Source of the DNA: a candidate division Zixibacteria bacterium HGW-Zixibacteria-1
Lineage (GTDB): Bacteria > Zixibacteria > MSB-5A5 > GN15 > PGXB01
Assembly: GCA_002838945.1 (NCBI GenBank)
Contig: PGXB01000025.1
Span: 1-48,955 of the forward strand
Length of the DNA stretch: 48,955 nt
Direction: 5' to 3'
The position numbers and the translations under genes were made by a program. Below the pieces are notes generated by a model. The model saw only the letters and a program-made list of their open reading frames with translations, was not told the origin of the DNA and did no database searches. Positions 1 to 48,955 of this stretch are shown here, one piece after another; the stretch's first letter is position 1, and the number at the start of each line of letters is the position of its first letter.

Positions 1-99
1 AACGCCGTCATTCGAGCCTGGGTTTTAAAAATCCAGTTGACTTCGAACGGGCAGCTACCCTATCTTAACTATGTGTCCATTTTTTTAGGGGAAGACCAT

Positions 100-402
100 T
101 CATTGATCAAAGATATCCTGCTCCCAACAAGACCCTGACGTTGGTTTAGTGACTTTCTTACCCCCCAATATCTCTACTGATACTTTTTTAACATCTTCCG
201 CATGCTTACGAGACCATTTTTTTGAAGTTACAAGATATTCAAATACATCATTTGGGCTATAATCAACACCATGTTGAATCAAAATCTCGAATAATTCAAT
301 AGCCTTACTCTTATCATAAGGATGGTTTATGCCGGTTCCAAGATTGACCTTATTAGATAAGTCGTCCAAGGCTGCAAAAATTACATTATTGGTCTTTTTC
401 AT
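100..402 (-). CDS. hypothetical small soluble protein (100 aa)
   Basis: A complete 100-residue ORF starts at ATG 402 behind a clear ribosome-binding site (AGGAGAC, 7 nt upstream). It is charged and predicted helical, with no signal peptide or membrane segment. The N-terminal half (VIFAALDDLSNKVNLGTG) and the central KKWSRKHAEDVKKVSVEIL stretch recall, from memory only, the small DUF1889/YoaC-type proteins of enterobacteria; I cannot confirm that, and no function is known to me. The gene is visibly more AT-rich than uvrA next door and is transcribed divergently from it, which would fit recent acquisition. The gene call is likely real because of the ribosome-binding site; the family assignment is weak. 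Confidence 0.7.
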   Translation of the reverse strand: MKKTNNVIFAALDDLSNKVNLGTGINHPYDKSKAIELFEILIQHGVDYSPNDVFEYLVTSKKWSRKHAEDVKKVSVEILGGKKVTKPTSGSCWEQDIFDQ

Positions 403-628
403 AATGTCTCCTAACTAGTTATATTTATTTAACATATCTTTGTCTTTTATTCATTCGCCGATTTTATGAATATATTTTATTTTTTAAAAATGTAAAGCCT
501 CTGGTGCCACTTTCTGTCATAAATGTGATTCCCAAGACTTAAGATATTTCTTATAAAACAATCAAAAAAAGAGCCATCACCCGGCACAAATATCGTATAT
601 TACGGGTTGCACTTTTTTATAGGATGTA

Positions 629-648
629 ATGACAGAATATGACAGAAT
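629..648 (+). promoter_or_regulatory. tandem TGACAG-N4-TGACAG site over the uvrA start; candidate SOS operator
   Basis: The 10-base unit ATGACAGAAT occurs twice in tandem (629-638 and 639-648), so TGACAG half-sites lie at 630-635 and 640-645, one helical turn apart. The second ATG is the uvrA start. The same TGACAG-N4-TGACAG arrangement lies upstream of recA (43127-43142, minus strand). Direct-repeat LexA operators are known in Alphaproteobacteria (GTTC-N7-GTTC), so a direct-repeat operator is plausible; that this one binds LexA is inference. Confidence 0.5.
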
Positions 649-3470
649 CACAATATATTTTGATAAAAGGTGCCCGCGAGCACAATCTTAAGAATATCGA
701 CGTTAAAATTCCGCGTAATAAGCTGGTGGTAATCACCGGGTTATCCGGATCGGGGAAATCCTCGCTGGCCTTCGATACGATCTATGCCGAAGGGCAGCGG
801 CGCTATGTCGAGTCGCTTTCGGCCTATGCCCGGCAGTTTCTGGGATTGATGGAAAAGCCGGATGTCGATATGATCGAGGGATTGTCGCCGGCAATTTCTA
901 TCGAGCAGAAGGGTTCAGCCAAGAATCCGCGCTCGACGGTCGGCACTGTTACCGAAATATATGACTATATGCGCCTGCTCTTTGCCCGGATCGGGGCGCA
1001 GCATTGCACCAATTGCGGCGAGCCGATCACCCGCCAGACGGTTGAACAGATTGTCGATTCGGTGCTGTCATTCGAAGAGGACACCCGATTGATGGTGCTG
1101 GCGCCGCTGGTGCGCGGCAAGAAAGGCGAGCACAAGGAGGTTATCGCGCAGGCCAAGCGGGAAGGATTCGTGCGGTTGCGCATCGACGGCGAAGTGGTCG
1201 AAACCGAAAGCGAAATCGAGCTTAAGAAGAATGTCAAGCATACCATCGAAGTGGTCGTTGATCGGCTGGTGGTCAAACAGCGTTCGGCCCGGCGGCTGGC
1301 TGATTCGGTCGAGACGGCTCTTAAGACGTCGCACGGCATCGTCCTGATCAATATCAAAGGCAATGACATGCTCTTTTCCGAGCAGTCGGCCTGTTTGAAA
1401 TGCGGCATCAGCTATGAAGAGTTGTCGCCGCGCATGTTTTCGTTCAATTCGCCGTTCGGGGCCTGCCCGACCTGTTCCGGGCTGGGCCAGAAGATGGATA
1501 TCGACCCCGACCTGGTGGTGCCGAATCCGTCACTGCCTCTCAATCAGGGTGCGATTCATCCCTGGGGATCGGAGATGGCCAACTGGTACCGCTTCATGGT
1601 CCGCGGCGTGGCCAAACATTTCGATTTCAAGATGTCCACCCCGTTCAATAAGCTTCCGGAAAAAGTCCAGAAAATTCTTATGTTTGGTTCCGGCAGCGAG
1701 CATATAAAATTCGAATATGAACATTCCAACGGCCGCGGTTCCGGCGAATATGAGAGCAAATTCGAGGGCGTGATTCCCAATCTCGAGCGCCGTTACCGGC
1801 AGACGCAGTCATCGGGTGTCCGGCAGTGGATTGAGCAGTACATGTCGATATCGCAATGCCCGGTCTGCAAGGGGGCGAGGCTGAAACCGGAAGCGCTTTC
1901 GGTCATTATCAATCGCGAGACGATCGACTCGATTACCGAGATGTCGATCAAGCAGGCGCGGCAGTTTTTCGACAATCTCAAACTCAACAAGCGGCAGGAG
2001 CAGATCGCCCGACAAATCATGAAGGAAATCAGGGAGCGGTTGAGCTTTCTGGATGATGTCGGGCTCAATTACCTGACGCTGGGGCGCGCCTCATCATCGT
2101 TATCGGGCGGCGAATCGCAGCGTATCCGTCTGGCCACGCAGATCGGATCGCGGCTGGTGGGTGTGATGTATATCCTGGATGAGCCATCGATCGGGCTGCA
2201 TCAGCGCGACAACAAGAAACTTCTCAAAACATTGTGCGAATTACGCGATATCGGCAACACCGTGATAGTTGTCGAGCATGATCGCGAGACAATAGAAAGC
2301 GCCGATTACGTGATCGATCTCGGGCCCGGCGCCGGCGAACACGGGGGCAAAATTGTCGCCGAGGGCACCCCGTATCAGATCAAAAAAACCGCGACATCCA
2401 TCACCGGCGCCTACCTGGCCAGGAAGAAAGTCATTCCGGTTCCGGGGGGGCGGCGCAAATTCAACGGCAATTTTATCACATTGACCGGCGCATCGGGCAA
2501 TAATCTCAAAAAAGTAACGGTTGATATCCCGACCGGCATCTTTACCGTTGTCACGGGAGTGTCGGGATCCGGTAAATCGACCCTCATCAATGAAACCTTG
2601 TATCGCATTCTGGCCCGTCATTTTTATAATTCCCGCAAGACACCGCTGGAATATGAAGATATCAAGGGGCTGGAACATATCGACAAAGTGGTTGATATCG
2701 ATCAATCACCCATCGGACGGACTCCCCGCTCCAATCCGGCGACATACACCGGCGTTTTCACCCATATTCGGGAACTTTTTTCCCAATTGCAGGAATCCAA
2801 GGTGCGCGGATACAATCCGGGACGGTTCTCATTCAATGTCAAGGGCGGGCGGTGTGAATCATGCCAGGGAGACGGTATCATCAAGATCGAGATGCATTTT
2901 CTGCCTGATGTCTATATTCCATGCGAGGTATGCAAGGGAAAGCGGTTCAACCGGGAGACGCTTGAGGTTACATATAAGGGCAAAAGTGTCGCCGATGTTC
3001 TTGATATGACGGTCGATGAGGCACTGGTATTTTTCGAAAACATCCCGCGTATCAAGCGCAAGCTGATGACGTTGAAAAAGGTGGGATTAGGGTATATTCA
3101 TCTGGGGCAGCAGGCTACGACTCTCTCCGGCGGCGAGGCGCAGCGTGTGAAGCTGGCCACGGAACTGTCCAAAACCGCCACCGGCTCGACCATGTATATC
3201 CTCGATGAGCCGACCACCGGCCTTCATTTCGAGGATATTCGGATGCTTTTGAGTGTTTTGAATGAACTGGTTGACCGCGGCAACACCATTCTCGTGATCG
3301 AACATAACATCGATGTCATCAAAACGGCCGATTATGTCATCGATATCGGTCCCGAGGGGGGTGATGACGGCGGCAGGATCATCGCCACCGGTACACCCGA
3401 GGAAGTTGCCGAGGTGAATACATCATTCACCGGACGATATATTGCCGCGGAATTGGGCAAAACCTCCTGA
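639..3470 (+). CDS. uvrA: excinuclease ABC subunit A
   Basis: UvrA is the DNA-damage sensor of nucleotide excision repair: an ABC-type ATPase dimer that finds lesions and loads UvrB. The 943-residue length is normal. The first ATPase half has Walker [10 protein letters not shown] at 34-42, signature LSGGESQ near 488 and Walker [11 protein letters not shown] near 510. The second half has Walker [10 protein letters not shown] near 641, signature LSGGEAQ near 829 and Walker [11 protein letters not shown] near 854. Zinc modules CLKC..CPTC (about 250-280) and CESC..CEVC (about 740-768) are intact. The start fits the family N-terminus ([14 protein letters not shown]). ATG 629, part of a 10-bp tandem duplication, is out of frame and would give only a 20-codon peptide; AGGA at 621-624 is better spaced for that ATG than for 639, which could dampen translation. 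uvrA appears monocistronic. Confidence 0.97.
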
Positions 3471-3792
3471 TTGCATTAAAACTCATCTCCATTTTTCCAT
3501 ATTCGGATGAATCAAAGCGGCATTCGCCGGCGCATAATGTGCGATAGATAAGTACATAAATCTTATATTTTCTTTATTTTTTTTAATTTTTTTGTTGTTT
3601 CATGGTTTTAACTTCTCTTTCTTTAAGACGATAATATATTTAGGGTTGTTAATCAGTTGCATGATACATGGAGAATTGATTAAATTAAGTCGTACGAAAT
3701 ATTAATGGCAGAATCCATTTTTCATGCATCACTAATTGGGAATACATCTAAAACCAATCACTAAATCCGATACCTAACGAAAGGAGCGGAAA
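3471..3792. other. intergenic region, uvrA to histone-like gene
   Basis: This gap is AT-rich, with T-rich runs around 3568-3600 that may serve as a weak transcription end for uvrA or as an UP-like upstream region for the next gene. I see no ORF, no RNA gene and no convincing hairpin terminator. The only clear signal is the strong ribosome-binding site AAAGGAG just before 3793. Confidence 0.5.
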
Positions 3793-4155
3793 ATGGCAGT
3801 AAAGAAGAAAGCGAAAGCCAAACCTAAGGCCAAAGCCAAAGCCAAGCCGAAAGGCAGAAAGAAACCGATGGGCAAAGCCTGGAGCAAAGATGAAATCAAG
3901 ATGCTCCGCCTGTTGTATAAGACCAAACCGGCATCGGCCATTGCCAAGGAGATGAAGAGATCACTGGCATCGGTTCGCGGCAAGATCAGCGCTCTTGGTC
4001 TGGTGAAACCGGCTTCGGCCAGAAAGGCAAGAGCGAAAGCCAAACCGAAACCGAAACCGAAACCAAGACCGAAGAAGAAAGCCAAAGCCAAAGCGAAGCC
4101 GAAAAAGAAAGCCAAGGCGAAGGCGAAGCCCAGGAAAAAAGCCCGGAGAAGATGA
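3793..4155 (+). CDS. histone H1-like protein with central Myb/SANT-like helix-turn-helix
   Basis: This 120-residue, extremely basic protein probably binds and compacts DNA. Residues 1-28 and 77-120 are low-complexity Lys/Ala/Pro tails (KAKAKPK, KPKPKPKPRPK) like the C-terminal tail of eukaryotic histone H1 and bacterial AlgP/Hc1-type proteins. Residues 29-70 are not low complexity: AWSKDEIKMLRLLYKT, then ASAIAKEMKRSLASVRGKI and ALGL. This matches the pattern of small Myb/SANT/GcrA-like helix-turn-helix domains (W-S-x-D/E-E, I-A-x-x-x-x-R-S-x-x-x-V-R-x-K, L-G-L). The ribosome-binding site AAAGGAG lies 8 nt before the ATG. The gene stands alone, ends at a strong bidirectional terminator and is convergent with eno. 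The DNA-binding role is inference from composition and motif. Confidence 0.85.
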   Translation: MAVKKKAKAKPKAKAKAKPKGRKKPMGKAWSKDEIKMLRLLYKTKPASAIAKEMKRSLASVRGKISALGLVKPASARKARAKAKPKPKPKPRPKKKAKAKAKPKKKAKAKAKPRKKARRR

Positions 4156-4216
4156 CATCTTTGTCTAGGCCAAGGATGGAACAATCTAAAAGGACTTAAA
4201 ATTTCATTCCGGGGAA

Positions 4217-4244
4217 AAAACCCGCCCCCTTAAGGGCGGGTTTT
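4217..4244. terminator. bidirectional rho-independent terminator between histone-like gene and eno
   Basis: An 11-bp perfect stem (4217-4227 with 4234-4244) has a 6-nt loop. The outer four pairs are A/T, so both strands read a GC-rich stem followed by a T tract. It sits between two convergent genes. Confidence 0.9.
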
Positions 4245-4278
4245 AGTTTGTACCGATTTGTTTTTGAATCAAGCGGGG

Positions 4279-5586
<1,308 letters not shown>

Positions 5587-5759
5587 TCACGATATACACT
5601 ATTGCAGGACAATCTATCCGGCCCGACTGGCCGTTTCAACAAAAAACTGATTGCGGACTTTGTCTCTTATACGAATAAGCTGCAAGCGCTTATCAGCCGA
5701 TAATATAGCTGGAGAAAAAACTTGGAATTAAATAGTGAAAAACGTTATATTGGCCCAAA

Positions 5760-6755
5760 ATGAAGAAATCCGTAAAAAATAAAAAAGTTCTGGTGACCGG
5801 TGCGGCCGGCTTTATCGGGTCGCATTTGACCGAAATGCTGTTGAAAGGCGGCGCCCGGGTCACGGCGCTGGTCAGATATACCTCATCGGGACAGATTGGC
5901 TGGCTGGAATACCTGCCGCCTTCGGCCAAAGACAGGCTGAGTATTATCCATGGCGATATTCGGGATCCGGATATATGCGAGGCGGCAGTCAAAGGAAACG
6001 ATTATATTTTTAATCTCGCGGCCCAGATCGCTATCCCCTATTCATATATAGCGCCGCGCGATTTTCTGGCGGTCAATGCCGTCGGAACGGCCAACATGCT
6101 TCAGGCGGCCCGGGCCGAGGAAGTCAAAAAAATCCTGCAGGTTTCCACCTCGGAGGTTTACGGCACGGCCCAATATGCGCCGATCGATGAGAGGCACCCG
6201 CAGGTGGCGCAGTCGCCTTATTCGGCATCGAAAATCGCCGCCGACAAAACGGCCCAGTCATTTTACCATAGTTTTGGACTGCCGGTCGTGACGGTTCGCC
6301 CTTTCAACTGCTATGGCCCACGGCAGTCGGCGCGTGCCATCATTCCGACTATCATTCTGCAGGCGCTTCGCGGCAGGGTAATCAGACTGGGCAATGTCGA
6401 ATCGAGCCGTGATCTTAATTTTGTGACCGATATTGCGGCCGGGATGATCGACGCCTGTTTGAACGAGAACACATCGGGAATGACCATGAATCTGGCTTCG
6501 GGTGAGGATCATCCAATCGCGGAACTGGTCGATATTATCGGTGGAATAATTAACAAAAGACTATCCATCAAGACCGAAAAGCGACGCAAAAGACCGGCCT
6601 CATCGGAAGTCTGGCGGCTGGTAGGCGACAGTACTCTGGCAAAAGAAACGATCGGATATAAATCGACTGTCACCATGCAAGCCGGGTTAAAAAAGACCAT
6701 TGAATTTTTCGAGAAACATATTGATATGTACGCCAAAGAGGATTATCAATTGTGA
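5760..6755 (+). CDS. NAD-dependent sugar-nucleotide dehydratase/epimerase, LegB-like
   Basis: This is an extended short-chain dehydrogenase acting on nucleotide sugars. The NAD-binding motif is VTGAAGFIGSHL (about 13-24) and the catalytic Tyr-Lys pair lies in SPYSASKIAADK. The stretches STSEVYGTA, VTVRPFNCYGPRQSARAIIP and RDLNFV are typical of the LegB/GDP-mannose-4,6-dehydratase-like group that starts legionaminate-type or amino-sugar synthesis, so a 4,6-dehydratase on UDP-GlcNAc or a GDP-sugar is the best guess; the substrate cannot be read from sequence. Length 331. The ribosome-binding site before ATG 5760 is weak. The stop overlaps the GTG start of the next gene by 4 nt (GTGA), so the two are translationally coupled. 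Confidence 0.85.
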   Translation: MKKSVKNKKVLVTGAAGFIGSHLTEMLLKGGARVTALVRYTSSGQIGWLEYLPPSAKDRLSIIHGDIRDPDICEAAVKGNDYIFNLAAQIAIPYSYIAPRDFLAVNAVGTANMLQAARAEEVKKILQVSTSEVYGTAQYAPIDERHPQVAQSPYSASKIAADKTAQSFYHSFGLPVVTVRPFNCYGPRQSARAIIPTIILQALRGRVIRLGNVESSRDLNFVTDIAAGMIDACLNENTSGMTMNLASGEDHPIAELVDIIGGIINKRLSIKTEKRRKRPASSEVWRLVGDSTLAKETIGYKSTVTMQAGLKKTIEFFEKHIDMYAKEDYQL

Positions 6756-7474
6756 AGCGCAATCGGGAAACCATCAGCCAGGCGGTAATACTCGCCGGCG
6801 GCGAAGGGCGGCGTCTTCTTCCCTATACCAGAGTTTTGCCCAAACCTCTCTGGCCGGTCGGCGATATTCCAATTGTCGAGATACTTATCCGTCAGTTGGT
6901 CAGAGCCGGCATCCGGGAGATAATCATGGCGGTCGGTTATCAGGCCGATTTGATGCGCATAATTCTGGGCGACGGGCGTCAATTCGGGGTGAATATAAAA
7001 TATTCCGTAGAGAAAAAGCCGATGGGGACAGCGGCGCCTCTTAAAAAAATAAAGGGACTCAAGAGCAATTTTCTCGTTCTGAATGGTGATCTCCTGACCG
7101 ATTTGCCATTCAAAGATTTCATGAAGGCGCATCTCGGGGCCGATTCGCCGGCGACAGTGGCGGTCTTCAAGCGAACGGTCAAAGTCGATTTTGGTGTTGT
7201 GATCGCTCCCAAAGACAAAATTGATCAATACATAGAAAAACCGGTCCTGGGTTATTCGGTATCGATGGGAATATATGCTTTCAATCGCGAAATTCTGGAT
7301 TTGATTCCCAATCGCCGTTTCGATTTCCCGGATCTGGTCGAAAAATTGATCCAAAACGGGCGAAATCCATCGGTATATCGTTTCAAGGGGCAATGGCTCG
7401 ATATCGGCCGCCCGGACGACTGGGAGAAGGCCGATGCCCTTTTTAGAAAAAAACCGCAAGTATTTTTACAATGA
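6752..7474 (+). CDS. sugar-phosphate nucleotidyltransferase
   Basis: This enzyme activates a sugar phosphate with an NTP to give an NDP-sugar. The 240-residue protein is a bare nucleotidyltransferase domain without the left-handed-helix extension of GlmU-type enzymes. It carries the signature AGGEGRRLLPYTRVLPKPL (about 15-33), VLNGDLLTDL (metal-binding Asp) and, near the end, GQWLDIGRPDDW. It starts with GTG at 6752 in a 4-nt overlap with the preceding dehydratase gene. The likely role is to supply an activated sugar for surface polysaccharide or glycoprotein together with the flanking SDR enzymes. Substrates could be Glc-1-P, Man-1-P or a deoxy/amino sugar; the sequence alone does not tell. 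Confidence 0.88.
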   Translation: MKRNRETISQAVILAGGEGRRLLPYTRVLPKPLWPVGDIPIVEILIRQLVRAGIREIIMAVGYQADLMRIILGDGRQFGVNIKYSVEKKPMGTAAPLKKIKGLKSNFLVLNGDLLTDLPFKDFMKAHLGADSPATVAVFKRTVKVDFGVVIAPKDKIDQYIEKPVLGYSVSMGIYAFNREILDLIPNRRFDFPDLVEKLIQNGRNPSVYRFKGQWLDIGRPDDWEKADALFRKKPQVFLQ

Positions 7475-7540
7475 CTTGCATAGTATTTTAGTTTCCAGTC
7501 GATATTATCAACAGGACATAAATTAGAAGGAAATATATAT

Positions 7541-8509
7541 ATGAAATATCTTATAACGGGCGGCGCCGGATTCATCGGAAGCAATATTGCCCATGAATTG
7601 CTCAAGAAGGGCGCACAGGTCCGCATCATCGACAACTTCTCCACCGGACGAAGAATCAATATTTCCGATATCGAGGATAAAATTGAAGTGATCGACGGTG
7701 ATATCCGCGATTTCTGGACGGTCAAAGAGGCGATCGAAGGGGTGGATTATGTTTTGCATCAGGCGGCCCTGCCATCGGTGCCCCGGTCGGTAAAAAATCC
7801 GCTGACGTCGAATTCGGTCAATATCGACGGCACGCTCAATTTGCTCGAAGCGGCCAAACAGGCGGGTGTCAAACGCTTTGTGATGGCGTCATCATCATCG
7901 GTCTATGGCGACACGCCGGAATTGCCGAAACATGAAGCGATGTGGACCGATCCCCTGTCTCCGTATGCCGTAACCAAACTGACCGGTGAAAAGTACTGCA
8001 AGGTTTTCTTTGAGCTTTATGGACTGGAAACGGTCTGCCTGCGTTATTTCAATATTTTCGGACCCAGACAGGACCCGAAATCGGAATATGCGGCGGTTAT
8101 CCCTAAATTTATCAATGCCATGCTGGCCGGAAAGCAGCCGATTGTATTCGGTGACGGCGAGCAGTCGCGCGATTTCACGTATATCGACAATGCCGTTCAG
8201 GCCAACCTTCTGGCCACAACCGCACCTGATGCGCCGGGGAAATATTTCAATATCGCCTGTGGCGCCCGTTTCACGCTGAATCAGCTAATTGAAATGCTTG
8301 GCGAGATTCTTGAAACCGATATCAAGGCCAAGTACACTCCGCCCCGACGCGGTGACATTCTTCATTCTTATGCCGATATAGCCCGGGCGCGGAAGGAACT
8401 GGGATATGATCCCAGGATCATGTTCGAAGACGGTCTCAGGAAGACGGTTGAATGGTTTTCGGCCATTTTCAATTCGCATACTCCGGCGGGCGGAATAAAA
8501 ATCGGATAA
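7541..8509 (+). CDS. NAD-dependent nucleotide-sugar epimerase (UDP-GlcNAc/UDP-Glc 4-epimerase-like)
   Basis: This is an extended SDR of 322 residues. It shows ITGGAGFIGSNIAHELL (NAD-binding Gly motif), IIDNFSTGR (NAD ribose contact), QAALPSVPRSVKNP, the catalytic SSSSVYG and YAVTK (Tyr-x3-Lys), and CLRYFNIFGPRQDP. The AALPSVPRSVxDP/NP and FNxFGPRQDP patterns are characteristic of WbpP/Gne-type UDP-N-acetylhexosamine C4-epimerases and close relatives. A ribosome-binding site (GAAGGAA) precedes the ATG. It follows the nucleotidyltransferase by 66 nt and ends at a strong terminator, so it is probably the last gene of a three-gene sugar-nucleotide operon. The exact epimerisation substrate is uncertain. 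Confidence 0.87.
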   Translation: MKYLITGGAGFIGSNIAHELLKKGAQVRIIDNFSTGRRINISDIEDKIEVIDGDIRDFWTVKEAIEGVDYVLHQAALPSVPRSVKNPLTSNSVNIDGTLNLLEAAKQAGVKRFVMASSSSVYGDTPELPKHEAMWTDPLSPYAVTKLTGEKYCKVFFELYGLETVCLRYFNIFGPRQDPKSEYAAVIPKFINAMLAGKQPIVFGDGEQSRDFTYIDNAVQANLLATTAPDAPGKYFNIACGARFTLNQLIEMLGEILETDIKAKYTPPRRGDILHSYADIARARKELGYDPRIMFEDGLRKTVEWFSAIFNSHTPAGGIKIG

Positions 8510-8530
8510 TTCGCAGGACTCTGAGATAAT

Positions 8531-8561
8531 AAAAGCGGCGTATCGCATGATCGCCGCTTTT
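8531..8561. terminator. bidirectional terminator after the sugar-nucleotide operon
   Basis: The stem AAAAGCGGCG / CGCCGCTTTT (8531-8540 with 8552-8561) has an 11-nt loop and A/T-rich outer pairs, giving a T tract on both strands. It separates the plus-strand epimerase gene from the convergent minus-strand cluster ending at 8598. Confidence 0.85.
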
Positions 8562-8597
8562 GATTTTTTAAATAGAGACTTAAAATTAAGAATTCTA

Positions 8598-8903
8598 TCA
8601 GTCATCAAACAAATTGTCGAAACGCTTTTTGCGGCCGTCCTTATTTTCTCTCGGAGTAACTTTCCCGCCCGGCGTATGAAGCGCCAGCCTGATCTGGAAC
8701 CAGTCACAGAAATTCGATTTGTCTTTCATTGGAATCGGCGCATCAAGCTTCTCACGGCACTGCCAGCGGGCGGTCGGGTCAAAATGACGACACCCCCGAC
8801 AGCAGCGTAAATCGGCCAGACAATGGGGACAGGCATCACTACGGGTCACTTTTCCTTCGATGCCGGTAGGCCGTCCGCAATTCCAACATATCAAGTCACC
8901 CAT
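8598..8903 (-). CDS. small protein with two predicted zinc sites
   Basis: This 101-residue cytosolic protein is rich in Cys. C6-x2-C9 and C25-x2-C28 form a zinc-ribbon-like site; C35-x2-C38, C49 and C66 (CRGCRHFDP, WQC, NFCDWF) form a second Cys cluster of the C-x2-C-x10-C-x16-C type. The function is unknown; such proteins may be accessory or regulatory factors. I placed the start at ATG 8903 because GAGGG lies 7 nt upstream; the TTG two codons earlier would be only 1 nt from that site. It follows the asparagine-synthase-like gene by 70 nt on the same strand and could be the last gene of that operon. Confidence 0.75.
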   Translation of the reverse strand: MGDLICWNCGRPTGIEGKVTRSDACPHCLADLRCCRGCRHFDPTARWQCREKLDAPIPMKDKSNFCDWFQIRLALHTPGGKVTPRENKDGRKKRFDNLFDD

Positions 8904-8973
8904 CAGCAATCCCTCATAAAGATTAAAACCATCGTAACCTTCCTAATATAATGTAAAAACGCAAGGATGCAAA

Positions 8974-10809
8974 TTATCTCTGCAAAATCAGTTTTTGGCG
9001 ATATCGCCTTTCGACCTCATTCATATAGAGGATCAGGGTCAGAAGCTGATAAAGATGCAATCTGTCCGGGCGCCCGTTGAGGTAACGGTCAAGACAGCCA
9101 GGGTCAAAATGGGATTTCACCGTCTCGCAATTGTCATATAGTTTTCGGATCTCGCCGGCTAACCGGGCATGTTCGGTTTCAATATACCGCCTCGGCCCGG
9201 CTTTTCCCCGAATCCACTGCCCGGCTTTAAATAGATAGCGATTATCGCGGACAGTCCTCTTTATTTTCATCCGATTCCGGAACATTATCCGGCTGAGGGC
9301 CGAATCGAAGCGCACCCCGCTGCCATACATCGGGATATTCAGCGATTGCGGGCTGAGAAGTTTTAAAAACAGGGCAAAGAAATCATAGTCGATATATCCG
9401 GGAGGTATCATTTCGGCGGCAAAGGAAAACAGATGATTCCCCCACATCGGCGCGACGGTCCAGCAAAAAAGGCGGTTGCGATCCTCACCGGAGTTGACTG
9501 TTTTATTATTGTAATCAAAAAACAGGTGCCGGGTCTGGGCCACCGGATCGGTCTCATCATACCGGTCGATATCCAATACAAGACTATCATGCAATTCGGA
9601 TTTCTTCAGACTCAGCAATGGACAGGCATCCGACATTTTCATGTAATGATTATACCCGTCATCAATGATGGCATCGGCGAGATGATGATACCCTTTTTTG
9701 GGCATATATACCCAGCGAATAAACTCGCCCCCCATCCCTTTGAAATTGGCAAACGGCCCGGGGAGTTTATTCTCTCGTTCCAGATCATCATAATAGCAGG
9801 AGGTGTCGATCAACCCGTTGACCAGCCCATCGGTGATATAGAGAATCCGGGTCATTTCGGTAATATCATCGACCGGATGCGCGGCCGACATGATATGGAT
9901 ATCTTTTTCATATAGCCCGGCCAGTCGCCGGGCCGTGCCGGTTTCGTCGCCGGTTATCAATTTATCGGTGCAGGCGGTGAAGTCGGCCTTCATCTCGCAT
10001 AATCCGGCGAAAACCGCCCGTGTATCATAGCCGCCGCTTAAATCCGCGACAATCGACAATTCCTTTTCCCGAAGCTTGTCATGGCGCCATGTCAACGACT
10101 GTCGGAACAGGTCCAGATATCTGCCAGCCGCTCCGGATCGGCTCAAGCCGGTATCATTGTGTTTAAAAGAAACCGGGACGATATTATTGAATATTTCGGT
10201 CTTAATAAAAGCATCGTTTATATTTACCGTTAAAGCCGAAGCCGGGCCCAGCCGGTGAATATTCTTAAAAAATGTCTTATCACCGAGAATATATTCCAGC
10301 GTCAGAAATTCGGCCAGGGCTTGAACATCATATTGAATGGAAGGCACCCATTCGAGTACGAATTTTACTTCCCGCGACAGGGCCAGCATCTGATCGGAAA
10401 GACTGTAATAAACAGGTAAGCGCCCCCAGCGATCGTTAAAAAACAGCAGCCGGTTGTCTTGTTTCAAATAGATAAGTACAAGATAGTCGCCATCGGCATC
10501 ATGCATGAATTGCCTGACAGCATCCGGATATGTATCATTTCTTCGAAATTTGTCGGCGATATCGAACAGTCGTGATTTGATTAAATCATCAGTGATATTA
10601 TAAATCAGCCCTTCGATCAATATGAACCGATCGGGCTCATCGAAGCTCAATCGGGGATAACCATTATAGCCGCAGAAGGCCGCGGCAATGTTTTTGGCTG
10701 AGATGATTTGCTCGATATTGAATTTGGGAAGATGCTTTAGCAGCGCAAAGCTATTTTCGGCTTTCTGTGGGGAGAGTCCGGGGATTGTGATCAAGCTAAG
10801 ACCGGGCAT
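8974..10809 (-). CDS. asparagine-synthase-like protein lacking the glutaminase Cys
   Basis: This 611-residue protein has the two-domain outline of class-B asparagine synthetases. The N-terminal Ntn-glutaminase-like domain (about 1-190) retains FFNDRWGRLPVYYSL, the equivalent of the family's D-x-x-G-x-x-P-L-Y-Y, but the chain begins MPGLS: the Cys2 nucleophile is absent, so glutamine hydrolysis is not expected. The C-terminal domain has a pyrophosphatase loop DLSGGYDTR (about 256-264), a variant of SGGxDS. The family adenylates a carboxylate and forms an amide or a lactam; examples without glutaminase activity include beta-lactam synthetase and lasso-peptide cyclases. Here it could also be an exopolysaccharide-cluster member. 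GAGGT upstream overlaps the preceding stop codon and the gene starts only 8 nt after the ferredoxin gene, so they are co-transcribed. The substrate is unknown. Confidence 0.82.
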   Translation of the reverse strand: MPGLSLITIPGLSPQKAENSFALLKHLPKFNIEQIISAKNIAAAFCGYNGYPRLSFDEPDRFILIEGLIYNITDDLIKSRLFDIADKFRRNDTYPDAVRQFMHDADGDYLVLIYLKQDNRLLFFNDRWGRLPVYYSLSDQMLALSREVKFVLEWVPSIQYDVQALAEFLTLEYILGDKTFFKNIHRLGPASALTVNINDAFIKTEIFNNIVPVSFKHNDTGLSRSGAAGRYLDLFRQSLTWRHDKLREKELSIVADLSGGYDTRAVFAGLCEMKADFTACTDKLITGDETGTARRLAGLYEKDIHIMSAAHPVDDITEMTRILYITDGLVNGLIDTSCYYDDLERENKLPGPFANFKGMGGEFIRWVYMPKKGYHHLADAIIDDGYNHYMKMSDACPLLSLKKSELHDSLVLDIDRYDETDPVAQTRHLFFDYNNKTVNSGEDRNRLFCWTVAPMWGNHLFSFAAEMIPPGYIDYDFFALFLKLLSPQSLNIPMYGSGVRFDSALSRIMFRNRMKIKRTVRDNRYLFKAGQWIRGKAGPRRYIETEHARLAGEIRKLYDNCETVKSHFDPGCLDRYLNGRPDRLHLYQLLTLILYMNEVERRYRQKLILQR

Positions 10810-10817
10810 GGGATTAA

Positions 10818-11369
10818 CTACCTCGTTGAAATCATTTCAATGGCCTCTTCAGGGCAGAGATCGACACACAGGCCGCAGCCATAGCAATTGTCCCGGATTA
10901 TTTGCAGTTCGCCGCTATCAATCGCCCTGGCCCGGAAATAGCATACCTCGACGCAATTGCCGCAATGCTGGCATATATCATAATTGGTTTTTTCAATAAG
11001 CGCGCCCTTATCGCACTGTTCTTCCGGTTTGGTAAAGTATCCGCAGCAGTCATCACAGCAGAAACAGATGCCTTCGATGGTTTTCCGGTCAATCTCATTT
11101 CGGAAAGGCCGCGCCACCAGATGCTTCGAAGATGCTTCTTTGAGAATATTACTGACATCGGTAAAGCAAATTTCATGCATCGATGCGCCGCTGGCCGGGA
11201 TATCACCGCGAAACATCAGGCAGAGATCAAGGCGCGATTTTTGGCATATCGACCCGCGGCTTTCACGGCAACCGCAATTGGAAACCCAATAACGGTCGAA
11301 TCTTTTTATTAAATCCGCCGCTTCATCATGGGTGCAGACAAAGTGAAAAGGGATTTTATCATTATTCAT
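10818..11369 (-). CDS. ferredoxin-like protein with two [4Fe-4S] motifs and a Cys-rich N-terminal domain
   Basis: The C-terminal part has two classical C-x2-C-x2-C-x3-C motifs, at Cys 133/136/139/143 and 162/165/168/172 (CQHCGNCVEVC and CYGCGLCVDLCP), sufficient for two [4Fe-4S] clusters. The first 120 residues hold twelve more Cys, including NCGCRESRGSIC, LDLCLMF and the cluster CFCCDDCC at 102-109. This resembles the domain with a C-x-C-R...C...C-L-x-F pattern seen in some electron-transfer dicluster proteins. Total length is 183, soluble, with no twin-Arg signal. It sits between an SDR oxidoreductase gene (15 nt upstream) and the asparagine-synthase-like gene (8 nt downstream), suggesting electron delivery to a redox step in the same pathway; that is inference. 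Confidence 0.82.
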   Translation of the reverse strand: MNNDKIPFHFVCTHDEAADLIKRFDRYWVSNCGCRESRGSICQKSRLDLCLMFRGDIPASGASMHEICFTDVSNILKEASSKHLVARPFRNEIDRKTIEGICFCCDDCCGYFTKPEEQCDKGALIEKTNYDICQHCGNCVEVCYFRARAIDSGELQIIRDNCYGCGLCVDLCPEEAIEMISTR

Positions 11370-11384
11370 CGACTCGATCCTTAA

Positions 11385-12116
11385 TTACTTATTGATTAAA
11401 AGCGGCCGAATATCGGCCATCGAGGTCCAGGCATTCTTATTCTGCTTCGCCAGAAAGACCACCGCCTCGGCGACTTCATCGACGGTCAGTTTCAGCGCGG
11501 CCTTTGAGGGTGTTTTCGATTTTTTCGACAAATTCGACATGAAACCGGTATCGGTCGAGGCGGGCGCCAGCACCGAGATTTTTATATTTTCGTTGCGGAC
11601 CTCGCCGGCGACCGCCTCGGAAAAAACATTGAGGGCCGCTTTGGATGACGAGTAGGCGGCCAGGCCGGGAACGCCCATGCGTCCGGCTCCCGACGAGATA
11701 TTAATTATCTGCCCGCCCCCCTGCATTCGGAAGAGGGGAATCAGTTCCAGAAAGGAAAAATAGACAGCCTTCAGGTTGGTATCGAAGATGGTATCGAATT
11801 CTTTTTCGGTGGTTTCTGTTATCGGCTTATGTATTCCAACGCCGGCATTATTGATAAAGATATCGATACGGCCGAATTTCTCGACGGTCGCGGCGATGAT
11901 CTTCTTCATTTGGCTTCTGACGGTAATATCGGCCTGGACAAGCAGATAATTCTTCTTGTCAAGATTAAGCGAAAGAGCTGTCTGCCGCAGCCGGGCCATA
12001 TTTCTGGAAGCCAGGACTACTCTGGCGCTCTCGCCGGCGAATTGGCGCCCGATAGCGGCGCCGATACCTCGCCCGCCGCCGGTAATGACGACCACTTTGT
12101 TCTCAAGGCTTATCAT
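11385..12116 (-). CDS. short-chain dehydrogenase/reductase (SDR)
   Basis: This is a classical SDR of 243 residues, NAD(P)-dependent. It shows VVITGGGRGIGAAIGRQFA (TGx3GxG), INNAGVG (NNAG), an ISSGAGR strand carrying the catalytic Ser, and AYSSSKAA (Y-x3-K). Closest in general form to 3-oxoacyl-ACP reductase FabG-like enzymes, but the substrate is unknown. I placed the start at ATG 12116 (MISLENKVVV) because CGGAG lies 7 nt upstream and the fold begins there; the frame stays open upstream to 12236 without a better signal. It is the first gene of a tight minus-strand run with the ferredoxin and asparagine-synthase-like genes, so it may act in the same pathway. Confidence 0.88.
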   Translation of the reverse strand: MISLENKVVVITGGGRGIGAAIGRQFAGESARVVLASRNMARLRQTALSLNLDKKNYLLVQADITVRSQMKKIIAATVEKFGRIDIFINNAGVGIHKPITETTEKEFDTIFDTNLKAVYFSFLELIPLFRMQGGGQIINISSGAGRMGVPGLAAYSSSKAALNVFSEAVAGEVRNENIKISVLAPASTDTGFMSNLSKKSKTPSKAALKLTVDEVAEAVVFLAKQNKNAWTSMADIRPLLINK

Positions 12117-12217
12117 GCTAAACTCCGTTTGATGAAATTCCAGAATGGTAATGTACGACATTAAGGCACAAAAATAAAGAGGTTGATATTCGGCGGAAAT
12201 GGCATAAAAAAAGAGTC

Positions 12218-12250
12218 GGGAACCCGCCCCCCTCAAAAAAGCGGGTTCCC
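12218..12250 (-). terminator. GGGAACCCGC hairpin with T tract on the minus strand
   Basis: The perfect 10-bp inverted repeat GGGAACCCGC / GCGGGTTCCC (12218-12227 with 12241-12250) has a 13-nt loop. On the minus strand it is followed by seven T residues (12206-12212), so it can end transcripts from the histidine kinase gene upstream, before the SDR gene. The GGAACCC arm recurs in hairpins at 30571-30625 and 48426-48463. Confidence 0.7.
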
Positions 12251-12609
12251 TGCCTCGAGAAAAAGAAGATGGCGATTTACAGAAGCGACATCAGCAAATT
12301 TATTTCTAAAGCTTTTCTATGGCTTCCGCATTCACCTGTATGTAAAGCAAGCCTCATACCAAACTCCCAACAGCTCGGAGTGGTGACGCCTAAGATGTTG
12401 ACAGCATTATGATTACGGCGACAGAAATGAATGATTGGTGTTCGTTCCGAAGTATAAACTCGTATGGTTCTACGAATCGCCGAGGTAATAATGGCGTAAG
12501 ATCATGTAATTTCGCCAATTGAGAAGTACGTCGAAAATAACGATTCTCGTCAATATCTACGAGGTAATTCGGCTGTTGCCCGGTCGAAGGAATTACAGGT
12601 TATTGAATT
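12251..12609. other. intergenic region without a recognisable gene
   Basis: No ORF with a credible ribosome-binding site is visible. The stretch has several short inverted repeats, for example TCGTA/TACGA around 12461-12476 and CTCGT/ACGAG around 12546-12563, which might fold as part of the 3' end of the histidine kinase transcript. No known RNA family was recognised. Confidence 0.4.
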
Positions 12610-15600
12610 TCAGGTGGCGGTAGTTACCGCGGGAACATTATCAAGAGCTTTTCGGATAGCCTGGGCCAATGATTTTAAGGTCACAGGTTTTCTGAGGAAA
12701 CCGGAAGCTCCCAGATCAAGAGCATATTTCGCTCTCTCGGATCTGGCGAAGCCGGAAACGATGATGGCCTTTTGGTTTGGTCGAAGGTCGAGAATCTTTT
12801 TATAAGTATCGGCGCCGTCAATGCCCGGAGGCATAATCATATCCATAAGAATAAGATCAATCGTATTTTCCTTGATTCTTTGGATAGCGTCCTCACCACT
12901 GTCCGCCATCAGGACCGTATAGCCGAGCTTTTCCAGAAGTTTGGCGGTGACATCGCGCTGTTCCGCATCATCGTCCACCACCATAATCGTTTCCTCGCCG
13001 CCATAAATCTGATCGCCCTGAAAGCTCTCTATTTCCTGGCGCGTGACCGGGAAATAAAGATAGAACTTCGTCCCTCGTTCGGGTTTGGTCTCCAAATCGA
13101 TATACCCGTGATGATCCTCCATGACGGCATGAACCACACTCAGACCGAGCCCGGAGCCGCGCCGTTTATCCGTTGCCTTGGTTGTGAAAAACGGGTCAAA
13201 AATCTTACTCACTATTTTTGAAGGTATTCCCTTGCCGGTATCGGCCAGGGTCAGTTTGACATATTCGCCCTTGGGAATGTTTTCGTAACCGCCGGCCAAT
13301 TCATCAAGATAGTAATTTTCGGTTTGTATCGTAAGGGTTCCGCCGTCTTCCATGGCATCATAGGCGTTGGTCACCAGATTTGAAATCACCCGGTGAATCT
13401 GGGCGCCGCCACCGACGATATTCATCAGGTCACCGGCCAGCCTGGAAACGACCTTTACATTGCCGGAGGGCGGCTGTATGTGAGCCAGAACATCTTTGAC
13501 AATGTCATTAAGGGCCAGTGGAGTCAATTCATAATGCGCCCGCCGCCCCAGAGTAAGGAGCTGCTGATTGATATCGGCAATCTTTTGGGCGGAATTCTCC
13601 ATGGCATTCAGATACTTGATAACGCGGCTGTTTTCCGGCAGTTCATCCTTTATAAGTTCAGGAAAGGCGACCAATGGCCCTAGCAGGTTATTGAAATCAT
13701 GAGCGACCTGCCCGGCGATTCGTCCGGCTGTCTCAAGGCGCTGGGCGCGAAGGGCGAAATTCTGCAGTCGTCTGGTTTCGGTGATATCGCGGGCAATGCC
13801 GCATAGACCGATTATTTGCCCGTCAGCATCACGCATCGGCACCTTGATTACATGAACAAGTTTTTCCTCACCGCACACGGGCCGCGAGCTTTCTTCATTA
13901 ATGATTTCTCCTCCAAGAACCTTTTCGTCGACCAACGCTATCCGCCGGGAGGCCTCGCGGCCGAACAGGTCATGATCGGATTTGCCTATCAACTCCGAGG
14001 CATCGATCCCGAAAAGTCTCCCTACCGCCGGGTTGGCCGCAACATATCTCAAATTGAGATCCTTTATAAAAATCATATCCTGGGCCGATTCAAAAATGGT
14101 ACGAAACCATTCTTCACTTTGACGAAGTGCTTCTTCGGCTTTTTTCCAGTTTGTGATATCCCGGGTTACTGTCAGAATATGCGGCACACCTTTGAGATAG
14201 ATTATAGTTGCCGACATCAGGGCGGTAACCACGGAGCCATCCTTTTTCCGGAAGTCGGCTTCTATATTTTTGACAAATCCATCTTTTCTCAGACCATTTA
14301 CTAATTTTTGGCGGTCATTAATATCCACCCACAGATTCAGGTCAGATGAAGTTTTGCCCTCTGCCTCTTCTTTTAAATATCCTGTTAATGCGGTAAAACC
14401 GTCGTTGACCTGGATCAGCCTTCCATCATTAACCTGACTGATTAATATCGAGTCGGGACTGGTATCGAAGGCCAGACGGACCCGCTCTTCACTTTCCTTG
14501 AGAGCTGCAGCCGCCCGCTTGCGGGCCGAGATATCGCGGACCACCCCTTGGACAATACGGCATCCGCCAAGTTCCATCAAGGTCGATGAGACTTCGGCCT
14601 GGAAAATATCATTATTCACTTTCCTGAAATCGATCTCAAAAAAGACAGAACCGTCCCGCACCACCCTTTCAAACGCCGCTTTCGCCGTCGGCAACATATT
14701 TTCCGGATGGATATCCTCAATTTTGTTCTTCAGCATTTCTTCACGGGTACAGCCGAATAACTGGAGGGTCTTTTTATTGACATCGATTATGTTTCCATCG
14801 AGGTCATGGATGAAGATGGCATCACTGGAATTATGGAAAAGAAGACTGTATTTTTCTTTGTTTTCGCGCAGAGCCTGCTCGGCCGCTTTGCGCTCGGTGA
14901 TATCCATATTTATGCCGAGAATGCCGATTGTCTGGTCGCTATCAAGAATGGGAGCAATAATATTATGTATGTATTTCTTCTCATCATTTATTGCATATAT
15001 GACTTCTTCATCGACCGTCTCGCCGGAAAGAGCCCGAGAGTTATTCCGCCGCCACAGCTCTTTGATCTCTTCTGTCGGCGCCACCTCTTCAGGCAGTTTC
15101 CCAATAATATTGCCCCAATTACGCAGGCATGTTTTGTTTTGAAGCACATAGCGCCCGCTCTCATCCATTGCAAAAAAGTCAAAGGGCAGGCTGTCCATGG
15201 TCGCCCGCAACAGAGCTTCATTCTTTCTGAGTTGATCTTCAGCCTTTTTGGCGGCGGTAATATCCCTGATAATGGTTATTACCCGTTCCACCCTGTTGTC
15301 CTTATAGATGGCGATTTTCCGAGTGTCAGTAATTACTTCCTGCCTGGACAAATCAGTCGATTCGTGGGTTACAATTGTCTTCCCATTCTTGAAAATATTC
15401 TCATATTCTTTCTTTACTGATTCCGGAAGAAAAGGATATATCGAGAACAGATTTCGACCTACCAAATCGGTGTCGAGGCCCAGCTCCTTATGCCATTTTA
15501 GAAGAGCCTGATTTACCAGAACAACGTTATAATTACGGTCGATAACATGAAGCGGGTCCCCCAGCAAGTCGATAGTTGAACGATATTGCTCTTCCGAGCT

Positions 15601-16215
15601 TCTTAGCGCATCCTCATTCTCTTTGCGTTCGGTAATATCAGCTGTCAGCACATATCGACCGATGATAACGTCGCTCTCAATGGAGAAAGAATATCGATTG
15701 CGAATATACCGCCTGACGCCGTCCTTGCGCACGATCCAGAATCGCAGCTCATCGGGAAAAATCCCGCGCAGTTTCGATTCCTCGATCACATGGAGCAGGC
15801 GCTCTCGTTCTTCGGGAGCAGCCAGGGCAGGGGCGTCCATTTTCATTAATTCTTCACGAGGGCAGCCAAAAATCTCGCAGGCACGGTCGTTAACATAGAC
15901 GATCCGCCCGCTTTCTATAATTGTCAGGCCGTCATTGATATAATCCGCCGTCCGCCTGAAACGGATCTCACTTTCGCGAAGGGCCGTCTCGATCAGGCGT
16001 CGCTTTCTCAATATTCGTGATGCAATAAGACCGAAGATAGTTATAACAACCAAAACAAAGGCGCGGAAGTATATCTCCTGAGCAGAAAGTCCCAATATGA
16101 GCAGGTCCCAGAAGGACTCCTGGTAATAAATCAAATGATCGATTATGGTATCGGTAACCCAGTATACCACTCCCAATAAAATTGAAATTACAAAAATCTT
16201 AGATTCGGCTCTCAT
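12610..16215 (-). CDS. membrane-bound hybrid histidine kinase with six PAS domains and a receiver
   Basis: This is a large sensor kinase of about 1200 residues. Two hydrophobic helices lie at the N-terminus (about 5-22 and 48-70). Six PAS domains follow, recognisable by repeated E-x-x-F/Y-R-x-x-x-D-S-x-D-x-I-x-I and N-x-x-x-x-x-L-F-G patterns. Next come a phosphoacceptor region (GQVAHDFNNLLG, His about 839), an ATPase domain (N-box NLVTNAYDAM, G1 ADTGKGIP, G2 RRGSGLGLSVV) and a C-terminal receiver (MVVDDDAEQR, phosphoacceptor Asp about 1125 in LILMDMIMPPG, Lys in LRKPV). The signal could be redox, light or a small ligand. No response regulator gene is adjacent. The start is uncertain: ATG 16215 is used, but TTG 16224 lies 9 nt from an AGGA and TTG 16233 is also in frame. 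Confidence 0.93.
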   Translation of the reverse strand: MRAESKIFVISILLGVVYWVTDTIIDHLIYYQESFWDLLILGLSAQEIYFRAFVLVVITIFGLIASRILRKRRLIETALRESEIRFRRTADYINDGLTIIESGRIVYVNDRACEIFGCPREELMKMDAPALAAPEERERLLHVIEESKLRGIFPDELRFWIVRKDGVRRYIRNRYSFSIESDVIIGRYVLTADITERKENEDALRSSEEQYRSTIDLLGDPLHVIDRNYNVVLVNQALLKWHKELGLDTDLVGRNLFSIYPFLPESVKKEYENIFKNGKTIVTHESTDLSRQEVITDTRKIAIYKDNRVERVITIIRDITAAKKAEDQLRKNEALLRATMDSLPFDFFAMDESGRYVLQNKTCLRNWGNIIGKLPEEVAPTEEIKELWRRNNSRALSGETVDEEVIYAINDEKKYIHNIIAPILDSDQTIGILGINMDITERKAAEQALRENKEKYSLLFHNSSDAIFIHDLDGNIIDVNKKTLQLFGCTREEMLKNKIEDIHPENMLPTAKAAFERVVRDGSVFFEIDFRKVNNDIFQAEVSSTLMELGGCRIVQGVVRDISARKRAAAALKESEERVRLAFDTSPDSILISQVNDGRLIQVNDGFTALTGYLKEEAEGKTSSDLNLWVDINDRQKLVNGLRKDGFVKNIEADFRKKDGSVVTALMSATIIYLKGVPHILTVTRDITNWKKAEEALRQSEEWFRTIFESAQDMIFIKDLNLRYVAANPAVGRLFGIDASELIGKSDHDLFGREASRRIALVDEKVLGGEIINEESSRPVCGEEKLVHVIKVPMRDADGQIIGLCGIARDITETRRLQNFALRAQRLETAGRIAGQVAHDFNNLLGPLVAFPELIKDELPENSRVIKYLNAMENSAQKIADINQQLLTLGRRAHYELTPLALNDIVKDVLAHIQPPSGNVKVVSRLAGDLMNIVGGGAQIHRVISNLVTNAYDAMEDGGTLTIQTENYYLDELAGGYENIPKGEYVKLTLADTGKGIPSKIVSKIFDPFFTTKATDKRRGSGLGLSVVHAVMEDHHGYIDLETKPERGTKFYLYFPVTRQEIESFQGDQIYGGEETIMVVDDDAEQRDVTAKLLEKLGYTVLMADSGEDAIQRIKENTIDLILMDMIMPPGIDGADTYKKILDLRPNQKAIIVSGFARSERAKYALDLGASGFLRKPVTLKSLAQAIRKALDNVPAVTTAT

Positions 16216-16346
16216 ATTGCTCAAAATAATCAATCCTGCCTATTGCCGGGGTTTCGCTGTAATTATCTGATCGGGATGGTATTGCCCCCTCATAAATTTC
16301 CTATTTATGGTCGAGTTCAATTACTCATAGCGACAAATGCTTCTTA

Positions 16347-16364
16347 CCCATGCCAAAGCATGGG
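16347..16364 (-). other. hairpin in the leader of the hybrid kinase gene
   Basis: The perfect 7-bp inverted repeat CCCATGC / GCATGGG has a 4-nt loop and lies about 130 nt upstream of the kinase start. No T tract follows on the minus strand, so it is not an obvious terminator. It could be a regulatory hairpin or a protein-binding site; no riboswitch family was recognised. Confidence 0.35.
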
Positions 16365-16429
16365 AAAGAGGCATAATATTAATATCGGAATAACGCTCGT
16401 TTCTTTTAACCAATATGGGTGGGGAAAAG

Positions 16430-16449
16430 GGGCCGTTTGATAACGGCCC
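16430..16449 (-). terminator. second terminator downstream of purA
   Basis: The stem GGGCCGTT / AACGGCCC (16430-16437 with 16442-16449) has a 4-nt loop and, on the minus strand, is followed by CTTTTCCCC. It lies in tandem behind the stem at 16466-16488 and backs it up. Confidence 0.7.
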
Positions 16450-16465
16450 TAGCCAAAAAAGCAGC

Positions 16466-16488
16466 GGTTCCTTCAGGTCGAAAGAACC
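16466..16488 (-). terminator. first terminator downstream of purA
   Basis: A 9-bp stem with one G-T pair (16466-16474 with 16480-16488) has a 5-nt loop and is followed on the minus strand by GCTGC and six T. It begins 14 nt after the purA stop codon, making it the likely end of the lon-ysxC-purA run. Confidence 0.75.
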
Positions 16489-16501
16489 TTTAGGCAAAAT
16501 C

Positions 16502-17776
16502 TTATACTACGATGGTTTCCTCTCGTCGGGCTCCCGTCGAAACCAGGCAGATCTTAACATCGAGATCGGTGGCGATAAACCCGAGATAAGTCCGGGCCTT
16601 TTCAGGCAGCGCATTAAAATCATGCTTATCTGTCGTCGATGTCAGCCAGCCGTCAAACTCCCTGTAAATCGGTTTGACATGCCACAGATCGGACAGGTCC
16701 AGCGGAACTTCCTGAATTTCATTGCCATCAAGGGTATAGCCGACACAAATCTTTATCTTTTCCATATTGTCAAGAACATCCAGTTTGGTAACGGCGATTT
16801 TCTCAATCCCGTTAATTCTGCAGGCATGCCGAAGCGCGACCAGGTCGAGCCAGCCGGTTCGACGCGGCCGGCCGGTGGTGGCGCCGTATTCGCCGCCCGA
16901 TTCGCGCAGTTTTTCGCCGGTATCATCGAGCAATTCGGTGGGGAACGGCCCGGCGCCGACCCGGGTGGTATAAGCCTTGACCACGCCGATAACTTCATCG
17001 AAGATTTTCGGGCCGACACCCAGCCCGGTCAGGGCGCCGCCGACGGTCGTGTTGGACGAAGTGGCATAGGGATAAGTTCCCAGATCAACATCAAGCATGG
17101 CGCCCTGGGCTCCTTCGAACAGAATCGACTTGCCGGCCTTGTGATGCCTGGTCAGTTCCAGCGAAACATTGACCATCCGCGGTTTCAGTACCGGGGCGAT
17201 TTCAAGCAAATCATTATAAATTTTATTAATGTCGGCACGATCATCATCGGCACCGGTGAAGATATCGGACCGTGTCCGCCGATACAGTTCCAGCTTTTCA
17301 CGGAGTTTGTCGGGAGCGTAAAGATCGCACAGGCGGATCCCGAAGCGGCCGACTTTGTCCCGGTAGGCCGGCCCGATACCGCGAAGGGTGGTCCCGATGC
17401 CGCCGTTCCCGCGATTGGATTCCTGGAGCGAATCAATCAACTTATGATACGGCATGACCAGATTGGCCGCGGATGATATGAACAAACGCCCTTCGGTCCG
17501 GATGCCTTCCTTTTCCAATAATTCCAATTCTTCGATCAAACCGAACGGATCGACAACGACACCATTGCCGATATAGCATATTTTCCCCGGATGAATGATC
17601 CCCGATGGTATCAAATGCAAAACATATTTTTTATTTCCATCCAGGATAGTGTGTCCGGCATTGGCCCCACCCTGGAACCGGGCAATAATGTCGGCTTTTT
17701 CGGCCAGGAGATCGACCACCTTGCCTTTGCCTTCATCGCCCCATTGACAGCCGACTACGACAATGTTTTTACCCAT
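16502..17776 (-). CDS. purA: adenylosuccinate synthetase
   Basis: PurA joins IMP and aspartate using GTP, the first committed step from IMP to AMP. Length 424 is normal. Visible are the GTP/IMP loop CQWGDEGKGKVVD with the catalytic Asp (about 10-22), FQGGANAGHTI with the catalytic His, GTTLRGIGPAYRDK, LFEGAQGAMLDVDLGTYP, TTVGGALTGLG, TGRPRRTGWLD and KLDVLDN. Nothing essential is missing. It starts 20 nt after ysxC, so the two are co-transcribed, and two hairpin terminators follow. Cytosolic housekeeping enzyme. Confidence 0.97.
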   Translation of the reverse strand: MGKNIVVVGCQWGDEGKGKVVDLLAEKADIIARFQGGANAGHTILDGNKKYVLHLIPSGIIHPGKICYIGNGVVVDPFGLIEELELLEKEGIRTEGRLFISSAANLVMPYHKLIDSLQESNRGNGGIGTTLRGIGPAYRDKVGRFGIRLCDLYAPDKLREKLELYRRTRSDIFTGADDDRADINKIYNDLLEIAPVLKPRMVNVSLELTRHHKAGKSILFEGAQGAMLDVDLGTYPYATSSNTTVGGALTGLGVGPKIFDEVIGVVKAYTTRVGAGPFPTELLDDTGEKLRESGGEYGATTGRPRRTGWLDLVALRHACRINGIEKIAVTKLDVLDNMEKIKICVGYTLDGNEIQEVPLDLSDLWHVKPIYREFDGWLTSTTDKHDFNALPEKARTYLGFIATDLDVKICLVSTGARREETIVV

Positions 17777-17796
17777 AGTAAAATCTCTTCCGCGGT

Positions 17797-18375
17797 TTAC
17801 TTCGGATTGCCGACAACGTCCTCAATCCACTTTATTAATTCCCTTTTCCCGACCCCGGACACACTGGAGAACGGAATCGGCGTTACTTTGAAAACCTTTT
17901 CTATTTCTTTGCTCTTTTTGGCCAAATTATTCCTGGTTAACTTATCCGCTTTTGTCAGAACAATGGCGAAATCCAGATTCCGGCTTTGCAGCCAATCAAC
18001 CATCATCAGGTCATCTTCATTCGGATCGCGCCGGCAGTCAAGGAGAAAACAGACCGCCCGCAGCATGGGCGAACTTTCCAAATAATTATTTACCAGCTTG
18101 CCCCATTGGCGTTTTTCGTTTTCCGAGGCCTTCGCATAACCATAGCCGGGCAGGTCCACAAAAAAGTACTTTTCATTGATCAAGAAAAAATTTACCAACC
18201 TTGTGCGACCGGGAGTTTTGGAAGTTTTCGCGAGCCGCTTGACGGCAACTAACCGATTGAGCAGTGATGACTTCCCGACATTGGAACGCCCCGTAAATGC
18301 AATTTGAGGACGGGGATCCGAAGGAATTTTTTGGGCGTCCGCGTAGGACCTGTAAAATACAGCATTTAGCGGCAT
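17797..18375 (-). CDS. ysxC: ribosome-biogenesis GTP-binding protein YsxC/EngB
   Basis: YsxC/EngB is an essential GTPase in many bacteria and helps assemble the large ribosomal subunit. The 192-residue protein carries G1 GRSNVGKSSL (about 29-38), a G2 region KTPGRTRLVNFF, G3 DLPGYGYAK and G4 TKADKL, in the order expected for the TrmE-Era-EngA-EngB family. The N-terminal FYRSYADAQKIP is also typical. It lies between lon (62 nt upstream) and purA (20 nt downstream); lon-ysxC adjacency is seen in other bacteria, such as Bacillus subtilis. Confidence 0.95.
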   Translation of the reverse strand: MPLNAVFYRSYADAQKIPSDPRPQIAFTGRSNVGKSSLLNRLVAVKRLAKTSKTPGRTRLVNFFLINEKYFFVDLPGYGYAKASENEKRQWGKLVNNYLESSPMLRAVCFLLDCRRDPNEDDLMMVDWLQSRNLDFAIVLTKADKLTRNNLAKKSKEIEKVFKVTPIPFSSVSGVGKRELIKWIEDVVGNPK

Positions 18376-18437
18376 ATTAAGTTTTCCGGTCTGAATAACC
18401 GAAGTAGTATATCAAATTCAAAACCAAAATAGAAGCC

Positions 18438-20825
18438 TTATTTTTTCTTTTTCTTCGACCCGCTTAATTTACTGTTGCCAAGCAGCTTACCTTCGAAGGC
18501 AATATTAATGGCCTCGTCAACCTTCTTGACCAGGTGAAGCTTCATCCCCTCAACCAGTTTCTTGGGCAACTCAGGAATATCCTTTTTATTCTTAAACGGC
18601 ATAATAATGTCGGTAATTCCGGACCTTTTCGCGGCCAGCAATTTCTCATTCAGACCGCCGATCGGGATAACATCGCCGCTGAGCGTGATTTCCCCGGTCA
18701 GGGCGAGACTTTTCCGCACCGATATCCCGGTCAGGGCGGAAAGCAGCGATACCAGCATGGTAATGCCGGCCGACGGGCCGTCTTTCGGAACGGCGCCCTC
18801 CGGGACATGAATATGAATCTCCATCTTGTCATAAAAGTCCGGCTCCAGACCAAACTTCTCGGCCCGGCCGCGAACGTACGATAATCCGGCCGAAGCCGAT
18901 TCACGCATGACTTCGCCCAGTTTGCCGGTCAGGTTCAGTTTGCCCGCCCCTTTCATCAGTGTGACCTCGATCGGAAGCACTTCGCCGCCGAACTCGGTCC
19001 AGGCCAGACCGACCGCATAGCCCGGCTCCGGTTTCATTTTGATGTCGGTCGAGATATAGGTGGGAGCGCCCAGGAAATCATTAATCTTTTTGACACCCAC
19101 GGCGAATTTTTTCTTCTTCGAGCCTTCCGCAATCTGCTGGGTCACTTTGCGCAGGACCGAGGCCAGCTTGCGCTCGACTTCCCGAACGCCGGCTTCACGG
19201 GTATAATTGCGGATTATTTCATATATAGCGGCATCATTAATATCAACACTGACCCCTCCGAGTCCCATTTCACTTTTCAGTTTGGGCAGAAGGTACATCT
19301 TGGCAATGGCCAGTTTTTCGTGCTCCAGATAGCCGGGCAGGCGGATAATTTCCATGCGGTCGATCAGCGCCGGCGGAATACCGGAGAGCGAATTGGCGGT
19401 AGTAATAAAAAGGACCTTCGACAGATCGTAATCGATTTCCATGTAATTATCCGAAAAAGTCGAGTTCTGTTCCGGATCGAGCACTTCCAGCAGGGCCGCG
19501 GCCGGATCCCCTCGGAAATCTATGCCGATCTTATCCACTTCATCCAGAAGGAACACCGGGTTGGCCGACCCGGCTTTCTTTATTGATTGTATTATCCGTC
19601 CCGGCAGCGAGCCGATGTAGGTTCGGCGATGGCCGCGTATTTCGGCCTCATCCCGGACGCCGCCCAGCGACATCCGGACAAATTTGCGATTAAGGGACCG
19701 TGCAATTGATTTGCCGACCGAAGTTTTCCCCACTCCGGGAGGGCCGACAAAGCACAAAATCGGGCCGCGAACTTTTCCGGCCACCCTGAGAACGGCCAGA
19801 TGCTCCAGTATCCGTTTCTTGGCTTTCTCAAGACCATAGTGGTCGCCGTCGAGAATAGATTTCACTTCCCTGAAATTGGATCGATCGCGGGTATATATCC
19901 GCCAGGGCAGCGCCAGCAGCCACTCAACATAACCCCTGACAACCGCCGATTCGGCCGAATAGGGGTGCATCTTCGATAACTTCTTAAGTTCTTCCTCGGC
20001 TTTGGCAAGCACTTCTTCCGGAGCATCAAGCTTCTCGAGTTTTTCGTAAAGGTCTTCGACCTCGTTGGAGATATCCTCGCCCTGGCCCAATTCCTCCTTG
20101 ATAGCTTTCAGTTGTTTCTGCAGGTAGAATTCTTTTTGATCTTTGGAGAGAGCATCGCGCACGGTGCCGTCGATCTTCTGCTCGATCCGGAGAATTTCTA
20201 TTTCGGAACGAAGAACCCGTGAGAGTTCCCGGAACTGTTTTTTCACGGAATCAAGCTCAAGGATGTGCTGTTTGGTATGCATTTTCAGGAGAATATGAGC
20301 CGTAACGGTATCGGCCAGTCGCTGGTATTCCTCGATGCCGGAAAAAGACAGCAGGACCTCATCCGGGATGCGGCGATTGAGATGAACATATTCCGAAAAA
20401 AGCTCCCTGACCGTCCGCGAGAGCGCTTCCGTCTCCCGATCAAGGTCGATCATGGGCGGGACAAATTTGACATGAGTGGTAAAGAAGCCCTTGGTTTTAT
20501 TGAAAGTATCAATTCTTGCCCGCACCAGGCCTTCGACCAGCACTTTCATGGTTCCATTGGGGAGTTTCATAAGCTGCAATATGCGGGAGACGACCCCGAC
20601 CTGATACAGATCGCTCTGCGTGGGCAAATCGACATCCGGCATTTTCTGGGCGCAAAGGAAAACCTGCTTGTCGAGCACCATAGCTTCCTGAAGGGCCGCA
20701 ATCGTAAACGGCCGCCCGACCAGCAGGGGATAAACCATGTGCGGCAGGATGACGACATCACGAAGCGGTATGACCGGAAGGACACTGCCGATTTCTATAT
20801 CTTCTTCACCATATTGCAACTTCAT
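18438..20825 (-). CDS. lon: ATP-dependent protease Lon
   Basis: Lon degrades damaged and regulatory proteins in the cytosol. At 795 residues it has an N-terminal substrate-binding domain (about 10-205), a coiled helical region, an AAA+ module (Walker A GPPGVGKTS near 362; VFLLDEVDKIG as Walker B) and a C-terminal Ser-Lys protease. The catalytic Ser is S685 in PKDGPSAGI and the Lys is K728 in GGLNEKLLAA. The residue two before the Lys is Asn rather than the Lys of E. coli. The C-terminus ends in SGSKKKKK, a basic tail not present in E. coli Lon. AAAGG precedes the ATG by 7 nt. It heads a likely lon-ysxC-purA operon. Confidence 0.96.
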   Translation of the reverse strand: MKLQYGEEDIEIGSVLPVIPLRDVVILPHMVYPLLVGRPFTIAALQEAMVLDKQVFLCAQKMPDVDLPTQSDLYQVGVVSRILQLMKLPNGTMKVLVEGLVRARIDTFNKTKGFFTTHVKFVPPMIDLDRETEALSRTVRELFSEYVHLNRRIPDEVLLSFSGIEEYQRLADTVTAHILLKMHTKQHILELDSVKKQFRELSRVLRSEIEILRIEQKIDGTVRDALSKDQKEFYLQKQLKAIKEELGQGEDISNEVEDLYEKLEKLDAPEEVLAKAEEELKKLSKMHPYSAESAVVRGYVEWLLALPWRIYTRDRSNFREVKSILDGDHYGLEKAKKRILEHLAVLRVAGKVRGPILCFVGPPGVGKTSVGKSIARSLNRKFVRMSLGGVRDEAEIRGHRRTYIGSLPGRIIQSIKKAGSANPVFLLDEVDKIGIDFRGDPAAALLEVLDPEQNSTFSDNYMEIDYDLSKVLFITTANSLSGIPPALIDRMEIIRLPGYLEHEKLAIAKMYLLPKLKSEMGLGGVSVDINDAAIYEIIRNYTREAGVREVERKLASVLRKVTQQIAEGSKKKKFAVGVKKINDFLGAPTYISTDIKMKPEPGYAVGLAWTEFGGEVLPIEVTLMKGAGKLNLTGKLGEVMRESASAGLSYVRGRAEKFGLEPDFYDKMEIHIHVPEGAVPKDGPSAGITMLVSLLSALTGISVRKSLALTGEITLSGDVIPIGGLNEKLLAAKRSGITDIIMPFKNKKDIPELPKKLVEGMKLHLVKKVDEAINIAFEGKLLGNSKLSGSKKKKK

Positions 20826-21215
20826 ATAGACCTTTCCTCAATTATGGAAGCCTCACTCAAAACGCCTTGTAATTTAACCAATTTCTCCGCTAATGGTTAG
20901 GGTTTTTTGACAATGATTGATAAGTAGCAGCGGTGTATTGAGATAGGACAAAAAAGAGGCCGCAGTACAGGCTCTCTTTCATCCGCCTTCCAAAATCGGC
21001 AAAAGCCGGTAGAAAATATATCTAGCCTGAAATATTTCGGGCCAAAGTCCCCCCGTATCTTATTTTCTCTTAAAGAATAAGCCAAAAAGCCCTTGCCAAA
21101 ACGGGCAATCTATAGTATAGTTTTAGACTTATTAATACGGTGAGGAACGATTTAGACTTCAGTCAGTATAAACATCTGTGAATAAAAGAATATTAAAATA
21201 GAGGAATATTGGTTC
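20826..21215. other. divergent intergenic region between lon and the parvulin operon
   Basis: No ORF is credible here. The left part should hold the lon promoter on the minus strand, which I cannot place with confidence. The right part holds a sigma70-like candidate for the parvulin operon at 21093-21121. No heat-shock CIRCE element was recognised. Confidence 0.4.
21093..21121 (+). promoter_or_regulatory. candidate sigma70-type promoter for the parvulin operon
   Basis: TTGCCA (21093-21098) and TATAGT (21116-21121) are separated by 17 nt and lie 95 nt before the lipoprotein start. Each hexamer has one mismatch to the E. coli consensus. The true consensus of this lineage is not known to me. 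Confidence 0.35.
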
Positions 21216-22961
21216 ATGAAAAAGCTAACGACCTGTTTATTTGCTTTTCTTTCACTTGCCATGGCCGCAACGATGATGACCGGATGCGGCAGCGACGATG
21301 ACCTGGTTCTGGCTAAAGTCGGTGGCGAGAAAATCTATGCCGCGGATATCGATGATATTTTCCAGCGCAACCGGGAAGTTTTCGCTTCATTTGACGAGGA
21401 ACTCCAGTGGCGCAAAACCATTCTGGACAGCCTGATCGTACAGCAGCTTCTAATCGAAGAAGCTTATAAGAAAAACATCGATGAATCGGAAGAGGTCAAT
21501 CGCATCGTTCTCGGAAACCGCGATCAATTTCTGCTGGATATTTTATATCTGCGCCAGGTCAGCGACAAGGTCAGCGTTACAGATGAAGAGCTCAAAGATT
21601 TCTATGCCAAACTTGAATACAAGGTACAGGCCTCGCATATACTGGTGGATAATGGAGATACTGCCAAAGTGATTATTGATTCGCTTCAGGCCGGCTCCAA
21701 TTTCGAGAATCTGGCCGTCAAATATTCCCGTGATCCCAGCGCCCAGCGCAATCGAGGTGATCTTGGATATTTCATCTGGGGGCAGATGGATCCGGTTTTT
21801 CAGGAACAGGTGTTCAAAATGAATCCCGGCGAAACCTCGGAGCCGTTCGAGACCAAATACGGCTGGCATATTGTCAGGATGGTTGACCGCGCCCCCAATG
21901 AACTGCGCGGCACCTATGAAAAAATGTATGACCAGCTTCGCGCCTCGGTGGAAGCACAGAAACGAAATGCCCGGCTGGAAGAATACCGGGCGGAGTTGAT
22001 GACCAAATATCCGATCACCGTTGACACCATCACCTGTCAGTACCTGTTGCACAAGCGCGCCAGCCTCTACCCGCCTTCGATTCTGGAAACACTGCCGAAA
22101 AACGATTTCGACCTGAACCAGCTTGACCGGGATGAAAAGGAATTGATTCTGGCCAACTGGGACGGCGGGCAGATGGCTCTCGGGCAATATCTGGTCAGCG
22201 CCAAGAAATTCCGGCCCAATCAGCGGCCGAATTTCGATGAATATAATTTATTGGCGGAGTTTATTTTCAATGTAAATATTTTGGATATCCTTAGTCTCGA
22301 GGCGCGGCGCCTGGGGCTCGAGGATGACGCCGATTATAAGCGTAAGCTTAAAAAATTCAAAGAACTGGCCATGGCCGATGTTATGGAAAACGACTCCCTT
22401 CCGCTGGCAAGTGAGACCGATGAAGGCGAGATGCTCCAGTATTATGAAGACAACCCGGCCGAGTTCAGCATTCCCGGCAAGATACATCTTTACGAAGTCA
22501 TGTTCAATGACTACCAGATGGCCAAAACATATGCGGGGAAAGTCGGCACCTTGACAAAATTCAAGGCTCTTGCTTCCCAATACACCGAGCGCGCCGGCAA
22601 ACGGACCGACGGCGGCGATCTTGGCTGGGTGGATGAGCGCATGTATCCGAGGTTATATAAAGCGGCGGAATTGGCTGATGTCGGTGACGTTCTGGGACCG
22701 ATACCGGTCAGCGGCAAACAATCAATTATTTATGTCGCTGAAAAGAAGCCGACCGAGCTGCAGGATTTTGGGGCTGTCAAACAGACGATAAAGGATAAAC
22801 TGAACAAGCTCCGCCGCAGCCAGTCTTTCGAAGAGTGGGTTGGAAAACAGAAGGAGTCGGCCTCGATTAAAATTTATGAAAACAATATCAGAGCCAGTAT
22901 CAATAAGATCAAATATTCGGATACCGAGACCAAAACCGGCGCCGATTCGACGATAGGATGA
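21216..22961 (+). CDS. lipoprotein peptidyl-prolyl isomerase with two parvulin domains
   Basis: This 581-residue predicted lipoprotein has signal sequence MKKLTTCLFAFLSLAMAATM and lipobox MTGC, with lipidated Cys24. An N-terminal SurA-like helical chaperone region is followed by a first parvulin domain (about 134-235: VQASHILVDNG, RGDLGYFIWGQM, FETKYGWHIVRM). After a helical linker comes a second, more diverged parvulin-like domain (about 420-530: GGDLGWVDERMYP, GKQSIIYVAEKKP). Such proteins assist folding of outer-membrane proteins in the periplasm. It overlaps the next parvulin gene by ATGA, so the two are coupled. GAGGA lies 11 nt before the ATG. Confidence 0.9.
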   Translation: MKKLTTCLFAFLSLAMAATMMTGCGSDDDLVLAKVGGEKIYAADIDDIFQRNREVFASFDEELQWRKTILDSLIVQQLLIEEAYKKNIDESEEVNRIVLGNRDQFLLDILYLRQVSDKVSVTDEELKDFYAKLEYKVQASHILVDNGDTAKVIIDSLQAGSNFENLAVKYSRDPSAQRNRGDLGYFIWGQMDPVFQEQVFKMNPGETSEPFETKYGWHIVRMVDRAPNELRGTYEKMYDQLRASVEAQKRNARLEEYRAELMTKYPITVDTITCQYLLHKRASLYPPSILETLPKNDFDLNQLDRDEKELILANWDGGQMALGQYLVSAKKFRPNQRPNFDEYNLLAEFIFNVNILDILSLEARRLGLEDDADYKRKLKKFKELAMADVMENDSLPLASETDEGEMLQYYEDNPAEFSIPGKIHLYEVMFNDYQMAKTYAGKVGTLTKFKALASQYTERAGKRTDGGDLGWVDERMYPRLYKAAELADVGDVLGPIPVSGKQSIIYVAEKKPTELQDFGAVKQTIKDKLNKLRRSQSFEEWVGKQKESASIKIYENNIRASINKIKYSDTETKTGADSTIG

Positions 22962-24277
22962 TGAGTGCACCGCTTATGAAACATTTTCTTATTCACATAT
23001 TGGTTTTGCTCGGCATTTCGCTGACGGCGATTCCGGGTTTATTCGCAGCGGAACCGATCGAGAGGATTATTGCGGTGGTCGGGCGCGAGCCGATTATGGC
23101 TTCAGAACTGGCGGCGCAGATACAACTGTATATCATTCAGACCAATGAAAAACCGCAGAATCAGCGTGATCTGGAGATGCTGCAGAGTAATATCCTCAAT
23201 CAAATGATCAGCGAGCGGCTTTTTTTGATCGAGGCCCGCAAGGATACGCTGATCAGGGTCACGCCGCAGGAAATCGATAAGGCCCTGGACGAGCATATTG
23301 CGAAGATTGCCTCACAATTTGAAACCGAGGATGCTTTTCTGGATCAGATTGCCAAAGAGGGTATGACGCTTCGGGAATACAAGAAACGGTTGCGCCCCGA
23401 AATCGAGAATCAATTGTTCAAACAGCGCCTGATAAACAGTAAGCTGTCGAAAATTTCGATATCCCGACAGGAAGTTATCGATTTTTATGACAAGTTCCGG
23501 GATTCGATCCCTGACCAGCCCGAGGCGGTAAAGCTGGCGCATATTTTGATTACATTTCAGCCGTCGGGAGGAACCGAGGACTCGATCATGCAGGTGGCGG
23601 AAAAAGTCCGGGAGCAGGCTGCGGCGGGGGTCGATTTTGTAACCTTGGCGGCTCAGTATTCCGATGGGCCGACGGCCCTGACGGGGGGCGATCTTGGATT
23701 TATTTCGTCGGATGATGTTGTCCCGGAATTCGGGCGGGTGGCTTTCAATCTCAAACCGGGAGATATCTCGGCACCGATACGAACCGAATTCGGCATTCAT
23801 ATTATCAAGTGTGAAGAAATCTCCGGCAAACAGGCGCATCTGCGCCATATTTTATTCCAGGTTAAGCCGACCGCGGCCGACTCGCTTTTGGCTTATAATC
23901 TGGTAGATTCTCTGCTAAATGAGATTAAAAACGGAGTCGATTTCAGGGAGCTGGCCAAGATATACTCGGCTGATGATGACTCCCGCAAGGCGGGTGGCGA
24001 ACTGGGCTGGTTTGCCATCAGGGATTTGCCTCCCTCATTTGGGCTGGCACTGGAAAAAATGCCGAATATTAATGATGTTTACGGCCCGGCCATGACCGAA
24101 TATGGCCTGCATATTCTTAAAAAGCTCGACTGGCAGAAAGGCGGAACCCTTAATCCGCAGGATAATTTTGATCAGATTAAGGAAATGGCCCGACAGTCAA
24201 AAACGGGCGAGTATGTCGATAAGTGGCTTGAGGATATAAAAGAAAAAACTTTCGTCGAGATTCGTAATCTGGATTAA
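22958..24277 (+). CDS. SurA-like periplasmic peptidyl-prolyl isomerase
   Basis: This 439-residue exported protein has a signal peptide (hydrophobic stretch HILVLLGISLTAIPGLF, likely cleaved at FAA-E), then the SurA N-terminal signature IIAVVGREPIMASELAAQI, a helical SurA-N domain, and two parvulin domains. Parvulin 1 (about 190-290) contains LAHILITF, TGGDLGFISSDDVVP and FGIHIIKCEE; parvulin 2 (about 295-400) contains LRHILFQVKP, AGGELGWFAIRDLPP and YGLHILKKL. This matches SurA domain order, so a role in outer-membrane protein biogenesis is likely. It starts within the ATGA overlap with the preceding gene (ATG 22961 and the internal ATG 22976 are alternatives). Confidence 0.92.
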   Translation: MMSAPLMKHFLIHILVLLGISLTAIPGLFAAEPIERIIAVVGREPIMASELAAQIQLYIIQTNEKPQNQRDLEMLQSNILNQMISERLFLIEARKDTLIRVTPQEIDKALDEHIAKIASQFETEDAFLDQIAKEGMTLREYKKRLRPEIENQLFKQRLINSKLSKISISRQEVIDFYDKFRDSIPDQPEAVKLAHILITFQPSGGTEDSIMQVAEKVREQAAAGVDFVTLAAQYSDGPTALTGGDLGFISSDDVVPEFGRVAFNLKPGDISAPIRTEFGIHIIKCEEISGKQAHLRHILFQVKPTAADSLLAYNLVDSLLNEIKNGVDFRELAKIYSADDDSRKAGGELGWFAIRDLPPSFGLALEKMPNINDVYGPAMTEYGLHILKKLDWQKGGTLNPQDNFDQIKEMARQSKTGEYVDKWLEDIKEKTFVEIRNLD

Positions 24278-24286
24278 TTCTGCATT

Positions 24287-24529
24287 ATGCGGCTGGATCA
24301 GTATCTTTCAAAGGTCGGCTTAATAAAGCGCCGGACGCTGGCCAAGGAAATGGCCGACAGCGGCTTAATAAAAGTCGATGGAAGGCGGTCCAAGCCGGCG
24401 AGTGAGGTTAAAGCGGGAGATATAATTTCGATCGGGGGCAGCCGTCCCCTGACAATAGAGATCAAAGATATTCCGCTTGGCAACGTAAAAAAGGAAGAAC
24501 GGGAAAGCTATTACAGGAAAATAGATTGA
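24287..24529 (+). CDS. rqcP: RqcP-like S4-domain RNA-binding protein
   Basis: This 80-residue basic protein is an S4 domain: MRLDQYLSKVGLIKRRTLAK at the N-terminus, then SGLIKVDGRRSKPASEVKAGDII. Its length and the R-L-D...L-I-K-R-R-T-L-A-K-E-x-A-D pattern closely match the RqcP (YabO) family, which binds 23S rRNA helix 69 and tRNA on stalled 50S subunits during C-terminal alanine tailing in ribosome-associated quality control. The alternative is the heat-shock protein Hsp15 (HslR), which is longer. The gene starts 9 nt after the SurA-like gene and shares its operon. RqcH is not in this window. Confidence 0.78.
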   Translation: MRLDQYLSKVGLIKRRTLAKEMADSGLIKVDGRRSKPASEVKAGDIISIGGSRPLTIEIKDIPLGNVKKEERESYYRKID

Positions 24530-24683
24530 AGCAAAGGGTTTTCTTTGAAACGACATCAGCCGCTATCAACTTTTCCTTGATTTATTGCATAAACGTTTTA
24601 TAAATTTGACCCAATTACGTTTTTAATGATAGCGACTTTATTTTTGGAAAAAGAATAAATTATATAGATACTGGAGAGTTACG

Positions 24684-25022
24684 ATGAAGATTAGTGAAGA
24701 ACAAAAGAACAATGCCGTCATTATTCGCCTCGAAGGTAAAGTGATGGGCGGCCCCGATGCCACCATGTTTCATGGCAAACTGCATGAATATGTCAGCGGC
24801 GGCAAAACGAAGATTGTTATCGATCTGGGCAAAGTGGAATGGATGAGTTCCGTCGGACTGGGTATGCTTATCTCGGCTCTCACTACCGTGAAAAATAATC
24901 AGGGAGAGTTAAAACTGGCAAATGTGACGCAAAGTATTCAGTCTCTTCTGACGATTACGCGGCTGGTCACCATTTTCAAAACATACGATTCGGTCGATGA
25001 AGCGATTGCTTCATTCGAATAA
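24684..25022 (+). CDS. STAS-domain anti-sigma-factor antagonist
   Basis: This 112-residue single STAS domain is of the SpoIIAA/RsbV type. It shows the alternating beta/alpha pattern: AVIIRLEGKVMGGPDA, TKIVIDLGKVEWMSSVGLGML, and ELKLANVTQSIQSLLTITRL. Ser56 in MSSVGLG aligns with the phosphorylated Ser58 of B. subtilis SpoIIAA. Such proteins bind a serine-kinase anti-sigma factor in the unphosphorylated form. No RsbW-like kinase or sigma factor lies nearby, so the partner is unknown. GGAGAG precedes the ATG. It is followed by a strong terminator and is likely monocistronic. Confidence 0.9.
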   Translation: MKISEEQKNNAVIIRLEGKVMGGPDATMFHGKLHEYVSGGKTKIVIDLGKVEWMSSVGLGMLISALTTVKNNQGELKLANVTQSIQSLLTITRLVTIFKTYDSVDEAIASFE

Positions 25023-25058
25023 CCGTCAATCCCGAAAAATAACAGCCTGTAATAATAA

Positions 25059-25091
25059 AACAGCGGCGGGCAAGTAACCCCGGCCGCTGTT
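25059..25091 (+). terminator. terminator after the STAS gene
   Basis: The stem AACAGCGGC / GCCGCTGTT (25059-25067 with 25083-25091) contains an inner GGG/CCC and a T tract follows (TTTTTATT). The A tract preceding the stem gives some bidirectional capacity for the convergent glycosyltransferase gene. Confidence 0.85.
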
Positions 25092-25134
25092 TTTTATTGA
25101 TTGGAACTTTTCGCTGCAGGACTGATTAATTTGA

Positions 25135-26940
25135 CTAATCCAGCCGATTGTTTTTTGTAATGGTATCGAAATACTCCTGGGCCCTGGTGCTGTCGCCCAT
25201 CTGCAGATAGGTCCGGCCCAGCTTGTCTCCGGCGATTATGGCATAACCATCGGACATCCTGAAGGCCTGCTCAAGAAGCCCGAGGCCATTCTGAACCTCG
25301 CCCATTTTGATTTTAATCTCACCCATCAGGGCCACCGGCAGATAAAAATCCGGAGGGCTGCATTGGCTCGACTGCACCGCGTATTCATAGGCTATATCAA
25401 ATTTCTCCACCCAATTATTATATAGAGCGGTCGAGTAAAGGTTGATAAACCTCGGATCGGGATAGTACTGATCCGGGCCGCTGTAACCGGGTTTTTTCCG
25501 GAAAATGGTGAAAAGGTATTTATTCATATGATAAACCGGATAGTACCCTTTACGAAACCGGGATGAGAGGAAAAGGGCTTTCTCGGCTGGCGAGGAGGGC
25601 TTGGCCCCGGTCGAAAATAGAATCAGGTCAGGATTTCGCTGCATCAAGTATGGAATATTGTAGTTCTTTTCTTTCCAGGTCGATTCGATTCCTTCCATCG
25701 GCTGCGGATTTTTGGCGATGGTGCGGTCGGTCAGACCCAGCAGATCAATTACGACCGCATCGCTGTAATAGCTGAAGGCCCCGATGGTCGAAAGGGCAAT
25801 CGAATAGTTGTCATTTCCCAACGAATCATGAATGACTTTGGTCCAGTAGGTCATGTTGTCCACCAGGCCGATTTCGGTTTTGCGGATACTTCGTATCCAT
25901 TGATAGGGAATTCCGAATGTTAAGAAAGCGGTAATAAATATTGAAGCGGCAACGATGGCAAGATATCGGTTTTTTTTAATATGGTCCAGCAGACCGGACA
26001 GACCGGCAAAGAAAAGAAAATAAATGATCGGCATCAACGGCACGAAGAATCTGTGCCCATGAAGGACATCGCCGCCGATAAGTATGATATAAAATATGTA
26101 AGCTATCATGATAAATAACAGCAGGCGTAATTTGGCGGGAAGTTTCCCGAAGGCGATCAAGGGAACAATGATCAATACCCCCGCCAAACCGTACTGCTTG
26201 AGAAACAGCCAGACATAATTCAATCCCGATAAAAAATATCCGGCAGACCAGCCGGTCTTGGCATAAAATGGATTGGGCAGCCAGTCGCCATAGAATGAAA
26301 GTCTGAAAATGAAATGCGGGATAATCAGCAGTGCAAAAGCGGCCGCCATCTTTGCGATGGTTCGAAAGCTGAATGTTCCGGACGCCAGGAAATATATCAT
26401 TACCAGGGCAAAAACCATCCCCCCTTCCGGCCGCGTCAGTGCGGCCAGCGCCAGTATGGCGATCGAAATATGTTTTTTTTCCGAGGCAAAATATAGTCCC
26501 CAGAAAACGAGGGCGGCAAAGAAAACCGTTTCAAGGCCGGATATCGACCAGTAGGCAAAGGCCGAATTCACCGCCAGAAGCGCCGGGGCGCCAAGGGCCG
26601 GCAGTTCGGATTTATCTTCGGGAAAGATCTTTCGGAACCAAATGTATGATAGAATCATGATCCCGGCGCCGGATAAAATACCTATAATTTTTGAGACAAT
26701 TATATAATTCACGCCGAACCGGCCGAAGAGAGCCATCAGAATGACAAACAGGAAATTGGTATATCCCTCGACTTTTTCCCCCGGATTGAAAACCAGCCCG
26801 TTTCCACCGAGGAAATTTTTGACATAGCGGTATGAAATAAAAGCATCATCCTGCGTAAAAGTCAGCGACAGCGCATGGATGACATAAACCGCAATCAGGG
26901 CGGCCAGGATTATCAAATATAGAGGCTTAATTCTCGGCAT
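25135..26940 (-). CDS. GT-C type membrane glycosyltransferase with a C-terminal TPR-like region
   Basis: About 600 residues with roughly 10-12 hydrophobic helices in the first 360 residues. The first periplasmic loop has FTQDDAFISYRY and VFNPGEKVEGYTNFL, the D-D-x-x-I-S-x-R-Y and V-E-G-Y-T-N-F-L pattern of GT-C lipid-linked-sugar transferases related to the arabinofuranosyltransferase AftB group; the DD pair is the likely catalytic site. A soluble C-terminal part (about 380-600) ends in repeats that look like tetratricopeptides (about 500-600). It likely transfers a sugar to a surface glycan outside the cytoplasmic membrane. ATG 26940 is used; TTG 26949, nearer an AGG, is an alternative. Divergent from pcrA. 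Confidence 0.82.
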   Translation of the reverse strand: MPRIKPLYLIILAALIAVYVIHALSLTFTQDDAFISYRYVKNFLGGNGLVFNPGEKVEGYTNFLFVILMALFGRFGVNYIIVSKIIGILSGAGIMILSYIWFRKIFPEDKSELPALGAPALLAVNSAFAYWSISGLETVFFAALVFWGLYFASEKKHISIAILALAALTRPEGGMVFALVMIYFLASGTFSFRTIAKMAAAFALLIIPHFIFRLSFYGDWLPNPFYAKTGWSAGYFLSGLNYVWLFLKQYGLAGVLIIVPLIAFGKLPAKLRLLLFIMIAYIFYIILIGGDVLHGHRFFVPLMPIIYFLFFAGLSGLLDHIKKNRYLAIVAASIFITAFLTFGIPYQWIRSIRKTEIGLVDNMTYWTKVIHDSLGNDNYSIALSTIGAFSYYSDAVVIDLLGLTDRTIAKNPQPMEGIESTWKEKNYNIPYLMQRNPDLILFSTGAKPSSPAEKALFLSSRFRKGYYPVYHMNKYLFTIFRKKPGYSGPDQYYPDPRFINLYSTALYNNWVEKFDIAYEYAVQSSQCSPPDFYLPVALMGEIKIKMGEVQNGLGLLEQAFRMSDGYAIIAGDKLGRTYLQMGDSTRAQEYFDTITKNNRLD

Positions 26941-27044
26941 GGTATTCAATTATACCTGTTAATCATAAAAAATTCAAGGCAAGGTGATTGCCGCTTGCGA
27001 AAAAAATTGATATTCTTATATTCCGGCTTCTTGAAGAAGGGTTT

Positions 27045-29234
27045 ATGGAGCAGTTGTTGCAAAATCTCAATCCGGTGCAGCGCGAGGCTGTCACCACAAC
27101 CGAAGGGCCGCTTCTGGTAATCGCCGGCGCCGGATCCGGCAAAACCCGGGTATTGACCAGCCGGGTCGCTTATATTCTGTCCCAACGGCTGGCCGCACCG
27201 GCCAATATCATGGCGGTGACATTCACGAACAAAGCGGCCAACGAAATGAAAGAGAGAATCAACTCCCTCCTGGGAGCGCAATTATATGATCTGACCGTTT
27301 CCACCTTCCACTCTTTCTGCGCCCGTCTGCTTCGCCGCGAGGCGCCCGAAATCGGCTATCAGCAGAATTTTACGATTTTCGACGAGGATGATGCCCAGGC
27401 GCTTATTAAAAACTGTCTCGATGAATTGAACATATCGCGCAATCAGTTTCCTCCGGCCTCGATGCGACGGAAGATTTCGGCCGCCAAAAACAAAATGATC
27501 GACTCCGACACTTTTGCTAAGAAAGCTTCCGGCTATTTCGAATCGCGCACCGCCCAGGTTTATACCCTTTATGAGGAACGTCTTCGGCAATGCGGCGCTT
27601 TTGACTTCGATGATCTTATCTACCGCAGCGTCCAGCTTCTGTCCGGCCGTGAAGATATCCGTAAAAGGTACCAGGAGCGGTTTAAATATGTCTTGGTGGA
27701 TGAATACCAGGACACCAACCACACGCAGTACCAGCTTCTGAGATTGCTGATCGGCGGGCATCATAATATATGTGTCGTCGGTGATGAAGATCAGTCGATT
27801 TACGGCTGGCGCGGGGCCGATATTTCCAATATCCTCAATTTCGAAAAAGATTTTCCCGGCGCTAAAGTTATCAAGATGGAGCAAAACTACCGCTCGACCG
27901 AGATCATCCTCCAGGCCGCCTCGACCGTCATTGCCAACAATGTCAGCCGCAAAGGGAAAACGCTCTGGACCGAGGTCAAGAGCGGTGATCCTTTGAAGTT
28001 GTTCCTGACCGATTCGGCCGCCGATGAATCCGCCGCGATTGTGTCCGATCTGGAAAGCAATCTCGAACGCTGCCCGTTGAAAGAGACGGTCATACTCTAT
28101 CGCACCAACGCTCAGTCGCGCCCGTTCGAGGAAGCATTGCGAAGGAGAAATATCCCCTATCAGATAATCGGCGGCGTCTCGTTCTATCAACGTAAGGAAA
28201 TCAAGGATCTGATGGCCTATCTCAAACTCATTGCCAATACCAATGATGATATCTCGTTCCAGCGCATTGTTAATTATCCCCGGCGCGGTATCGGCGGCAC
28301 TTCGATCGAAAAACTGGCGCAGTTCGCCCGCACCGCCGGAAAATCATTGTACGATGCATCGAAGATGGCCGGCCAGTGTGCCGAACTGGGCGCCCGCCCG
28401 CAAAAAATTCTCTATCAGTTTGTCGAACTTATCGAAACATTCCGCAAACTCAAGGAAGATCTCGATATCGCCGGTCTGACCCAGCAACTGGTCGATGCAC
28501 TGAGACTGCTCGAGCAGTTGATATCCGAGGATCCGCTGGTCGGTCAGGGGCGGGTCGAAAATATCGAGGAGTTCATTTCCGGAGCGAATGAATTCACCAA
28601 TACTTTTCCGGAACCAAATCTCGATAATTTCCTGGCCGAAATTTCACTCTATACCGATCTCGACAAGTATAAAGAAATCGAAGATAAGCTGACGCTGATG
28701 ACTCTCCATACCGCCAAAGGCCTCGAATACGATTCGGTTTACCTGGTCGGTCTCGAAGAGGGCCTTTTCCCGCTGGCACGGGCCATGGAGAATCCGATGG
28801 AACTTGAAGAAGAGCGGCGTCTTTTCTATGTCGGCGCTACCCGCGCCCGCAAGTATCTGCAACTGGCTATGGCCACGGTTCGCAACCGTTTCGGCGAAAT
28901 GGAATCGATCCCGTCCCGTTTCATCAAGGAACTGCCGCCGGCACTGGTGGAGACCATTGATCAGAGAAGCCACCACCGCCGCGAGTATGAATCACTGCGG
29001 CCGGTCGGATCGATTTTGGGCCGTGACCGAACCGAAAGCACCGGCATTCATTATGAATATGAACCCGAGGAAGCTATGCGGGAAGGACGCATTGTCCAGC
29101 ATAAGACATTCGGCCGCGGCAAAGTGGTGCGGGTGGAAGGAAGCGGCGAAAGTCTGCGGCTGGAGATTTATTTTACCGGGGTCGGCCTTAAGAAAATAAT
29201 GGCCAAGTATGCCCAGCTTAAGATAGTCGGCTGA
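27045..29234 (+). CDS. pcrA: ATP-dependent DNA helicase PcrA/UvrD
   Basis: SF1A 3'-5' helicase used in excision and mismatch repair and in removing RecA or RNA polymerase. At 729 residues it carries motif I AGAGSGKTR (27-35), motif Ia AVTFTNKAANEMKERI, motif II LVDEYQDTN, motif III GDEDQSIYGWRGAD, motif IV QNYRST, motif V MTLHTAKGLEYDSVYLVGLE and motif VI EERRLFYVGATRARKYL. The C-terminal HKTFGRGKVVRVEG segment is the Tudor-like tail of PcrA/UvrD that contacts RNA polymerase. I placed the start at ATG 27045 (MEQLLQNLNP) because GAAGAAGG lies just upstream and the family starts here; a TTG at 26988 is also open. Confidence 0.96.
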   Translation: MEQLLQNLNPVQREAVTTTEGPLLVIAGAGSGKTRVLTSRVAYILSQRLAAPANIMAVTFTNKAANEMKERINSLLGAQLYDLTVSTFHSFCARLLRREAPEIGYQQNFTIFDEDDAQALIKNCLDELNISRNQFPPASMRRKISAAKNKMIDSDTFAKKASGYFESRTAQVYTLYEERLRQCGAFDFDDLIYRSVQLLSGREDIRKRYQERFKYVLVDEYQDTNHTQYQLLRLLIGGHHNICVVGDEDQSIYGWRGADISNILNFEKDFPGAKVIKMEQNYRSTEIILQAASTVIANNVSRKGKTLWTEVKSGDPLKLFLTDSAADESAAIVSDLESNLERCPLKETVILYRTNAQSRPFEEALRRRNIPYQIIGGVSFYQRKEIKDLMAYLKLIANTNDDISFQRIVNYPRRGIGGTSIEKLAQFARTAGKSLYDASKMAGQCAELGARPQKILYQFVELIETFRKLKEDLDIAGLTQQLVDALRLLEQLISEDPLVGQGRVENIEEFISGANEFTNTFPEPNLDNFLAEISLYTDLDKYKEIEDKLTLMTLHTAKGLEYDSVYLVGLEEGLFPLARAMENPMELEEERRLFYVGATRARKYLQLAMATVRNRFGEMESIPSRFIKELPPALVETIDQRSHHRREYESLRPVGSILGRDRTESTGIHYEYEPEEAMREGRIVQHKTFGRGKVVRVEGSGESLRLEIYFTGVGLKKIMAKYAQLKIVG

Positions 29235-29235
29235 T

Positions 29236-29255
29236 TGATCATCAGATCATTTTTT
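29236..29255 (+). terminator. weak terminator after pcrA
   Basis: A short stem TGATC / GATCA with a 4-nt loop is followed by six T residues. It starts one base after the pcrA stop codon; the five-pair stem makes it weak. Confidence 0.4.
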
Positions 29256-29351
29256 ATACAATAATTTTTCTCTCGTTCAGCTAATCATTCCCGAAGTCGA
29301 TCCGATATACTACACATAGTCATTCACGATCTCAATGGAAAGGCAGCTTAG

Positions 29352-30353
29352 ATGAACACCACAACTCCCAAAGAGTTAATCTCAAGTATTCATGAAATCG
29401 GCAGTTTGCCCCAGTCTCTTGCCGCGGTCTTAAAAGTATTAAACAATTCGTCGGCGGGGGCGGATGAAATCGCCGGGGTTATCAGCAAGGATGTCGCGCT
29501 GACCACCCGCGTCCTGAAAATGGTCAATTCGGCTCAATACAGCCGCCGTCATAAAGTATCAAAAGTAACCGAGGCGGTGGTCGTTATGGGTCTCAACAGC
29601 ATTAAGATGCTGACCTTATCGAGTTCAGTATTCGGAATGATTCCCGATAAGGAATTGACGGAAAAATGCGACATCAAGCGCATCTGGCGCCATCTCATCG
29701 AAACCGCCACCAGTGCGCGGAAGATAGCCGAAAAAACCGGCTACCGCGATCCGGAAGAGGCCTTTGTGGCCGGCATTTTGCATGATCTCGGAATCATCAT
29801 CATGCTTCTGTATTATAAGGAGAAGTATCTTGAGGCGGTCGATATCATGAAAAATGACAAAGCCGGGCTGATGGCCGCCGAGAAGAAGATTTTTGGTTTC
29901 GACCACTGTGAAGTCGGCGCCGAAATGATCAATACCTGGAAACTTCCCTCCAAACTGGCTTTCGTGGTTCAGCATCATCATCAATTCGATGCTTCCGGTC
30001 TGATGCCCGAGGACTCCGCGTTGAACAACATCATCGCCCTGGCCGACCGGCTGACGCTTGGCCCGTTCGATGATTACTATCCGGAACTGGAACAGAATAT
30101 CATGTTTATCAGGTCGGCGAGCGCGAAGCTCAATCTTGACAGTGAAATGGTCAATGGCATCCGCAAGGATTCGATTCATCAGGCAATTGAACTGGCCGAG
30201 TATCTCGATCTCGATGTCGGCGAGATAATCGACATTCTCACCGAAGCCAACGAGCGGCTGGCCGAGTTGTATTTCTCGCTGGAGAAATTATATATCGACA
30301 GGCAAAATTTGGAGGGAGAGGAAACGGATCAATTAGTTGAGGTGTTTGGATAA
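29352..30353 (+). CDS. HDOD-domain regulatory protein
   Basis: This 333-residue cytosolic protein has the HDOD fold (about 10-215), a relative of HD phosphohydrolases that usually lacks full catalysis and takes part in signalling. Landmarks are SSIHEIGSLPQSLAAVLKVL, VISKDVALTTRVLKMVNSAQY, VVMGLNSIKMLTLSSSVFG, VAGILHDLGIIIM, GFDHCEVGAEMINTWKLP and VVQHHHQFDA. It keeps an HD pair in ILHDLG, so weak metal binding is possible. The C-terminal helical tail is unassigned. GGAAAGG precedes the ATG by 9 nt. It is likely monocistronic and ends at a strong terminator. Confidence 0.9.
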   Translation: MNTTTPKELISSIHEIGSLPQSLAAVLKVLNNSSAGADEIAGVISKDVALTTRVLKMVNSAQYSRRHKVSKVTEAVVVMGLNSIKMLTLSSSVFGMIPDKELTEKCDIKRIWRHLIETATSARKIAEKTGYRDPEEAFVAGILHDLGIIIMLLYYKEKYLEAVDIMKNDKAGLMAAEKKIFGFDHCEVGAEMINTWKLPSKLAFVVQHHHQFDASGLMPEDSALNNIIALADRLTLGPFDDYYPELEQNIMFIRSASAKLNLDSEMVNGIRKDSIHQAIELAEYLDLDVGEIIDILTEANERLAELYFSLEKLYIDRQNLEGEETDQLVEVFG

Positions 30354-30384
30354 ATGCATTTTTGACACTTACCTCCTACATAGG

Positions 30385-30415
30385 CGGCCGGGCACTCACC
30401 CCGGCCGTTTTTTTT
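30385..30415 (+). terminator. terminator after the HDOD gene
   Basis: The perfect 8-bp stem CGGCCGGG / CCCGGCCG (30385-30392 with 30400-30407), 7-nt loop, is followed by eight T residues. Confidence 0.92.
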
Positions 30416-30450
30416 ATCTGGCAATATATTTGTTATTTTCACGATGAATG

Positions 30451-30538
30451 TGTGGCAGCCTCAAACGATTTCGGGTCGGGAACGACTCGGAAGCTTGATT
30501 AAAGACGGGCAGATGTGGACATCTGCCGCGCACAGAAT
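30451..30538. repeat. dispersed palindromic repeat, left copy
   Basis: This copy begins TGTGGCAGCCTCAAACGATT and holds the perfect inverted repeat GGCAGATGT-GG-ACATCTGCC (30508-30527). It matches the right copy at 33241-33358 over a first block of 42 bp with three mismatches, then over a second block around the GGCAGATGT arm. The two copies bracket the dockerin peptidase gene in the same orientation. The pattern is like REP/BIME-type intergenic palindromes. Confidence 0.75.
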
Positions 30539-30570
30539 ATAAAATAATAAATAGAAGATTTGTGAAAAGA

Positions 30571-30625
30571 GGGAACCCCGCCAAGGTTGGCGATGAAAAA
30601 AACGATTGTTGATTGTCAGGGGTTC
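30571..30625. repeat. intergenic inverted repeat with GGAACCCC arms
   Basis: GAACCCC (30573-30579) pairs with GGGGTTC (30619-30625), enclosing the smaller hairpin CGCCAA-GG-TTGGCG (30579-30592). It lies 9 nt beyond the peptidase stop, so it may end that transcript, though no T tract follows the outer stem on the minus strand. Its GGAACCC arm resembles the hairpins at 12218-12250 and 48426-48463. Confidence 0.5.
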
Positions 30626-30634
30626 AAGAAATAA

Positions 30635-32902
30635 TTAATTAGGATAATAATTGTAGCAGCCGGCTAAAGGTGCAGATCCGCCTTTGTATAGATAATCTAT
30701 CAAATAAGTAGCATCCAGTATATTAACTGAACAATCGGCATTGATGTCCGCTGCTGACATATGAGGCGGTGCGGCTCCACTTTTGTATAAGTAATCTATT
30801 ATAAATGTAGCATCAAGGATATTAATCAACTCATTATCGTTGGCATCGCCGGGTTTGAATACCGGGACATTATGAGCCTCAAAAATATTCTTGAATGTCG
30901 AATCAACCGGGTAGCCAAATGTGCGCCAGCCATGAACAAATTCGTGTATATTCCAGCAATAATTATGGTCAGGGTTATCCGGCTGCGGGTCAAAATTTGT
31001 GAAGACATCAAAAATAGGGTCCCATCCATTCCACCAGTCAGCGGAGTTATAATCATTATTGTGACCCCAGATATTTCCACCAACATAATAATTGCCATCA
31101 TCCACTAAATCTAATAGATCCCATAGTGATAAAGCGACGGAACCTTCGACATGGTCGCCTTCATATAAAGGATAAGGGCTAGATTGTGAGACTTGATCAA
31201 TATATAGATAATATGGAACATCGGGCTTAGGGCGTTCTAGATTTAGCCAATATAGGGTATCTGGTATGGGATATGCGTAATTAAGTTGCACGCTTGATTC
31301 CATAACAAAGCCAGCAAAAAACGTGGCCCAACCTTCTCGCCAGGCTACTTGAAGATCATCCTTATTGACCTCGGTAGTGGGTCCCGTAAAAGTATGGGTT
31401 CCCCCGCAATTTGGAGCGCGTTCTGCAAAATCATCATGAAAAAAATGTCCCATTTCATGAAGAACTACCGAAGTATCCCATTGATCCCAATCATCACTAA
31501 CACCTGATTCACTACCTTTAATTTTTATGCCCTTTATATTACCCATAGTATATGAACCGTAACTACTATTATCAAAACAATTGTCGCAATCAAGAAAGTA
31601 AATAGGAATATAGGGAGTACTAAAATTGGGCCATGCAATTGAAATATTTGAAAATCGGACTATATCTAACAAATGAAAGGCGGCGGCTATATTAAGATTA
31701 TATACTGTGGTATAAGAATCTGGGATTGTATGATCAATATGGTATGGATTACAGGTTATTATCATCCATCCATGATTTCCATATGTTTCACCTAGACTAA
31801 AGTTGAAACAGCTATCTTTCGCGTAAAAAACATGTGCAAATTCATTTGCAGAATACGCAATGGTAGCCACTGTATCAGCATCCGTATAAAAAACAAAGTA
31901 CCCATCCGGATAAGACCGTGCGACTTCTTCCTGCTCCCACTGAGATCCTGTCCATTTATACAAAAAGCAATCCACTCCATTTAAAACGAAAGGTCCATTT
32001 CCAAAAGCATCATCGTATTTAAAATATCCATCCAGTTTCCACAAGCCAATCATTTTAATATAAAATGCACCACGCCTAGATATAATTACTTTTATTATAG
32101 TATTATCAACTTCATCAGTAGTCATAATAATAAAGGAGGAATCCGATTCCTTTATATGTAATTTATCATCGTAAATCAGGTCGATTCCTGCAGAATCTAC
32201 TTTATCAAATAGTATTTTCAAAGTGGAATCCATCGGATAGCGTATATGCAGTGTATCATTGTATTGAACAGTGTCGACATTTATGGATATGGTTTTGGGG
32301 AATTGTATTTTAAGATTATTCAATAAAGGTATGCGAGGATTATTATTATCAATTGAAACGATATAATCCGGGATTTTATCACATACAGCATCAACTACAC
32401 TATCTTCGCTTTTTGGTATAAACATGCTTTCCGCCGCCCCTTGTTGTGGCCGCAAGTCGTAAACACATCCTCGAACGCTATTTTTTGTCTTAAGAGATTT
32501 TTTAAATAACTCAAAGTGAGTTTCAACAATTGGCCTAATTCCGACAATTGCATTCTGGACAACTCTAAATGATGCAGTAAATGAATATGTTTTATTATAA
32601 TCAACAATACCCCACCACAAAGTATCTCCTGAAATATACTCTAAAGGACCCGCTATGTGCAAATAAGCCTTGACAATACGGGTTGTATCCTGTTGTTCAT
32701 AAAAGGACTTCAGAATTGAGTCTTTTTCATAACCCAATTTAAACGACCATTTGACGTTAATGATGTCACCCACCATTTTTGGCTCATCAGTCACCTCAAA
32801 GGTGATATCGAAGTTTCTTTCAGGCAGGCTTGGCGGCGAAGTTTTGGCCAAAGTCGGCATCAAGAGTGATAACAACAAGATGAAGAAAGTTCTCTTTTTC
32901 AT
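30635..32902 (-). CDS. exported zinc-metallopeptidase-like protein with C-terminal dockerin repeats
   Basis: This 755-residue protein has a signal peptide (MKKRTFFILLLSLLMPTLAK). The first half shows beta-rich sequence. A zinc-binding HEMGHFFHD motif near 481-489 is an H-E-x-x-H metallopeptidase signature. The last 65 residues hold two dockerin type I-like calcium repeats: GDANDNELINILDATFIIDYLYKS and a second copy ADINADCSVNILDATYLIDYLYKG (each quoted here in short form as the D-x-N-x...N-I-L-D-A-T pattern). Dockerins bind cohesins or anchor exported proteins. The gene is notably AT-rich compared with neighbours and flanked by palindromic repeats, consistent with foreign origin. AAAGGAGAT precedes the ATG. 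It could be a surface-exposed or secreted peptidase; catalytic activity is not proven. Confidence 0.88.
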   Translation of the reverse strand: MKKRTFFILLLSLLMPTLAKTSPPSLPERNFDITFEVTDEPKMVGDIINVKWSFKLGYEKDSILKSFYEQQDTTRIVKAYLHIAGPLEYISGDTLWWGIVDYNKTYSFTASFRVVQNAIVGIRPIVETHFELFKKSLKTKNSVRGCVYDLRPQQGAAESMFIPKSEDSVVDAVCDKIPDYIVSIDNNNPRIPLLNNLKIQFPKTISINVDTVQYNDTLHIRYPMDSTLKILFDKVDSAGIDLIYDDKLHIKESDSSFIIMTTDEVDNTIIKVIISRRGAFYIKMIGLWKLDGYFKYDDAFGNGPFVLNGVDCFLYKWTGSQWEQEEVARSYPDGYFVFYTDADTVATIAYSANEFAHVFYAKDSCFNFSLGETYGNHGWMIITCNPYHIDHTIPDSYTTVYNLNIAAAFHLLDIVRFSNISIAWPNFSTPYIPIYFLDCDNCFDNSSYGSYTMGNIKGIKIKGSESGVSDDWDQWDTSVVLHEMGHFFHDDFAERAPNCGGTHTFTGPTTEVNKDDLQVAWREGWATFFAGFVMESSVQLNYAYPIPDTLYWLNLERPKPDVPYYLYIDQVSQSSPYPLYEGDHVEGSVALSLWDLLDLVDDGNYYVGGNIWGHNNDYNSADWWNGWDPIFDVFTNFDPQPDNPDHNYCWNIHEFVHGWRTFGYPVDSTFKNIFEAHNVPVFKPGDANDNELINILDATFIIDYLYKSGAAPPHMSAADINADCSVNILDATYLIDYLYKGGSAPLAGCYNYYPN

Positions 32903-33240
32903 TTTATCTCCTTTCTTTTAATTGTGTAAATAAACGATAACTGTTGTGGTCACAATTTCACTGTCCACGCAACCCGCAATTTGTATCTTGTTATGTTTCA
33001 TGATATTACATAAAATCCTCCCTTCATCAAATAAAGAATACTTTATTTCGCTCGCCTATAATTATACAGTATAATTACCATATTCTTCCTAATATCCAGG
33101 ATCTTAAAAGAATATTGATCTGCTATGAGACGCCAAAGCTTAATATATAGAGCAATTAGAAAGTGTTTTGATACATCTGAAGAAAGTAATTTTATAATTT
33201 ATCGCTGTTTTATTCCGAAAATATCCGGCATACCGGGAAG

Positions 33241-33358
33241 TGTGGCAGCCTCAAACGATTTTGGGTCAGAAACGACTCGGAATCGTTTGGGGATGCTGAT
33301 TGTAGACGGGCAGATGTGGACAGGTCTCCTGAGCCTCGAAGGATCTGCCGCGCACAAT
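33241..33358. repeat. dispersed palindromic repeat, right copy with insertions
   Basis: It matches the left copy (30451-30538) from TGTGGCAGCCTCAAACGATT onward. This copy has extra bases that complete the stem CAAACGATT / AATCGTTTG (33252-33260 with 33280-33288), and the GGCAGAT / ATCTGCC palindrome is interrupted by about 20 bp containing GTCTCCTGAGCC. The left copy has the uninterrupted palindrome. Confidence 0.75.
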
Positions 33359-33377
33359 AATACCGCTTTTCTAAGAC

Positions 33378-33400
33378 GTCAGGAGCACAAGGCTCCTGAC
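33378..33400. repeat. perfect 9-bp inverted repeat
   Basis: GTCAGGAGC and GCTCCTGAC (33378-33386 with 33392-33400) are separated by 5 nt. No T tract follows, so it is not a simple terminator. It directly continues the repeat array at 33241-33358 and looks like another REP-type unit. Confidence 0.65.
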
Positions 33401-33545
33401 CTACATCTATTATCGCTAATATGCTCAATTAACACAATGTGTGGCTTGTAGATAACTTTTGCAAAAAACCTGCAAAAATTATCTTGTCAAAGCGGCGGAA
33501 ATTGATAAATTGACCCAATATTTTATTTAGGGGAGATAAATAATT

Positions 33546-35063
33546 ATGCCGCGAATAATGTCAAACAAGCGATTCACTCTGGTCATCGTGATCCTTTTCG
33601 GATACCTGATATATACTATGGCTTTCGGGCAGCATCAGCCCAACGCCATCCCGGAAACGACCAAGGTTGTTGAGCAGATGGCCGATTCAATCACATCCGA
33701 TATCGAACCGGGCGCCGCCGAGCAAACGGAAGCGGTTGCCGGACATCAAACCACCCACGGCGAAAGCGGCGGTGAAGAAGCCGCCGGAGAGGAGCCGGCC
33801 AATGAAAGCAAGAACGAAGTGGCCGATGTGCTGCTTGGGTTGATTATTATTCTGCTGGCGGCCAAACTGGGCGGCGACGTTTTCGAGCGGTTCCATCAGC
33901 CGGCGGTTCTGGGCGAACTGGTGCTCGGGATGGTTATCGGTAATATGACGCTGGTCGGTTTCAACTTCTTTGAGGTGTTTCAGCACAGTTTGACACTTGA
34001 GGTACTGGCCGAAATCGGGGTAATTATTCTTCTCTTCATGGTCGGCCTGGAATCTTCAGTGGCCGAGATGATGAAAGTCGGCACCGCTTCGTTTATGGTT
34101 GCCACATTCGGTGTTGTCGCCCCGTTTTTCCTCGGCTGGGGGGTTTCGTTACTGTTTCTCCCGGAACATTCGGTTTATGTTCACATGTTTATCGGCGCGA
34201 CCCTGACGGCCACCTCGGTTGGTATCACGGCGCGGGTTCTTAAGGATATCGGGAAGATTCGAACGCGTGAGGCCAAGATAATTCTCGGCGCGGCGGTTAT
34301 CGATGACATCATGGGCTTGGTCATACTGGCGGTGGTGACCGGTATTATTGCGGCGGCGGGCAATGGCGGCGAAGGAATCAGTTCCTTCCAGATATTTATC
34401 ATTATTGCCAAAGCGATCGGTTTTGTGGTCGGCGCCATTGTTATCGGTCAGTTCCTGATGCCGCATATTTTCAAAGTGGGCAGCAAGTTCAAAGTTTCGG
34501 GGGTGCTTCTTTCAATAGCCCTGATGGTCTGTTTCACACTGGCTTTCGTGGCCGATCAAATCGGCCTGGCCCCCATTGTCGGCGCCTTCGCGGCCGGGTT
34601 GATTATGGACAAGCTTTATTACAAGGATTTCACCGACCGCGGCGAGCATCATATCGAGGAATTAATCGAGCCGATCGGCGTTTTCCTGATACCGATATTT
34701 TTCGTCCACATGGGCATGAATGTCGATCTGGTCACTTTCGGGAATACCAGCATCCTCCTGTTCGCGGGTGTCATGACACTGGTGGCCATCATCGGCAAAC
34801 AGGCCTGCTCCTTGGCGATTTTCGACAAGTCCATCAACAGGATGGCCATCGGACTGGGCATGATTCCCCGTGGCGAGGTCGGCTTGATCTTCGCGGCGAT
34901 TGGTTCCAAGCTGGTGCTTAACGGCGAAAAAATTATCGATTCCGGGACATATTCGGCGGTGGTAATAATGGTCATGGTAACGACGCTGGTGACTCCGCCG
35001 CTCCTGAAAATTTCTCTTCTGAAAGGCGATAAAAGAAAGCAGGCGGCGGCACAGAAGAGCTGA
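33546..35063 (+). CDS. CPA2-family cation:proton antiporter
   Basis: This 505-residue membrane protein carries about 12-13 predicted helices after residue 90. Na+/H+ exchanger motifs are visible: the helix pair QPAVLGELVLGMVIGN, ATLTATSVGITARVLKDIG, and the ion-binding Asp pair in GAAVIDDIMGLVILA. It resembles KefB/NapA-type CPA2 transporters. Unlike compact members it has an N-terminal extension: a hydrophobic segment (about 10-28), then about 60 residues rich in Glu, Ala and Gly (EEAAGEEPANESK) before the first transport helix. It lacks a C-terminal TrkA-N domain. Probable role: pH or Na+/K+ homeostasis. AGGGGAG precedes the ATG. Ends at a bidirectional terminator. Confidence 0.92.
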   Translation: MPRIMSNKRFTLVIVILFGYLIYTMAFGQHQPNAIPETTKVVEQMADSITSDIEPGAAEQTEAVAGHQTTHGESGGEEAAGEEPANESKNEVADVLLGLIIILLAAKLGGDVFERFHQPAVLGELVLGMVIGNMTLVGFNFFEVFQHSLTLEVLAEIGVIILLFMVGLESSVAEMMKVGTASFMVATFGVVAPFFLGWGVSLLFLPEHSVYVHMFIGATLTATSVGITARVLKDIGKIRTREAKIILGAAVIDDIMGLVILAVVTGIIAAAGNGGEGISSFQIFIIIAKAIGFVVGAIVIGQFLMPHIFKVGSKFKVSGVLLSIALMVCFTLAFVADQIGLAPIVGAFAAGLIMDKLYYKDFTDRGEHHIEELIEPIGVFLIPIFFVHMGMNVDLVTFGNTSILLFAGVMTLVAIIGKQACSLAIFDKSINRMAIGLGMIPRGEVGLIFAAIGSKLVLNGEKIIDSGTYSAVVIMVMVTTLVTPPLLKISLLKGDKRKQAAAQKS

Positions 35064-35083
35064 GACTGCAACCGAAAAATAAT

Positions 35084-35112
35084 AAAAGGCCGATATGACT
35101 TATCGGCCTTTT
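35084..35112. terminator. bidirectional terminator between antiporter and repeat-protein genes
   Basis: The perfect 12-bp stem AAAAGGCCGATA / TATCGGCCTTTT (35084-35095 with 35101-35112) has a 5-nt loop, with T tracts for both strands. Convergent genes end at 35063 and 35132. Confidence 0.92.
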
Positions 35113-35131
35113 CTATTTATTGTAAGCGCTG

Positions 35132-37345
35132 CTATTTCCAGCGCTCCAGTTCCGGAATGAGGCCGGTCTCGATATCGACTCCAATGCCATAATTGTTATG
35201 ACCGAAAGTGCTGTCGGCCCTGGCTGGAATATACCAGAATTTATTATCGGCGGCCGTCGGGTGAATAGTCTCCGTGCTGTCGGTAAATGAGTAATACTTA
35301 TCTTTGCCGCCGATATCGATAAATCCGCCGATTGATTTCGAATCGGAATAGTACGTTACCAGCGGCGAAGGTTTGGCGTAGTATTTTTGGAAATCGACCG
35401 CACCCAGTCCGAGCGCGTTCTCTTTAAGGCGGTATGTATCATCGCCGCCGATATCGATAAGAAAGGCATTGGAGCGGATCTCGGCGCATCCGATCGAGAT
35501 CATTTTCGCCAGGTAAGAATCATTGCCGCCGATATTGATCAGGAAGGCATTGGTGTAATCCCAGCCGAAACCGAGTGCCGCTCCGGCCGTTTCATAGAGT
35601 TCATGTTTGTCATTGCCGCCCTCATCGATCAGGATGCCGTTGCAGAAATGCGCCCCTGATCCCTGGGTGAAATAGCATGATTCATAGATATCGTCACCGG
35701 TGCCGTCATAAGCAATGCCGGTCGCAAACCAGTAGCCGCATCCCAGCGACCAGTTGCCCGAAAGGTAATGGTCATTGCCGCTGAGATCGATAATGGCCCC
35801 CATGCCGCCGGCCCACGAGTGGCCGTCGGTAATATCACCGCGCCGTCCGGAACCGACCCCCTGAACACTATTGCCGTTGATCTTCATTTCGGAATGATAA
35901 TCGGAGAGGTCAAAAACCTCGGGCGACGGCTCACCTTCATAAAAATCATCACCGGAGTAATCGGCCAGCACGCCGATACCGCCGCCGACACCGCCATAGC
36001 CCTGCCCTGAACCGTATATGTAAAAACTGTCAATACCGGCAACATCGAAACACAACCCGATTCCAAAATAGCCGCACCCCTGACCGGACAGTTCAGCCTT
36101 ATATTTGTCGTTGCCTTCCATGTCGAAAAGAATACCGACGCCAAGCAGGCCGCTGCCCTGGGCATGATTCTTGCCGATATAAGTATCATTGCCGGAAGCA
36201 TCATAAAGGATGCCGATGCCGAGAATGCCGCTCCCCTGGTCGGACATGGAATCCGGCGCGATGTATTTGTCATCCCCACCCAGATCGATATGAATCGAAA
36301 CCGGATTATAGAAATTTTTCGTAACACCGCATGAGCGGTTATACTCGGTGTTCCCATCGAAATTGACGGCGGCCAGGATGTTTCTGCCGTTGCCACAATA
36401 GGCCGGCTTCCCGGAATCAGTACAGAAAATAATATCGCCGTAAGCGGTCGGTATCTCAAAATCTTCGAATTTTTCCAAACCATAATAATGTTTAAGTGAA
36501 TCAGCGGTTTCCTGAGTGATGGCGGCCGCTTTCAGAGCGGCATAGTGAAGCGAGGCATAATCTATCTGTTTGGCAATATCATCGATTTCAGGATAATAAA
36601 CATTGCCGTCCGACTGGGTTATAGCCAGATCATTGATATCATAAATGCGCTGCATTTTTTCAGGTGAGCAGTTTCGCAGGGCAAGATTTCGCCATTTTAT
36701 GATGTCGGCAAGGTTCAGGATGAATTTCCCGATGATAAGCCGGGAGTTGACGGATAGTGCCGAATCAAGCCGCCGGGCTTCTTCCACCGCCTTTTCCCTG
36801 TCATGGAGAATGCCCAGTTGCAGGATTTCACTTTCCTGAAGAGTGCTGCTTCGCGGGTCCATTCTGTCAAGGACAGACTGGTCATAGGGCGAAAAGATGC
36901 TGTCAATTTGCTCATAAGCAAGTAATGAATCGATCGCTTCTGAAATGGGATGGGCCGAATCGGTGATTTTCATCAGATTTGGCGAGTAATTACGAAAACC
37001 GCCCAGTTTGCGATCGACGCCGAGCGAGTAAGTCAGATAATACAAGGCCAGCGAGCTGGTATCCAAGAAAGTTGAGTCCATATATTTTTCGACGGCTGCG
37101 GCCATGGTCTTGCTGTAGTCATATAATTTGAGCGGTTCGGCAAAAAGATCATCGAAAGAAGTCAACCGGTAAGGAATGTCAAGCGGAAAGCGGCTCCAGT
37201 ATCCTTTCGGCTGGTAGCCGAGATCGGCGCGGGAAAAACCGGCCGAATCAAGAACCAATTGGAGAATATCGGCCCTGTCCCCCGCCAAAGTGAATTGGCA
37301 AAAGATGACTATTGATATTATCAACATGAATATAACTTTCCGCAT
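35132..37345 (-). CDS. exported protein with about eleven Asp/Gly-rich repeats (likely beta-solenoid)
   Basis: I do not recognise a named family. The 737-residue protein has a signal peptide (MRKVIFMLIISIVIFCQFTLAG), a helical N-terminal region (about 22-340) and a repeat region (about 350-685). Each repeat of about 26 residues carries a core such as DLGGDDKY, DASGNDTY, DMEGNDKY, DLSGNDHY or DIGGDDTY, with a spaced QGSG-x-x-G segment between. I count about eleven units. The D-x-x-G-[DN]-D-x-Y turn suggests calcium-binding turns in a parallel beta-helix, comparable in logic (not sequence) to RTX repeats; this is inference. GGAGGAATA precedes the ATG. Likely secreted or on the cell surface. Confidence 0.85.
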   Translation of the reverse strand: MRKVIFMLIISIVIFCQFTLAGDRADILQLVLDSAGFSRADLGYQPKGYWSRFPLDIPYRLTSFDDLFAEPLKLYDYSKTMAAAVEKYMDSTFLDTSSLALYYLTYSLGVDRKLGGFRNYSPNLMKITDSAHPISEAIDSLLAYEQIDSIFSPYDQSVLDRMDPRSSTLQESEILQLGILHDREKAVEEARRLDSALSVNSRLIIGKFILNLADIIKWRNLALRNCSPEKMQRIYDINDLAITQSDGNVYYPEIDDIAKQIDYASLHYAALKAAAITQETADSLKHYYGLEKFEDFEIPTAYGDIIFCTDSGKPAYCGNGRNILAAVNFDGNTEYNRSCGVTKNFYNPVSIHIDLGGDDKYIAPDSMSDQGSGILGIGILYDASGNDTYIGKNHAQGSGLLGVGILFDMEGNDKYKAELSGQGCGYFGIGLCFDVAGIDSFYIYGSGQGYGGVGGGIGVLADYSGDDFYEGEPSPEVFDLSDYHSEMKINGNSVQGVGSGRRGDITDGHSWAGGMGAIIDLSGNDHYLSGNWSLGCGYWFATGIAYDGTGDDIYESCYFTQGSGAHFCNGILIDEGGNDKHELYETAGAALGFGWDYTNAFLINIGGNDSYLAKMISIGCAEIRSNAFLIDIGGDDTYRLKENALGLGAVDFQKYYAKPSPLVTYYSDSKSIGGFIDIGGKDKYYSFTDSTETIHPTAADNKFWYIPARADSTFGHNNYGIGVDIETGLIPELERWK

Positions 37346-37436
37346 TATTCCTCCGGATTATTTGAATATTAATTCCTGATTATAAGCGGGTGATGGCGGC
37401 ATTGGCAAGCTTGAACTTTTCGGAAGTACATAAAAA

Positions 37437-37460
37437 AAGCTCCCGGAAAACCGGGAGCTT
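37437..37460 (-). terminator. terminator downstream of the beta-barrel-like gene
   Basis: The stem AAGCTCCCGG / CCGGGAGCTT (37437-37446 with 37451-37460) has an A4 loop on the plus strand. On the minus strand a run of T follows. Confidence 0.9.
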
Positions 37461-37483
37461 GATATAGAAATATTCTAATCGGC

Positions 37484-38764
37484 TTAGAACATGTTGTACT
37501 TGAACGAAACCTGGTAGTTCATTTGCTGGCTTTCGCCGGAGATGAAATTAAAGCCGTTGATGATGATTTCAGGATTGATCTGGGCATCGATCATTAAATT
37601 GCCCCAGTGGAAACCGGCGCCGAGATATGTTGAGTTTGAAACATAGCTCCACTTGTATTCATTTGTAAAAGCCGGATCGCCGGTTGAATAATAATCAGCC
37701 GGATAATCATTGGTTTCTTTCTCATTCTCCCAGTATGATGTGGCGCCCATGCGAAGATCCATCCAGTTGAAGACGACCGCATCAAGACCGATTTTGAAAT
37801 ATGGCAGGGTAAACCAGGTGGTTTTGTATTCGCGAGTTTCATACTCCAAAGGATCAGAACCGATAATATCATCCACTTTCTCTTTATCCTGCTCGAAGGC
37901 GATACCAAAGTCGGCAATAGCCAGGATTCCGGCAGCAGGAGTAAAATTGAGACCGAGGCCACCGTCCATAACCATCATCTTATATTCGTTCATATCGGTG
38001 ACGATATCGAAATCGGTGGTTTGATCCCAGTCATTATATTCCTTATTGGCAACTTTGCCATACATGAATTTGCCATGGGGAACGATGGTCATTTTCTGAT
38101 CGACTTCATGGAAATAACGGCCCTGGAAATAGAACATCATATTGCCATCCGGCTCGGTTATATCATGGCCGTTATACCCTCTATCGGTCCATGACAAAAG
38201 CGCGATACCAGCGGCCAGATCCACTTTGCCCTGGTTCATGGTATAACCGAAGTCAAAGGCATAACCGTTGGTTTTTTCTTCGGTCATATCAGGCTGACCG
38301 TTCCAGGTATAAAGGGAATCTACGTCCGCGGTAAAAGAGCCGTGAAGGTACCCGAAATGAAAACCGAACTTGTTTTCACCCAGCATGCGGGCATAGAAAA
38401 GGTCCATACGATTATTACTGACAACATATTCCTCAAAGCTGGTCAGGAAATAAGGAAAATCGGAGCGCGGCTGTTCGACGCTGAAATACATTCCCAGCAC
38501 AAACGGCTTCTTCTCGCCAAACTTGTAATGCAGGCCAAGATTTGTAAATGAGCCTCCATCGCCATCAAAAAAATTGTAATGGCCAAATTCACCAATGGCC
38601 AGTTCGGGATAATCATAAAGGGTTGACGGGAACATCCAAATGTTGTTGTCGTCATGGACGATCATATTGGCATCGCCCATGGTCAGGGTTCTGGTCTGAG
38701 TCGCATAACCTGCTACTGCGGCAAGCAAGCAAATAAACAGGGTAGAAATTAGCACTCGTTTCAT
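37484..38764 (-). CDS. predicted outer-membrane beta-barrel protein
   Basis: This 426-residue exported protein has a signal peptide (MKRVLISTLFICLLAAVAGYA). After it, alternating polar/aromatic segments about 10-12 residues long (for example TNLGLHYKFGEKKPFVLGMYF, KTTWFTLPYFKIGLDAVVF, MNYQVSFKYNMF; the first here only in part) fit the strands of a transmembrane barrel. The C-terminal residue is Phe, as in proteins recognised by BamA. No porin family was identified; it may be a hydrophobic-compound transporter or general porin. GGAAGGAT precedes the ATG. Alone, with its own terminator. Confidence 0.78.
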   Translation of the reverse strand: MKRVLISTLFICLLAAVAGYATQTRTLTMGDANMIVHDDNNIWMFPSTLYDYPELAIGEFGHYNFFDGDGGSFTNLGLHYKFGEKKPFVLGMYFSVEQPRSDFPYFLTSFEEYVVSNNRMDLFYARMLGENKFGFHFGYLHGSFTADVDSLYTWNGQPDMTEEKTNGYAFDFGYTMNQGKVDLAAGIALLSWTDRGYNGHDITEPDGNMMFYFQGRYFHEVDQKMTIVPHGKFMYGKVANKEYNDWDQTTDFDIVTDMNEYKMMVMDGGLGLNFTPAAGILAIADFGIAFEQDKEKVDDIIGSDPLEYETREYKTTWFTLPYFKIGLDAVVFNWMDLRMGATSYWENEKETNDYPADYYSTGDPAFTNEYKWSYVSNSTYLGAGFHWGNLMIDAQINPEIIINGFNFISGESQQMNYQVSFKYNMF

Positions 38765-39062
38765 AATATTATCCTTCCTTATATAAAATAATAGCCCTTC
38801 AAAATCATACTAAGACTTTGCACAAATGGTTGTTAAAAAGATACTGATGACTCACCTCCTTCCCACAAATACTTATCCTGTAATAAGATTGAGTTCCCTC
38901 TCTTAAAATATTAGTCGCTAATAAACGATTTTTTGGAATGACGTCAACAAAAAAATTCAAAAAACGCAAAAATATTAAAGCGTATAAAATGCGGAAGCCA
39001 TTGATTCTATTGTATTTAGAGTGGACATAAATACAAGATATTGTATTAAAAGGCAATAAAAA
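38765..39062. other. AT-rich intergenic region
   Basis: It must hold the promoter of the beta-barrel-like gene on the minus strand, which I could not place with confidence. An ORF of 91 codons on the minus strand (38805-39080) lacks a sensible composition and overlaps a terminator, so it is not called. Nothing else is recognisable. Confidence 0.4.
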
Positions 39063-39090
39063 ACCCGATCGGTTAAGCAACGGATCGGGT
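39063..39090 (-). terminator. terminator downstream of the decapeptide-repeat gene
   Basis: The stem ACCCGATC / GATCGGGT (39063-39070 with 39083-39090) has a 12-nt loop; the minus strand continues with six T residues. Confidence 0.85.
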
Positions 39091-39115
39091 CGAATTATAA
39101 AAAAATAATATTAAA

Positions 39116-39685
39116 TTATTTTTTATATGCACGCGTTGTGCGCTTGGCAGCGGCGCGGCGCGTTCTGGATATTCTTCTGACCGGCTTGGCCTGCATGGGC
39201 CGATTCTTGCGGTTGGTCTTACGAGCCTGCTTGCGAACCGTGGTTTTCTTATAAGCAGCCTTGCGGGCTACACGACGGGTCGTGGTTTTTTTCTTGGGCT
39301 CATATTGGAAGAATTCTTCCTTCCGGGCCGGTTTTCTTTTCGGAGTAGCTTTCTTGACTGTCCGCTTCTTGGGAGCGTACTTGCGGGTAGTATTTTTCTT
39401 GGGAGCGGCCTTCCATGAAGTGCTCTTCTTACTCGCGACCTTGCGGGTAGTTCTCTTTTTCGGAGCGGCTTTGCGGGTAGTTCTCTTTTTGGGAGCGGCC
39501 TTCCATGAATTGCTCTTCTTGCTCGCGACCTTGCGAGTAGTTCTCTTTTTCGGAGCGGCTTTCCGAGTGGTCCTCTTCTTCGGAGCAGCTTTCCAGGTGG
39601 TGGCCTTCTTGGAAGTCACCTTGCGAGTTGTTCTCTTCTTAGGAGCAGCTTTCCGGTACGTGGTTTTCTTTCTCGGAGTTGGCAT
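39116..39685 (-). CDS. histone H1/AlgP-like basic protein built from decapeptide repeats
   Basis: This 189-residue protein is extremely basic and built mostly from ten-residue units, such as RKAAPKKRTT, WKAAPKKRTT and RKVASKKSTS. About eleven successive units occur from residue 11 to 120, in a 30-residue higher-order period (W-unit, R-unit, S-unit). The tail (about 120-189) is also Lys/Arg-rich. The composition matches bacterial histone H1-like proteins (AlgP, Hc-type), so DNA or RNA binding is likely. I placed the start at ATG 39685 because GGGAGG lies 8 nt upstream; the in-frame start at 39727 adds an unlike peptide. It is divergent from the CxxC gene. The 30-bp DNA repeat may expand or contract by slippage. 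Confidence 0.88.
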   Translation of the reverse strand: MPTPRKKTTYRKAAPKKRTTRKVTSKKATTWKAAPKKRTTRKAAPKKRTTRKVASKKSNSWKAAPKKRTTRKAAPKKRTTRKVASKKSTSWKAAPKKNTTRKYAPKKRTVKKATPKRKPARKEEFFQYEPKKKTTTRRVARKAAYKKTTVRKQARKTNRKNRPMQAKPVRRISRTRRAAAKRTTRAYKK

Positions 39686-40123
39686 TTGGTTTTCCTCCCT
39701 ACAAGGGGTAAAAAATAATGTTAACAAACCTGATTTTTCGGTTTGACAGTCTGTCTTCTTATCGACACATATTCATATTTGTTTAGTCTTTAGGGGGCAA
39801 AAAGATGGGCCATGCGCCCGGATTTTTCATGGGTCGTCCAGGCCGCAAGAATCCCCGAAAGCATCTTGATAAAGCTGAACTTGCCATACGATCATAAAAG
39901 ATGTGAAATCAACTTCATAATTGCCGCTCGATTTGCCATATATGCGCCCGCTTGCATGATGTCGCAGCCTTCATTCTGGTACCGGACGGACGCCACACAC
40001 AAATCACCATGTCGTTGTATTACAATGATTTATCTACTCATTTCCGTGACTGCGGGAGAAGGTTCGGCCAAAGGCACATTGTTTGCTCAAAGCAATTATG
40101 AAAGCGAAAAAGAAGGAGACTAC
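39686..40123. other. intergenic region between histone-like and CxxC-protein genes
   Basis: A small inverted repeat GACAG-T-CTGTC (39744-39754) lies 59-69 nt upstream of the histone-like start. The frame of the downstream gene is open from 39812, but the translation before 40124 lacks a ribosome-binding site and looks non-coding, so I treat it as untranslated. Confidence 0.4.
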
Positions 40124-40744
40124 ATGTTGGATAACAAATTCAAGTGCGGTTTTTGCAACGAACAACTCGAGTCCGGAGCCGAGCCGAAAGTGCATAAGGA
40201 TTCCAACGGATATTATATAAATACGCTGTCTGAAAATGTTAAGGTTTACTTCGATGATTACTACCAGTTTTTATCCAAGGTCTATGAAAGGTGTCAGGAG
40301 GAGATGGATGACATTGAAGCCAAGATGTCCGGGACACCCAAAAATCATGTTGAAACGCTTTCATATTTAAGAGCCAGGAAGATTATTATTCAGATTACAC
40401 AGAAGACGGCCAGGAGTTTTTATACCGACGGCACCAATTTCGGAGTCATTATGACGCCGTGGTGTTTCGGGACGGTAATACTGGAAAAGGTTGAAATTTA
40501 CCGCGAGCGGCTGGCCCGCGGCGATGTCGATGACAGCAATATTCCCGAATTCGCTTACTACGTAATTAGATACATGGACGAGATATATAAAAGGGTGCTT
40601 CTGGATATTTTCGATTTCCCGACCGACGCCTTCAAAATGCGCTGGCAATACAGCGAACTGCTGAAAAGATATTCCAAGGTTTTGTCAAATATAACTACCT
40701 CCCTTAATTCGGTTCTCACGATGATCAAAAACTATGGCACCTGA
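40124..40744 (+). CDS. hypothetical protein with N-terminal CxxC motif
   Basis: This 206-residue soluble protein starts MLDNKFKCGFCNEQLESG; C8-x2-C11 could bind metal if paired with other ligands, but no second close CxxC is seen. The remainder is predicted helical, with a stretch rich in charged and aromatic residues (NVKVYFDDYYQFLSKVYERC) and long amphipathic helices near the C-terminus. I do not recognise a family. I placed the start at 40124 because AAGGAG lies 5 nt upstream. It is followed by a terminator and then by an HD-GYP gene on the same strand 128 nt downstream. Confidence 0.8.
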   Translation: MLDNKFKCGFCNEQLESGAEPKVHKDSNGYYINTLSENVKVYFDDYYQFLSKVYERCQEEMDDIEAKMSGTPKNHVETLSYLRARKIIIQITQKTARSFYTDGTNFGVIMTPWCFGTVILEKVEIYRERLARGDVDDSNIPEFAYYVIRYMDEIYKRVLLDIFDFPTDAFKMRWQYSELLKRYSKVLSNITTSLNSVLTMIKNYGT

Positions 40745-40777
40745 TATTAGTCAGGTTTTTTCTCCCTCCTATAGGTT

Positions 40778-40808
40778 CCCCCGGGCAATCCTGACCGGGG
40801 GATTTTTT
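40778..40808 (+). terminator. terminator after the CxxC-protein gene
   Basis: The stem CCCCCGG / CCGGGGG (40778-40784 with 40795-40801) has a 10-nt loop; A followed by seven T comes next. Confidence 0.9.
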
Positions 40809-40872
40809 TAAGTATTTGGGCGGTTTAGCCGATAAAAAAGAGTAATAAAGAAAACGACAAAATGGCTGATTT

Positions 40873-41856
40873 ATGGCTGTAGATTTAATAAGACCAAATG
40901 TCGGCGCCAAATATATGCCGATCTACCTCGAGTCGCTGAGAATTGATACCGTTCTCAGTTTTGATTTATTCATCAAGATCGGCAATGAGATGATTCTATA
41001 CCGCTCGGCCGACCTTCCGTTCACCGAGAAAACACGCACTAAATTGGTGGAGAATAAAGTCACACGGCTTTATGTCTCCAAGCAATTTCGACAGCAGTAT
41101 CAGAAATACATCGAACAAAACCTCGATAAGATTCTGGTTGACCGGCAAATTCCGGAGCCGAGAAAAGCCGGCATTTTGTATGAAACCTCCAAGACACTGA
41201 TGAAAGACGTTCTTGAGAATCCGACCTATGGCGACAATATCAAGCGGTCAAAGAGCATGGTGTCCAACACGGTCAGCTTCATTCTCAAGGGCCAGGCGGC
41301 CTTTCATAATCTCCTGAAAATAAGTTCTTTCGATTATTATACATATACTCACTCGGTCAACGTCTGCACGTTTGCGGTTGCTCTGGCGCAGCAGGTCGGC
41401 ATGAAAGACGAAACATTCCTTCATGAACTCGGAACCGGCGCGCTGCTGCATGATGTCGGCAAATCGAAAATATCCGAACGGATTCTCAACAAGCGCTCGG
41501 CGCTGACGACCATGGAATTCGAGCTGATGAAAAAACATCCCAAGTGGGGGGTGGAAATCCTGTCCGGAACCGACCTGATCGATGCTTCCTCATATTATCC
41601 CGTCCTGCAGCATCACGAGCGCGGCAACCGGTCAGGGTATCCCAACGGATTGAATCTCAGTGAAATGCATGATTCCAGCCGCATCGTGGCGATTGTCGAT
41701 ACGTTCGATGCCATGACGACCGAGCGCGTCTATCAAAAGGCCAAGGATACTTTCCCGGCTCTGAAGACGATGTTCGAATTGAAAGAAGAGTACGACCAGA
41801 AGCTTCTTAGGACATTCGCCGAACTGATGGGCCCCTCCGGCCTGGCGAATGTGTAA
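40873..41856 (+). CDS. HD-GYP domain protein (putative cyclic-di-GMP phosphodiesterase)
   Basis: This 327-residue cytosolic protein has a C-terminal HD-GYP domain (about 145-327). Metal-binding landmarks are YTHSVNV (His160), LLHDVGK (His193-Asp194, Lys197), KKHPKWGVEIL, and QHHERGNRSGYPNGL (HHE 247-249, GYP 255-257). The usual HHExxDGxGYP reads HHERGNRSGYP, so the Asp-Gly pair preceding GYP is altered; activity is possible but not certain. The N-terminal region (about 1-130) is like the DUF3391-type domain often found ahead of HD-GYP (FIKIGNEMILYRSADLPF, KVTRLYVSK). The ribosome-binding site before ATG 40873 is weak. Confidence 0.9.
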   Translation: MAVDLIRPNVGAKYMPIYLESLRIDTVLSFDLFIKIGNEMILYRSADLPFTEKTRTKLVENKVTRLYVSKQFRQQYQKYIEQNLDKILVDRQIPEPRKAGILYETSKTLMKDVLENPTYGDNIKRSKSMVSNTVSFILKGQAAFHNLLKISSFDYYTYTHSVNVCTFAVALAQQVGMKDETFLHELGTGALLHDVGKSKISERILNKRSALTTMEFELMKKHPKWGVEILSGTDLIDASSYYPVLQHHERGNRSGYPNGLNLSEMHDSSRIVAIVDTFDAMTTERVYQKAKDTFPALKTMFELKEEYDQKLLRTFAELMGPSGLANV

Positions 41857-41889
41857 TTACTAATTACCAATCCCCGACAATTTAAAAAC

Positions 41890-41936
41890 AAAAGGCAGAA
41901 CTATATATTGCCGTCGGCAATATCATCCTGCCTTTT
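41890..41936. terminator. bidirectional terminator between HD-GYP and recA
   Basis: An outer stem AAAAGGCAG / CTGCCTTTT (41890-41898 with 41928-41936) encloses an inner near-perfect palindrome ATATTGCCG-T-CGGCAATAT (41905-41923). Both sides have T tracts. The two genes converge. Confidence 0.85.
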
Positions 41937-41957
41937 ATTTATAAAAAATATTTTCGA

Positions 41958-42995
41958 TTACTCTTCTTCCACTTCCTCTTTCGCTTTGGCTGTTGGCGGG
42001 ATCATGCCCAGTTTCTCGCGGACGGCGGCGTCAATCGCCCGGCAGATATCATCATTCTCGTCGAGAAACCGCTTGGCCGCTTCGCGCCCCTGCCCGAGAC
42101 GGTCCGGACCATAACTGTACCATGCGCCCGATTTTTCCACCACATCATGATTCGAGGCCAGATCGATCAATTCGCCGGTATGCGAAATCCCTTTGCCATA
42201 GGTGATATCGAATTCGGTTTCACGGAACGGCGGCGCCACCTTGTTTTTCACCACCCGCACGCGGGTGCGGCTTCCGACCACTTCGTTGTTTTCCTTGATC
42301 GAAGCGATCTTGCGGATATCCAGCCGGATCGTGGCATAGAACTTGAGAGCATTGCCGCCGGTGGTCGTTTCGGGATTACCGAACATGACGCCGATTTTCA
42401 TGCGGATCTGGTTGATAAAAATAACCGCCGTTTTCGATTTGGAAATGACCGCCGTCAATTTACGAAGCGCCTGTGACATCAACCTGGCCTGCAAACCCAT
42501 GTGGGAGTCACCCATCTCACCCTCGATTTCGGCCCGAGGCACCAGCGCCGCCACCGAGTCGATAACAATAATATCGATGGCGCCGGAGCGGACCAGGGTT
42601 TCGGTGATGTCGAGCGCCTGCTCGCCGGTGTCGGGCTGGGAGATCAAAAGATTATCGACATCGACGCCCAGTGCCTTGGCATAAGTGGCATCGAAAGCAT
42701 GTTCGGCGTCGATAAAGGCCGCGATTCCGCCCTTTTTCTGCGCCTCGGCGATAAAATGAAGCGCCAGAGTCGTTTTGCCGGAGCTCTCCGGCCCATAAAT
42801 TTCGGCCACCCGGCCGCGCGGGACACCGCCCACCCCCAGGGCATAATCGAGCCCAAGCGACCCGGTCGGGATAATATCCATCACAACCGCGGCTTCATCA
42901 CCAAGCCGCATGATCGAGCCTTTACCGAATGATTTTTCGATCTGCTGAAGGGCGCTTTCAAGCGCCTTTTTCCGGTCAGGTGTTACGACCGCCAT
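41958..42995 (-). CDS. recA: recombinase RecA
   Basis: RecA forms filaments on single-stranded DNA, drives strand exchange and activates LexA self-cleavage. The 345-residue form starts at ATG 42995 ([13 protein letters not shown]) with GAGG 5 nt upstream; ATG 43037 would add 14 residues and its GGAG lies only 2 nt away. Motifs are GPESSGKTT (Walker A, 68-76), [41 protein letters not shown] (loop region, quoted here in outline), [21 protein letters not shown], and [18 protein letters not shown]. The acidic C-terminal tail ends EEVEEE. A TGACAG direct repeat lies upstream (43127-43142), as at uvrA. Confidence 0.97.
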
Positions 42996-43056
42996 TTTCA
43001 CCTCGCTTTTATTTACATTCTTTTTTGCCAAGACCATAACTCCGTTTTTTTATAGA

Positions 43057-43062
43057 ATTATA
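43057..43062 (-). promoter_or_regulatory. candidate -10 element of a proximal recA promoter
   Basis: TATAAT on the minus strand (43057-43062) is a perfect E. coli consensus -10. A good -35 is absent (TTGATT with a 15-nt spacer is the closest). It would start transcription near 43050, just before ATG 43037. The TGACAG operator candidate lies about 65-80 bp further upstream. Confidence 0.35.
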
Positions 43063-43124
43063 TCAACTTCAATTATCAATCAATATCACATTTTCAATCT
43101 ATCCAACAAATATATACTAAAGGG

Positions 43125-43144
43125 CACTGTCAAATGCTGTCAGT
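43125..43144 (-). promoter_or_regulatory. TGACAG-N4-TGACAG site upstream of recA; candidate SOS operator
   Basis: On the minus strand TGACAG (43142-43137), CATT and TGACAG (43132-43127) form a direct repeat with 10-bp period. The second half lies in TTGACAG, which could itself be a -35 hexamer of a distal promoter. It is about 130 nt before the recA ATG used here. The same arrangement spans the uvrA start (630-645). Confidence 0.5.
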
Positions 43145-43180
43145 AAAAAATAAAAAAGGCGATTTTTTTTGAAGAACCTA

Positions 43181-43738
43181 TTAATTGGGCAATTCCAATT
43201 CAAAAAGGCGCTCATAAATCGGGCCGCGGGGAGTCAGGGTCGATTTGAACAGCACAATCTTATTCAGAATAAAATCTTCAGGCCGGCCCTTATAATTCTC
43301 TATTGCCCGGGTTAATTCAGCCAGACCGAAAGTGTCTTTAACACGCCCCAGGGTCAAATGGCTCTTAAAAGGCCGGTTTTCCTTCTCAAAGCCAAGTTTT
43401 TCCATCTCGTTTTCGATATCGGCGGCAATTTTGGCGAGAATATCGACACCCTCCGATAACCCGGCCCAGATAACCCGCGGCTTTCGCAGGTTCGGAAAAC
43501 CGCCCAGTCCCTCAAGACGGGATTTTACCGTTTTATGGCCGACGCCGACCCGCTTAATACTCTCAATAATATTATCAACTTTCTTCTCGTCGGTTTCGCC
43601 CAGGAATTTCAACGTCAGATGAATATTGCCTGAAGCGACCCATTTGACACTGGACCGACTCTGTTTCAGGGCCAGAATTATCTTACCGAGGGCTTCCTCG
43701 ATTTGAGGCGGTAAGGGCATGGCAATAAAAAGGCGCAT
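43181..43738 (-). CDS. thpR: RNA 2',3'-cyclic phosphodiesterase (ThpR/LigT)
   Basis: A 2H-superfamily enzyme that opens 2',3'-cyclic phosphate ends of RNA. The 185-residue protein has both H-x-T motifs: HLTLKFLGETDE (about 48-59) and SHLTLGRVKD (about 127-136). N-terminal MRLFIAMPLPPQIEEAL is typical. The ATG overlaps the stop codon of cinA (TGATG); GTG 43741 is an alternative start. cinA-ligT-recA gene order is also known from Deinococcus/Thermus-type genomes. Confidence 0.93.
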   Translation of the reverse strand: MRLFIAMPLPPQIEEALGKIILALKQSRSSVKWVASGNIHLTLKFLGETDEKKVDNIIESIKRVGVGHKTVKSRLEGLGGFPNLRKPRVIWAGLSEGVDILAKIAADIENEMEKLGFEKENRPFKSHLTLGRVKDTFGLAELTRAIENYKGRPEDFILNKIVLFKSTLTPRGPIYERLFELELPN

Positions 43739-44982
43739 CACTCGATCTCCAGGATGGTTCGGCGAAGCATTTCAAGGGCAGCATATACCGACCGGCCGCG
43801 ATTGGACTGGCGGTCACGCGACATCATGAATTTTTTCGAGGCAACTCCTTTTTTAGAAGCCACTGCGATAAAGACGGTCCCGATCGGTTTCTCATCGGTG
43901 CCGCCGTCAGGGCCGGCGATACCGGTTATGGCGATACCATAATCGGTCCCTGCTTTCTGTAAAATACCGGCCGCCATGGCTTCGGCTACCTCGCCGGAAA
44001 CAGCGCCGAATTTTTCAATAGTTTCGGCCGGAACACCCAGAAAATCTATTTTCGACCGATTGGAGTAGGTGACTTCCCCCTGGAGGAAGTATTTCGATGA
44101 GCCGGGAATGTCGGTGATTTTTCCGGCCAGAAGTCCGGCGGTGCATGATTCCGCGGTCGAAACCGTCTCGCTCCGCTCGGTCAGCAGCTTGCCGACAACG
44201 CTTTCGAGGGTATCTTCACCTTCGCCATAAATATATTTCCCGGTTAACTGGCGAAGTTGCGCCACTATTTTATCGCCCGCCTCGTCCGCCATTTCCCGGG
44301 TGCCGCCGGAGGCGATTACCCGCAAATCGACCCCGCTGAATGACGGCAGATAGGCCAGCCGGACATTTTCGGGAAGTTTTATATAAGGAGCAATTTTCTC
44401 GGCCAGGGCGGATTCGAAGATCCCGGTTGTCCGCAGTTTGTGAATTTTTAGATGCCCCTGCTTGACGAGATGTGTCTGGAGGTAAGGTATTAATTCTTCA
44501 TCGGTGATAACTTCCATCTCGCGCGGCACGCCCGGCAGCGATGCGAACACCTTTCCCCCCTCGACAATCACGATACCGACCGCCGAACCGATGCGGTTGG
44601 GAAGATAGACCGCCCCCTGCGGCAGCAGAGCCTGATTTTGATTAATCGCAGGCATCTCAATACCCCGGGCGGCGAAGCGCTGTTTTAAGTCATCAAGGAC
44701 GTCTTCATGAAAGACCAGATTTCTTTTGAATACTTTAACGATGCCTTTTTTGGTGATATCATCATCGGTCGGCCCCAGTCCGCCGGTGGCAATAACCACA
44801 TCGGTCCGCTTGAGAGCCTGAAGGATGACTTCTTCCATCCGCGTCAGATCATCACCGACGGCAGTCCGATAGACTACACTCAGGCCGATTTCGGCCAGCC
44901 GCCGCGCGATATATGGAGTGTTGGTATCGACCGTATGTCCGGTAATGATCTCATCGCCAATGCTGATTAATTCGACGTCCAT
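43738..44982 (-). CDS. cinA: CinA: competence/damage-inducible protein, nicotinamide-nucleotide amidase
   Basis: CinA couples an N-terminal MoCF-like (COG1058) domain (about 1-170: ELISIGDEIITGHTVDTNT, GGLGPTDDDITKKG, GSAVGIVI) to a C-terminal PncC-like domain (about 255-414: AESCTAGLLAGKITDIPGSSKYF in outline, GIAGPDGGTDEKPIGTV). The family hydrolyses nicotinamide mononucleotide and ADP-ribose-type compounds for NAD recycling. Length 414 is normal. AAAGGAG lies about 12 nt before the ATG. It follows pgpA by 35 nt and overlaps thpR; all are one transcription unit. Confidence 0.96.
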   Translation of the reverse strand: MDVELISIGDEIITGHTVDTNTPYIARRLAEIGLSVVYRTAVGDDLTRMEEVILQALKRTDVVIATGGLGPTDDDITKKGIVKVFKRNLVFHEDVLDDLKQRFAARGIEMPAINQNQALLPQGAVYLPNRIGSAVGIVIVEGGKVFASLPGVPREMEVITDEELIPYLQTHLVKQGHLKIHKLRTTGIFESALAEKIAPYIKLPENVRLAYLPSFSGVDLRVIASGGTREMADEAGDKIVAQLRQLTGKYIYGEGEDTLESVVGKLLTERSETVSTAESCTAGLLAGKITDIPGSSKYFLQGEVTYSNRSKIDFLGVPAETIEKFGAVSGEVAEAMAAGILQKAGTDYGIAITGIAGPDGGTDEKPIGTVFIAVASKKGVASKKFMMSRDRQSNRGRSVYAALEMLRRTILEIE

Positions 44983-45017
44983 ATAACTCTGTGCTCCTTT
45001 GTATATGATCGGGCGGA

Positions 45018-45479
45018 CTAAATATACAATTTTATTATATATACAATCAAGTGTGTCGAAAGATTAGCCTGAATCCCGGCGACGACATCATCAGCCGTAA
45101 CGCCCCATCCCCGCGGAAGCTTCTCGGCGACATTGGCCGGCCAGATTTTGACGGCATCAAAACCGCGAAAGGCGACAAAAGCAATAATATAATTCAGCAA
45201 AGAGAACGGCACCAGTATCAGCGTGATGAACATACCAGCCCATTCGTCGATAACGATTTTTTTGGCATCATGACCATAAATCGGCTCGGCCAGCGAAGCC
45301 AGCCAGACCGAGATTACGGTCAGGGCGACCGCTCCGATTATGACGGCATGGCTGTTATCCCCGACCAGAAAATAGGCGATCAGCCAGGCCGGGATAGTGC
45401 CGGTTGTTCCGGGGACGATTTTGCTATAGCTGCTATAGAAACCGGAGGCGAAAAATTTGATGAGGAAGGTCTTATTCAT
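45018..45479 (-). CDS. pgpA: phosphatidylglycerophosphatase A
   Basis: PgpA removes phosphate from phosphatidylglycerophosphate to make phosphatidylglycerol. The 153-residue membrane protein has FFASGFYSSYSKIVPGTTGT at the N-terminus (family's S-G-x-x-P-x-x-P-G-T-x-G-T/S), IVIDEWAGMFITLILVP in the middle with the conserved Asp-Glu, and FRGFDAVKIWPAN in the final third (F-R-x-F-D-x-x-K-P/W-x-P). About three or four hydrophobic segments are predicted. It overlaps pgsA by ATGA, so the two successive enzymes are translated in coupled fashion. Confidence 0.93.
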   Translation of the reverse strand: MNKTFLIKFFASGFYSSYSKIVPGTTGTIPAWLIAYFLVGDNSHAVIIGAVALTVISVWLASLAEPIYGHDAKKIVIDEWAGMFITLILVPFSLLNYIIAFVAFRGFDAVKIWPANVAEKLPRGWGVTADDVVAGIQANLSTHLIVYIIKLYI

Positions 45480-46063
45480 CGCAGAACGTTCTTTATCATA
45501 CTGTAGTATTTAAGGGAATAATCGAAGCCGGTATAGACGGTCAATAGAGTAACGATTCCGAGAATGATATCATACACCAGTTGATGATCGAAGACAAGCA
45601 GCGAACTCAGCGGGCTGGGGTAAATCTGGAATACCGAATCCAGCGTTATTATCAGCATAATAAATGAGATAACCGTCATCTGCAGGACTGTTTTTACCTT
45701 GGCCATGGCCGATGCCGGAATGACGGTTCCTTTATAGGCCGCCAGGGATCGAAGCCCGGTTATGTAAAAGTCGCGGGCAATAATCAGGACAATCATCCAT
45801 GCCCGGGCATAGCCCATCGAAACCAAACCGATGCAGGCAGCCGAAACCAGGATTTTGTCGGCCAGAGGATCCATGAATTTCCCGAAACCAGTAACAATGC
45901 CGTATTTGCGCGCGTAGTGGCCGTCGAAAAGATCGGTCACGGCGGCAATGATATAAAGAATGAATCCGAATATCCGGCTGTAGGCATTATCCACCAGAAA
46001 GAAAGACATGAAAATGGGCGAAAGAATGATTCTCGCCAGCGTTAATTTATTGGGCATATTCAT
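45476..46063 (-). CDS. pgsA: CDP-diacylglycerol-glycerol-3-phosphate 3-phosphatidyltransferase
   Basis: PgsA makes phosphatidylglycerophosphate from CDP-diacylglycerol and glycerol-3-phosphate. The CDP-alcohol phosphotransferase motif D-G-x2-A-R-x8-G-x3-D-x3-D is complete (FDGHYARKYG, GFGKFMDPLADKIL). About 195 residues from ATG 46063 (MNMPNKLTLAR). No Shine-Dalgarno sequence is visible before it, and a TTGACA-N17-TAAATT promoter (46074-46102) would place the transcript start just upstream, so a very short leader or leaderless mRNA is possible. The alternative ATG is 46057; an upstream TTG at 46108 lacks a well-spaced site. First gene of pgsA-pgpA-cinA-thpR. Confidence 0.93.
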   Translation of the reverse strand: MNMPNKLTLARIILSPIFMSFFLVDNAYSRIFGFILYIIAAVTDLFDGHYARKYGIVTGFGKFMDPLADKILVSAACIGLVSMGYARAWMIVLIIARDFYITGLRSLAAYKGTVIPASAMAKVKTVLQMTVISFIMLIITLDSVFQIYPSPLSSLLVFDHQLVYDIILGIVTLLTVYTGFDYSLKYYSMIKNVLR

Positions 46064-46073
46064 GATGAGGGTG

Positions 46074-46102
46074 AATTTACGACAAATAAACGAGCCTGTC
46101 AA
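46074..46102 (-). promoter_or_regulatory. candidate promoter of pgsA
   Basis: On the minus strand TTGACA (46097-46102) and TAAATT (46074-46079) are spaced by 17 nt. The -35 hexamer is part of GCATTTGACAG (46096-46106), an 11-bp match to the recA upstream site, but without the second TGACAG half. Confidence 0.5.
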
Positions 46103-46262
46103 ATGCAAACCTTTGGTCCCGGAATGAACAAATTTTATTAAATTTGCCCCATTTTAAGCTTGGAATTGCCGTCCGGCGTCGTATATTCCCGTTTATCCAG
46201 TAGATGGATAAAAGCAATTTTCCGCTGCCGGATAAAATAAAGATTTAAGGAGATTGAAATCG

Positions 46263-46760
46263 ATGAAAAAGCTTGTTTTCGGTTTGATGCTGATCGGATT
46301 GCTGGCGGTTTTAATGACGGCATGTTCCAAGGAACGACGGGTCAAAGACGGCGACACGATCAAGGCCCATTATACGGGAAATTTCGAGGACGGCACCCAG
46401 TTTGCCACGTCCTACGGCAATGAACCGGTTGAGTTTGTTATCGGCAGCGGCACCTTTATTCCCGGTTTCGAGATCGGCTTTATCGGCATGGCCGTCGGCG
46501 AAAAAAAGTCAGTGACCATTCCGCCGCTCGAGGGTTACGGCGACATTCACCAGGAATTGATCGCAACCATTCCCAGGGCGGTTTTCCCCGATTCTGTTCC
46601 GGTTGACAGCGGTATGCAGTTCGAGATGCAGCGCCCCGACGGGACGCCGTTTACGGTTTTGATAACCGGTGCCAAGGACGACTCGGTTATGGTCGATGCC
46701 AACCATCCGCTGGCCGGCAAAACGCTGGTTTTCGAACTGGAGCTGGTCGAGATCAAATAA
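46263..46760 (+). CDS. FKBP-type peptidyl-prolyl isomerase, lipoprotein
   Basis: A 165-residue predicted lipoprotein: signal segment LVFGLMLIGLLAVLMTAC with the lipidated Cys at 21 when counted from ATG 46263. The remaining domain is SlyD/FKBP-like: VKDGDTIKAHYTGNFEDGT, PVEFVIGSGTFIPGFEIG, MAVGEKKSVTIPPLEGYG, and a domain insertion ending LAGKTLVFELELVEI. Periplasmic foldase is the likely role. GGAG lies 10 nt before ATG 46263; the in-frame TTG at 46254 would be only 1 nt from it. Diverges from pgsA. Confidence 0.92.
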   Translation: MKKLVFGLMLIGLLAVLMTACSKERRVKDGDTIKAHYTGNFEDGTQFATSYGNEPVEFVIGSGTFIPGFEIGFIGMAVGEKKSVTIPPLEGYGDIHQELIATIPRAVFPDSVPVDSGMQFEMQRPDGTPFTVLITGAKDDSVMVDANHPLAGKTLVFELELVEIK

Positions 46761-46849
46761 GGCGATGAAAGGGACAAGATTATATTCAAATTCGGGGTGG
46801 TGGCTCAACACCGTTGGTTTTGCGAAATTCGAGCTAAAGTATTTGGGGA

Positions 46850-46878
46850 TTGACAATCAGAATGATATTTGATATATT
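46850..46878 (+). promoter_or_regulatory. strong sigma70-type promoter
   Basis: TTGACA (46850-46855) and TATATT (46873-46878) are separated by exactly 17 nt. A transcript would start near 46885. The next start codon is at 47100, but a strong terminator intervenes at 46939-46970. Confidence 0.6.
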
Positions 46879-46884
46879 TATCTT

Positions 46885-46975
46885 AGAGTATTAAAGGTAT
46901 CGACCTCAACCTTCACCGCCACCAAGAATCCTTGTGAGAAGAAGCATCCATTTTTAATGGATGCTTCTTTTATTT
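46885..46975 (+). ncRNA. candidate small RNA or attenuated leader
   Basis: About 90 nt lie between a near-consensus promoter and a strong rho-independent terminator, with no credible ORF. The 5' part can form a small hairpin with AAGGT / ACCTT arms (46895-46914 region). C-rich single-stranded segments (ACCTC, CACCGCCACC) could pair with ribosome-binding sites; the GGAGGT before 47100 is one example. No known RNA family was recognised. The alternative is an attenuator ahead of the exported protein at 47100. Confidence 0.45.
46939..46975 (+). terminator. strong terminator before the Met-rich exported protein
   Basis: The stem AAGAAGCATCCA / TGGATGCTTCTT (46939-46950 with 46958-46969), with two further inner A-T pairs, is followed by TTATTTATT. 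The A-rich upstream arm gives partial function on the other strand. Confidence 0.88.
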
Positions 46976-47099
46976 ATTGGTAATCAACATTTAAAACCAA
47001 TTGGTCATCACTTCGGTATGTATATCATGCAATGCTGAAAAATTTCTTGCTTAATGTTTAATTAATACATATCTTATCTCAACTGTCGCGGAGGTAATC

Positions 47100-48080
47100 A
47101 TGAAGAGTTTTTTGTTCATTGTATTATTATTAATTTCTTACGGCCCGGCCGAATCGCAATCGGAAATGCTGGTCATGCATTCCCGGAAGACTGTCACCGT
47201 TATGGGCATGGGCGGGTCAGAAGTCAATATAACAACCTGGATGAACGTCATTGGGTCGCGCGAAGACAAAAAAGGCAAAGCGACCGGTATGATGGCTATG
47301 ATGTCGGACTATCTTCCCACCGAAAACGGGGTTTCTTTAATCCGCCTTGATAAGAAACTTGGGTGGAATATCGACTCTCTCGGAGAATGCCGGGAAACAA
47401 CCCTGTCGGCATACATCCCCGGTAAAGAAGACACATCCATGGCGAAATATGAGATATTCAAGACCGCCGAGTCAAAAAAATCCGATAGTATTATGAAAAC
47501 AATTGAGTGGGTCACCACAACCGACTCATCGGATACGGTGGAGATCGTGAATGGGTACCCCTGCCGGTTGATCACCTGCCGGTCGGCCGCGCCCGATTCG
47601 GCCAAATCGCGGGACGAAATGATATTTTCATATAAGCTGTGGTATAGTTCTGAGGCCCCCGGAGCCGACATCTATCAGGAATATCAAACGGAATATAATC
47701 GGCTGACCGGATTCGATAACAGTCAGGCGCTGGCCGCTTTGGCGACGGAGATCGGTCCTCTTGGCGCTCCATTAACAAATTTCGCCGGCTTGAGTTTCTC
47801 CGCCAGAGGGATACCGATTAAAACGGTCATGGAAGTTATTATGCCCCAACCCGATTCGGCAGGGAGCGAGAATATCGCCGACAGTTCCGATTCATTCGGG
47901 AAGGATGATCCTCAGATAGCGGATATGATGACTCAGATGGCTGCCGCTTTCAAGAAGATGATAAAGTCGAACGAAGACGGCACGATGACAGTAATGACGA
48001 CCTGTATCGAATATTTTGATATCAGGACGGAAGAATCAATCGACAGCCTCTTCGCCCCACCACCGGCGTGCGAAGAGTGA
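47100..48080 (+). CDS. exported Met-rich protein of unknown function
   Basis: This 326-residue protein has a signal peptide (MKSFLFIVLLLISYGPAESQ). The mature part is unusually rich in Met, with clusters MLVMHSRK, VMGMGGSE, GMMAMMSDY and DMMTQMAAAFKKM. It has few Cys (CRETT, PCRLITCRS, TTC, PACEE) that could form disulfides. A C-terminal repeat-free domain ends SLFAPPPACEE. I do not recognise a family; it resembles in outline periplasmic proteins with a beta-rich DUF4412-like fold, but that is weak. An excellent GGAGGT precedes the ATG. Confidence 0.82.
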   Translation: MKSFLFIVLLLISYGPAESQSEMLVMHSRKTVTVMGMGGSEVNITTWMNVIGSREDKKGKATGMMAMMSDYLPTENGVSLIRLDKKLGWNIDSLGECRETTLSAYIPGKEDTSMAKYEIFKTAESKKSDSIMKTIEWVTTTDSSDTVEIVNGYPCRLITCRSAAPDSAKSRDEMIFSYKLWYSSEAPGADIYQEYQTEYNRLTGFDNSQALAALATEIGPLGAPLTNFAGLSFSARGIPIKTVMEVIMPQPDSAGSENIADSSDSFGKDDPQIADMMTQMAAAFKKMIKSNEDGTMTVMTTCIEYFDIRTEESIDSLFAPPPACEE

Positions 48081-48145
48081 TTGCGTTGATTATTAACCGA
48101 TGTATTTTATAGATGCCCCGGTAAAAATATAACTTCCGCGCTTAG

Positions 48146-48388
48146 TTAACTCGGAAATATAAATTTATTGGCAAGTACCGCGGCGACTGAAGCAGCGACA
48201 CCTGTCATCAACATTGACATGACAATTCGTGGAACAGTCCGCTTCTCCTTGGGAATCCAGATGATGTCATCCGCTATTGACATCACAATCCCGCCTATAA
48301 ACCACGGTAACCATATATTACCGATTATTCTTTGAAGAATCATGGCCACAAAAGCTCCCGCCGCGCAACTTATTATTCTTTTATCCAA
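48146..48388 (-). CDS. small membrane protein (80 aa)
   Basis: The 80-residue protein has two or three hydrophobic helices: about 5-40 (SCAAGAFVAMILQRIIGN and WFIGGIVMSIADDIIW) and 55-75 (IVMSMLMTGVAASVAAVLAN). A short KEKRT loop lies between. The start is TTG 48388 with AAGGGA 6 nt upstream. I do not recognise a family; a membrane anchor or stress-related small protein is possible. No neighbour suggests its job. Confidence 0.65.
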   Translation of the reverse strand: MDKRIISCAAGAFVAMILQRIIGNIWLPWFIGGIVMSIADDIIWIPKEKRTVPRIVMSMLMTGVAASVAAVLANKFIFPS

Positions 48389-48425
48389 TACAATCCCTTT
48401 CTCTTAAGATATAAATATAATAGCT

Positions 48426-48463
48426 CGGGTTCCGAATGAGTCCTCGGACGAATGAGGAACCCG
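48426..48463. repeat. intergenic nested inverted repeat (CGGGTTCC / GGAACCCG)
   Basis: An 8-bp inverted repeat (48426-48433 with 48456-48463) encloses GTCC-TC-GGAC and two copies of CGAATGAG. No T tract follows. Its arm resembles hairpins at 12218-12250 and 30571-30625. Confidence 0.65.
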
Positions 48464-48485
48464 ACAAAATTCCATCTCAAAAAAT

Positions 48486-48533
48486 GTCGGGTTTCTCGCT
48501 CATTCGCTGACGCTCATGATCTCGGACCCCGAC
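48486..48533. repeat. second inverted repeat (GTCGGG / CCCGAC)
   Basis: GTCGGG (48486-48491) and CCCGAC (48528-48533) enclose GCTCATTCG and GCTCATGAT, related inversely to the CGAATGAG copies in the unit before it. The two units together look like a BIME-like pair of REP elements in the gap between the membrane protein gene and the TPR gene. Confidence 0.55.
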
Positions 48534-48555
48534 CTGCTATTGCTACGATTGCTCA

Positions 48556-48955
48556 TTATTCATTAAGGTGGTGGTAATATTCTCGTATTCTTTCGTAGTC
48601 GGATCTTTCCTGACCGTATTTTAGATATTCCATGTAATGTTTTCGAGCTGTCTTCTGGTCATTATTCCACAACGCAATAACCATTTTCACCAGATGACCG
48701 CCTGGTGAGTTTTTATCCATTTCAAAGAGAACATCAGCCAATGAAAACGCAGAATCAAATTGTTGTTTATAAATATATGCTAATGCCAGACTTTCGGTTA
48801 TATATATATGTTCAGGTGAAATCCTTTGCGCTCTTTTAAGGATTTTTATAGCCATGTCATATTTTTTGTCTTCTATTAATAATTGACCCATTTCCTTCAT
48901 AAGTTCACTGTTGTAAGGTTTTAAGGACATCGCTTTACTGTAATATTCTTCAGCG
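48556..48955 (-). CDS. TPR-repeat protein, 5' end cut by the window edge
   Basis: The frame stays open through position 48955: upstream of ATG 48930 it encodes AEEYYSKA, which fits the end of a preceding tetratricopeptide helix, so the gene continues beyond the window and ATG 48930 is not its start. The visible 130 residues hold about three TPR units (KEMGQLLIEDKKYDMAIKIL, SLALAYIYKQQFDSAFSLAD and a weaker third, VKMVIALWNNDQKTARKHYM). TPRs mediate protein-protein contacts; the full domain architecture is not visible. The stop is TAA at 48556. Confidence 0.8.
   Translation of the reverse strand, partial: AEEYYSKAMSLKPYNSELMKEMGQLLIEDKKYDMAIKILKRAQRISPEHIYITESLALAYIYKQQFDSAFSLADVLFEMDKNSPGGHLVKMVIALWNNDQKTARKHYMEYLKYGQERSDYERIREYYHHLNE

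Follow-up and report, generated by a model that had tools for sequence, protein, structure and literature searches.

A probable glutamine-independent asparagine-synthase-like ligase in a mosaic accessory gene cassette of a Zixibacterium

Organization of the locus

The window, that is the whole stretch of 48,955 nucleotides analysed here, comes from a Zixibacterium, a member of a poorly studied and uncultured bacterial phylum. It contains four real open reading frames on the minus strand, in the 5'→3' order SDR oxidoreductase, ferredoxin, asparagine-synthase-like (AsnS-like) protein and small nine-Cys protein (Table 1). The successive intergenic gaps of 15, 8 and 70 nt agree with the preliminary description of four nearly contiguous genes on one strand. 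Each gene has orthologues in related genomes and the order was unchanged wherever the genes were found together, which indicates that the arrangement is not due to chance. An upstream PAS/histidine-kinase-like gene is separated from the SDR gene by a hairpin which, as judged from its pattern, probably marks where the cassette transcript is delimited on its upstream side.

Three sugar-nucleotide genes converge on the cassette from the other side. The LegB-like gene is a conserved neighbour at the cassette locus, and the best NCBIfam match of the epimerase-family product, below the cut-off, was TviC (UDP-GlcNAcA 4-epimerase). A search of positions 4000-21000 against Rfam gave no match. Repeats of at least 18 nt consisted of short matches in two copies or of inverted matches lying far apart.

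Table 1. Features of the cassette locus and its convergent neighbours
Feature	Position	Strand	Basis
Sugar-nucleotide dehydratase/epimerase, NAD-dependent, LegB-like	5760..6755	+	TIGR04180, 387.6 bits, below cut-off 475
Sugar-1-phosphate nucleotidyltransferase	6752..7474	+	PF00483, 1.1e-39
UDP-sugar epimerase-family enzyme	7541..8509	+	NF011728, 275.4 bits, below cut-off 760
Small nine-Cys protein P0004, 101 aa	8598-8903	-	ORF; 9 Cys counted
Promoter-like site, in the AsnS-like/nine-Cys gap upstream of the nine-Cys gene	8945-8973		Consensus match only
AsnS-like ligase P0001, 611 aa	8974-10809	-	hhalign, AF2 model, structural alignment
Short polyferredoxin P0002, 183 aa, two [4Fe-4S] Fer4 motifs	10818-11369	-	Fer4, 2.3e-12
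Classical SDR oxidoreductase P0003, 243 aa, first cassette gene	11385-12116	-	Pfam adh_short, E 3e-53
Terminator-like hairpin, strong, 15 pairs	12218..12250	-	Pattern match only

Composition of the cassette

The SDR matched adh_short with 180.7 bits (cut-off 26.6). Its orthologues (E <= 1e-50) were present in 8 of the 15 genomes of the family, each with the AsnS-like gene and/or the ferredoxin gene next in the cassette; in G008 and G014 a GyrI-like gene lies between the SDR and the following cassette gene.

The ferredoxin contains 20 Cys, 12 of them in an N-terminal domain ahead of the two Fer4 motifs. The preliminary description had counted these 12 correctly, but they are not peculiar to this protein, since 8 of them, together with all eight Fer4 Cys, were aligned in each of three longer "4Fe-4S binding" polyferredoxins. 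This alignment showed the two CxxCxxCxxxC motifs and the N-terminal signature C-x-CR ... CxCCxxCC. Cys 12, 42, 68 and 119 had no aligned Cys in the three longer proteins, which also carry an N-terminal extension of roughly 100 residues or more that P0002 lacks. A structure predicted from two sequences had a pLDDT of 47.8 and was set aside. The ferredoxin was found in 24 of 132 genomes of the phylum.

The nine-Cys protein, which matched no Pfam or NCBIfam family, probably binds zinc. Among 60 relatives, 51 have its gene as a single copy (40 of the 41 genomes of good quality), mostly with none of the other genes nearby, and this spoke against the dedicated four-gene pathway suggested initially. 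It is a core gene that is linked to the cassette by position and probably stands outside its function.

The SDR, ferredoxin and AsnS-like genes form a mosaic, exchangeable accessory cassette. It had been stated beforehand that a lack of co-occurrence in relatives would speak against a joint pathway, and such a lack was found in part: the AsnS-like protein and the ferredoxin occur together no more often than expected by chance (both in 4/15 family genomes, Fisher p = 1.0). All three genes were found together in 4/15. The SDR and the ferredoxin are both present in 6/15 (p = 0.04, uncorrected and for related genomes). In G004 the trio stands together away from the usual locus and without the small Cys gene.

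Predicted fold of the AsnS-like protein

P0001 consists of an N-terminal glutaminase-type domain of inactive appearance (MPG start, EGLIYN) and an ATP-pyrophosphatase-type synthetase domain with the motifs DLSGGYDTRA, GMGGEFIR and GEDRNRLF.W. Pfam Asn_synthase gave no match at E <= 1. The best NCBIfam match, TIGR03108 (4.9e-12), reached 45.3 bits, far below the cut-off of 816.9; TIGR01536 (asparagine synthetase B) scored 34.6 bits against a cut-off of 267.1. By hhalign, residues 50-326 were related to a local AsnB with a probability of 99.2, the profile alignment ending at residue 327. No useful match to solved structures was obtained with the sequence alone, and a profile search found TsnB9 only, weakly (E 0.033).

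The AF2 model (pLDDT 89.5) was aligned with TsnB9 (7YLZ) as the best structural match (VIA-align Z 23.5, 511 residues, 3.6 A, 12% identity), followed by E. coli AsnB (1CT9; Z 20.8, 427 residues, 3.7 A), beta-lactam synthetase (1M1Z; Z 20.7, 414 residues, 3.8 A) and carbapenam synthetase (1Q19; Z about 19.5, 437 residues, 4.1 A). Both domains were covered in the predicted model, with Z values of 19.4-23.5 over 414-511 aligned residues, so that structure prediction, proposed earlier as a check, points to a complete AsnS/beta-lactam-synthetase fold.

Active-site residues

Residues were counted in 29 full-length relatives (11 of the close clade and 18 wider rows) and in 11 local AsnB sequences. 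Four of the 33 anchors were left out beforehand, three as fragments (L119, L131, L130) and L206 for its long N-terminal extension; L127, L223 and L247 also stand outside this count. Position 2 was Pro in 29/29 relatives in place of the catalytic Cys2 of 11/11 AsnB in the multiple alignment, the N-termini having been cut by hand at the first [MVL]PG within 80 residues, which biases this count towards PG. Where 11/11 AsnB have the glutamine-binding motif NGE, all 29 relatives have [E/D]G and then a residue that is not acidic (EGx in P0001). The SGGxD PPi loop was retained in all 29 relatives with an invariant Arg next to it (D[T/S]R; SGGYDTR in P0001), where AsnB has DS[S/A/G/C] after SGGx. These results sustain the initial observations that the glutaminase Cys is missing and that SGGYDTR replaces SGGxDS. 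The absence of Cys2 together with the SGGxD[ST]R loop suggests that the AsnS-like protein is probably a glutamine-independent ligase, as had been surmised from the start.

The G[E/D]G-loop acid, whose column was taken from the multiple alignment alone because the profile alignment to AsnB stops short of it, is present in 11/11 AsnB and 17/18 wider relatives but in 0/11 of the close clade, where F, L, M or Y replaces it. With this acid gone, the ligase activity of the close clade may be altered or lost.

Occurrence and genomic setting

The AsnS-like protein falls within a clade of 100% support that is separate from true AsnB and nearly limited to Zixibacteria; sequence drift is strong (29-62% identity). 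The close clade is present in 10 Zixibacteria genomes, in most of which its gene adjoins either purA or the small Cys gene. Its two members outside the phylum, L136 in a "Deltaproteobacteria" MAG and L138 in a "Dehalococcoidales" MAG, are lone cases among 297 and 301 sampled genomes of the respective phyla and could be misbinned or transferred. The two PF00733 matches in the genome of the window were GMP-synthase-like and LarE-like, as named from their sequences, so that no canonical AsnB was seen in it by this search. A role of the AsnS-like protein as a substitute AsnB was rejected because both proteins occur in G003, G005, G009 and G014. The gene-neighbourhood analysis recommended earlier placed the linked genes outside an asparagine-synthesis context.

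Both outside members and one more distant homologue (L247) are located in surface-polysaccharide clusters. The L136 cluster comprises an O-antigen ligase, two GT2, the AsnS-like gene, two GT4 and a polysaccharide deacetylase with DUF3473; in that of L138 a GT2 adjoins the AsnS-like gene and is followed by DUF2206, GT4, methyltransferase and DegT aminotransferase genes; L247 lies with glycosyltransferases, a flippase, a Wzy-like ligase and a polysaccharide export protein. Among the more distant Zixibacteria homologues, those in G034, G052 and G038 adjoin GT4/acetyltransferase genes and that in G011 lies near a flippase and an O-antigen ligase. Against an action on surface glycans, there is no glycosyltransferase cluster around the close-clade gene in the 10 Zixibacteria genomes, and groEL, not glycan genes, adjoins three wider relatives. 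Two genomes without the AsnS-like gene, G006 and G013, carry the sugar-nucleotide trio at the same locus as well, so that the link of the trio to the AsnS-like gene is not specific.

Comparison with known systems

The AsnS fold is known from enzymes producing asparagine, beta-lactams, lasso peptides, hydroxamates, nitriles and uronamides. P0001 resembles asparagine synthetase B in its predicted two-domain fold, its PPi loop and the position of the glutaminase-type domain, and differs from it in the active-site residues described above. TIGR03108 (XrtA/PEP-CTERM-type amidotransferase, WbpS-WbqG uronamide synthases, eps_aminotran_1) is a family that uses glutamine; P0001 lacks the glutaminase Cys, but the polysaccharide clusters around its relatives outside Zixibacteria are of a similar kind and contain glycosyltransferases, in L136 also the DUF3473 deacetylase. 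Beta-lactam and carbapenam synthetases have likewise lost the glutaminase function, and beta-lactam synthetase forms its lactam intramolecularly with a Tyr-Glu dyad. They share the fold of P0001 at only ~11-12% identity in the structural alignment, and no beta-lactam pathway genes were recognised near P0001. WbpS, WbqG and PGN_1234, of the TIGR03108 family, make uronamides according to PMC7468200. The hydroxyamidotransferase TsnB9, as described in PMC13418202, uses glutamyl hydroxamate made by TsnB6/7, of which no counterpart was seen around P0001. In the open-access literature no paper was found on Zixibacteria and asparagine synthase or such a protein, on PEP-CTERM and asparagine synthetase, or on this combination of gene types.

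Proposed function and alternatives

The likeliest explanation, though with somewhat less than even confidence, is that the AsnS-like protein is a glutamine-independent, ATP-dependent ligase that acts on a surface glycan within the accessory cassette. Such an AsnS-fold ligase with a dead glutaminase half would activate a carboxylate to an acyl-adenylate through the SGGxD[T/S]R loop and join it to a directly delivered amine, possibly a hydroxyl, rather than to glutamine-derived ammonia. The likeliest substrate would be a sugar with a carboxyl group, either in a surface glycan or in its lipid- or nucleotide-linked precursor, and with such a sugar the product would be a uronamide or aminoacyl-amide. 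The SDR and the ferredoxin are cassette partners that may plausibly tune the redox state of a sugar or donor. The nine-Cys protein is the product of a core gene that probably only abuts the cassette.

A somewhat unlikely alternative is that the SDR, GyrI-like, ferredoxin and AsnS-like genes merely accumulate in a permissive slot upstream of the core small-Cys gene, co-transcribed and functionally unrelated. In other families, too, the small-Cys gene is preceded by an SDR (56-60% identity), but what lies between them differs (in G030 an isocitrate/isopropylmalate-dehydrogenase-type gene, in G034 such a gene and a TlpA-like one, as named from sequence, and in G016 nothing), and outside the family the ferredoxin occurs in many unrelated contexts; the trio of G004, however, stands together with no small-Cys gene, and the co-occurrence of SDR and ferredoxin also argues against a mere shared slot. 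That the AsnS fold serves as a binding scaffold in a pseudo-enzyme or regulatory protein, with glutaminase and ligase activities both lost, is unlikely. The replaced G[E/D]G-loop acid, the altered NGE motif and the strong drift are what such a protein would explain, but the invariant SGGxD and Arg, and many further strongly conserved positions (e.g. GE.R.R..W), would be unusual for a scaffold.

It is quite improbable that the cassette belongs to a pathway for a small-molecule or peptide amide, lactam or ester, in which the AsnS-like protein would act as a beta-lactam synthetase or lasso cyclase and the SDR and ferredoxin would tailor the product. The closeness of the beta-lactam and carbapenam synthetase folds, a weak NCBIfam match to a lasso cyclase (2.7e-9) and the family genomes holding all three genes are consistent with it; the independent presence of AsnS-like protein and ferredoxin, and the polysaccharide clusters of the two outside relatives, are not, and no NRPS, PKS, RiPP precursor, transporter or resistance gene was recognised among the mapped neighbours of the cassette, a minority of which were compared with Pfam. 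Least of all is a redox-coupled carboxylate processing to be expected, in which the AsnS-like protein would form acyl-AMP without the G[E/D]G acidic base and the ferredoxin and SDR would reduce the activated group; the AsnS-fold enzyme would then serve reduction or C-O bond formation, not amidation.

Significance

Adjacent genes need not make up a pathway: here a core gene stands beside three that constitute an exchangeable cassette. The data presented here define, almost wholly within one uncultured phylum, a clade of AsnS-like enzymes whose glutaminase is dead and in which a loop of the active site has changed. If active, this clade would add a new chemistry or a new substrate to the AsnS fold.

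Arrangement of the genes

All four minus-strand genes of the preliminary description are present where it placed them, and a residue count confirmed the 12 cysteines it assigned to the N-terminal part of the ferredoxin, out of 20 in total. The intergenic gaps measure 15 nt (SDR/ferredoxin), 8 nt (ferredoxin/asparagine-synthase-like, AsnS-like) and 70 nt (AsnS-like/nine-Cys).

Features of the AsnS-like region in the window
Feature	Position	Strand	Remark
SDR	11385-12116	minus	
Ferredoxin	10818-11369	minus	
AsnS-like protein	8974-10809	minus	
Nine-Cys protein	8598-8903	minus	
Terminator-like hairpin, 15 pairs	12218-12250		between SDR and upstream gene; pattern match only

The AsnS-like clade

The only Pfam match of the AsnS-like protein, to GATase_7, was sub-threshold, and the NCBIfam matches were weak, the top one being TIGR03108 (45.3 bits, cut-off 816.9). 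Profile comparison related residues 50-326 to the asparagine synthetases B (AsnB) of relatives with a probability of 99.2. The AF2 model, built from 8 sequences (pLDDT 89.5, pTM 0.90), matched over both domains TsnB9 (Z 23.5, 511 residues, 3.6 A), AsnB (Z 20.8, 427 residues, 3.7 A), beta-lactam synthetase (Z 20.7, 414 residues, 3.8 A) and carbapenam synthetase (Z 19.5, 437 residues, 4.1 A). A search of 30 genomes at E <= 1e-40 recovered a canonical glutamine-dependent asparagine synthase from 11; the window's genome yielded none.

The alignment of 29 full-length AsnS-like family members and 11 AsnB showed Pro at position 2 throughout the family, as against Cys in every AsnB, and the AsnB motif NGE, which contributes to glutamine binding, is replaced in all 29 by [E/D]G and a non-acidic residue. 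SGGxD is present in every row. The acidic residue of the G[E/D]G loop, catalytic in AsnB, occurs in 11/11 AsnB and 17/18 wider relatives (family members outside the window's clade) versus 0/11 in the window's clade, which reads GxGGE[FW][IL]R there in 10 of its 11 members. For an AsnS-like nitrile synthetase, PMC13060819 describes the need for a Glu-Tyr dyad.

In the maximum-likelihood tree (40 rows) both the window's clade and the split of all 29 family members from AsnB received support of 100/100. L138, from a Chloroflexota-labelled 'Dehalococcoidales' MAG, is basal within this clade, and L136, from a Myxococcota-labelled 'Deltaproteobacteria' MAG, clusters with G004, G008 and G014, relatives of the window's genome (89/79). 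The clade was found in 10 of the 132 Zixibacteria genomes sampled (matches above 580 bits), in 1/297 genomes of the phylum of L136, which also yielded one weaker homologue (L247), and in 1/301 of that of L138; named relatives in the scan of genome contigs (8 loci) were mostly 'Candidatus Zixiibacteriota' MAGs. The clade is real, conserved and glutaminase-dead, and it sits in an accessory cassette.

One in-frame TAG was reported in the orthologue of G001 (L113:261-2093); it is probably a normal stop, since the called ORF of 609 aa ends there.

Composition of the cassette

The preliminary reading of the four genes as one pathway was supported only in part. Gene order is constant. Of the 15 genomes of the family, nine carry the AsnS-like gene, seven the ferredoxin and eight the SDR, which is always accompanied by at least one of the other two. 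All three occur in four (the window's genome, G004, G008, G014); G006 and G013 have SDR-ferredoxin without AsnS-like, and G001 and G005 SDR-AsnS-like without ferredoxin. Fisher tests on these genomes, ignoring kinship and genome incompleteness, gave p = 0.04 for SDR with ferredoxin, 0.31 for SDR with AsnS-like and 1.0 for AsnS-like with ferredoxin; over 132 genomes, with the same effects ignored, the last pair gave p = 0.083.

The AsnS-like gene of G005 is split by rearrangement or assembly error, with residues 1-147 adjoining the SDR and 141-606 the small-Cys (nine-Cys) gene ~145 kb away (L119:9270-10676, L130:8465-9172). In three genomes (L115:7088-7699, L116:11265-11879, L124:7193-7807) the ferredoxin is immediately preceded by a gene for a GyrI-like small-molecule-binding protein, which is absent there in the window; it separates the ferredoxin from the SDR in G008 and G014, and G011 has it ahead of the ferredoxin.

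The small-Cys gene is single copy in 51/60 relatives and 40/41 good genomes; in G004 it and the trio are on different contigs. In other families it has a different set of neighbours, among them an SDR (56-60% identity) that immediately precedes it in G016 and is one or two genes off in G030 and G034. This association of SDR and small-Cys gene may therefore predate the cassette.

The ferredoxin looks like the short form of a functionally uncharacterised polyferredoxin of a widespread kind. Longer homologues were found in relatives and two other genomes; six loci were tried, and the three ORFs obtained (350-416 aa) align cysteines with Cys 32, 34, 50, 102, 104, 105, 108 and 109. The gene occurs in 24/132 phylum genomes, being detected in L201 and L205 by tblastn after the motif missed it, and its neighbours differ among the 23 loci examined. 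In L127 (G055) an orthologue (9909-10457) is convergent with a different AsnS-like gene 13 nt away (8075-9895, 606 aa, starting VPG, with FTGGLDTR, Pfam Asn_synthase above cut-off), a second adjacency of the two types.

Possible function

According to PMC7468200, the TIGR03108 members WbpS, WbqG and PGN_1234 make uronamides, and related genes adjoin those for polysaccharide deacetylase, glycosyltransferase and exosortase; PMC12407052 places a putative asparagine synthase among glycosyltransferase genes, at a locus that is also responsible for UDP-GlcNAcA synthesis. The glycan-context evidence for the AsnS-like protein stems from outside the family: L136, L138 and the more distant L247 lie in polysaccharide clusters, and several wider Zixibacteria relatives adjoin glycosyltransferases or a flippase. 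Against such a context, none of the Zixibacteria members of the close clade lies within a polysaccharide cluster, and three wider relatives adjoin groEL. These (L212 in G093, L214 in G090, L216 in G092) are directly downstream of groES-groEL, names being read from sequence; a rubrerythrin-like gene comes next in L212 and L214, and L216 stops at the contig end. The single explanation that best accounts for the AsnS-like clade is a glycan-directed ligase, at somewhat less than even chances.
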